The notes below the pieces were generated by a model. The model was not told the DNA's origin. It made no database searches and saw nothing but the letters and a program-made list of their open reading frames with translations. Below, one piece after another: positions 1-33,733 of a DNA stretch of 33,733 nucleotides (position 1 is its first letter; the number at the start of each line of letters is the position of its first letter). Location of the stretch: positions 1-33,733 of IMG/VR virus record IMGVR_UViG_3300009788_000222, one strand, 5' to 3'. The position numbers and the translations under genes are program-made. The DNA comes from a virus.

Positions 1-2195
1 GTCGTACCCGAAACAGTTACAGTTGTCGATGTAGAACTTGTCGACGTAGAGCTTGTTGTTGAGGTCGAAGACGTCGAAGTCGATGACGTTGACGTTGAAC
101 TTGTAGACGTACTGCTGGTAGACGTAGAACTTGTTGTTGAAGTCGATGACGTTGACGTAGAACTTGTCGACGTACTACTGGTAGATGTCGAACTTGTAGA
201 CGTGCTGCTGGTAGATGTCGAACTTGTAGATGTGCTACTGGTCGTAGACGTTGAACTTGTCGACGTCGATGACGTTGACGTCGAGTTTGTCGACGTACTG
301 CTGGTAGACGTCGAACTCGTGGAAGTACTGCTCGTTGTTGACGTCGAACTGGTCGATGTACTGCTCGTAGAAGTCGAAGATGTGGAAGTACTACTCGTGG
401 AGGTGGAAGATGTAGAAGTCGAAGACGTAGAAGTCGAAGACGTAGAAGTCGAACTCGTCGTAGACGTAGAAGATGTCGACGTGCTGCTTGTAGAAGTCGA
501 AGAGGTTGAAGTCGAAGACGTAGATGTCGAACTTGTTGTAGACGTCGAAGAGGTTGAGGTGCTGCTCGTAGAAGTCGAAGAAGTTGAAGTGCTACTAGTA
601 GAAGTCGAGCTGGTCGTTGATGTCGAAGACGTAGACGTACTACTGGTAGAAGTCGAAGACGTAGACGTCGAAGATGTCGATGTGCTGCTTGTAGAAGTCG
701 AAGACGTTGAAGTTGAACTTGTTGTTGAAGTCGAAGAGGTCGATGTGCTGCTGGTTGAAGTCGAGGATGTTGATGTTGAAGACGTGGTCGATGTCGAGGA
801 AGTAGACGTACTACTTGTAGACGTCGAAGAAGTTGACGTACTACTTGTGGACGTCGAAGAGGTTGACGTCGAAGAGGTTGACGTCGAAGACGTAGATGTC
901 GAACTGGTGGACGTAGAACTAGTCGTTGCTGCGGCTACCGCTGCACCAACCCCCCAGTAAAGAAACTCAACAGCTGCAGGATCACTTCCCTGCCAGTCTA
1001 GAAGAAATCCCGAATCAGTAGTTCCAGAATCTATGAATCCTTGGAAATGGGCCTCATAACCAATGGACAAAGAAGGTACAAGATCGGAGTGGAAAATGCA
1101 GTTGTCTGAACTCTGAGCCCGATCTGCCTCCAAAGGAACACCACCCGTAGCTCTTTGAAAACTATACCCCTCAAACGTGTCAGTCCCTTCTTCAAGAGCG
1201 TGACCAATAACAGAATGAGCTTGCTCAACAAGGATGACGCTAGCGTTCGAATCGAAAGAATTAAATACGACCGCTTTTGGGTTGTTGAGAGACAACTGAT
1301 GATTCGCTAAACCAGCGGAAGAAGGGGCCTGATCAAAATCCAGAGCAAACTCTGGTCCTTTCAGGACAGCGTATCCAATCCTTTTCGCCGATGCGGGAGC
1401 GTCAGATACGTTCAAACGAAAGCCATCTGTGATCCAATCAACAAAGTCGTAGTCAGCATCGACGGCAACCCCACCACCAGGCTGTCTAAGCAACCTCAAG
1501 CAATCCACCTTGCGTTGGAAACGCACAGAATTGCTATTACTCATCATCTCGTCGTCGTTCGCACTACAACCATGCGTCTGTCTCTGAGTCGCGCTCATTG
1601 CAAACCCGAGAGACAAATCCATGCCTTCAGTGAGAGAGTCACCCGTAGCCGTCGTGTTGGTGGCAAATAGGAGCAGAAGGTCCCCAGCCGCCGGATCGAA
1701 TCCAACTCCAGTGATGTCCTGGTCACCCGTAGATGTGTTCGATATAAACTCACCAACCTTAGCATCTGTCAGGTCAGTTCCAGCAATCGTCATGTAGTGA
1801 ATGACTGAAGCAATGGCGTCGTTCGTACTCCAGTTCAACGTGAATTCACCGACCTCTGTTCCATGCCCGAATTCCACCACGTCACATTGAGCAACAAGAT
1901 TCTCACTGCCCTGGATCAGCGTCAATGCGTGATTAGTAAATCCACTGCTGGTATTGCTGTTGTCAGATCCATCTGCGCCAGCAATCGCCACCGACTTCGA
2001 TTCGAAATCAGTAGTGCTTAATTCTTCTGTGATGCCCCAGGATTGCCTGCTCTCTGCAGCAAGTCCTTCCCCGGACTGAAAAGTCGACCACATAATCAGA
2101 ACTTTGATGCGCTCCGTCCCTCCAGTGTTGACTGTCTGGAGTTGAGTAGCTCCAATGGGCTTCGCAAACGTTCCGATCTTCACCTCGAGAGACAT
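1..2195 (-). CDS. Modular phage structural (fibre/appendage-like) protein with Ser/Thr-rich tract, 3' end outside window
   Basis: The minus-strand frame is open from an ATG at 2195 to the left edge with no stop (731 codons), so the C-terminus is missing. I translated it by hand. Residues 1-423 look like three related modules of about 135 residues. Each ends in a similar strand-rich block: GEFTLNWSTNDAIASVIHY near 117-134, DGFRLNVSDAPASAKRIGY near 258-275, and SGFLLDWQGSDPAAVEFLY near 395-413. The starts also recur (VKIGTF near 5, AKVGEF near 145, KGPEF near 279). A short Ala-rich stretch follows, then about 302 residues that are almost all Ser and Thr, then TVTVSGT. The modules resemble repeated beta-rich domains seen in phage virion proteins; this is family memory, not a search. 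The ATG directly follows the TAG of the upstream gene. The tract suggests a stalk or a heavily O-glycosylated linker. Structural role is likely; exact role unknown. Confidence 0.8.
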   Translation of the reverse strand, partial: MSLEVKIGTFAKPIGATQLQTVNTGGTERIKVLIMWSTFQSGEGLAAESRQSWGITEELSTTDFESKSVAIAGADGSDNSNTSSGFTNHALTLIQGSENLVAQCDVVEFGHGTEVGEFTLNWSTNDAIASVIHYMTIAGTDLTDAKVGEFISNTSTGDQDITGVGFDPAAGDLLLLFATNTTATGDSLTEGMDLSLGFAMSATQRQTHGCSANDDEMMSNSNSVRFQRKVDCLRLLRQPGGGVAVDADYDFVDWITDGFRLNVSDAPASAKRIGYAVLKGPEFALDFDQAPSSAGLANHQLSLNNPKAVVFNSFDSNASVILVEQAHSVIGHALEEGTDTFEGYSFQRATGGVPLEADRAQSSDNCIFHSDLVPSLSIGYEAHFQGFIDSGTTDSGFLLDWQGSDPAAVEFLYWGVGAAVAAATTSSTSTSSTSTSSTSTSSTSTSSTSTSSTSTSSTSTSSTSTSSTSTTSSTSTSSTSTSSTSTSSTSTTSSTSTSSTSTSSTSTSSTSTSSTSTSSTSTSSTSTTSSTSTSSTSTSSTSTSSTSTSSTSTTSSTSTSSTSTSSTSTSSTSTSSTSTTSSTSTSSTSTSSTSTSSTSTSSTSTSSTSTSSTSTSSTSTTSSTSTSSTSTSSTSTNSTSTSSTSTSSTSTTSSTSTSSTSTSSTSTSSTSTSSTSTSSTSTSSTSTTSSTSTSSTSTSSTSTSSTSTSSTSTTSSTSTSSTSTTVTVSGT
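21..926 (-). repeat. Degenerate 15-bp repeat array encoding about 60 TSSTS-type Ser/Thr pentapeptides
   Basis: Read on the minus strand in the frame of the enclosing gene, nearly every codon from 926 down to 21 is ACN, TCN or AGY. The dominant period is five codons (TSSTS), with occasional six-codon spacing. Synonymous codons vary freely from unit to unit, so the repeat is conserved as amino acids rather than as identical DNA. I saw one non-Ser/Thr codon, an Asn near 285. The complementary strand is open through the array (valine- and acid-rich), which is a by-product of the codon pattern and not a gene. Confidence 0.9.
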
Positions 2196-2543
2196 CTACC
2201 AGATCCGATCTTCGTGGAAGGAGTTGTAGCGCTCGAGCCAGGACGTATCTTGAATCAAAATACCCGTCTTCACGGCACCGTCCGGAAGACCCTTCGGAAC
2301 GTCCTTGGCCGCCCCACAGCCAAAAGTCTCGTCCGGATTTATCCAGTAGTAATCTTCCGACAGAAGCTCTTCCTTGTAGTTCTCAGTCACCCACTCGTTG
2401 TCGGAGGTGTATCGCCTGTAGTTCTCTATGAAGTAAATACTGACGATCAACACCTCATCGCTCTTGCTCGCATTCCATGAAGATTCTCGAGACGTAACCA
2501 CGGTCCCATCGGAGTAGAGTATCTTCCATCCTGCGATCGTCAT
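2196..2543 (-). CDS. Small conserved-type phage protein, unknown function
   Basis: A 115-residue soluble protein, rich in aromatic and acidic residues (MTIAGWKILYSDGTVV at the N-terminus, then SSW and DYYW motifs). It has no signal peptide or membrane segment. Its general look, with a W-x-I-x-Y-S-D-G opening followed by a Ser-Ser-Trp, is one I associate with small hypothetical proteins near phage tail or appendage genes, but I cannot assign a function. It starts 4 bases after the glycosyltransferase gene upstream, behind an AAGGTGG ribosome-binding site. Its TAG touches the ATG of the Ser/Thr-rich structural gene, so the two are probably co-translated. It could be a chaperone or partner of that protein, but nothing in the sequence shows this. 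Confidence 0.65.
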   Translation of the reverse strand: MTIAGWKILYSDGTVVTSRESSWNASKSDEVLIVSIYFIENYRRYTSDNEWVTENYKEELLSEDYYWINPDETFGCGAAKDVPKGLPDGAVKTGILIQDTSWLERYNSFHEDRIW

Positions 2544-2547
2544 AGTC

Positions 2548-3666
2548 CTACACCACCTTCCAAGGAGCCTCAGATATCAGTTCATCGAAAGAGCAAACCT
2601 GGCGTGCAGATATCCATTCTCGATCTTCTTTACCATCAGCAAAAGCACGCTCACGTAGCTTGTCAAGATTTACCAGATAGCGCTCAACTTTTTTACACTG
2701 CTGTCTGTAGCGTTGGTAGCGCTGCTCAAGCCACTTCTCTCCACCAATCACGTACGCACAAAGAAGAAAGTTGTACCAGAGCTGATCGTTGTTCCAGGAA
2801 TAGTTCCTACCATAACCAAGTAGCTTGTCTCCAGACTCCGGAGTCACCCCCTTCGAAAGTATCCCCTTGCCTCGAAGAAGCTGTCCTCGGTAGGTCATAC
2901 GATCATTCCAGTCACGCCATGTCGGGTTCAGTCCGAAGGCGTGACGAACGAGACCCTGCGGCCACATCCAGATCTTCTTCCCGAGAAGCCACCACTTGAA
3001 AGACAGGTATGGCTCACCACCTCCGTAGCATTCAAACTTCGGATGAAAACCGCGTATCTCAAGCATCTCTTCTCGACCAAGAAGAAAGAACGAGTACTGA
3101 GCCATCGGGATGGTGTAAGGATCCGGAGATCCATTGGTGAAGACCTCCGGTGGGATATGTCTGCAAAGATTACCCCAGAACTTCTCCTCGATCTTCAGAT
3201 CGTAGCCATAGAGACGCACGTGCTTCGGATCCCCCCACATCTGTGAAGCCGAGAACCACATGCCACCGTTGCGCAACCACAGCTGGATCATCTCGTGAGT
3301 CGTCCCGTGAGTCACTGACATGTGAGCATCACAGACGATGAGCACCTGCCCTCGCGCCACCTCGATGCCCCTGTTGCGAGCGTCCCAGCATGCAGGCCGT
3401 TCATCGAAGTAGACCACCCGCAGCCGAGAGTCCTTCACCCAGTGACGAAACCGATCCTCGAGGACCTCAGGAGTACAGTCGTCACTCTGATTCGAAACAA
3501 TGATGAACTCATACGGATAACCCCAGTACTCGAGTTCTTCGGTAAGACAGAGCATTGTCGTGATGACCTGTGGGTGCTCGTTCCTCACAGGCATGACGAC
3601 GCTGACCATCGGCTTGACATAGTCATTCCCATGCCGAGGGATCGAGTAATCCTTCAGGACTGGCAC
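2548..3666 (-). CDS. GT-A glycosyltransferase resembling polypeptide GalNAc-transferases (GT2/GT27-like)
   Basis: This 372-residue protein has a GT-A fold signature. VSVVMPVRNE (residues 21-30) opens the nucleotide-binding half, ARNRGIEVARGQVLIVCDAH (96-115) carries a D-x-H metal site, and GGGEPYLSFKWWLLGK (215-230) is followed by a His at 242. The combination of AR..G...A.GQV...DAH with GGE..LSF..W..G and a downstream H-x-F closely parallels family GT27, whose members attach GalNAc to Ser or Thr, although the family also overlaps general GT2. No lectin domain or membrane anchor is present; about 120 C-terminal residues are helical and basic. It appears to start at a GTG behind AAGGG. It lies two genes upstream of a protein with some 300 Ser/Thr residues, a plausible acceptor. 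Glycosyltransferase is confident; the acceptor is inference. Confidence 0.82.
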   Translation of the reverse strand: MPVLKDYSIPRHGNDYVKPMVSVVMPVRNEHPQVITTMLCLTEELEYWGYPYEFIIVSNQSDDCTPEVLEDRFRHWVKDSRLRVVYFDERPACWDARNRGIEVARGQVLIVCDAHMSVTHGTTHEMIQLWLRNGGMWFSASQMWGDPKHVRLYGYDLKIEEKFWGNLCRHIPPEVFTNGSPDPYTIPMAQYSFFLLGREEMLEIRGFHPKFECYGGGEPYLSFKWWLLGKKIWMWPQGLVRHAFGLNPTWRDWNDRMTYRGQLLRGKGILSKGVTPESGDKLLGYGRNYSWNNDQLWYNFLLCAYVIGGEKWLEQRYQRYRQQCKKVERYLVNLDKLRERAFADGKEDREWISARQVCSFDELISEAPWKVV

Positions 3667-3672
3667 GGACCC

Positions 3673-3888
3673 TTATGCCTTCGGCTTGAGGCCGTTCTCG
3701 ACGACAGCCTTGCCCTTACCGAAGTCTGAGAGGCCCTGACCGACCGTGTAGGCGCCAAGCCCGCCACTGATGGCGTAGATGTCGTTATCGCCGAGACCGA
3801 GATCGAGCTGCTTGTTGAGCAGGATGACGCCAACCGTCACGAGGAACGCCGTGAGTTTCTTCGACCAGCCTGTAAAGAAGTTTCTCAT
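3673..3888 (-). CDS. Small membrane protein, holin-like
   Basis: A 71-residue protein starting at an ATG that overlaps the stop of the preceding lipoprotein gene (ATGA), with AAAGGA about six bases upstream. Residues 11-25 (KLTAFLVTVGVILLN) form a hydrophobic segment. A second, weaker one at about 38-52 contains the motif YTVGQGLSDFGKGK. Small phage membrane proteins ending in a GQG-x-x-DFGK-like motif are often annotated as holins or as membrane proteins of unknown role. A longer reading from a start further upstream is possible but would overlap the lipoprotein and lacks a ribosome-binding site. The pairing with a lipoprotein suggests a lysis or membrane function. No endolysin is visible in the window to support a lysis cassette. 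Confidence 0.6.
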   Translation of the reverse strand: MRNFFTGWSKKLTAFLVTVGVILLNKQLDLGLGDNDIYAISGGLGAYTVGQGLSDFGKGKAVVENGLKPKA

Positions 3889-4205
3889 ATCAGTCCTTTC
3901 GCGGCCGTTCCTGCCGCCCATTTAAGTCCACCGGTACCAAGTGCGAGTAACGCCATCAGAAGAGCCTGCTTGTTCTTCTGCTCCTCGAGCGCCCCACCAA
4001 GAGATGCATCACGATCAACCTTCTCGTCGGCAATCAGATCGTCAATCCGCTTACGCTCCTCGTCCGTCGTCGCCGCCTTGCGCTCCAACTCGAGCACCTC
4101 GATCTTCGCGTCCCGTTGCTCGACACGGGTCTGAAACCAGTTTGCGCAGCCCGCGGCAGCGAAGAGAAACAAGCCAAGGGCCAAGAACAGCCGAAGTCGT
4201 TTCAT
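3885..4205 (-). CDS. Lipoprotein with coiled-coil middle and hydrophobic tail
   Basis: The ATG at 4205 sits behind an excellent GGAGGT site. The 106-residue product begins with a classic lipoprotein signal (MKRLRLFLALGLFLFAAAGC; lipobox Cys at 20). Residues 25-70 are highly charged and predicted helical (RVEQRDAKIEVLELERKAAT and onward), and residues 76-105 are hydrophobic with glycines (LLMALLALGTGG). This could be an outer-membrane or periplasmic lipoprotein; o-spanin-like proteins have lipobox signals but are usually shorter and Pro-rich, so I do not call it a spanin. It overlaps the holin-like gene and follows the glycan block after a gap of about 50 bases, suggesting a small two-gene membrane module. 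An upstream start at 4244 is less likely, because the lipobox signal begins at 4205. Confidence 0.7.
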   Translation of the reverse strand: MKRLRLFLALGLFLFAAAGCANWFQTRVEQRDAKIEVLELERKAATTDEERKRIDDLIADEKVDRDASLGGALEEQKNKQALLMALLALGTGGLKWAAGTAAKGLI

Positions 4206-4254
4206 GATAACCACCTCCAAGAATGCCATAACGACATCTACCACCAGAACACAA

Positions 4255-4794
4255 TCAGCTCCCTCTGCCCTGGAATCGGTACCAATGATAAACGTAAACG
4301 CCGGGGAGAAGATAGACTTTTAAGCCGTGATCACGAATGCGCTTGTGCATGTCGTTATCTACGGTAAGGAACCCGTTCTTGAAGCCATTCACGGCAGCCC
4401 AGGCTCGACAAGAGATGCACATCATCACACCGGAGAGAGGCTTACCGCTCGGATGATCTTCCCATTCCGTGACGTCAACTACTGAATGCTTGTGTTCGTC
4501 AGCAAGCTTTCTACCAAGTTCCCGATGGAAAACTATGTTGTGCTCCTTGGGGGAAACACCCTTCACCTTCATCCAGCCACAACCAATCCGATTCGTACTG
4601 GTAACGAAAAGACCGGCGTCGGGATTCTCTTTGATCGCTTCGGTTATCTGACGAGCCCAGATCGTGGTCGTCCACATTGCATCGTGATCAAGTAAGCAAG
4701 CCCAGTCATCACCCTTCAGAAGCCCCATGAAGTGGTTGTAGGCAGACCCAAGGTCTTTCCCATCGACGTCGTATGGAGTTGCGCAGATCAGCAT
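4255..4794 (-). CDS. Small GT-A glycosyltransferase (GT2-like)
   Basis: A 179-residue protein with a likely metal-binding LLDHDAMW motif (residues 34-41) and a central PLSGVMMCISCRAW segment, followed by GFLTVDNDMHKRIRDHGLK and a closing YVYHWYR. This pattern (acidic metal site, then a substrate loop, then D-x-D-x-H-x-R and a C-terminal His-Trp-Tyr) is one I recognise from short GT-A transferases. The N-terminus (MLICATPYDVDGKDLGSAYN) lacks the usual VS-hydrophobic first strand of full-length GT2 enzymes, so it is a minimal form. It overlaps the GTGPSL gene upstream by 7 bases and is the last gene of the continuous glycan block. Donor and acceptor are unknown. Confidence 0.7.
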   Translation of the reverse strand: MLICATPYDVDGKDLGSAYNHFMGLLKGDDWACLLDHDAMWTTTIWARQITEAIKENPDAGLFVTSTNRIGCGWMKVKGVSPKEHNIVFHRELGRKLADEHKHSVVDVTEWEDHPSGKPLSGVMMCISCRAWAAVNGFKNGFLTVDNDMHKRIRDHGLKVYLLPGVYVYHWYRFQGRGS

Positions 4795-5441
4795 GGAAAT
4801 GATTCCTCAATCGAGATTGAACGCACTGGAGTCTCTGGACAGAACTCCTGAAAATGAGGCGACACCGTGACAACCTCGATCGGCCAAAGGTTCTGCCTAA
4901 ACCCATACTGCAACCACTTACGCCACTGCCCCATCATGGAAAGTTGACGTCCAGGTGCCTCACCACCAACCTGCTTGGAATAGAACTCTCCCCCCGGAGC
5001 TCCCATGTCGACCCCAACCAGAACAACTCTTTGAGCCTCCATGAGAGTAGCCAAGCTGAGCGCTACAGTCGCGATCGTCCACCGACCAGCAAGGAATCTG
5101 AGTGACTGGCTATCCTGGTTAGTGAAACAGTAGACGTCAATAGTGAGTTCGTTGTAGTGACGTTCAAGGAAGTGGAGGTGCTTCTCGTTCACAACCAGAG
5201 AGGTCCCTGAGCTCAGTGATTTCTTGTACTTCTTGGCTCCCCAACGAGCGAACTTGCCATCCCCGAACAGCCAGAAACTAGGATCGAATACGTTCATGAT
5301 CGTATTCATTCCGATCGTTATGGAACCGTCCAGACGATCCAGTGGATAAAAATCAAGGCTCGGCCCAGTCCCCAGAATGTAGACCGTCTGATCTCGAGCT
5401 ATACCTCGAAGTTCAGAGACATCTTCAACCGTCCACGGCAT
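4788..5441 (-). CDS. GTGPSL-motif protein (GT42/DUF115-like), paralog 1
   Basis: A 217-residue protein with YILGTGPSLDFYPLDRL at 21-37, a central hydrophobic TIATVALSLATLMEA helix and a VVLVGVDMGAPGGEFYS block. An N-terminal G-x-G-P-S-L nucleotide-binding loop followed later by a L-x-G-V/L-D motif is the layout of the GT42 sialyltransferase and DUF115 (MptE-like, flagellin Maf) groups, which bind a nucleotide-linked sugar or pterin. It is one of five such proteins in this window, and it overlaps both its upstream and downstream neighbours. SD: GAGG eight bases before the ATG. A sugar-transfer role fits the neighbourhood but is not proven. Confidence 0.68.
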   Translation of the reverse strand: MPWTVEDVSELRGIARDQTVYILGTGPSLDFYPLDRLDGSITIGMNTIMNVFDPSFWLFGDGKFARWGAKKYKKSLSSGTSLVVNEKHLHFLERHYNELTIDVYCFTNQDSQSLRFLAGRWTIATVALSLATLMEAQRVVLVGVDMGAPGGEFYSKQVGGEAPGRQLSMMGQWRKWLQYGFRQNLWPIEVVTVSPHFQEFCPETPVRSISIEESFPC

Positions 5442-6177
5442 AGCGAGACCTCGGGTATCTCTTGGTGCAGTGATCCACTGTGCTCTTATGCAGTTGACCG
5501 AGATGCTCGATGCCTAATTCTCCGACCCACCGTTCGGCAGCCAAGTTTGTCTTGATTCCCTTCCAGGTAAGAATCCTTCTTGCTTCTTGTGAATCAGGAT
5601 CTGGCAATCTACAAATCGCTTCGCTTCTCACCCACCAGAAGTTACCTGAGTAGTGCCACATCGGCGGCGACTTCAGAATGTCGAATCCATGAGCCTTGAA
5701 GTGTTCAGAGTAACGCCTGACTGGTCGCTTGTTTTTAAGGTTGCATCCAACCGCCAGACAACTTGGATCTTCGAACTTCGAAAGTGCGTTTTGCCATTTC
5801 TCGACACAGAAATAAAGCATCATTCGACGCCAGTCCTCAGAGAAAGGACCACCCCTGTAAACGCCTTTCGTGTGGATGTAGAGAACGAACCAAGGCTCCT
5901 GAGCATCTCGACAGAAGTCCCACAAAACCTTCAGCGTCTCCCACTCTCGTCCGATTCTCGACACGGATATGACGACACTTTCATCGAACGACGGGACCAT
6001 CAATCGGCGACACTTCGCCATACTCGGATGACTCCCTTTGATGCGAGCGAGACAAAAGAAGGTGTAGCGAGCGGCTGAAGACAAACCAGAGTTCTCGAAT
6101 AACTGGCACGTCTCGTCGACGATGTCCTGATACTTCTTCCAAGGAAAGACGTGGAAGAAAATGGCTATCGGTCTCAT
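5425..6177 (-). CDS. Putative glycosyltransferase with HTKG and GNFWW motifs
   Basis: A 250-residue protein starting MRPIAIFFHVFPWKKY. It carries LYIHTKGVYRG at 99-109, W-R-R-M-M at 116-120, a D-P-S-C-L-A-V-G-C-N segment, HYSGNFWWVRSEAICRLP at 175-192 and ERWVGELG near 215. The H-T-K-G plus H-Y-x-G-N-F-W-W plus E-x-W pattern recurs in a group of putative glycosyltransferases from bacteria and large viruses; I recall it as a family but have no biochemical role for it. The ATG at 6177 lies just after the stop of the methyltransferase upstream. A longer reading exists but would lie inside that gene. The ribosome-binding site is weak, so translation is probably coupled. Confidence 0.65.
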   Translation of the reverse strand: MRPIAIFFHVFPWKKYQDIVDETCQLFENSGLSSAARYTFFCLARIKGSHPSMAKCRRLMVPSFDESVVISVSRIGREWETLKVLWDFCRDAQEPWFVLYIHTKGVYRGGPFSEDWRRMMLYFCVEKWQNALSKFEDPSCLAVGCNLKNKRPVRRYSEHFKAHGFDILKSPPMWHYSGNFWWVRSEAICRLPDPDSQEARRILTWKGIKTNLAAERWVGELGIEHLGQLHKSTVDHCTKRYPRSRYAVDG

Positions 6178-6182
6178 AGGAA

Positions 6183-6707
6183 TTAGATCGGACCTTCTTC
6201 CATCTCGACGTCCCAATGACTCTTCCAAGCTATGTACCACCCCTTGTCGGATCCCGAGATGATCGACTTCCACCACTCTTTTGACTTGACACAAACGTGG
6301 ACGTTCCTTCCGTCGGGAAGTCGGTTCTTTGAAGGCACAATACTGATGCTCACGAAGACTGCCTTCTTGGCCAAGCTTGAGATATCACAAACGGTCTCCA
6401 TGACATCTTCTTCATCTATGTGCTCAAGAACATCGCAGCAGATCACCAAATCGAACTTCTTCTTGGGCTTAACAGAAAACCCAAGGACCGCCGGGTCGTA
6501 GCAGGTAACCCCACACCTCCACAGCTTGTTAAGACGACAGATAGAGTACTGATCACCTCTGCCACATCCGTAATCCAGAATAGTCTTAGCCCTGGTCCGT
6601 CTGACGATGCTGGCTATCTTGTTGGCGTAGTTGAGAGTCGAGACTCCAGTGTACGGATTCTTCTCAGACAGCTGAGCCGCTCTGTAGTAATCAAGCGGAG
6701 AGATCAT
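6183..6707 (-). CDS. Class I SAM-dependent methyltransferase
   Basis: A 174-residue Rossmann methyltransferase. The SAM-binding motif I is TILDYGCGRGDQYS (43-56), the acidic motif II falls at TCYDPAV (68-74), and FDLVICCDVLEHIDEED (85-101) is the motif IV/V region typical of small-molecule (methyltransferase type 11/12) enzymes. It is short and has no extra substrate domain. The ATG at 6707 follows the stop of the upstream acetyltransferase by one base; a TTG at 6731 would give eight more residues. In this setting it most likely O- or N-methylates a sugar. The substrate is inferred from the neighbourhood only. Confidence 0.8.
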   Translation of the reverse strand: MISPLDYYRAAQLSEKNPYTGVSTLNYANKIASIVRRTRAKTILDYGCGRGDQYSICRLNKLWRCGVTCYDPAVLGFSVKPKKKFDLVICCDVLEHIDEEDVMETVCDISSLAKKAVFVSISIVPSKNRLPDGRNVHVCVKSKEWWKSIISGSDKGWYIAWKSHWDVEMEEGPI

Positions 6708-6708
6708 T

Positions 6709-7146
6709 TCAAAAATGTCCTGGTGGGTCAATCTGCCAATTCTGACTTTCGAGCAAATTTACATCCTGAGATAGAGAGTAGCAGTATAACTGCCCTTGAA
6801 AAAACTGCTTCACGGGAAAGAACCCCACCCTAAGGTAGACGTTGTCCGTAGCCCCCCTCGAAGAAAACAGCCCGAGGCAGGAAAACTTCCCCTGAGATTC
6901 GTGAATTGTCCACCCCAGGATTTCAGCGGCAAGGCCCCTGGATCTGAATCCAACCTTCGTGAACACTCCGCCGATCCCCAACATACTCATCTGGACAGAC
7001 GGCGACTCAAGAACTCTCGGGAACAGCCGCAATGCGGCCACCGGCTCTCCTTCAATCCTGCCGACGACAACGTCTGGATGGTTGTCCCATTCCCACCCAG
7101 GACGACGAAGACCATCGAACGAACCGGGCTCAATAGCGATGTCCAA
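6709..7146 (-). CDS. GNAT-family N-acetyltransferase
   Basis: A 145-residue protein with the acetyl-CoA pyrophosphate loop (motif A) at 64-73, VGFRSRGLAAEILG, preceded by the strand MSMLGIGGVFT and followed by the strand-loop FSCLGLFSS and YLRVGFFPV. This is standard GNAT architecture. Translation probably starts at a TTG (7146) five bases after GAGGAG, overlapping the aminotransferase gene by 17 bases. Direct coupling to a DegT aminotransferase suggests it acetylates the new amino group of the nucleotide sugar. Known perosamine N-acetyltransferases (PerB/WbdR type) are often left-handed beta-helix proteins, so a GNAT here would be an analogous solution. Confidence 0.8.
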   Translation of the reverse strand: MDIAIEPGSFDGLRRPGWEWDNHPDVVVGRIEGEPVAALRLFPRVLESPSVQMSMLGIGGVFTKVGFRSRGLAAEILGWTIHESQGKFSCLGLFSSRGATDNVYLRVGFFPVKQFFQGQLYCYSLSQDVNLLESQNWQIDPPGHF

Positions 7147-8194
7147 AGAAGCTCCTCACGCTGCGCACGATGTACTCCAAGTCAGAATCGGACAACCACC
7201 AGCCAACAGGAATGCAGAGTTGATTGGCATCGAAGTAATCAACCCCCTTCAAGCGAAGATCGCCAATCATTACATCGTGTTTGTCGCAGCGCCGATGGAC
7301 GCTTCCTGAATCGATTCCGACGTCTTTCAAGTACGACTGAAGCTCCTCTCTACGACCAGTGATGATCGAATAAATCCAGAACGAGCAATTCGCATCCATC
7401 GGTGGAGTCGCTATCTTCGAGTCAATGAAAGCTTCTGAATACATCCGAGCATTCGCCATGTTGCGACAACAGTTCTCGTGAGCTCCAGAGAGGTTCTCGA
7501 GACCTATCGTCGCCGCGATGTCGTTCATGTGATACTTGTAGCCAGCCTCAGTGATGTTCTGCTCACAACGAAACTGGGCGCTGCTCTTCCTGTCCAGTCC
7601 GTACCAGCGCAGCAGTTCAGCTCGATCGCGCTGCTCCCCTGGAACCAACAGCGCCCCACCATCACCCGTCGTCAAGAACTTGATTGCCTGGAAACTCCAA
7701 CAGACGTAATCACCATGCTGACTGCTTCCACCCAATCGGTGAGCTGCATCCTGAATCACCGGAACGCCGAATGATTTCAGTCGCTTGTAATCACATGGGC
7801 GCCCGGCCCAGTCGACCGCAACGATCGCCTTGGTCTCTTTCGTGATCTTGCTCTTCACGTCTTCTGGTGATATGAGCCCGGTGATTGGACACACGTCTGC
7901 CCAGACGATCTTGGCCCCGCGATTGACAAGGGGTATGTTCGTTGCCGAACATGTCATTGGGGTGGAGATTACCTCTGATCCCTCAGCTATTCCGCAGAGG
8001 TGATAGGCGAGGTCAAGCGCATGAGTACAACTGGACGTCGCAAGTGGAACAGATGGAAGGTCCCAGGACTCTTTGAGTCCGAGCTCGAACTCCTCCACTA
8101 CGGGCCCCTGGCCAATGTAGCCACTGTAGAGCGTCTGGAGTAAGGACTCCTTGACGGTAGGCGACATGTAGACGCCGAAAAGCGGTATGCTCAT
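7130..8194 (-). CDS. DegT/DnrJ/EryC1-type sugar aminotransferase (perosamine-synthase-like)
   Basis: A 354-residue PLP-dependent enzyme starting MSIPLFGVYMS at 8194 (TGATG overlap with the amidotransferase gene). SGYIGQGPVVEEFE (24-37) is the typical N-terminal signature. Asp149 in VIQDAAHRLGG contacts the pyridine nitrogen, and Lys172 in SFQAIKFLTTGDGG is the Schiff-base lysine. Residues 270-354 form the small domain with a WIYSIIT strand and an IPVGWW segment. Length and motifs match nucleotide-sugar aminotransferases such as PerA/ArnB. With GDP-mannose 4,6-dehydratase in the same block, the natural substrate would be GDP-4-keto-6-deoxymannose, giving GDP-perosamine. That product is inference. 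Confidence 0.87.
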   Translation of the reverse strand: MSIPLFGVYMSPTVKESLLQTLYSGYIGQGPVVEEFELGLKESWDLPSVPLATSSCTHALDLAYHLCGIAEGSEVISTPMTCSATNIPLVNRGAKIVWADVCPITGLISPEDVKSKITKETKAIVAVDWAGRPCDYKRLKSFGVPVIQDAAHRLGGSSQHGDYVCWSFQAIKFLTTGDGGALLVPGEQRDRAELLRWYGLDRKSSAQFRCEQNITEAGYKYHMNDIAATIGLENLSGAHENCCRNMANARMYSEAFIDSKIATPPMDANCSFWIYSIITGRREELQSYLKDVGIDSGSVHRRCDKHDVMIGDLRLKGVDYFDANQLCIPVGWWLSDSDLEYIVRSVRSFFGHRY

Positions 8195-10005
8195 CAGAGA
8201 TGCATTCCCAACTGTTTCGCCCATAGCCTGAAGTAGAACATCGAAAAAATCGTCTTTGGATATCCCAGATGGTTAAACCTGAAAAGGTCATCTGTTTCTT
8301 TGTGCCAACCGTAAGTCAGACACTTACGGATTGATCTCCCAAGCAACGACCGAGCGTTGTTAGGAAACCTGTTGAGATCCGCCCATTCCGCAACCGGAGC
8401 GGTCCAACCAGTCTTCTTCTTCGTCAGGACACACTTAGGAAGTCGTCCCTTGTAAGAATCCAGAATGAGGCTTTTGGTCTTCTCGCTTCGGAGTTTTCTT
8501 TCTCCAGAGATGGAAAACGCGTAGTTCCTGAACAGTCTCGTCAGCATAGGGAACCTTGCCTCCATCGAAAAATGCATCCCCAGCTTATCGTTACGGATAA
8601 GGAAGTCCTCACACATGTGATTCATCGTTTCAAGGCAGAGGTGGTTGTTCAGTGCGTCATCCCCAAAGACATTCATCGGAAACCACGACTTGAAGTAGTC
8701 GATCCTTTCCCGGACCCTTGGTGCCCCTTTGGGGTTCCTGAGAAACAGTGGTCCACCCTTCTGAATCGTGGAGAAGAAATGCCAACGACAAATCGGATCA
8801 CTCAACCTGTAGAAACTGAAGGACTCTGAAGATCCATACCTTTTGTCGAGATCCTTCCAGACTTCGTCATACCTTGGAGGAGAAATGACTTCGAGATGTC
8901 GATTGTAGCCGGCAAGCAGTTCGTCTCCTCCGTCGCCAGTCATTACGACCGTGGCTCCAAGACGCGAAGCCTCCTTGTTGACCAGGTAGTAACATGGCGT
9001 GCTCTTGTTGTAACGCGGCTCCTCCTGAACCAGGATGCTCTCAGGGATCGCTTCCGTGAATGTCTCTTCAGTGACGTTCAGTTCGTAGTGCTTTGTTCCG
9101 TAATGGGCTGCCACCTGTGCAGCGGTCGTGGCATCACCATTGAACTTATCGGTATCCCTGCAATCGAAGCGCGTCGTTATCGTAATCGGCTTGCAACCAA
9201 TCTCGCACAGATGATGAAGGATCGCACAAGAGTCCATTCCACCACTGAGGTAGAGAGCTATCTTACGCCTCCCCATGGTGCATCGACGAACACTCTCATT
9301 CAAACAGGCGTAGAGCTCATTCTTGTCGAACGAGTCACTGGCCTCGGGGACTTGATCAGTAACGTTGTAATCCTCCAGTATCCTTGAAGACACGACGTCA
9401 AAAACCATGACCTGACCAGGAACAAGCTTCGACACCTTGGATGCAAGAGTCCTTGGTCCGGGAACAAACCCAAGGTCCATGTAGAGATGGAAAGAAAACA
9501 CATCGATCGTCTTCTCTATTCCAGACAAGAACAACGAGCGCAACTCCGAAGAGAAAACGATACGTCCACTGTTCAGGGTCGAATAGTAGAGAGGCTTTGA
9601 TCCAAAAGAATCTCTCGCCAGGGTTAACGTTGAGGATTCCCTGTCGTAGTAAGCGATGGCGTACATCCCATCGATCTTCTTGATGAACCCGTGACCTTCC
9701 TCAGACAATCCATGAACAAGAACCTCTGTGTCGGTCTCGGTACGAAGAGTCTCTACCGCAAGGCCCTTGTTGAGCTCTTCGTGATTGTAGATCTCACCGT
9801 TGAAGACAAGCACCGATCCAGGAAGAACCCACGGCTGCTTTCCCTCGTCTGCATCTCTCCCGGTGATCGAAAGTAAGTTGTGACCGAGTGTTACACGCTC
9901 GTCGTTGAATAGACCCTTGCCGTCTGGCCCCCTATGTGAAGCGGCTGACACCATCTTCTCAACCAAAGGAACGTTGTTACTGGTGATGCCGTGAATGCCG
10001 CACAT
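8194..10005 (-). CDS. Asparagine synthetase-like glutamine amidotransferase (AsnB family)
   Basis: A 603-residue, complete two-domain protein. Met-Cys at the start gives the N-terminal nucleophile Cys2 of class II glutaminases (MCGIHGITS), with HRGPDG at 24-29 and FNGEIYNHEEL at 68-78. The synthetase domain has the ATP PP-loop SGGMDS at 254-259. Length and domain order are those of AsnB. In O-antigen loci, AsnB-like enzymes often amidate sugar carboxylates instead of making asparagine, and that may be the role here; true asparagine synthesis cannot be excluded. Its TAG abuts the stop and start of neighbouring genes, so it lies within the operon. Confidence 0.88.
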   Translation of the reverse strand: MCGIHGITSNNVPLVEKMVSAASHRGPDGKGLFNDERVTLGHNLLSITGRDADEGKQPWVLPGSVLVFNGEIYNHEELNKGLAVETLRTETDTEVLVHGLSEEGHGFIKKIDGMYAIAYYDRESSTLTLARDSFGSKPLYYSTLNSGRIVFSSELRSLFLSGIEKTIDVFSFHLYMDLGFVPGPRTLASKVSKLVPGQVMVFDVVSSRILEDYNVTDQVPEASDSFDKNELYACLNESVRRCTMGRRKIALYLSGGMDSCAILHHLCEIGCKPITITTRFDCRDTDKFNGDATTAAQVAAHYGTKHYELNVTEETFTEAIPESILVQEEPRYNKSTPCYYLVNKEASRLGATVVMTGDGGDELLAGYNRHLEVISPPRYDEVWKDLDKRYGSSESFSFYRLSDPICRWHFFSTIQKGGPLFLRNPKGAPRVRERIDYFKSWFPMNVFGDDALNNHLCLETMNHMCEDFLIRNDKLGMHFSMEARFPMLTRLFRNYAFSISGERKLRSEKTKSLILDSYKGRLPKCVLTKKKTGWTAPVAEWADLNRFPNNARSLLGRSIRKCLTYGWHKETDDLFRFNHLGYPKTIFSMFYFRLWAKQLGMHL

Positions 10006-10770
10006 CTAAGTCTTCTTCTTCTTAAGATTGAATTCTTTCCAAGCCGGAATCCATTCTTCCCAGCCTTCCGACGCCTTGAGAATTTTGTCTGTGTCTTCGT
10101 CTCCGATCAGACCTCTCAAGTACTTCTCGTCCGGATCGTCAGTACCCATGTCGGCACCATGCTTCCAGGTTATCGACCGTCCCGGAATACCCTTGATGTT
10201 GACTATGTAGAATCCTGAGAAGACATTGAACAACAGCCCGCTCTCAACGAGCTTTGACCAGAATCTCAAGTCAATGAGCGGATCTTCTACCAAGCTTGCT
10301 GAATCCAGCGCTTTACGAAGAACCTCTATTCCTTCAGAAGCAACGCAGAAGGACCCCATAAACCGCAACCTTCTTCTTGCCTCTTCTGGAGAACATCGTT
10401 TATCGAAGTACTTGCGATACCCGACGTGATAAACCAGAGCTCCAGAGGTTGCCGCCGCCGAATGACCACTGACATTCTCGACCATCGCCTCGACGTAATT
10501 CGAAGCTATCCAGTCATCATCTTCGATGTACATCACAACTTCTCCATGGGAGTTCTGTAGACCCCATTTTAGGTTGTGGAAATTCGTGTACTTGTTTTTT
10601 GAGGGAGGAAGCCTGAAGTACCTGTACTCACTCCCAGAGCCAACGGGCTTATCTCCATCGTCGACCACAATCCATTCGATTTCAGACCAGACAGTTTGAC
10701 GCTTCATCCACTGCCTGCACAGATTAAATCCTGCGGGGCGATCTCTTGTTGGAGTAATGACCGTTATCAT
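10006..10770 (-). CDS. Family 2 glycosyltransferase
   Basis: A 254-residue GT2. MITVITPTRDRPAGF is the first Rossmann strand, IEWIVVDDGD (31-40) the second, and VMYIEDDDWIASNYVEAM (79-96) carries the DxD metal site. A GALVYHVGYRKY segment and the EDPLIDLRFWSKLV segment belong to the acceptor half. It ends in a lysine-rich tail (KKKKT). The start codon overlaps the stop of the oxygenase gene (ATGA). Donor and acceptor unknown. Confidence 0.86.
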   Translation of the reverse strand: MITVITPTRDRPAGFNLCRQWMKRQTVWSEIEWIVVDDGDKPVGSGSEYRYFRLPPSKNKYTNFHNLKWGLQNSHGEVVMYIEDDDWIASNYVEAMVENVSGHSAAATSGALVYHVGYRKYFDKRCSPEEARRRLRFMGSFCVASEGIEVLRKALDSASLVEDPLIDLRFWSKLVESGLLFNVFSGFYIVNIKGIPGRSITWKHGADMGTDDPDEKYLRGLIGDEDTDKILKASEGWEEWIPAWKEFNLKKKKT

Positions 10771-11519
10771 TTCTTAGCCTTGGCTTCTTCTTTAGCCCTG
10801 GCTTCTTCTTTGGCCTTAGCTACGTCCTTGGCCTTGACAGCATCCTTGAATCGATCACGAATGATGTTTACGGTGATCGTCTTGCGCATCTTTCCAGGCA
10901 CATCGAGTGGACGAACCCCATGAAGAGAGTTGAATGTCTTCACGAACAACGTGCATTGATTTCCACAAAAAGGCATGCTACGCAAAAAAACGATGTCCTT
11001 CCATGGGATCTGTCGATTCATGAAGTTGAAGCTCATCTTAGGATGCTTGGTCTTGTAGATCTCTGTTCCACCATCCCCCTCTGGCCAATCATCAGAGAAC
11101 GAAAAGATGAACGTGATGATCTTATGAGGAGAGTCCGTGTGCGGTATGATGCTACCACCCTCCCCAGGTAGCATAGAGAACTCCCATCGAGTACTCAGTT
11201 TCTCGTCACTGATAAATATGTCGATCTCTTTCTCGTGAAGTATCCTGATGATCCTCTTGATGAAGGAGTTCGATGAAACCGCCCTGTGGAACAGGTTCCA
11301 AGGTTTCGACTTGATGACCTTCAGCCAGAATTTGCCGTTGTTGGTTCTGGAGAGTGACAACTTGTTACCAAGCTCTGGAATCTTCACGAAACGACTCTCG
11401 TCGGGCCAAGCAGCCTGAAGTGTGTCGTAGGTGTCCGGAACAAATGCTGGACAAAAGTATCCAACCGGGTACGGATCGTACTCCATGGAGATTCCGTTGA
11501 GTAGAATGTCTACAGGCAT
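10767..11519 (-). CDS. 2-oxoglutarate/Fe(II)-dependent oxygenase
   Basis: A 250-residue protein with the facial triad of Fe(II)/2OG oxygenases: His127 and Asp129 in PHTDSPHK, and His200 in NSLHGVRP, followed by Arg212 in GKMRKTITVNII, which would bind 2-oxoglutarate. The preceding RWEFSMLPGEGGSI fits the double-stranded beta-helix. The last 25 residues are a low-complexity KAKEEA-type tail. TGATG links it to the methyltransferase upstream. The substrate is unknown; in this neighbourhood it could hydroxylate or otherwise oxidise a sugar, though prolyl or other protein hydroxylation is also possible. The family call is firm; the role is inference. Confidence 0.82.
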   Translation of the reverse strand: MPVDILLNGISMEYDPYPVGYFCPAFVPDTYDTLQAAWPDESRFVKIPELGNKLSLSRTNNGKFWLKVIKSKPWNLFHRAVSSNSFIKRIIRILHEKEIDIFISDEKLSTRWEFSMLPGEGGSIIPHTDSPHKIITFIFSFSDDWPEGDGGTEIYKTKHPKMSFNFMNRQIPWKDIVFLRSMPFCGNQCTLFVKTFNSLHGVRPLDVPGKMRKTITVNIIRDRFKDAVKAKDVAKAKEEARAKEEAKAKK

Positions 11520-12166
11520 CAGGCACTTCCAACTTTATTAGAAACCCAGTTCTCATTTCGGCCAAGAATCATCAATCCCTTGGAATGCTCATGATGACGG
11601 ACCATGTACCATCCGCTATCTGAAGCCAAGAACTTCTCGATCGTTGGCAACAACCCCTGACCTCGTCTCTTTTTACCCTTGTCACCAACTGACACCCCAT
11701 TGCCATACTTATGAACAAGTTGCTCATCCCTGTACCAGAATCCCTTTTTCCCAGCGCTCACAGTGTCGTGAAAAACAAGGTACTTCCGAACATTGCTGGC
11801 ATGTCGATCCAACTCCTGCTTCAGGTGCTCTCCGAGATGTGTAGAGTCAATGAAGAGCATGTCCGTATCGTGGATCTGAACCTTCCTCGAGTCCTCTCGT
11901 TTGAAGCAGAAAGAAGTCCTTCCGGTGAGATCAAACAGACTTATGATCCTTGGATGAAGAATCAGATCAACACTGATCAGGTAGTCAGGTTGAGCACACA
12001 GAAACGCCAAGGTGCTCTGCCCGGTCTTGACGCCGAACTCAGTAACATGATCGCAGTTCATTGCAAGACTGCGAAGGACTTTCATGTGACCACGAATCTC
12101 GGACCGAGTCCGACTCAGCATGAACTCCTTGTAACGTCTCTCTAGTTCTTCTGGTGGATTTCTCAT
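11519..12166 (-). CDS. Class I methyltransferase-like protein (Methyltransf_24/CmcI-like)
   Basis: A 215-residue Rossmann protein. VTEFGVKTGQSTLAFL (41-56) is the SAM-binding loop, LISVDLIL the acidic strand end, and DMLFIDSTHLGEHLKQEL plus YLVFHDTVS the D-x-x-H and H-D-T metal/catalytic region typical of the methyltransferase 24 and cephalosporin hydroxylase-like group. It overlaps the next methyltransferase gene by ATGA (12163-12166) and the oxygenase by TGATG. Substrate unknown; sugar O-methylation is likely from context. Confidence 0.75.
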   Translation of the reverse strand: MRNPPEELERRYKEFMLSRTRSEIRGHMKVLRSLAMNCDHVTEFGVKTGQSTLAFLCAQPDYLISVDLILHPRIISLFDLTGRTSFCFKREDSRKVQIHDTDMLFIDSTHLGEHLKQELDRHASNVRKYLVFHDTVSAGKKGFWYRDEQLVHKYGNGVSVGDKGKKRRGQGLLPTIEKFLASDSGWYMVRHHEHSKGLMILGRNENWVSNKVGSA

Positions 12167-13407
12167 GAGTTAGCCTTGACTAACTTCGCCATACCGATCT
12201 TCATTCCTCGACCTGGCTTGTCGATCAAATCAAGAAGCTCAACATTGAATTCTTCGCATTCCATCAAACCGTCGATCAGAGGTCGAGGTCCAAGAAGGTG
12301 ATCATGATGGTAATAGTCATCGAACAACACAACAGTTGAATCATGCATCAGTCTATGACAGTTGAACCAGTCACTCGTCACCGTCTCAATCGAATGGCCA
12401 CCGTCGATGAAGATGAAATCTTGAGGAGGCAACAATTTGTGCTGAATGATGTCAGGAAGGATCTTCCTTGAGTCTCCATGAAACAGACGAAACTTGTAGC
12501 CGCTGTCTCGAATCCTCTTTTCGACCTTCTCAAATCTCGGAGCCATCTTGCTCTTTCCAATCTCTTCTTTCTGCCTCTCCTTAGTCATTGACTCAAAGAG
12601 ATCAACCCCGGTGTAGAAAGGCTCACACTTTCTGCTGTGACACAAATCCATCAATCCGATGGCAGTACTTCCGTCGTAGGTGCCAATTTCAAGGATGTTG
12701 ACACGGCCTCTCGAACGACTGTCCAAGAGATCACTCAGTTGCATGTAGAGCTGCTGGTACCTCTTGCCCCTCAACTTCGGCAATTTCATCCCCATGTCCT
12801 CCGGGTAGAGAGTGTCGACAACCCTCTCATCAACTCTGACGTGATCCTTGTTCTTGAAGAAAATCCCTACTGCGAACCCCTTCGCCTTCCTAACCTTATT
12901 TACATCCCTACCCTGATCCTTCCAGACATTGAATTCGTACCGAGACTCCTGTACGTGCATCCCAAGTAGATCGAGAAGATCAAGAACATGCCTGACTGGT
13001 CTTGGATGAAAGGGTTTTGGGTTCGTCTTCTCGTCGTAATCAGGACACGTTTTTTCTTCATGACTAAGATTCAAAGCCGAACCCCAAGAGAGCAGCAATG
13101 CACCATCGTCGGTCAACACATCAACCATCTTGTGAAGACTCTTCTCCCAATACGGATCATGCTCAAGCATCGACGTGCTAATCACGGTATCAAACTTCAT
13201 CGACTCGTCGAACTCATGAGCAAGACACACGTGATCTACTCCTGGTCCATCGCGCCAATCCACGCCCAGGTATGTGCAGTCATCAAAATAGTCACGAACC
13301 GTTCCGTTGACGTCGTAGCTACCAAACTCGACAACTCGCCTGTTCTTGAACAGTTCAGGAAAGCGTTTCTTGCAAGTATCCCAGTAGAGTATGTTTGAGG
13401 GATGCAT
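12163..13407 (-). CDS. Two-domain methyltransferase fusion
   Basis: This 414-residue protein carries two complete class I methyltransferase domains. Residues 20-185: RRVVEFGSYDVNG (SAM loop), YLGVDWRDGPGVD and FDTVISTSMLEHD, a type 11 domain. Residues 205-410: VNILEIGTYDGSTAIGL, FYTGVDLFE and FIFIDGGHSIETVTSDW with VVLFDDYYHHD, a type 24 domain like its downstream neighbour. Fusing two methyltransferases suggests two successive methylations on one glycan, or one inactive domain. The ATG lies four bases after the start of a GTGPSL gene's reverse-side neighbour; the downstream gene overlaps by ATGA. Confidence 0.8.
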   Translation of the reverse strand: MHPSNILYWDTCKKRFPELFKNRRVVEFGSYDVNGTVRDYFDDCTYLGVDWRDGPGVDHVCLAHEFDESMKFDTVISTSMLEHDPYWEKSLHKMVDVLTDDGALLLSWGSALNLSHEEKTCPDYDEKTNPKPFHPRPVRHVLDLLDLLGMHVQESRYEFNVWKDQGRDVNKVRKAKGFAVGIFFKNKDHVRVDERVVDTLYPEDMGMKLPKLRGKRYQQLYMQLSDLLDSRSRGRVNILEIGTYDGSTAIGLMDLCHSRKCEPFYTGVDLFESMTKERQKEEIGKSKMAPRFEKVEKRIRDSGYKFRLFHGDSRKILPDIIQHKLLPPQDFIFIDGGHSIETVTSDWFNCHRLMHDSTVVLFDDYYHHDHLLGPRPLIDGLMECEEFNVELLDLIDKPGRGMKIGMAKLVKANS

Positions 13408-13410
13408 CGA

Positions 13411-14151
13411 TCAACCCCTGCGATTTGGGTCTAAGTTGACTTCTCTTCGATTGTAGTTTGAAACGTCGAGCGCTCCAGGCAATGGTTTAATATCGAGCTC
13501 TCCTTTCACCCGGTTGAAGTCTTCTACTGCGTCGTTGAGACCAATGAATGGCGTCAAACTGACTACGGGAATCTTCAGTTCATCTCTTATGACCTTGCGA
13601 ATATGCGCGGTGAAGTTTCGGTATTCTCTGTAGACGGCATCTGGATTGAGACCATGAAATTGAATGGGCTGAGCGTGGCCATGATGCGATCCATCGAGCG
13701 AGCACATGTCAACACCTACAAGATAGATCGCTCGAGCTCCCATGTGAGCCGCGATATTCATTGCCGTCTGCTGAATCCCGCGCCCAATGTAGAGCACGTT
13801 ACGAACCCTCTCACGAACGTACTGAAGGTTGAACCCGTGAGTCGGTACTGGCTTCTCGCCTTCGAAAACGTAGTATCTCTTGTCAGAGAATGACGCTCGA
13901 ATAGGAGCCTTCTGACCTTTCACAATCCACTGTGTCTTGTTCTTTCGTTCGGTGTCTTTCTCGTACTCCACGATCAAGTCAGGATGAACGGTGACTGAAT
14001 ATGTCAAGGAAGAATACTTCCAAGCACGATTGAGTCCGATCGTTGTCTTCCCGTCGAGGACCTCCATTGGAAAAACCCGCATCGACGGTCCGGTGCCAAC
14101 GATGTAGATGTCCTGACCTTTGTGCTTGTCCCAGAGCAACGAAACCTGCAT
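13411..14151 (-). CDS. GTGPSM-motif protein (GT42/DUF115-like), paralog 2
   Basis: The start is set at ATG 14151, behind AAAGGA and three bases after the stop of the GT8-like gene; a longer open frame reaches 14316 but lies inside that gene. The 246-residue product has DIYIVGTGPSMRVFPMEVL (14-32), NRAWKYSSLTYSVTVHPDL, a QTAMNIAAHMGARAIYLVGV helix-strand and VDMCSLDGSHHGH. The last motif, D-x-C-S-L with neighbouring His residues, differs from the other paralogs and may be catalytic. Nucleotide-sugar binding is likely; glycosyltransferase activity is inference. Confidence 0.7.
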   Translation of the reverse strand: MQVSLLWDKHKGQDIYIVGTGPSMRVFPMEVLDGKTTIGLNRAWKYSSLTYSVTVHPDLIVEYEKDTERKNKTQWIVKGQKAPIRASFSDKRYYVFEGEKPVPTHGFNLQYVRERVRNVLYIGRGIQQTAMNIAAHMGARAIYLVGVDMCSLDGSHHGHAQPIQFHGLNPDAVYREYRNFTAHIRKVIRDELKIPVVSLTPFIGLNDAVEDFNRVKGELDIKPLPGALDVSNYNRREVNLDPNRRG

Positions 14152-14153
14152 GC

Positions 14154-14858
14154 CTATCCTTTCAGAAGATGATCGTAGTACGGATGAAGGCCTTCCTTCT
14201 TCCGGTATATCCCTCTCGCCCACCTCAGGTCTTCCTGACTCACAGCGCCGCTCTCTATGGCTTCCTTCAATTCTTTCTCCCAGAGTCCCCTGAGAGGATG
14301 CTCCGGTTGGAACCACGGCTGTCTCTTCAGATCCGAGTAATGCAGGAGCTTCGTCTCTCCAGGCTTGTAGAGATCAATGTGATTCCACTCATACCCGAGA
14401 TCAAACGGCTTTGGTTTGATCCACTTTCCATGCATCACCTCTCTACGAGACAGCTCTTTATTCTTCAACCGAACAGGGATGTTTTGCCACGTCCTGCACA
14501 TCGCGCAGTTGATGAGAAGGACGCTCGTTAACGCCCGCTTGCCTTTGTGCGCACACCAGAGATGTGACTTCCCTTCATACGAATCCTTGAAAGCCCACAG
14601 CTTCGCAATGTCATCGAGTACGATCTGATCCGCATCCAGGTAGATTGCAAAACCCTTGTGGTCAAAGAACTCAGGAATCATCCAGCGACGGAACGAGAAC
14701 CCAGTAACACCAGTCGGAGCTTTGTCCCAAGGTTCACCCATCATCCTGAAGATCGCAAGAGGTCTCGACGTATGCTTTCGTATCGTGTACTTGAGGACCT
14801 TCTCCGGAATCCTCATCTTGGGCTCAGTACCTATGCAGATACGAATGATCTCTGGCAT
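14154..14858 (-). CDS. GT8-like glycosyltransferase, paralog A
   Basis: A 234-residue protein. IIRICIGTEPKMRIPEKVL opens it; FSFRRWMIPEFF (54-65) and AIYLDADQIVLDDI (71-84) contain the DxD (DAD 75-77) of GT8/LgtC/glycogenin-type retaining enzymes. TSVLLINCAMC follows, and KLLHYSDLKRQPW provides the C-terminal His-Tyr. It is a clear paralog of the protein at 17243-18028, sharing the opening, the RRWMIP/FRWMIP segment, the DADQIV site and the T-K-L-L-H-Y motif, though the two differ in length. Donor unknown. Confidence 0.8.
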   Translation of the reverse strand: MPEIIRICIGTEPKMRIPEKVLKYTIRKHTSRPLAIFRMMGEPWDKAPTGVTGFSFRRWMIPEFFDHKGFAIYLDADQIVLDDIAKLWAFKDSYEGKSHLWCAHKGKRALTSVLLINCAMCRTWQNIPVRLKNKELSRREVMHGKWIKPKPFDLGYEWNHIDLYKPGETKLLHYSDLKRQPWFQPEHPLRGLWEKELKEAIESGAVSQEDLRWARGIYRKKEGLHPYYDHLLKG

Positions 14859-14859
14859 G

Positions 14860-15642
14860 TCAGATCACCTTCGCTCTCTTGTGCTTACCCTTTGTATGCG
14901 TGAAATAGTGACGCAGCGGGCTTGTAGGTATTACCTGACCAGGAGATGCTACACCGTAAGCCAAGTCAATCCTGCTGATCTCTGGGTGATGATTCAAGAC
15001 CGTCATCAGCTGCCAACAGTCGTCCCACCGATGTTCCTTCTGGAACTTTCCGCTGTCGTACCACTCCACAAGAATCTCGATGAGCTCCCTACCCTTTCCT
15101 CGCATGTTGAAGCCCACGACTCCAGTCTCTGGTGCCATCCTCCTGTTTTTAAGAAAGAACACGTCCTTTTCATTGAACCACTCACGAACAGTGTCTGTCT
15201 TGAGCCGCCTGCCAAGGAAAGACACATCGCAGTCGACCCAGATTATCGCATCGAAAGAGTAGTTCTCAACAGCGTGACGAAGGCAGACAATCTTTCGAAA
15301 CCACCGGGACGCGTTCTTGTTCCACCACCAACCCGGACAACGCTTCTTGTGTGGCTTCTGCGCGTTGTCAGGATATGGACATCTACATCGAGGATGAGTT
15401 CCGCCCAACTTCAGAGGGATAATCCCCTTGAAACGTTCTAGCCATTCCTTCAACCAGACGCTATCACCGACATCCCAGGAGAAGAACCCATCTGGAAACT
15501 TAGGTAGCTTGTCAGCCTCGAACCCCTCATGACAAAGAAGCATTGAACCGCCACTCCTGGTTCCCTGAAACGTGCTAATCAGATTCCTTGCACTGATCGA
15601 GTACATCGTCGGAATGAATGAAGTGACATAGAGAACCTTCAT
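14860..15642 (-). CDS. GT-A-type glycosyltransferase
   Basis: A 260-residue protein. MKVLYVTSFIPTMYSISARN opens it; FDAIIWVDCDVSFLGRRL (130-147) holds a DCD metal site, followed by an ETGVVGFNMRGKGREL segment that looks like an acceptor/donor loop and a HRWDDCWQLMTVL segment. A Cys-rich and Trp-rich insertion (PRCRCPYPDN, RCPGWWWNKN, about residues 84-111) is unusual and could bind metal. The ATGA overlap with the methyltransferase gene upstream shows translational coupling. Family assignment by motif only. Confidence 0.7.
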   Translation of the reverse strand: MKVLYVTSFIPTMYSISARNLISTFQGTRSGGSMLLCHEGFEADKLPKFPDGFFSWDVGDSVWLKEWLERFKGIIPLKLGGTHPRCRCPYPDNAQKPHKKRCPGWWWNKNASRWFRKIVCLRHAVENYSFDAIIWVDCDVSFLGRRLKTDTVREWFNEKDVFFLKNRRMAPETGVVGFNMRGKGRELIEILVEWYDSGKFQKEHRWDDCWQLMTVLNHHPEISRIDLAYGVASPGQVIPTSPLRHYFTHTKGKHKRAKVI

Positions 15643-16268
15643 CCGTCGATCTCTCCAATCATCAAGCCGGTTGCCGTTTGCAGGCTGGCTCCTCTTTTTC
15701 GCGTGTACTTCTTCTCGATCGCTTCAGACAGAGGAGCCTCCACCCATTGATTGGCCTCTTGAGATGAGGCACGAACCATGCAGTGGAGTCGATCGAAAAG
15801 CTTCTCTTCCGACCCCACCATTCTGTCCCAGTTACGGTTGTAGCCGAATCCACACGTGATCAACAGTCTCCCTCCTGGCGCCAACAACGCCCTGATTCGT
15901 TCTATCGCTCTCCTGCACTTCGTTGGATCCCTCTCTTCCTGGTAATCGAATCCGACGTGCTCAAGCGTCGAGACGCTAACAACAAGATCGAACCGCTCAG
16001 ATGTCTCGAACTTTGTGATATCTTCGTTGATTACATGTGGATAGTTCTTCTCGTAAAGATCGACGACTGACCATTTGGGCGGGCTCCTTGAGTAATGTTT
16101 GTGGAAGACGTTGCCGACCTCAAGTATGGACCCTCGACAACAATCCAGTTGTCGTTTAACAATCGGTAACTCGACTGCTCGCTCGTTGAATCGAGTCTTT
16201 CGGCTTCGGTAGTAAGCGTAACGACGCTCTCGAAACAAGAAGTATCGATGATCATGACTCTCTTTCAA
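15639..16268 (-). CDS. Class I SAM-dependent methyltransferase
   Basis: A 209-residue protein. SILEVGNVFHKHY (about 47-59) is an atypical motif I, WSVVDLYEKNY carries the acidic residue and FDLVVSVSTLEHVGFDY the post-II/motif IV region; LLAPGGRLLITCGFGYN matches motif V/VI. No in-frame ATG precedes the fold, so translation probably starts at a TTG (16268) behind AGAGG, overlapping the dehydratase gene by 17 bases. Substrate unknown. Confidence 0.75.
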   Translation of the reverse strand: MKESHDHRYFLFRERRYAYYRSRKTRFNERAVELPIVKRQLDCCRGSILEVGNVFHKHYSRSPPKWSVVDLYEKNYPHVINEDITKFETSERFDLVVSVSTLEHVGFDYQEERDPTKCRRAIERIRALLAPGGRLLITCGFGYNRNWDRMVGSEEKLFDRLHCMVRASSQEANQWVEAPLSEAIEKKYTRKRGASLQTATGLMIGEIDG

Positions 16269-17235
16269 CGTCCGCCTCTACCATGTCCTTGACCAATCGG
16301 TTGAAAGGAATCTCCGGAGACCAACCGAGAAGACTTGCGGCCTTAGAAGAATTTCCAACAAGGTCTGGTATGTCTCCATCGCGAAGAAGCACTGCATCAC
16401 GCTTGACCCAATCTTTCCAGTTCAGACCAACATGGTCGAACGCAACAACGCAGAAGTCTTCTACAGACCATGACTTCCCTGTGGAGATGACGAAATCGTC
16501 AGGGTACTCACGATCAAGCATCATCCACATCGCCCTGACGTAATCCTTAGAGTGACCCCAGTCTCGCCTCGCCTTCATATTGCCGAGACTCAAGACCTTC
16601 TGCTTGTCGGCGACTATCCTCGCAACTGCTCGGGTTATCTTCCTTGTTACAAACTCTTCACCCCTACGTGGACTCTCGTGGTTGAAGAGAATCCCTCGAG
16701 CGATGAACATGTCGTAACAGTCACGATAGAACCCGCACATGTTATACGCGCTGATTTTGGAAACAGCATACGGAGAAATCGGACGCATGAATGTCTGCTC
16801 GTTCATCGGCGGCGTCGCATAGGGCCCAAACTGCTCAGAAGATCCGGCGAAGTAGATCTTCGTCTTCGGGCAGTGCCGGCGACACGCCTCGAGAACGTAC
16901 TGAGTCCCCAAAACGTTGACCGACATCGTCGTAAAAGGATCCTCGTAGCTGGCGCCAACATCACTTTGAGCCGCCAAGTGGTACACTTGGTCCGGCCTGA
17001 TCTTCTGAATCAGAGCTGATATCGACGCCGGGTTGTCGAGCGATCCCTCATGAAGTTCCAAAACACCGTGCAACCTATTGGGACCAAGAAGGTTTGAAAT
17101 CCGCCACAGACGATCATCACGGCTGTGCGTCGCTACACGACGAACAAAGCCGTGCACTTCGTAGCCTTTCTCGAGTAGAAGCTCGACCAAATAGCTTCCA
17201 TCCTGACCAGTTATTCCGGTAATCAGAACCTTCAT
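16252..17235 (-). CDS. gmd: GDP-mannose 4,6-dehydratase
   Basis: A 327-residue short-chain dehydrogenase/reductase. MKVLITGITGQDGSYLVEL is the NAD(P) loop with the GMD-typical G-I-T-G-Q-D-G; VRR near 31 is also typical. YHLAAQSDVG, the SSEQFG active-site stretch (132-137, Ser/Glu), YAVSK (Tyr156, Lys160) and FNHESPRRGEEFVTRKI are hallmark GMD segments. The ATG at 17235 has GAGG five bases upstream; a GTG two codons earlier lacks one. It converts GDP-mannose to GDP-4-keto-6-deoxymannose, the branch point to GDP-perosamine, GDP-rhamnose or GDP-fucose. I see no reductase or epimerase in the window, which points to the aminotransferase as the next step. Confidence 0.92.
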   Translation of the reverse strand: MKVLITGITGQDGSYLVELLLEKGYEVHGFVRRVATHSRDDRLWRISNLLGPNRLHGVLELHEGSLDNPASISALIQKIRPDQVYHLAAQSDVGASYEDPFTTMSVNVLGTQYVLEACRRHCPKTKIYFAGSSEQFGPYATPPMNEQTFMRPISPYAVSKISAYNMCGFYRDCYDMFIARGILFNHESPRRGEEFVTRKITRAVARIVADKQKVLSLGNMKARRDWGHSKDYVRAMWMMLDREYPDDFVISTGKSWSVEDFCVVAFDHVGLNWKDWVKRDAVLLRDGDIPDLVGNSSKAASLLGWSPEIPFNRLVKDMVEADVERES

Positions 17236-17242
17236 TCGCACC

Positions 17243-18028
17243 TCAAGAATTGTAGGCTGTCAGGACTCTCTTGTACTGCGGATGAATCCCGAACGTCCTC
17301 CTCCTGTCTCCAGCATCCGGCCTTCCGAAACGAGCTATCGCCGCCTCAAGCTCTGCACGAGGAACTGCACCAGCCTTGATCGCATCAATCAAGACCTTCT
17401 CCCAAGTGATCGCAAACTTGTGATGAATGTTGTACCAAGGCTGAGTTTGCTCTCGAGTGTAGTGAAGAAGCTTTGTCTTATCAGGAACGTGCTTGTTGTG
17501 CTGATTCCACTCAACCTCGATCCTGTTGGCAGGAAACTTCCCCCACACCTGATGCATGAACATGCCATAGTTGCATACCCTCTTACGCATCTGCGACGAC
17601 ATCCAGTCCAACTCCCAGTATTTTGCCTTCTCACAGTCGATCAGCATGACGCTCGACTGCATGCCGGGTTTACTCGGATTCTTGAAGTACTTGTCATTGT
17701 CGTAGGCGCACCAGACCTCGCTCGGACCAGGCTTCTGCTCATCCTTCGTCCACAGATCTAGGATGTCATGGAAGACGATTTGGTCAGCATCCAGGTAGAT
17801 CGCCTTCCCCTTGTAGCCCAGGTAGTGAGGAATCATCCACCTGAAGAGAGAGAACCCAGTCCCCATCCGCAAGTCCTTAGGCTTCTCCCAGTACCCCTTC
17901 TCGCCCCCAGGTTCCATGATGTGGATCTCGACTGGATTCTTCGTATACTTCTTGATGGTGTAAACGAGCACCTGAGCGGGAACTCTGGTCTTGGGCTCAC
18001 TGCCGATGAAGATTCTGATCGTATCCAT
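17243..18028 (-). CDS. GT8-like glycosyltransferase, paralog B
   Basis: A 261-residue protein starting MDTIRIFIGSEPKTRVPAQ at 18028 (TAATG overlap with the GT4 gene). FSLFRWMIPHYL and KAIYLDADQIVFHDILDLW contain the DxD at 80-82. MQSSVMLIDCEKAKYW is the sugar-binding block; TKLLHYTREQTQPWY contributes the C-terminal His-Tyr. It is larger than paralog A, with an extra GGEKGYWEKPKDL loop near 41-53 and a longer C-terminus (GRPDAGDRRRTFG). An open frame extends upstream to 18169 but lies inside the GT4 gene. Retaining sugar transfer is likely; donor unknown. Confidence 0.82.
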   Translation of the reverse strand: MDTIRIFIGSEPKTRVPAQVLVYTIKKYTKNPVEIHIMEPGGEKGYWEKPKDLRMGTGFSLFRWMIPHYLGYKGKAIYLDADQIVFHDILDLWTKDEQKPGPSEVWCAYDNDKYFKNPSKPGMQSSVMLIDCEKAKYWELDWMSSQMRKRVCNYGMFMHQVWGKFPANRIEVEWNQHNKHVPDKTKLLHYTREQTQPWYNIHHKFAITWEKVLIDAIKAGAVPRAELEAAIARFGRPDAGDRRRTFGIHPQYKRVLTAYNS

Positions 18029-19374
18029 TACTGATTCATCTTGTTCAAAAGAGGTTCCAATTGATTCTTGAACACCCAATCTCGATTGTACATCTGTGTC
18101 CTTGCTTTGGTTGAGCTCATGAACGTCGAGTCTCTTTGCAGTTCTCCCCAGAGCTCCCTGGAAACACATTCGTAGTAAACAGGATTGGAGTTTGGGTCAT
18201 TGCTGAAATCGTAAGACAGGACGTTGTCTGATCCAAACTCAAGCATCGGAAGAAACGCCCTATTGAGAACCAAGAACTTCCCAGAGATCGCGGCTTCCGC
18301 CTGTATCAAAGAACAGCACTCGCTCTCACTCGGAAAGACGAACAGATTTGACATCTGAACAAGCTCACGGACTGCTCTTGACGGGACGCTGTATTTCCAT
18401 TGACTCCAGACCGGTTCATCAATTCCGATCTCTGCATTCTTGACGTCCTGATCTGCTGCGAATCTTGAGGTCCAGATCACATCAAGTCCGGGAGTTAAGT
18501 CACACTTCCTCGCGTAAGCCTCCATCTTCCGTACGATGACTTCGTCTTTCTCGTTGTTGGCATGAGAATTAACGAGAACCAGTTTCGCGTTGATTCCAAG
18601 TTTCCTCCAATACCCCCAGATCTTCATCAGCTTACTGACGCCCTTCGCCTCCCACCGTGGAGTCGAGAAAGGGTACACCTGAAGTATTTCATGATCCAGA
18701 AGCCTGTGCTGCTTGATCAACAAATCAACGTCTTCATGCACCCCGTAGTAATCGCGTGGATCCTTGAAGTTGTAGACAACTGCCACGTCCGCCGCCTTGA
18801 TCTGAAAATGATTCGCCACATCCTGTCTCTGACGATTATTAAGAAATACGTACGTTGAGTTCTCGCAACCCTGGAATCTCAGACTGGATGGATACGGCGG
18901 CTGTTCGTTGGAAGGAAGCCCACTAGGAGCACTGTGAATCCAATGAAGCCAGTGCTTATTCGGATACATCTCAACACAACGACGTATCGCGGCGTTTTGA
19001 CACAGGTGTGACCCTAGGAACATCAAGTCATGCGTGATGATGATGTCGTACGGCTCAACGGCCTCCTTGTAACCAATCTCCCCCGTCTCCGGACGTCCGC
19101 CGTAGTGAACGTCAATCTGTTCATCAAAGTCGTCGTGCGGCTTCTCATTCCACTGATAGTCATGCAAGACAGTCTGCGGCAATATCGCTCGAACTCTCTT
19201 CGGCAGACCCTCCATTTCGATGTCATGCTTGTTGAAGTTCTTCAGAACCAAAAGGTCGTAGTCGTAGTTGTGACGATCAAACATACGAGCCTGATCGAGG
19301 ATGATCCCACACAACGAATAGCTCGAACTGAAGTCCACCAGAGGCGTTAGTATCGCGATCTTCGGTCGACGCAT
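18028..19374 (-). CDS. GT-B glycosyltransferase (GT4-like)
   Basis: A 448-residue two-domain GT-B enzyme. The N-terminal domain includes KIAILTPLVDFSSSYSLCG and YDIIITHDLMFLGSH; the C-terminal domain includes LQVYPFSTPRWEAKGVSKL and FVFPSESECCSLIQAEAAIS. The last has the E-x7-E donor motif of GT4 (Glu352 and Glu360). AAGGA lies eight bases before the ATG. The gene is preceded by the only sizeable gap in the glycan block, which carries a structured element. Donor unknown, but this is the best candidate for a GDP- or UDP-sugar transferase acting in chain extension. Confidence 0.85.
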   Translation of the reverse strand: MRRPKIAILTPLVDFSSSYSLCGIILDQARMFDRHNYDYDLLVLKNFNKHDIEMEGLPKRVRAILPQTVLHDYQWNEKPHDDFDEQIDVHYGGRPETGEIGYKEAVEPYDIIITHDLMFLGSHLCQNAAIRRCVEMYPNKHWLHWIHSAPSGLPSNEQPPYPSSLRFQGCENSTYVFLNNRQRQDVANHFQIKAADVAVVYNFKDPRDYYGVHEDVDLLIKQHRLLDHEILQVYPFSTPRWEAKGVSKLMKIWGYWRKLGINAKLVLVNSHANNEKDEVIVRKMEAYARKCDLTPGLDVIWTSRFAADQDVKNAEIGIDEPVWSQWKYSVPSRAVRELVQMSNLFVFPSESECCSLIQAEAAISGKFLVLNRAFLPMLEFGSDNVLSYDFSNDPNSNPVYYECVSRELWGELQRDSTFMSSTKARTQMYNRDWVFKNQLEPLLNKMNQ

Positions 19375-19415
19375 GCGGTCATTCCTTCAAATAAAAACGT
19401 CCCAGCCGAGCACCA

Positions 19416-19505
19416 GCCAAGCCGAGAACCACTCAGGTGGAGTGGTGAATGGTAGGTTACGACCAGGACGTAATATTGGAAATCATCACCAGTTCTCGGC
19501 TTGGC
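19416..19505. other. Structured intergenic element with 14-bp inverted repeat and internal hairpins
   Basis: The gap between 19375 and 19554 (180 bases) has no gene. A perfect 14-bp inverted repeat (GCCAAGCCGAGAAC at 19416-19429, its complement at 19492-19505) encloses further pairings: CACTC/GAGTG at 19430-19444, TTACG/CGTAA at 19457-19473, and TGGTGA/TCACCA at 19443-19491, which would extend the outer stem. On the minus-strand transcript this folds as a long closed stem with inner helices just upstream of the GT4 gene. A five-U run lies about 18 bases after it, too far for a normal terminator. It might be a regulatory RNA leader, a processing site or a recombination relic. Confidence 0.55.
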
Positions 19506-19554
19506 ATGATGGACAAAATTATCATGAACGCACCTCGAAAGCGCAAACAAAAAA

Positions 19555-19761
19555 CTAACCCGAGGAGGAAGATTCGAGAATCTTGATCGCTCCGTCAAGC
19601 TGAAAACGCAGACGCTTCAGAAGTTCCAGCAAGTTGCCTTCAGTAGCAAGATTCGACGAATCGATACATAGGCGTCTCAAGTCTTCAGGCATGCCCTCAA
19701 TCTTCAAACCAGCCAGCTTCAGAGGGAGCAACAGGTCGTTCAGGTCTTTGTCTTCATCCAT
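19555..19761 (-). CDS. Small acidic protein, unknown
   Basis: A 68-residue product starting MDEDKDLNDLLLPLKLAGL, joined by TGATG to the frameshifted methyltransferase upstream. It is acidic, leucine-rich and likely helical (LLELLKRLRFQLDGAIKILE), with no Cys, signal or membrane segment, and ends in a serine run. I recognise no family. Its coupling to a methyltransferase fragment and position just before the structured gap suggest a small helper or a remnant. Coding is supported by the overlap, not by homology. Confidence 0.5.
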   Translation of the reverse strand: MDEDKDLNDLLLPLKLAGLKIEGMPEDLRRLCIDSSNLATEGNLLELLKRLRFQLDGAIKILESSSSG

Positions 19762-20227
19762 CAAAGCTTGATTAAAGAGACTCCTTCAACCTCATTGTGC
19801 CGCCGAACAAGGATGTTCAAACTCAACTTGTCAATCTTGTCGAGAACCTTCTGTCCACAGGAACCGAAGAGAAAGCTGTAAAAGAACAGCTTCGAGCATA
19901 TTCTCAACCCATTCTCAATAACCAGTTCAGTCGCTTTGTCTCTGGAGACCGATCGATGCACACCATGCCTACCGCGTCGAACTGACCATCGTCGAACTTG
20001 TGAAGATCAGATGCCGAATATGGAAATACAAAAGCACCATCCCTCTGAGCTTTGATCGCGAGGTCAGTTTCCGGTTCCGTTCCGTGGACTGTAAACCCAC
20101 AGTCCTTCAGAAGAGCTACGAACTTGCCCGCGCCACAGAACAACTCGAGGACCGTCGACACTTCGAGCTTTTGCCACAAAGGGAAGAGCTCTGAAAGTGC
20201 CTTGAAGTCGTCAGCTACTGGACGCAT
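19761..20227 (-). pseudogene. Class I methyltransferase with an apparent frameshift
   Basis: The ATG at 20227 has TAGGAG upstream. The first frame reads MRPVADDFKALSELFPLWQK, then VSTVLELFCGAGKFVALL (SAM loop, 25-42), GTEPETDL and FDDGQFDAVGMVCIDRSPET. It then departs into a tail ending at 19904. A shift of one base near the AAA at 19935-19937 restores ATELVIENGLRICSKLFFYS and onward to a TGA at 19761 that forms TGATG with the next gene. The combined product would be about 155 residues, sensible for this fold. One missing A (AAA in place of AAAA) explains it: a sequencing or assembly indel, or a real mutation. I see no standard slippery heptamer. Confidence 0.65.
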
Positions 20228-20993
20228 TGGTCCGACTCCTACTGTTTTTGAACCACTCGACTCCACCGTTGTTCTCAGGCAAGAAATCAGGCAGGCTGTT
20301 CTTGAGGGCCTCCTTCAGGTCAATTTTCGGCCATGAACTGATAAGAGACTGCGGGTTCAGGTTGTAGACACCTGGACCAGGCCAGACGGATGGATACGCC
20401 TTGACTGAATTGAAGAACCCCTTAGCCTCATCCATGGTGGCATTCCATCTCAGATGCCGATCTTCTTGAAGAAGGTTCCCAGTTCTCTTCGTTATCTGAC
20501 GATCACCCTTCTGGTGCATGGATCCATCTGAGTAGTACGCCTCAGAGACCCTGTAGCCGTCCACACCAAGCAAGAAGACCCTCCTCGCGCCAAGCTTCCA
20601 GCACAGATAAAGGGCGCCGCAAGCCACGGTCCTCCCAACGTGAAGCATGTCATCAGACACCTTGACTGGAGGTCTTGTCGTTCTTCGAAACAGAAATACC
20701 TGATTTCTGAATGCGCATCTCTTGTCTTTCCGCAAGTAATGCACCGCACCAGACTGACAGACCACCGCAGTGGATTTCTTCAAAGGCAGGCCGACGTACC
20801 TTCTCCAGAGCTGATCGTCACTGAAGATGAGCAGCGATGGAGAAAACTGCTTCACCGCACAGTTGAGAGCGACCGTAAATCTGTTCTTGAGAACCGAGTA
20901 GTCGAACCCACGCAGGCTGGTTCCTGTGCCGACGATGAACGCATCTCCGTCAATCCACTTCCCACGCAGAAAACGAATGTCTACGTCGCTCAC
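20211..20993 (-). CDS. GTGTSL-motif protein (GT42/DUF115-like), paralog 3
   Basis: A 260-residue protein starting at GTG 20993. DAFIVGTGTSLRGFDYSVL (17-35) is the glycine-rich loop, RFTVALNCAVKQFSPSLLIFSDD follows, GRTVACGALYLCWKLGARRV and FLLGVDGYRV form the second motif, and YSDGSMHQKG precedes an HLRWNATMDEAKGFF helix. The PGPGVYNLNPQSLISSWPK stretch is shared almost intact with the paralog at 22754, marking a recent pair. The C-terminus, ending in RSRTNASSS, is unique. It overlaps both neighbours. A nucleotide-sugar transferase role is the best guess. Confidence 0.68.
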   Translation of the reverse strand: MSDVDIRFLRGKWIDGDAFIVGTGTSLRGFDYSVLKNRFTVALNCAVKQFSPSLLIFSDDQLWRRYVGLPLKKSTAVVCQSGAVHYLRKDKRCAFRNQVFLFRRTTRPPVKVSDDMLHVGRTVACGALYLCWKLGARRVFLLGVDGYRVSEAYYSDGSMHQKGDRQITKRTGNLLQEDRHLRWNATMDEAKGFFNSVKAYPSVWPGPGVYNLNPQSLISSWPKIDLKEALKNSLPDFLPENNGGVEWFKNSRSRTNASSS

Positions 20994-21619
20994 CTCTGTC
21001 GTCTCCAGATCTTCATCATCCTACATTCGTCTGGACGCCAGGGGTCATATTCGTCACGAATCCTGTGAGCAGTCTCCGCACCACGAAGAACACCGCAACA
21101 TACATCCACACGACCTTCCTTAAGATGGTAGGGACTTGGGATCCTAACCCCTTCAGTTTCTTCGTTCGCCGTGTTCATCAAGAGGAACCCGTCAAGAGAT
21201 ACTCGATGCACCCAGTCTTTGAGATGCGCCCTGGTGCATTTGTAGCACGGACATCCGCTTATCAGCAGCCAAGAAGGTCCATAGAATGAGAAGTGGCAGT
21301 CAATGGCCTGAGAGAAGGTCTCTCTAAATCGTGGCAAGCAGGGACCGCGAAGACCCGAACAAAGTGATTCCCAAGCGAACTTAGCGCTTGGATGAGAGTC
21401 GATAGAAAGAAGCGTGCATTCAAGACCGAGCTCGTTCAGAGCCCCGATCAAAGAGACGGTGGAGCGAGCATCCCCTATCCCTATCTGAACAAACAGACGA
21501 CCTGGATCGATTTCTGCCGCGTCCTGAATGGAATCAAGAATCGGTCGATGGTCTTCCGCGTGGAAACTTGAGCACCCCTTGAAAAGGTCCAGAGATAAAA
21601 GAACGGTCTTGTCCTTCAC
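20990..21619 (-). CDS. Methyltransferase-like Rossmann protein
   Basis: A 209-residue protein beginning at GTG 21619 with GGAG about nine bases before it. RLFVQIGIGDARSTVSLIGAL (about 41-61) is a motif I-like loop, and CTLLSIDSHPSAKFAWESL supplies the acidic strand end, as in methyltransferase 24 proteins. The middle has a Cys-rich patch (LLISGCPCYKCTRAH) near 118-132 that might bind zinc, which is unusual for this fold. The C-terminus is basic (MMKIWRRQR). Methyltransferase activity is likely but not certain. It overlaps the next gene by four bases. Confidence 0.6.
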   Translation of the reverse strand: MKDKTVLLSLDLFKGCSSFHAEDHRPILDSIQDAAEIDPGRLFVQIGIGDARSTVSLIGALNELGLECTLLSIDSHPSAKFAWESLCSGLRGPCLPRFRETFSQAIDCHFSFYGPSWLLISGCPCYKCTRAHLKDWVHRVSLDGFLLMNTANEETEGVRIPSPYHLKEGRVDVCCGVLRGAETAHRIRDEYDPWRPDECRMMKIWRRQR

Positions 21620-21622
21620 TCC

Positions 21623-21886
21623 TCATCTCCTCGGTATATGCTTTCCGAACAAACTCGGATCTGTTACGTCCTTCCAGCCCCAGTCAGGAAAACGATCACT
21701 GCAACCATTCTTGCAGAACACCTTGGTCTCAGGCAACCTGCCTTTGTTGCAAAAGAAAATGGCGCTCTGTCCGTACTTGAAGTACGGCTTCCTCTCCATA
21801 CAGAAGATCATGCAGCGCGGACAGACCTTGGAATTGCTGACGACCTCAATGAGCCTTAGCTTGTCTGGAACGTTGAACCTTGGCAT
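21623..21886 (-). CDS. Small Cys-rich protein, possible zinc ribbon
   Basis: An 87-residue protein starting MPRFNVPDKLRLIEVV (ATG 21886, TGATG overlap with the upstream gene). It has CPRCMIFCMERKP, then FFCNKGRLPE and VFCKNGCSDRFPDWGWKD: three clusters with seven cysteines, enough for one or two metal sites. The N-terminal strand-helix could be a small fold. Function unknown. In this block it may be a metal-binding partner of the adjacent enzymes, or a DNA-binding regulator. Confidence 0.6.
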   Translation of the reverse strand: MPRFNVPDKLRLIEVVSNSKVCPRCMIFCMERKPYFKYGQSAIFFCNKGRLPETKVFCKNGCSDRFPDWGWKDVTDPSLFGKHIPRR

Positions 21887-22761
21887 CACTCAATCTTTCT
21901 TGCCTTGCCATTATTCTGAAGTAAAGGAACCATCTTGATCGGATCATCACGACTGGGTGGACGCGTCACCTTCTCTCTCATCAGGATGTTCTCAAACTCT
22001 TCCTTGGACATCTTCGGAACCGTGTCCTGCTGAGAGATCGGCGATCCAACAACATGAATATCGATGTCAGACCAGAGACCCGCTTTCTTGACCTCTCCCA
22101 ACATCAAGCGAGCGGCCCTGAGGTTCGGAGTCTGGTAGATCCGCTGTCCCTGGTATCGGTTCTCCTTGCCGCGAACCTGGAACTTCTCAGGAGACCGACG
22201 CTCGCCCATCGTGATTGCGTCCTTCCCGTCGTAGTAGTACTTCGACGGCAGTCTGAAGAGATCGAGACCAAACACGAAGAACCGTTTGAACCCCATATAC
22301 CTAGCCATCTCTACCGCACCAATCAGGACAGTCCGGCGCGAGAAGAACTCGTAACCGTTGTCGAAAGTCTTGATGTGTGTATCAGGCATGCTGTTGACGG
22401 TGTAGATCTTATTCTGCGGACAACGAGCTACAATCGTCTCAGTCGCACGATGCATAGCGAGAATCGTGCTGTCAGGAGGACAGTGTCGAGAAAACTTCTC
22501 CACCACCGGGATATCACTCAAAACCCAGTACTCAGGATTCCTGCCGCCCCACCCAGACCAATCCCGCTTGATAGTCTCATTCACAGAGAACCTCTCCCAG
22601 TCCTCCGGAATCTCAGTGTCCTTGTAATCAGCAAACGTTGGCCCCGAACACCAGACAACAGCCGTCTTGCCCTTCTTCGTGTCCTTCAGATCACAGATTC
22701 CGGTAAGCTTTGTTTTGCGACGAAACTTGTGGGCGTCGTCCTGCTTCTTCGTTTCAACCAT
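21886..22761 (-). CDS. GTGPSL-superfamily variant (CSGPTF loop), paralog 4
   Basis: The ATG at 22761 follows AAGGAAAGG. The 291-residue protein has a degenerate loop TAVVWCSGPTFADYKDTEI (33-51) in place of GTGPSL, then NETIKRDWSGWGGRNPEYWVLSD and a RRTVLIGAVEMARYMGFKRF helix with VFGLDLFRLPSKYYYDGKD. The order of motifs matches the other paralogs, so I place it in the same group, but the glycine loop and several spacings have diverged. It has a longer C-terminal half with SDIDIHVVGSPISQQD. Either a specialised donor or an inactive member. It overlaps the start of the Cys-rich gene by TGATG. Confidence 0.6.
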   Translation of the reverse strand: MVETKKQDDAHKFRRKTKLTGICDLKDTKKGKTAVVWCSGPTFADYKDTEIPEDWERFSVNETIKRDWSGWGGRNPEYWVLSDIPVVEKFSRHCPPDSTILAMHRATETIVARCPQNKIYTVNSMPDTHIKTFDNGYEFFSRRTVLIGAVEMARYMGFKRFFVFGLDLFRLPSKYYYDGKDAITMGERRSPEKFQVRGKENRYQGQRIYQTPNLRAARLMLGEVKKAGLWSDIDIHVVGSPISQQDTVPKMSKEEFENILMREKVTRPPSRDDPIKMVPLLQNNGKARKIE

Positions 22762-23452
22762 GTATTGCCTTTCCTTCAAGAACGAGACCTGGGTTCACCT
22801 TCTCCCACGCCAATATGGTCGAATGTGGGCTCAGGTTGTAGACCCCTGGACCAGGCCAGGGACCGGGGTACATCTTCCGTCTATCGAAGTAGCTTCTCAT
22901 CACATCCATGGCTCGGGCCCACCGCAGATGCTGCTTCTCTGTCCACCGCTTACCAACTCGAGCAACGATCTTGTACTTCTTCCTGTTCGATCGAGCTCTG
23001 CCGTCGTAGTAGCGCTTCTCTGGAAGCCTGTAGGCGTCAATCCCCAGAAGGAAGATCCGACGAGCTCCGAGAAGATGAGCTGCGTGAATGGCCGTCGCCG
23101 CCACCGTTGCGAACACATACAGCTGATACTTGTTGGCCACCCCTGGACTGTCAGCAGACATGAACCTGCAAACCTTGCCATTGAAGCACCCAGCTTTCGA
23201 GAGATCGATCGCCGATCGATTTCGACAGAGGATAGTCGTCACAGGGAGAGACAGACCCGCATACTTGCGGCTGAAGAGGTTGTCGGTATAGAGGTGGTAG
23301 GTAGCAAATGGAAGGCTCTTGATCGCATCGTTGAGGGCTATCACACGACGACCGTCAAGCAGACTCCAGTCAAACCTCGAAAGAGAGGTGCCCGTCCCCA
23401 CAACGAAGATGTCGTTGCCACTCTCTCTCTTGCCGATGTCAGGTAGGTACAT
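22754..23452 (-). CDS. GTGTSL-motif protein (GT42/DUF115-like), paralog 5
   Basis: A 232-residue protein, ATG 23452. DIFVVGTGTSLSRFDWSLL (14-32), RVIALNDAIKSLPFATYHLY, ATVAATAIHAAHLLGARRI, FLLGIDAYRLPEKRYYDGR and PWPGPGVYNLSPHSTILAW are conserved with the protein at 20211, and the FLLG-D-Y/YYDG region also with the others. It is the first gene after the coat-gene terminator; the terminator U-run ends about 11 bases before its start. An in-frame TTG four codons earlier overlaps the U-run and is less likely. Confidence 0.68.
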   Translation of the reverse strand: MYLPDIGKRESGNDIFVVGTGTSLSRFDWSLLDGRRVIALNDAIKSLPFATYHLYTDNLFSRKYAGLSLPVTTILCRNRSAIDLSKAGCFNGKVCRFMSADSPGVANKYQLYVFATVAATAIHAAHLLGARRIFLLGIDAYRLPEKRYYDGRARSNRKKYKIVARVGKRWTEKQHLRWARAMDVMRSYFDRRKMYPGPWPGPGVYNLSPHSTILAWEKVNPGLVLEGKAIHG

Positions 23453-23462
23453 CCCCGAAACC

Positions 23463-23500
23463 AAAAAAAACGACGGGATCAGAGAGCCTGATCCCGCCGG
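23463..23500 (-). terminator. Rho-independent terminator after the coat gene
   Basis: On the minus strand the RNA has a GC-rich 12-bp stem (CGGCGGGATCAG pairing with CTGATCCCGTCG, one G-U), a five-base loop and eight consecutive U. It sits 25 bases after the coat stop. This is a textbook intrinsic terminator; it separates head genes from the glycan block. Confidence 0.9.
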
Positions 23501-23525
23501 AAAGAATCGAGACAGAACGATTGTC

Positions 23526-24449
23526 TCAGCCTACGAGCCTCTTGGCGAGGTTGGCGTCGAGAAGACGCACCCCCCAAAGAAGGTCGAAACTCACATCGAT
23601 GCCGAGCCCTCGATGCTTGTACGAGGTGATGACCCGCGCCGTGTAATTCTGATGCACAGCACTGGCCGATTGCGCCCCGAGACTGGAGGGAATGGCACGC
23701 AAAGGTCGACTTACAAACGCCACCGCATTCCGATGAAACGCGATTGATTGAGGGCCATCGGTGTTGTCGGGCACGTTCTGACTCATGAACGTGTCCATCC
23801 CAAAAGCTCTCCCCACTTGCGCTTCTCTGAGGGCAGTGGTTGCTCCGGACTGATCGGCCTGAACGAACAGACTGTCCTTGAGGGCCTGGGCATGGTGTTC
23901 CGTACCCATGACAAATCGCCGCGGCGACACTGGAGCCTCACTGATGTTGAGCTCCCTCATCACATTAACGACGTCCTCGAAAGCCATGGTGCCTGTCGTC
24001 TCAAGAATCACTTCAGCGATCGTATTACCGTCACCATCGGTGCCCGCGATGAGCTCGTTGATGATCGTCAGGTCAATCGCTTCAGCAAGTGGCACAATCG
24101 CCGGGTTGATGTACGCATCCCTGATATCGACAACTGACAAGCTGCCGACCTTATCCTCTTCCATAAAGGAAACGTACTTGTGATTGGACAAAATGACCGG
24201 CACATTAACCGCCAGGGGGCGTTCAACGAAGATCTCGTTGTCAGCAAGATCTCCGGTATCTTCCTGGCCGGCCCAATCACGAACCGTGAACTTCGTAGGC
24301 TTACGAGTATTCACGGTGTCGCCCATGGCGGCCACGACGGGTTCGAAATCTCTATGGACCAACTCGGCCATAACGAGGTTCTTCATGAGAACATCGATGC
24401 CGAGAGCGGCCCATAGTTCAGGTACAAAAACAGCAGAGATTTCTGCCAT
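23526..24449 (-). CDS. Major capsid protein, P22 coat-like
   Basis: A 307-residue protein. The pattern VPELWAALGIDVLMKNLVMA, LVHRDFEPVVAAMGDTVNTRK, FVERPLAVNVPVILSNHKYVSF and the mid-region VPLAEAIDLTIINELI matches P22-like coat proteins (HK97 fold with a typical G-D-T-V-x-x-R-K-P after the N-terminal arm). It sits after the scaffold as expected, and its stop is followed by a strong terminator. SD: AGGA nine bases before the ATG. Length is shorter than P22 gp5 (about 430), but similar to many environmental relatives. Confident call. Confidence 0.85.
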   Translation of the reverse strand: MAEISAVFVPELWAALGIDVLMKNLVMAELVHRDFEPVVAAMGDTVNTRKPTKFTVRDWAGQEDTGDLADNEIFVERPLAVNVPVILSNHKYVSFMEEDKVGSLSVVDIRDAYINPAIVPLAEAIDLTIINELIAGTDGDGNTIAEVILETTGTMAFEDVVNVMRELNISEAPVSPRRFVMGTEHHAQALKDSLFVQADQSGATTALREAQVGRAFGMDTFMSQNVPDNTDGPQSIAFHRNAVAFVSRPLRAIPSSLGAQSASAVHQNYTARVITSYKHRGLGIDVSFDLLWGVRLLDANLAKRLVG

Positions 24450-24482
24450 TAGAAAATTCCTAAACTAAGAACATAGCAGTTA

Positions 24483-25268
24483 CTAAACGCCGCTTGTGTG
24501 GGGCGCTCCCTTGGGCATGTTAGCTACAAGCCCTTGGTTCAGAGCAGCGGTGAACTCATCGCTGGCCAGAACTGGTATGTTGTTTTTCACTTTTTCCCAG
24601 TCGAACTTGAAGCCCTTCGCGCCATCACCAGACTCATCCCCCGACGCTGGTGATCCGCCTCGATTGGCTCCTCGGAAAAGCTCTGGTAATAGCTTCTCAC
24701 GAACCTGAACTTGAACAAACTCGTCGAGGGGAACTTGTTCCTCGGCTCCATAGCCGTTGTCCTGAAGAACGAAAGCCTTTCCATCTTCTACCCGCACATC
24801 ATCGCTGATGCACTTGTAGGCCATGTCGGGCTTCGAACATCCGGACTCAGAAAGGGCCTTCATGATGAGCTGACGTTTCGAGGTGGCCAGTTCGCGATGC
24901 TTGCTTTCGTCAAGATTTGTCACGAGAGACGTGATCTTGCCTTCAGCCTCTTCCAGCTTTCGCTTCAGCAGAGCCATCTCCGCCTCTTGCTCATTCGATT
25001 TGCCCGTTTTCTTGCCTTCTTCGCTCGCTTCTTTCTCCGCCTTCATCGCTTCTTTGACAACGTCGGAGAGGCCCTTGTTGAGCTCTCCGAGTTTGGTGTC
25101 CAAGCGCTTCTCCTGCGTAGCCGTGTTGGCAGCGATGATGGCCTGCAGCTTGCGCGGAGTGATGACGTCCTCCTCACCCAGCTTTTCGTACCACTTCTGA
25201 TCGCCGGGTTTCGGTTCGCCACTGACGTCAGGCACGACTCCACTCGGCGTTACGTCGTTCTCTGCCAT
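24483..25268 (-). CDS. Capsid scaffolding protein
   Basis: A 261-residue, highly charged protein with a long central coiled coil (EKRLDTKLGELNKGLSDVV, MALLKRKLEEAEGKITSLV), few hydrophobics and a disordered C-terminus (GSPASGDESGDGAKG). This composition and its place between portal and coat are typical for phage scaffolds. No protease motif seen, so it is not obviously a protease-scaffold. Confidence is from composition and position. Confidence 0.72.
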   Translation of the reverse strand: MAENDVTPSGVVPDVSGEPKPGDQKWYEKLGEEDVITPRKLQAIIAANTATQEKRLDTKLGELNKGLSDVVKEAMKAEKEASEEGKKTGKSNEQEAEMALLKRKLEEAEGKITSLVTNLDESKHRELATSKRQLIMKALSESGCSKPDMAYKCISDDVRVEDGKAFVLQDNGYGAEEQVPLDEFVQVQVREKLLPELFRGANRGGSPASGDESGDGAKGFKFDWEKVKNNIPVLASDEFTAALNQGLVANMPKGAPHTSGV

Positions 25269-25348
25269 AGCAAGATTGATCTCCGTGGACCCCTAAAAGG
25301 ACACTAACACTTGAGCTTAAGCCTTACTGTACATGTAATGCAAGTCAT

Positions 25349-26935
25349 TTATACTTTCGCTGGACGTCGAGGTGGTGGCGCGTTCTTGTTCTGCGGTGGT
25401 CGCGTGGGCAACTCACCGTCGCCATCCTCAGGAGAAAGCTCAATGTCTGGAAGCCTCATATCGAGCTGGGACTCCTCGCCGGGGAGCGGATTCTTCTCAA
25501 TCTCCTTGAGAATCGTCTCGAGCGTTTCGTGCTTGATTTCACCAGCAAGCGTTGCGGCAATCCGCTTGGCAAGCGTCTTGTGGAACGTTTCGGAATTCAC
25601 TATATCCTTCGACTCTTCAGCGCTTTCCATGAGCTGAACACTCGAAGACGGGTCGAACTCTTCAGGATACTTGATGTCTCCATCAAACGCCGACTCGTCC
25701 CGTGGAAGGTCCCGATCCGACGGGGTCGTATGACGAGTGACAAGATCCAGAATCAGGAACTCAATCCGCTGCATCTTCATGGCGATATTCTTGAGGATGC
25801 GAGCCTCACTGGTGCCGAAACTCCAAGCCCGAGAGACCCCACTCGCCTGAAAGACATTCCCTTTCCCTGCCGTCATCACCCCCAGAGGATCAGTCCCGGA
25901 ATGCCTGTGCATAGAATCGATATTGAGCTGGATCACTTCACGGATGTTCCGCGACACGCTCTCAGGCATGTCGACATAGCCAACCTTCTCGCCAACCTTG
26001 ATCTTGAGGTAACTCGAAGCGCCGATACCAACCGACCCCTTCGGCTCGTCACCCGCATAAAAGAACACAGGATGAGCATGGATGTACGTGTCGTAGTGAA
26101 GATCGGATTCGGCCTGAATCTTCCGCACATCCGCCTTCGCGATGTAGCGAATGAACCCAGCACCAACCATGGAGCTGATCTCTTTGGGATAGTTCTCGAC
26201 GATCATCGGCACTACCCCGAGACCATGCTCTGAAGTATTCCCATCCTCAGAGCCCAGCAATTCCTCCACACCCTCGTTCGTCACTCTGAATTCCCACCAC
26301 GTGGCATTCTTCTCGTCGTACTGAATGAACCTCACGAGAGTATCATGCATCCCGACCTGAGTCTTTGAGGCGATCTTCTTCTCTTCCTTGATCCGAACCA
26401 TCACAAGACGCCCGAACTGATCCGTTGACCAATCAACCACGGCGAGCGGCGAGTAGTTGATGGCGTAAGGGCGAATCCCCAAAGCCTGCTCGTCAGCCAC
26501 CGACAGAGGCTGTTCAGGCGACTGAAGCAAGAGGTCTGGACGTCTGACATTCACCAAGATCCGAATCGTCCCGTAGCCAAGCAGGCGCCGGCAGACGTTC
26601 TCGATGAAGTCGTCCCAGATCGTTCCCTTGAGATCGACGTTTTTCGCAAAGTCGTCCTCGATCACCGAAGAGTTGAACTGCCTCACCGGCCCGCGCGAAT
26701 AGACCGCATTCACGAGCTTCGAAATGACGATCGGGCTCTCTGGAATGAACTGGCTCAGATCAAGACGAATCTTGTAAGGCTTGTCATCCTCGAACTCCCC
26801 CCTGGGAAGATAGTCTCTCAGTTCTGGCTCGTTGTCCCCCAGAACATCCCGAAAGAGCTTCCAGTTAGCCTCCCACTTCAAGTAGTCAGGATGCTTGGCG
26901 TCGAGCCGCTTGAAGAGATCTTGATTTTCAGGCAT
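25349..26935 (-). CDS. Portal protein (DUF4055-like)
   Basis: A 528-residue protein between terminase and scaffold. HPDYLKWEANWKLFRDVLGD, YLPRGEFED and RIDLS-like segments near the N-terminus resemble the DUF4055 portal family, followed by a beta-rich middle (FGRLVMVRIKEEKKIASK) and a long helix around residues 300-400 with the AWSFGTSEARILKNIAMKM segment. The C-terminus is Pro-rich and disordered (RPPQNKNAPPPRRPAKV). Synteny makes a portal role near-certain; the family is from recall. Confidence 0.83.
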   Translation of the reverse strand: MPENQDLFKRLDAKHPDYLKWEANWKLFRDVLGDNEPELRDYLPRGEFEDDKPYKIRLDLSQFIPESPIVISKLVNAVYSRGPVRQFNSSVIEDDFAKNVDLKGTIWDDFIENVCRRLLGYGTIRILVNVRRPDLLLQSPEQPLSVADEQALGIRPYAINYSPLAVVDWSTDQFGRLVMVRIKEEKKIASKTQVGMHDTLVRFIQYDEKNATWWEFRVTNEGVEELLGSEDGNTSEHGLGVVPMIVENYPKEISSMVGAGFIRYIAKADVRKIQAESDLHYDTYIHAHPVFFYAGDEPKGSVGIGASSYLKIKVGEKVGYVDMPESVSRNIREVIQLNIDSMHRHSGTDPLGVMTAGKGNVFQASGVSRAWSFGTSEARILKNIAMKMQRIEFLILDLVTRHTTPSDRDLPRDESAFDGDIKYPEEFDPSSSVQLMESAEESKDIVNSETFHKTLAKRIAATLAGEIKHETLETILKEIEKNPLPGEESQLDMRLPDIELSPEDGDGELPTRPPQNKNAPPPRRPAKV

Positions 26936-27084
26936 CAGTCACCAACTCGTTTATTTGAATCCAGACTCTCGACAGCCTTCTCAACACGTTCGCAAACTGC
27001 TTCGATCTTCAACAGCAGCTCCTCAAGCTTCTCAAGGGACTCCGGTGAGAGGCAAATAGTCATTTTTGAATCAAGAGATGCCAT
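26935..27084 (-). CDS. Very small coiled-coil protein (49 aa)
   Basis: Hand-translated: MASLDSKMTICLSPESLEKL then EELLLKIEAVCERVEKAVES, ending NKRVGD. ATG 27084 lies five bases after the upstream stop, and its TGA overlaps the portal ATG (TGATG), supporting real translation. The single helix with a heptad-like pattern (L/I/V at a and d) suggests oligomerisation. No family recognised. It could be a portal-linked accessory or regulator. Confidence 0.55.
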   Translation of the reverse strand: MASLDSKMTICLSPESLEKLEELLLKIEAVCERVEKAVESLDSNKRVGD

Positions 27085-27089
27085 TCACT

Positions 27090-27380
27090 TCAACCCGATC
27101 TTGCTTCAATTGACTGCAAGCGTTCATCAAGTGCATCCATCCTTGCTCCGAACTTGATCGCCAACTTCTTCGGCCCGATCGTCGAGACGTCATTCAGAGA
27201 AGCCTCAATGTCATCGAGTCGAATGGACAGACTGACGATCAAAGACTTGAGGTCAGAGATGTCAGAGGTGTCATAGTTGTCAGAAGAACTCTCGGGCGCA
27301 ATCTCGTTTCCCTCAAGCGCAGCCACTCGTTGCAGGAGACCTTCAATCTCTCTGCCGTGTGCCCTCAAATCAGATTTCAT
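27090..27380 (-). CDS. Coiled-coil protein, unknown
   Basis: The ATG at 27380 has a perfect AAGGAGG site; a longer open frame to 27461 would overlap terL and lacks a good site. The 96-residue protein is a predicted coiled coil in two parts: REIEGLLQRVAALEGNEI near 11-28 and LKSLIVSLSIRLDDIEASL near 43-61, then ALDERLQSIEARSG. It lies between terL and the portal-linked mini-gene. Possibly a packaging accessory, but no family recognised. Confidence 0.65.
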   Translation of the reverse strand: MKSDLRAHGREIEGLLQRVAALEGNEIAPESSSDNYDTSDISDLKSLIVSLSIRLDDIEASLNDVSTIGPKKLAIKFGARMDALDERLQSIEARSG

Positions 27381-27393
27381 AGTGCGACCTCCT

Positions 27394-28746
27394 TCATTCC
27401 CTCTGAGGTTCGTAATCAAGTTCCCGATCAAACGATCCATGCTTCTCGTGAGTGTATACAAGATACCTCATCGCGTCCATCCCGTGATCGTTGACCTTCT
27501 CAGGCTCTTCCTTCTCGTCCTTCCAGTGATAGTACGTGATCTCGTCGAGCAAATCCTTGAGACCGCTCATGATAACCATGTGCGTCCTCTCAGTCGTCTC
27601 GTGGACCTTCATGTACTTCGCGACACACTGTATTCCAGGTATCACGTCATTCACAGCTGCCCTCACCGGCAGGCCGGCTATCTGAAACTGCCGGATGTGC
27701 TCAGGCTCCGAAGGGTCAGCGTAGAAGTGCTGAACCCCCCACTTCGCCCGCATCTCGAGAGCCCTCCGGACCCAGGAGTCGCCCCTTGACGTCGAAACCA
27801 CCTCAACGCCACGAGCCGCGGTCGCATCCAGGATGTACCAAACCCCGCGGCTGGTTATCCCACCCACGACGATCGCCCCAGGATTCGTATACCCCCAGTC
27901 AACACCGGCAGACACATGCTCAAGCTTGATCACGATCCGGCCATGCCCTGCCAGAGTGCCGTTGGGAAGCGCAAACGTGTAGTCCTCGATCGGCTTACAA
28001 TGGAGCTCTTCCAGGAAGTCCTCGTAGACCTGGCCCTCGAACGTGTCCCAGGAAGCCTCAAACGTCCGACGGAAGTACCGGCGAGGCATCTCTTCCCGCT
28101 TCTGCTGGAGGATCTTACGTGGGAAGAACGGGTTGTCCGCAGTCGTCCAGGTGAAGAAATCCACGTCAAGCGCTGAATCCTCCTTGATCCACTCGTCGTA
28201 GAGCCTCTTCTTTGCCCAGTTGGGGCCCCGCGGCGTCCCAGTCAGCTGCAGCCAGCCCATCTGATTCGCCAGGCGGGTCTGGATCTCGTCGTACATCGCC
28301 TCTTTCACGAGCGCGAACTCGTCCAACCAGCACCCGTGGAGATCCAGCCCCTGCCACGACGTCGGATCCCGGCACGACAGGAAGTACACGTACGTGAGCC
28401 CTTTCACCCCCCAGACCTTCTGCAAGTGATCCGTCCAGTGGTACGGCCCCTCCTTGAGCTCCTGCGGACATATGCGCTGAAACGCCGGCAGGATCACCCT
28501 TTTCAGCATCGGGTAGTTCTCAGTCCCGATCGCCACCATGTAGGGAATCTGGGCCTTGCGATCAACCTTGGCGTAGTTCGGCTGAGAGATCACCATGTCG
28601 AGCGCCCGGGCACTCCCGCTGAGCGTTTTCCCCGACCGAGCTCCCGCTACGGCGACGACCGTCTGAGAGTCACTCAGAATGAACCGCGCCTGGTGAATGT
28701 GCGGCACGAAGTTGATCTTGGCCTTGACGACGTTGGGCGGGGCCAT
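27394..28746 (-). CDS. terL: Terminase large subunit
   Basis: A 450-residue packaging ATPase/nuclease. The Walker A variant VAVAGARSGKT (31-41) is typical of terminases, CWLDEFAL (139-146) is Walker B plus catalytic Glu, and LTGTPRGPNW is the coupling motif. The RNase H-like nuclease has GVDWGYTNPGA (281-291, catalytic Asp283) and, near the end, DHGMDAMRYLVY. Both domains are intact. It follows terS with an 8-base gap. Drives DNA translocation into the prohead and cuts the concatemer. Confidence 0.95.
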   Translation of the reverse strand: MAPPNVVKAKINFVPHIHQARFILSDSQTVVAVAGARSGKTLSGSARALDMVISQPNYAKVDRKAQIPYMVAIGTENYPMLKRVILPAFQRICPQELKEGPYHWTDHLQKVWGVKGLTYVYFLSCRDPTSWQGLDLHGCWLDEFALVKEAMYDEIQTRLANQMGWLQLTGTPRGPNWAKKRLYDEWIKEDSALDVDFFTWTTADNPFFPRKILQQKREEMPRRYFRRTFEASWDTFEGQVYEDFLEELHCKPIEDYTFALPNGTLAGHGRIVIKLEHVSAGVDWGYTNPGAIVVGGITSRGVWYILDATAARGVEVVSTSRGDSWVRRALEMRAKWGVQHFYADPSEPEHIRQFQIAGLPVRAAVNDVIPGIQCVAKYMKVHETTERTHMVIMSGLKDLLDEITYYHWKDEKEEPEKVNDHGMDAMRYLVYTHEKHGSFDRELDYEPQRE

Positions 28747-28754
28747 GCGTCACC

Positions 28755-29294
28755 TCAACCAGCGGCGTCCTGCTTTTGGGCCTCTTCGTGCTGGTCAAGG
28801 ACCTCCTTCGCCAGGACCTTGAGCTCCGTCGGAGTCCCTTCTTCGCCGATCGTCACCCGGACACGCTTCGAGCGATCCTGGTTGGCACTCAGATCCGCAC
28901 CAATGGCGAGACGCTGACCCTTCTGGGCACGAGTAAGGATGCTCGATACCTTATCCAGCACGGCCGCATCGACCGGAATAAGCCTCCCAGCAGAGTTCGT
29001 CCTTGGCTGGATCAGGTTCATCGCCTGGCCAATAAGAACGCGCCAGCCCTTCAGATGTATCTCGTTGGCTTCTTGGACCGCGCGTCCACGCTTCTCGTCC
29101 TTAGCGAAGACCTCCTCGACGAACTCAGCTCGCCGCTCACCCCAGTTATAGCGCTTGATCCACGAAAGGATCGTCTCAACGCTCGGGATCCCGTACGCCT
29201 CAGCAAGCTGCTTGAGGGTCTCGTACTTGCGAGCAGCCCAGTCCTTAAAGACCTCTTCTCGATCCTCTTGGCTCCTGGCTTCTGACTTCTCCAT
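28755..29294 (-). CDS. terS: Terminase small subunit
   Basis: A 179-residue protein directly upstream of terL. A helix-turn-helix near 27-52 (LKQLAEAYGIPSVETILSWI) followed by KRYNWGERRAEFVEEV is a common terS start (terminase small subunits with W-x-x-R/K motif), then a helical oligomerisation region and an acidic tail (ELKVLAKEVLDQHEEAQKQD). The DNA-recognition role is known for the family. The ATG has only a weak ribosome-binding site. Confidence 0.8.
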   Translation of the reverse strand: MEKSEARSQEDREEVFKDWAARKYETLKQLAEAYGIPSVETILSWIKRYNWGERRAEFVEEVFAKDEKRGRAVQEANEIHLKGWRVLIGQAMNLIQPRTNSAGRLIPVDAAVLDKVSSILTRAQKGQRLAIGADLSANQDRSKRVRVTIGEEGTPTELKVLAKEVLDQHEEAQKQDAAG

Positions 29295-29359
29295 ACCATC
29301 AGACTATCGACCGAAGCCTGAATTGCCAAGTCAAACCGAAAATGGATGAAAGCAAGCTT

Positions 29360-29698
29360 TCAGTCGATGTCCTCCAGCTTGAACTCCCGTTTCCAGTCAT
29401 CGAGGTACTTGATCGTCGCGATGATGTCCTCGAGCGTGGCCTTGCGCAGGTCTGGTACCCCAGGTATGCACGGCAGCCCCGCGTACGTCGCGATGATGTC
29501 CTCGAGCGTGGCCTTGCGCAGGTCTGGTACCCCAGGTATGCACGGCAGCCCCGCGTACGAGTCCTTCGCCTCAAGCTCCTCATGACCGTGCTCGACGAAG
29601 TAGCGACGGGCCATAGCGATGACATTACGCCTGAGATACTGCGCGTACCCTTCCGGGTCATCTTCGGGCTCAGGTGGTTCGGGTGGTTCATCAAACAT
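29360..29698 (-). CDS. Small protein with an exact internal duplication
   Basis: A 112-residue protein starting MFDEPPEPPEPEDDPEGYAQYL. It carries two identical 24-residue blocks that open YAGLPCIPGVPDLRKATLED and close IIAT, encoded by a perfect 72-bp tandem duplication, followed by IKYLDDWKREFKLEDID. The N-terminus is acidic and Pro-rich. Function unknown. The duplication may be recent or an assembly artefact. Start chosen at the ATG (29698), overlapping the upstream stop by eight bases; TTG 29704 is the alternative. Confidence 0.65.
   Translation of the reverse strand: MFDEPPEPPEPEDDPEGYAQYLRRNVIAMARRYFVEHGHEELEAKDSYAGLPCIPGVPDLRKATLEDIIATYAGLPCIPGVPDLRKATLEDIIATIKYLDDWKREFKLEDID
29414..29557 (-). 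repeat. Perfect 72-bp tandem duplication
   Basis: Copies at 29414-29485 and 29486-29557 are identical, with the match running two bases further into 29559. The unit is 24 codons, so the reading frame is kept. No spacer between copies. Confidence 0.95.
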
Positions 29699-29906
29699 CG
29701 TCAACCATCACCCAGGTTTCTTTGAGCGTCACTTCAATCTCAAGCAACTCTCCGGGAAGAGGGAGCTTCGGAAACATCTTCCTGATGTCACTTGGACAAG
29801 CCAACGTATAACCCTCCCACTGAATCCTTTTCTCGTTCCACTTCGGCTCTTTGTAGTGAAGAGAGATCCAACTGGGATAGTAGCCGCAAGAAAGCCAGAG
29901 CGTCAT
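29691..29906 (-). CDS. Small protein, unknown
   Basis: A 71-residue protein starting MTLWLSCGYYPSWISLHYKE; ATGA overlap with the phosphatase gene upstream. Aromatic-rich N-terminal half, then an acidic second half (LPGELLEIEVTLKETWVMVD). It looks like a small beta-rich domain. No family recognised. Confidence 0.55.
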   Translation of the reverse strand: MTLWLSCGYYPSWISLHYKEPKWNEKRIQWEGYTLACPSDIRKMFPKLPLPGELLEIEVTLKETWVMVDDV

Positions 29907-30211
29907 TTCAAGTCCTTCTTCAAGAATTCTTCCGGGGTGATCGGTTTGTACCGGACGTCTCCTGGAAGATGACGAATGTCCGGCTTGTCGTCGACTACCA
30001 GTGTCGGCTTTGACAGACAGGCTATCGCGTCAATTCCATATTGTATGGCGAAGGACTTCACATAAGTCGAGCCACGTCCAGACCAGAGCACAACTTCGTG
30101 ACCAAGCTTGATCGCGTCTTTCAACCTCTGAATGACGTCAGGACGTGGAGCCCCGTGAGAATGGTGAGGCTTGTCCGTCAGCGTTCCGTCGATGTCGCAG
30201 TAGATCGGCAT
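29903..30211 (-). CDS. Small HAD-superfamily phosphatase
   Basis: A 102-residue HAD protein starting MPIYCDIDGTLTDKP; the D-x-D nucleophile pair is Asp6/Asp8 in CDIDGTLT. VVLWSGRGSTYVKSFA supplies motif II (Ser), and KPTLVVDDKPDIRHLP motif III/IV (Lys, Asp-Asp). It has no cap domain and is similar in look to short phage HAD phosphatases and the 3'-phosphatase part of polynucleotide kinase. Start chosen at 30211 behind GAGGAG. Substrate unknown; a nucleic acid end or sugar phosphate are possible. Confidence 0.78.
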   Translation of the reverse strand: MPIYCDIDGTLTDKPHHSHGAPRPDVIQRLKDAIKLGHEVVLWSGRGSTYVKSFAIQYGIDAIACLSKPTLVVDDKPDIRHLPGDVRYKPITPEEFLKKDLK

Positions 30212-30645
30212 TCCATCTCCTCTCCTGGGGGCCATGGGACGATCTTGAAACGCATGTTATCAAGATCAATGTACTGAGTCTTGTGCCTGAACAAGCAACC
30301 AAGGATTGCACCGAAGATCAACTTCTTGTGCTTGTTCACGCGGTCGTTCCAGTAGCCGTACTCGGTCTGTGTCACCTTCATCTCATCCCCCAGGAAAACA
30401 ACCGTCTCGTCACCGGAGACCTCCACCACATCGAAACCAAAGATCCTTGACCCGACAGCGAGTTCTGGTTTGGAGAATATAGCCAGACGGGTCTGTCCAT
30501 AGTCGCCAAACGAATAGCCAAGACTGTCGTAAGCAATTTCTCTCGCGCAATCGGCAGAAATCCGAATCTTACGGCCATCAAGCGGGACGGCTTGCTTGTC
30601 GAGATCAAGCTTCAGGTCAAGAATCGCCTTGATGTATGGATTCAT
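30178..30645 (-). CDS. Protein of unknown function
   Basis: A 155-residue protein, MNPYIKAILDLKLDLDKQAV, with AGGGGG before the ATG. Beta-rich centre (RLAIFSKPELAVGSRIFGFD, VVEVSGDETVVFLGDEM), then a helical QTEYGYWNDRVNKHKKLIFG. The C-terminal 30 residues overlap the phosphatase start, so coupling is likely. No family recognised. Confidence 0.6.
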   Translation of the reverse strand: MNPYIKAILDLKLDLDKQAVPLDGRKIRISADCAREIAYDSLGYSFGDYGQTRLAIFSKPELAVGSRIFGFDVVEVSGDETVVFLGDEMKVTQTEYGYWNDRVNKHKKLIFGAILGCLFRHKTQYIDLDNMRFKIVPWPPGEEMECRSTATSTER

Positions 30646-30817
30646 CAGTCACCCCCTTTCTGGCACTGTAAGCGTCCTCGAACGACACACCCTTCTCCGC
30701 CAGGTAGATAAAACCACAGCTATCACAGACCCACTGCTTCGGATACGTGGTCACCATGGCGGTACCACATTCGCACATGTAGTCCCAGCCTTCGTAAAGT
30801 TCGTCAATCGGATTCAT
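30617..30817 (-). CDS. Zinc-ribbon-like small protein
   Basis: A 66-residue protein, MNPIDELYEGWDYMCECGTA, with CECG and CDSCG pairs about 17 residues apart: a classic four-Cys zinc ribbon, then an acidic C-terminus. TGATG overlap at its start. Possibly binds nucleic acid or protein; role unknown. Confidence 0.65.
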   Translation of the reverse strand: MNPIDELYEGWDYMCECGTAMVTTYPKQWVCDSCGFIYLAEKGVSFEDAYSARKGVTDESIHQGDS

Positions 30818-31017
30818 CAATCGACATGCTTTCTGAAGATGGCGATAATCGTCTCGTACAATAGACCATCAGAGTCTGTCGATACAAACTGCCAACTATG
30901 TAAGACATAGTTCCGGTCTAAGTTTTCGTTGATGGCTTCTTGGAGCTGGTCACCAAGTGGCGGTTGGCTTGATTCGCTCCTGGTAAACTCGACCACGATC
31001 CACGGGTTCTTGCTCAT
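30817..31017 (-). CDS. Small protein, unknown
   Basis: A 66-residue protein starting MSKNPWIVVEFTRSESSQPP at ATG 31017 behind AGAGGAA, though the open frame runs further up through a hairpin region. LGDQLQEAINENLDRNYVLH and an alternating strand pattern (YETIIAIFRK) suggest an alpha/beta ferredoxin-like fold. It is preceded by two RNA hairpins. No family recognised. Confidence 0.55.
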   Translation of the reverse strand: MSKNPWIVVEFTRSESSQPPLGDQLQEAINENLDRNYVLHSWQFVSTDSDGLLYETIIAIFRKHVD

Positions 31018-31042
31018 GAATTGTTCCTCTTGAAAAATGCCA

Positions 31043-31087
31043 GGGGGCGCACGGAGCTTGATGGGGTTGAGGAGATTGTGCGCCCCC
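31043..31087 (-). promoter_or_regulatory. Leader hairpin upstream of the 66-aa gene
   Basis: A perfect 10-bp inverted repeat (GGGGGCGCAC at 31043-31052, complement at 31078-31087) with a 25-base loop, followed on the minus strand by TGGCATTTTT, ending just before the ribosome-binding site. It could be an attenuator or a second terminator. The loop is long for a terminator. Confidence 0.5.
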
Positions 31088-31107
31088 CAGCGGAGGAGTG
31101 AGATGCT

Positions 31108-31159
31108 AAAAAACCCTGAGCCTGTCGACGGGTGGCAGCCTTGCCGCACAAGCCCAGGG
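31108..31159 (-). terminator. Rho-independent terminator in the small-gene region
   Basis: On the minus strand CCCTGGGCTTGT (31159-31148) pairs with ACAGGCTCAGGG (31125-31114) over 12 bp with two G-U pairs; an inner GGCA/TGCC helix occupies the loop, and six U follow. It separates genes at 31202 and above from those below. The 184-base gap 31018-31201 also holds a CGTCATGACG palindrome (31164-31173) and no gene. Confidence 0.75.
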
Positions 31160-31201
31160 GGATACGTCATGACGCCGGTTCCAAATGACACATGACGCAC
31201 C

Positions 31202-31453
31202 TTACTTTTCAACCGGTCTCCATCCACAGTTCTTCCAACACTTGCCGCTCCACGCCTGCGTCTTGATGTATTCGAGCCCACTCATGCTCCATCTCTCGAT
31301 GATCGCCTTGTTCACCTTCTCCCAGTTTACCTTGTCGCGCTCAGATGACTTCATCGCCAGATAGTACGTTCGCGCGATGTCCAGCCGCTTGAACGATCGA
31401 TTGGCAATCTCCCTGAGCAACACCCACTCACAGTTGGCCAGCTCGTAGGGCAA
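31202..31453 (-). CDS. Small basic protein with probable TTG start
   Basis: The reading frame extends upstream inside the next gene, but AAGGAG lies seven bases before a TTG at 31453, giving an 83-residue product (first residues MPYELANCEWVLLREIANRS). It is basic and helical, ending SGKCWKNCGWRPVEK with two Cys. No family recognised. Its stop is followed by the gap with the palindrome and terminator. Confidence 0.55.
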   Translation of the reverse strand: MPYELANCEWVLLREIANRSFKRLDIARTYYLAMKSSERDKVNWEKVNKAIIERWSMSGLEYIKTQAWSGKCWKNCGWRPVEK

Positions 31454-31457
31454 CGAA

Positions 31458-31706
31458 TCACTCCTTCTTCTCTCCAAACGGCCTCTCGATCTGAGGAAGT
31501 TGCGGCTGAAGACGTTCATGGAAAGTGAGCTGCCGCAGCCACAGGCGGCCAGTCAGTAGCACCCGGATCCTCTCCCAGAAAGTCAGCCTCCAGCATGAGA
31601 TCACCTCACCGTCAGAAGCAGGAGACCAGTACGCTGGCAAGTCAAGGTATTCAGGCTGATCCTTCGCGACCATCGTATTCTGCTCAGGGAACTGGATCGG
31701 GTTCAT
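31458..31706 (-). CDS. Small protein with LTFxERIRVLLTGRLWL motif, widespread-type
   Basis: An 82-residue protein, MNPIQFPEQNTMVAKDQPEY, with VISCWRLTFWERIRVLLTGR and LWLRQLTFHERLQPQLPQIE. Small proteins carrying this CWRLT-F/W-x-RI-RVL-x-TGR-LWL pattern occur in many phages and prophages. The family's role is unknown to me. Overlaps the acetyltransferase gene by 23 bases. Confidence 0.65.
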   Translation of the reverse strand: MNPIQFPEQNTMVAKDQPEYLDLPAYWSPASDGEVISCWRLTFWERIRVLLTGRLWLRQLTFHERLQPQLPQIERPFGEKKE

Positions 31707-32058
31707 GCGTCTTCGGCCTCCTTATCATCAAGCCTTTCTCAACCTCTATGAATCCGTACTTTTTGTAGAATCCAGTCAGCGCCTGCATGTCCATGGAACC
31801 GTACGGGTTGAGCGCGTTCACGACTGTGATCTCTCTCTCGTCCAAGATCTCAACCAGACGCTTCATCAAACGCGTCCCCTCGCCTTGACCCTCAATCTTT
31901 GCCTTGAGACGGGTGAACCAAAAAAGCTTACTCGTAGTCTCAAGAGGTAAGTCGCAGCGATCAACACTTGTAGGCCAAAGAAACTTAACTCTTCGATATC
32001 GATCAAGCTCGCAGCAGGATCCCAGTTCCGTCCACAGAGAGATGCGATCATCCGTCAC
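31684..32058 (-). CDS. GNAT-family acetyltransferase, second copy
   Basis: A 124-residue GNAT starting at GTG 32058 (MTDDRISLWTELGSC); an ATG at 32118 gives 20 more residues but overlaps the Cys-rich gene more. FTRLKAKIEGQGEGTRLMKR is motif A (G-Q-G-E-G-T), and TGFYKKYGFIEVEKGLMIRR is the typical C-terminal Y-x-K-x-G-F. Acceptor unknown. It lies far from the glycan block, so it may modify protein or a small molecule. Confidence 0.75.
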   Translation of the reverse strand: MTDDRISLWTELGSCCELDRYRRVKFLWPTSVDRCDLPLETTSKLFWFTRLKAKIEGQGEGTRLMKRLVEILDEREITVVNALNPYGSMDMQALTGFYKKYGFIEVEKGLMIRRPKTHEPDPVP

Positions 32059-32224
32059 CGTCTCGTGTATCGTCTTTGTCTTCACAGCAGTCCAAGTCGT
32101 CGAGAACCGTGTCATCAATGAACCTCACAAACATGTCCGCACAGTCCTTACAGACAGCCGCTGGACCGTGCTTCCACCGTACGAAGCACATCCCGCACAT
32201 CTCGCAGTCCGCCAGGGTACTCAC
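32048..32224 (-). CDS. Small Cys-rich zinc-finger-like protein (58 aa)
   Basis: Hand-translated from GTG 32224: M-S-T-L-A-D-CEMCGMCFVRW then AAVCKDCADMF, with the C-x2-C-x2-C and C-x2-C spacing of a small zinc finger. It ends in an acidic tail (DDTRDGDG). It overlaps the gene upstream by GTGA and the acetyltransferase downstream. Function unknown. Confidence 0.6.
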   Translation of the reverse strand: MSTLADCEMCGMCFVRWKHGPAAVCKDCADMFVRFIDDTVLDDLDCCEDKDDTRDGDG

Positions 32225-32394
32225 AAGTGGATGACCTCCTCCGTCTGAAGATAGTCAAGGAAGGACTGCAACACCTTCGGCTCAAGCACGATCGTGTTCG
32301 TCGCTCGAACTCCGTTCTCCGTCGTCAGAATGATCTCCCCGTGCTTCGTGACGTCAACATACACCGCGTCACCCAGATAAAGCTTCTCCGCCAT
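32221..32394 (-). CDS. Small phage protein with LGDAVYV / TNTIVLEP motifs (57 aa)
   Basis: Hand-translated: MAEKLYLGDAVYVDVTKHGE, then IILTTENGVRATNTIVLEPK, ending VLQSFLDYLQTEEVIHL. Short phage proteins with an N-terminal LGD-x-VY, a TTENG and a TNTIxLEP motif are widespread; function unknown. SD: GGAGG six bases before the ATG. The end overlaps the next start (GTGA). Confidence 0.75.
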   Translation of the reverse strand: MAEKLYLGDAVYVDVTKHGEIILTTENGVRATNTIVLEPKVLQSFLDYLQTEEVIHL

Positions 32395-32671
32395 CTGATT
32401 CCTCCTTCGCCTGTTTCATGACCGCCAGACGCTGCTCCTCCATGTACGCCTCGTAGTCCTCTTTTTCCAGCATGTCTGCATACTCCAGACAGAACTGCGC
32501 GAACGAATCTCCCTGGTAATTTTCATTCCAGTACTTGTTGCGCCACAGAACAAATCGAATGTGCTGGTCGTAGCCGCAATTGTCCGTAGGCCAGGAAAAA
32601 AGAGGACGAGTACCCAATGCGACCACCCGACGAATCTCAGCTGCGGTCTCCTTGTTCGTCATGTCCTTCAT
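32369..32671 (-). CDS. Small protein, unknown
   Basis: A 100-residue protein, MKDMTNKETAAEIRRVVALG, with TRPLFSWPTDNCGYDQHIRF, an aromatic-rich centre and an acidic C-terminus. GAAGGA five bases before ATG 32671 favours this start over ATG 32662. A 13-bp sequence is repeated in tandem just upstream (32668-32693). Nothing known. Confidence 0.6.
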   Translation of the reverse strand: MKDMTNKETAAEIRRVVALGTRPLFSWPTDNCGYDQHIRFVLWRNKYWNENYQGDSFAQFCLEYADMLEKEDYEAYMEEQRLAVMKQAKEESDGGEALSG

Positions 32672-32680
32672 GGCGGTCCT

Positions 32681-32887
32681 TCATGGCGGTCCATCAATGA
32701 ACTGCTCGTCAACCCAGCCGCGTGCCTTGAGACACCGCTGACAGATCGGCGACCTACAGCAGCCGTCACCGCTAACACGACCTGACCCACCATAGTCCAC
32801 ATTGACGTGGAGCGGCCGTCGCGTCTTCTTCTTGCAGTACTCGCACCTCACACCCTTGAGACCCTTCCTCCTGCCACTCGCTCTCAT
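32681..32887 (-). CDS. Zinc-finger-like Cys-rich protein
   Basis: A 68-residue protein starting MRASGRRKGLKGVRCEYCKK, with CEYC, then GCCRSPICQRC: a four-Cys site plus extra Cys, preceded by a basic N-terminus that may bind nucleic acid. It ends ...EQFIDGPP. ATGA overlap with the upstream gene. Confidence 0.65.
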   Translation of the reverse strand: MRASGRRKGLKGVRCEYCKKKTRRPLHVNVDYGGSGRVSGDGCCRSPICQRCLKARGWVDEQFIDGPP

Positions 32888-33087
32888 TTGCGACTCGTCC
32901 GGATACGCAAGAGGTCGCGCTGACGATTTTCCAGTTGCTCCTGAATGTCAGCCACATCAACGACTTTACAACCTTCGCCTCCAGACTCAAACCTGCACTC
33001 AAGAACTCCCTTGAGCGCGTCGATCGCCCCCAGAAGATGCAACTCCTCCATCGCTTCGGCTAAGGCTCCTGTCATTTTGTCGCTCAT
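32884..33087 (-). CDS. Small helical protein, unknown
   Basis: Start at ATG 33087 behind GAGGT; the 67-residue product begins MSDKMTGALAEAMEELHLLG. Helical throughout, with AIDALKGVLECRFESGGEG and DIQEQLENRQRDLLRIR. No family recognised. Confidence 0.55.
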   Translation of the reverse strand: MSDKMTGALAEAMEELHLLGAIDALKGVLECRFESGGEGCKVVDVADIQEQLENRQRDLLRIRTSRK

Positions 33088-33094
33088 CTCAACC

Positions 33095-33355
33095 TCACTT
33101 GATCTCCTCAACACTCACCGTTCCGGTGACGCGGACGAACGCCCTTGTCTCCTTGTCCTTGAACGCGAAGATCTCCTCGCGAGGAGCGTTCTTCACCTTG
33201 CCGGTCGATGTCCACGTCCGCACAGCCTTTCCGCCCGAGTACAACGTCACCTTCATGCTGCTTCCGATACTCGTAGTACTTGCACACGAAGCGTCACTAC
33301 ACGCCACGAGCGCAAGCAGAGAGAACGCCACTCCAGCCTTCAGCCCGTTACTCAT
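33095..33355 (-). CDS. Lipoprotein with STGKV / VRVTGTV motifs
   Basis: The start at ATG 33355 has GAAGG six bases upstream. The 86-residue protein has a lipobox (SLLALVAC, Cys19), then MKVTLYSGGKAVRTWTSTGK and DKETRAFVRVTGTVSVEEIK. A lipoprotein signal followed by a T-W-x-S-T-G-K-V and ending in G-T-V is a small family often found in phage genomes; its role is unknown, possibly superinfection exclusion or surface effects. Confidence 0.72.
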   Translation of the reverse strand: MSNGLKAGVAFSLLALVACSDASCASTTSIGSSMKVTLYSGGKAVRTWTSTGKVKNAPREEIFAFKDKETRAFVRVTGTVSVEEIK

Positions 33356-33584
33356 CATCGTCCTTCTCTCTGCGTTCCAACAACTCCTTGAGACAGTCTC
33401 GGATCGTCGGAGCAAGGACAACCAGACTGGGAGAAAACTCAAGAGCATGAACCATGACCTCATTCATGAGGTTGATCGCGTCCTGGATGTCATTCACGCT
33501 GCGCGGCTTGTTCTCATCGAGTGCCATCCGCATGAGCCGCTCAGCTTTCTTCTTCACTTCAGGGTTGATGTTCTCTTTTGTCAT
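33348..33584 (-). CDS. Small helical protein, unknown
   Basis: A 78-residue protein, MTKENINPEVKKKAERLMRM, with NDIQDAINLMNEVMVHALEF and an acidic, charged tail (LLERREKDDDE). Helical, no Cys. It overlaps the lipoprotein by 8 bases and the upstream gene by ATGA. Confidence 0.6.
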   Translation of the reverse strand: MTKENINPEVKKKAERLMRMALDENKPRSVNDIQDAINLMNEVMVHALEFSPSLVVLAPTIRDCLKELLERREKDDDE

Positions 33585-33733
33585 TTCAGTAGTTGCTTCC
33601 CGTAGCCAGTCAGCTCTCCATCGGACCAGACGAGTATCGGGTCACGCACACCCGGCGAATCAAGGAAGCGCTCTTCCGAACCAACGTCTTCACAGACCTT
33701 GTAGGACAGCTGGTTGCTCATCCGGCTCATGTA
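33581..33733 (-). CDS. Partial gene or small protein at the right edge
   Basis: The frame is open from the window edge: Y-M-S-R-MSNQLSYKVCEDVGSEER, then FLDSPGVRDPILVWSDGELT and GYGKQLLK, ending in a TGA with ATGA overlap to the next gene. It may start at ATG 33730 or 33721, or run in from outside. No family recognised. Confidence 0.45.
   Translation of the reverse strand, partial: YMSRMSNQLSYKVCEDVGSEERFLDSPGVRDPILVWSDGELTGYGKQLLK

Follow-up and report, generated by a model that had tools for sequence, protein, structure and literature searches.

We identified, in a 33.7 kb tailed-phage genome record from a viral metagenome collection (all 33,733 nucleotides, hereafter the window), a gene for a glycosyltransferase resembling the GT27 polypeptide GalNAc-transferases and, in the same cluster, a gene for a protein with a mucin-like Ser/Thr tract. 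The best-supported reading, to which we assign a probability of roughly two in three, is that the phage encodes an O-glycosylation cassette whose target is a virion protein of mucin-like character, and we predict that viruses of this group probably coat their particles with sugars much as mucins are coated. Four observations form the basis: the tract itself, an enzyme that resembles GT27 in fold and motifs, the tightly packed order of the genes, and the repeated occurrence of related enzymes with unrelated tracts.

Glycan genes within a phage structural operon

The minus strand of the window encodes, in order, terminase, portal, scaffold and P22-type major capsid protein, followed by glycan-type genes, two small genes (one holin-like), the GT27-like enzyme, a 115-aa gene and the tract protein. 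The features are as follows.

27394..28746, minus strand: terminase large subunit
25349..26935, minus strand: portal protein
23526..24449, minus strand: major capsid protein, P22-coat type; places the glycan island inside the structural operon
22754..23464, minus strand: MptE-like/sialyltransferase-like paralogue
21886..22779, minus strand: MptE-like/sialyltransferase-like paralogue; 42% identical to an L299 prophage protein
20211..20993, minus strand: MptE-like/sialyltransferase-like paralogue; 41% identical to an L299 prophage protein, no Pfam match of its own
18028..19374, minus strand: GT4-like glycosyltransferase, second enzyme conserved in tract-bearing contigs
17243..18169, minus strand: GT8-like (weak)
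16252..17241, minus strand: GDP-mannose 4,6-dehydratase-like sugar-nucleotide enzyme
14154..14858, minus strand: GT8-like (weak)
13411..14316, minus strand: MptE-like/sialyltransferase-like protein, phrog_4603
10006..10770, minus strand: GT2 glycosyltransferase, DDD motif
8194..10005, minus strand: asparagine-synthase-like amidotransferase
7130..8224, minus strand: DegT/DnrJ/EryC1 sugar aminotransferase
4788..5441, minus strand: MptE-like/sialyltransferase-like protein
4255..4794, minus strand: short glycosyltransferase, phrog_14179; weak Glyco_transf_7C match
3673..3921, minus strand: holin-like gene, between the GT27-like enzyme and the glycan-type genes
2548..3666, minus strand: GT27-like glycosyltransferase, proposed protein O-glycosyltransferase; 372 aa, DAH (113-115), GGGE (215-218), H242
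2196..2543, minus strand: small protein of 115 aa, encoded between the enzyme and the tract protein; L022 has a counterpart at 11402-11749 (pairwise E = 1e-7)
3..2195, minus strand: tract protein, N-terminal beta-rich region (residues 1-422) then Ser/Thr tract; 731 aa, runs off the contig
21..926, minus strand: Ser/Thr tract, residues 424-725, units SSTST(T), proposed O-glycan acceptor

The glycan-type genes, among them those for five MptE/sialyltransferase-like proteins, occupy 19.2 kb (4255-23464), in agreement with the roughly 19 kb that a first-pass annotation had placed upstream of enzyme and tract. That annotation also put the enzyme two genes upstream of the tract protein in one transcript. 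The order is as described, and the gaps between enzyme, 115-aa gene and tract gene, 4 bp and 0 bp on a single strand, make co-transcription of the three likely.

A Ser/Thr tract maintained at the protein level

Ser or Thr occupies 301 of the 302 positions at residues 424-725 of the tract protein, as an unbroken run of 213 (424-636), a single Asn, and a further 88 (638-725). The initial description of about 300 Ser/Thr residues in a row was thus right in number, with one Asn interrupting the run. The tract consists of 57 units of SSTST or SSTSTT and uses all six Ser codons and all four Thr codons. Codon identity between neighbouring repeats was 0.26 at a lag of five residues versus 0.235 with shuffled codons, and was somewhat higher at lags of 10 and 21 residues. 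Because repeats share codons hardly more often than shuffled ones, the DNA has drifted beneath a Ser/Thr protein sequence that was retained, which argues against a young DNA microsatellite or a simple-sequence DNA artefact and for maintenance at the protein level. Synonymous drift with Ser/Thr preserved was likewise found in the tract of a second contig, G021. The reading frame meets the contig end, and the C-terminus of the tract protein is therefore absent from the window. AlphaFold modelling of the N-terminus was poor (pLDDT 47); by sequence, this region shares homology with the G071 tract protein (L161; E = 7e-15) and, weakly, with that of L019.

The enzyme is closest to polypeptide GalNAc-transferases

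The GalNAc-transferase-type motifs attributed to the enzyme by the first-pass annotation, ARNRGIEVARGQVLIVCDAH and GGEPYLSFKWWLLG, are present in the open reading frame at 2548-3666 (minus strand). Comparison of the enzyme with GT27 and GT2 by profile and by predicted fold, as proposed there, placed GT27 nearest. A single-sequence search of the PDB with the window enzyme gave GalNAc-T10 as the best match (E = 3e-5), and a profile built from 16 relatives matched GalNAc-T4 across the catalytic domain (65 bits, E = 5e-17), compared with 45 bits (E = 7e-11) and the N-terminal half only for the best non-GT27 match. The AlphaFold model (pLDDT 82, pTM 0.82) retrieved GT27 enzymes as all of its best 50 matches in the PDB, the top one at E = 1.6e-16 and a TM-score of 0.61; among the matches listed, BFVD viral proteins scored below GT27 (best E = 1.5e-15, TM at most 0.53). 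Structural alignments gave identities of about 14-20% between the enzyme and GalNAc-transferases. Among solved glycosyltransferases, the enzyme is by profile and predicted fold closest to the polypeptide GalNAc-transferases.

A DxH metal motif is found in 20 of 20 phage relatives and in the GalNAc-transferases, versus DxD in most of the generic GT2 enzymes compared, and D113, H115 and H242 are invariant across the family alignment. The GGE motif and the third metal-ligand His align between the enzyme and the GalNAc-transferases. At the position of the WGGEN signature the window enzyme has YGGGEP, and most relatives have YGGGE or Y(A/G)GEE, such that GGE aligns but the Trp and Asn do not. The ricin-type lectin domain, a non-catalytic C-terminal module usual in GT27, was not found in the 372-aa protein, whose Pfam matches were Glycos_transf_2 and Glyco_tranf_2_2 only. 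In a small tree of phage glycosyltransferases, GalNAc-transferases and generic GT2 enzymes, the phage enzymes fell beside rather than inside the GalNAc-transferase group, a placement weakened by long branches. Given the missing lectin domain and a position near but outside the GalNAc-transferases, we use the label GT27-like and treat catalytic membership in GT27 as putative.

Related enzymes recur beside unrelated Ser/Thr tracts

A search with the single window sequence returned no relatives; these were reached by seeding with the homologue of Tunturi_4, a cultivated Tunturiibacter phage (PMC11924767), and then with L009. Relatives 25-50% identical to the window enzyme adjoin Ser/Thr tracts that are unrelated in sequence. 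Identity to the window enzyme is 47-50% for L017, L018 and L022 (best segment), 47% for L284, 31% for L019 and 25-30% for L009, all but L284 being from uncultured viruses. In each of these six loci, a gene for a Ser/Thr-tract protein lies downstream of the enzyme at a distance of no more than a few kb. In L023, TTTTLPP repeats lie upstream of the enzyme, and the L020 sequence stops directly after the enzyme gene. The tracts comprise SSSVSTTR repeats (L017, L022), SSSYSSTA repeats (L018), irregular Ser/Thr (L009) and mostly Thr (L019); the feature conserved among the enzyme's neighbours, as judged from these sequences, is Ser/Thr richness and not tract sequence.

To quantify the pairing, a tract was defined as an open reading frame with at least 28 Ser/Thr per 40 residues. 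Of the 8 family loci for which flanking sequence exists, 7 had such a frame (6 of 7 when the window is set aside), versus 0 of 120 random viral loci (Fisher p = 8e-11), where the random loci total 1.10 Mb and average about 9 kb against 17-21 kb for family loci, and where the 8 loci are not fully independent since the window and four relatives form one clade. The pairing sought in relatives at the suggestion of the first-pass annotation therefore recurs. Neither of the contrary outcomes named there, an enzyme among polysaccharide GT2s and a tract absent from homologues, appeared.

In a reverse test, 80 contigs were chosen by a Ser/Thr-type DNA pattern. This sampling is noisy: many matches are Asp/Glu/Val repeats on the other strand (for example, L004), and about a third are real Ser/Thr frames. 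Three contigs carry a clear member of the enzyme family, which lies 2.7 kb from 101 consecutive Thr residues encoded with all four Thr codons in G021, about 8 kb from a tail protein with a tract in G050, and about 20 kb from a 110-residue tract in G073; none of 38 control contigs has a GT27-like enzyme. The proposition that every phage Ser/Thr tract has a GT27-like enzyme was rejected, as many tracts in viral contigs are accompanied by neither a GT27-like nor a GT4-like enzyme. A search of 50,697 phage records returned no tract-linked module. More distant members of the enzyme family, gp2 of Tunturi_4 among them, form a branch located between terminase and portal with no tract in the sequence examined, which suggests either another virion acceptor in that branch or a family broader in function and tempers confidence in the acceptor assignment.

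Tract proteins as probable virion components and a host lead

Several tract proteins look like virion proteins, on the basis of homology in two systems. Further along its length, the L019 tract protein carries the domain of a minor tail protein (phrog_538, E = 2e-16), and the G050 tract protein is a tail protein (phrog_1101, E = 2e-79). The earlier proposal that the phage glycosylates its own surface protein is thus strengthened as to virion identity in these two homologous systems, with glycosylation of the tract still a prediction.

L284 is a prophage in the chromosome of a Ca. Latescibacterota metagenome-assembled genome. Its order is that of the window (terminase, portal, capsid, glycan island, enzyme, tract protein), followed by a tape measure gene, and its terminase, portal and capsid are 46%, 39% and 46% identical to those of the window. 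The tail region encodes a second Ser/Thr-rich protein of 2940 residues. By these similarities, Ca. Latescibacterota is the best host lead. We considered and rejected the idea that the GT27-like gene belongs to the cellular gene set of this phylum: 1 of 80 genomes searched has it, within a prophage, which indicates that the enzyme is phage-borne.

Two of the relatives also carry NeuB genes (L018 and L284), and L284 has a cytidylyltransferase as well, together pointing to nonulosonic-acid sugars in these systems.

Proposed pathway and alternative explanations

From the observations above, we infer enzyme activity, sugar, acceptor, enzyme order and benefit as follows. A protein O-glycosylation cassette would sit in the structural operon of a tailed phage, with the Ser/Thr tract of a virion protein, probably on the head or tail surface, as acceptor. 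In the infected cell, the GT27-like enzyme of the same operon would use a nucleotide-activated sugar to glycosylate Ser/Thr residues of the tract, and the GT4-like enzyme and other transferases would then extend or cap the attached sugar, with donors supplied in part by the dehydratase and aminotransferase genes. The particle would thereby carry a mucin-like stalk that is stiff, hydrophilic and dense in glycans, and this stalk may serve in shielding, in spacing of receptor-binding domains, or in adhesion.

The GT4-like gene raises the question of which enzyme makes the first link. It is present in all family tract loci examined (partial in L020, with G021 excluded), and both G063 and G071 pair a tract with the GT4-like gene and no GT27-like gene, indicating that some tracts do without the GT27-like enzyme. 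Four of 8 long-tract contigs carry the GT4-like gene versus 0 of 38 control contigs, and a tblastn search of 50,697 phage records found none. Given this distribution, and given that GtfA, the initiating enzyme of Ser-rich-repeat adhesins, belongs to GT4, the tract could be glycosylated with the GT4-like enzyme (or the MptE/sialyltransferase-like proteins) forming the first Ser/Thr link and the GT27-like enzyme adding a later sugar. We regard this order as unlikely. A GtfA-like nature of the GT4-like enzyme was unsupported, its profile failing to find GtfA among PDB chains and matching BshA-type enzymes best, weakly and mostly at the C-terminus; GT27 enzymes, moreover, are those known to act directly on Ser/Thr. 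The GT4-like enzyme may be either the first-link enzyme or an extender.

Rather more improbable is that the glycan island alters the host surface or a free polysaccharide, in seroconversion or superinfection exclusion, while the tract connects virion domains as a flexible linker and carries no modification. Phages often use GT2 enzymes, GtrB-like ones included, for O-antigen conversion (the weak phrog_841 match is of this kind), the tracts do lie between folded domains, and some phages have tracts without a GT27-like enzyme. However, the enzyme model indicates a soluble GT27-like fold and not a membrane GtrB, and pairing with unrelated Ser/Thr-rich tracts (7/8 versus 0/120) is unexpected of a linker next to a host-modifying enzyme. 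We likewise considered that the acceptor is the 115-aa protein or another virion protein and the tract merely an operon neighbour. The window, L022 and L019 do have a small gene separating enzyme from tract, and the terminase-portal branch occurs without a tract, but the small intervening proteins are weakly or not related to one another and are not Ser/Thr-rich, and the sole feature common to the neighbours is the tract, leaving this explanation very improbable.

Relation to known glycosylation systems

The window enzyme shares with the GT27 polypeptide GalNAc-transferases the nearest GT-A fold, DxH, GGE, the third His and a full-length profile match, and its candidate acceptor is a mucin-like Ser/Thr tract. 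It differs in being phage-encoded and single-domain, without a ricin-type lectin or membrane anchor, and in having Y-G-G-G-E-P where GalNAc-transferases have W-G-G-E-N. In serine-rich repeat adhesins (Fap1, GspB, SRRPs; PMC6973325), too, the gene for a surface protein bearing long Ser-rich repeats is clustered with dedicated glycosyltransferases and a variable number of extending transferases; in the phages the repeats and linked transferase genes are present, and location on the virion surface is predicted by homology for L019 and G050. In contrast to the adhesins, the setting is a virus particle and not a cell wall, no SecA2/SecY2 or LPXTG context was seen, and the candidate first-link enzymes are unrelated. 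Among the window proteins scanned, no Pfam match to the GtfA/GtfB initiating pair was found, and the GT4-like profile had no GtfA-like PDB match.

Mycobacteriophage virion glycans are made by phage-encoded glycosyltransferases. Freeman et al. 2023 (doi 10.1016/j.chom.2023.05.028, as cited in PMC12619734) are reported to place them C-terminally on capsid and tail tube subunits. The two cases share a tailed phage, glycans on virion proteins and phage-encoded transferases, here predicted from genes, whereas the distinguishing features of the window are its GT27-like enzyme, its roughly 19 kb of glycan genes and a dedicated Ser/Thr tract of great length. Our literature search found no paper on phage Ser/Thr tracts together with GT27-like enzymes. 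To the extent covered by these sources, phage virion glycosylation as such is already known from mycobacteriophages, and what appears new is the presence of a GT27-like enzyme, the dedicated tracts, and the repeated pairing of the two.

A broader proposal can be offered tentatively, with the odds against it: that a virus-borne GalNAc-transferase-like lineage performs true mucin-type O-glycosylation of dedicated phage mucin-like domains, sometimes capped with sialic-acid-like sugars, as a prokaryotic-virus counterpart of the animal mucin pathway and perhaps a relative of its source. If the main reading is correct, phage virion glycosylation would gain an obvious acceptor recognisable from sequence alone, and the idea could be tested in a cultivable phage, as Tunturi_4 has a member of the enzyme family. 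The compact single-domain enzymes would be on offer for protein O-glycosylation, and the finding would bear on the origin of GT27 enzymes. Phages of uncultured bacteria would then encode their own dedicated pathway for a mucin-like coat, with a key enzyme similar to the initiator of animal mucin glycosylation.

Ser/Thr-rich proteins and GT27-like enzymes in other viruses

An ORF with 101 threonines in an unbroken run, in which all four Thr codons are used, was observed in contig G021 (L154, about 34522) with a GT27-like gene nearby. Ser/Thr-tract ORFs also adjoin glycan clusters in contigs G063 (L160) and G071 (L161), both of which possess a GT4-like gene and lack a GT27-like gene. In a prophage of a Ca. 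Latescibacterota MAG, a second Ser/Thr-rich protein of 2940 aa (L300 9705-18527) is encoded within the tail gene region. The tract proteins of virus locus L018 (11860-18276) and the Latescibacterota prophage L284 (12554-17065) also carry a calcineurin-like phosphoesterase domain, accompanied in L284 by an SdiA-regulated-like domain; such domains are unusual for virion proteins.

In one branch of the GT27-like family (L003 1567-2565; L006, L007, L008, L010-L013), carried by other phages, among them the isolate Tunturi_4, the enzyme gene adjoins those for terminase and portal. The 667-aa GT27-like enzyme of L155 (11670-13673) has a catalytic domain split mid-way by a large insertion.

Further features of the window

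A 72-bp unit in two perfect tandem copies (29414-29559), which may be a genuine repeat or a duplication introduced during assembly, lies a short distance upstream of the terminase-region gene 28755-29294. One glycan island encodes five MptE-like (PF01973) or sialyltransferase-like proteins, some of which have counterparts in the L284 prophage.

MptE-like (PF01973)/sialyltransferase-like proteins of the window
4788-5441
13411-14316
20211-20993
21886-22779
22754-23464
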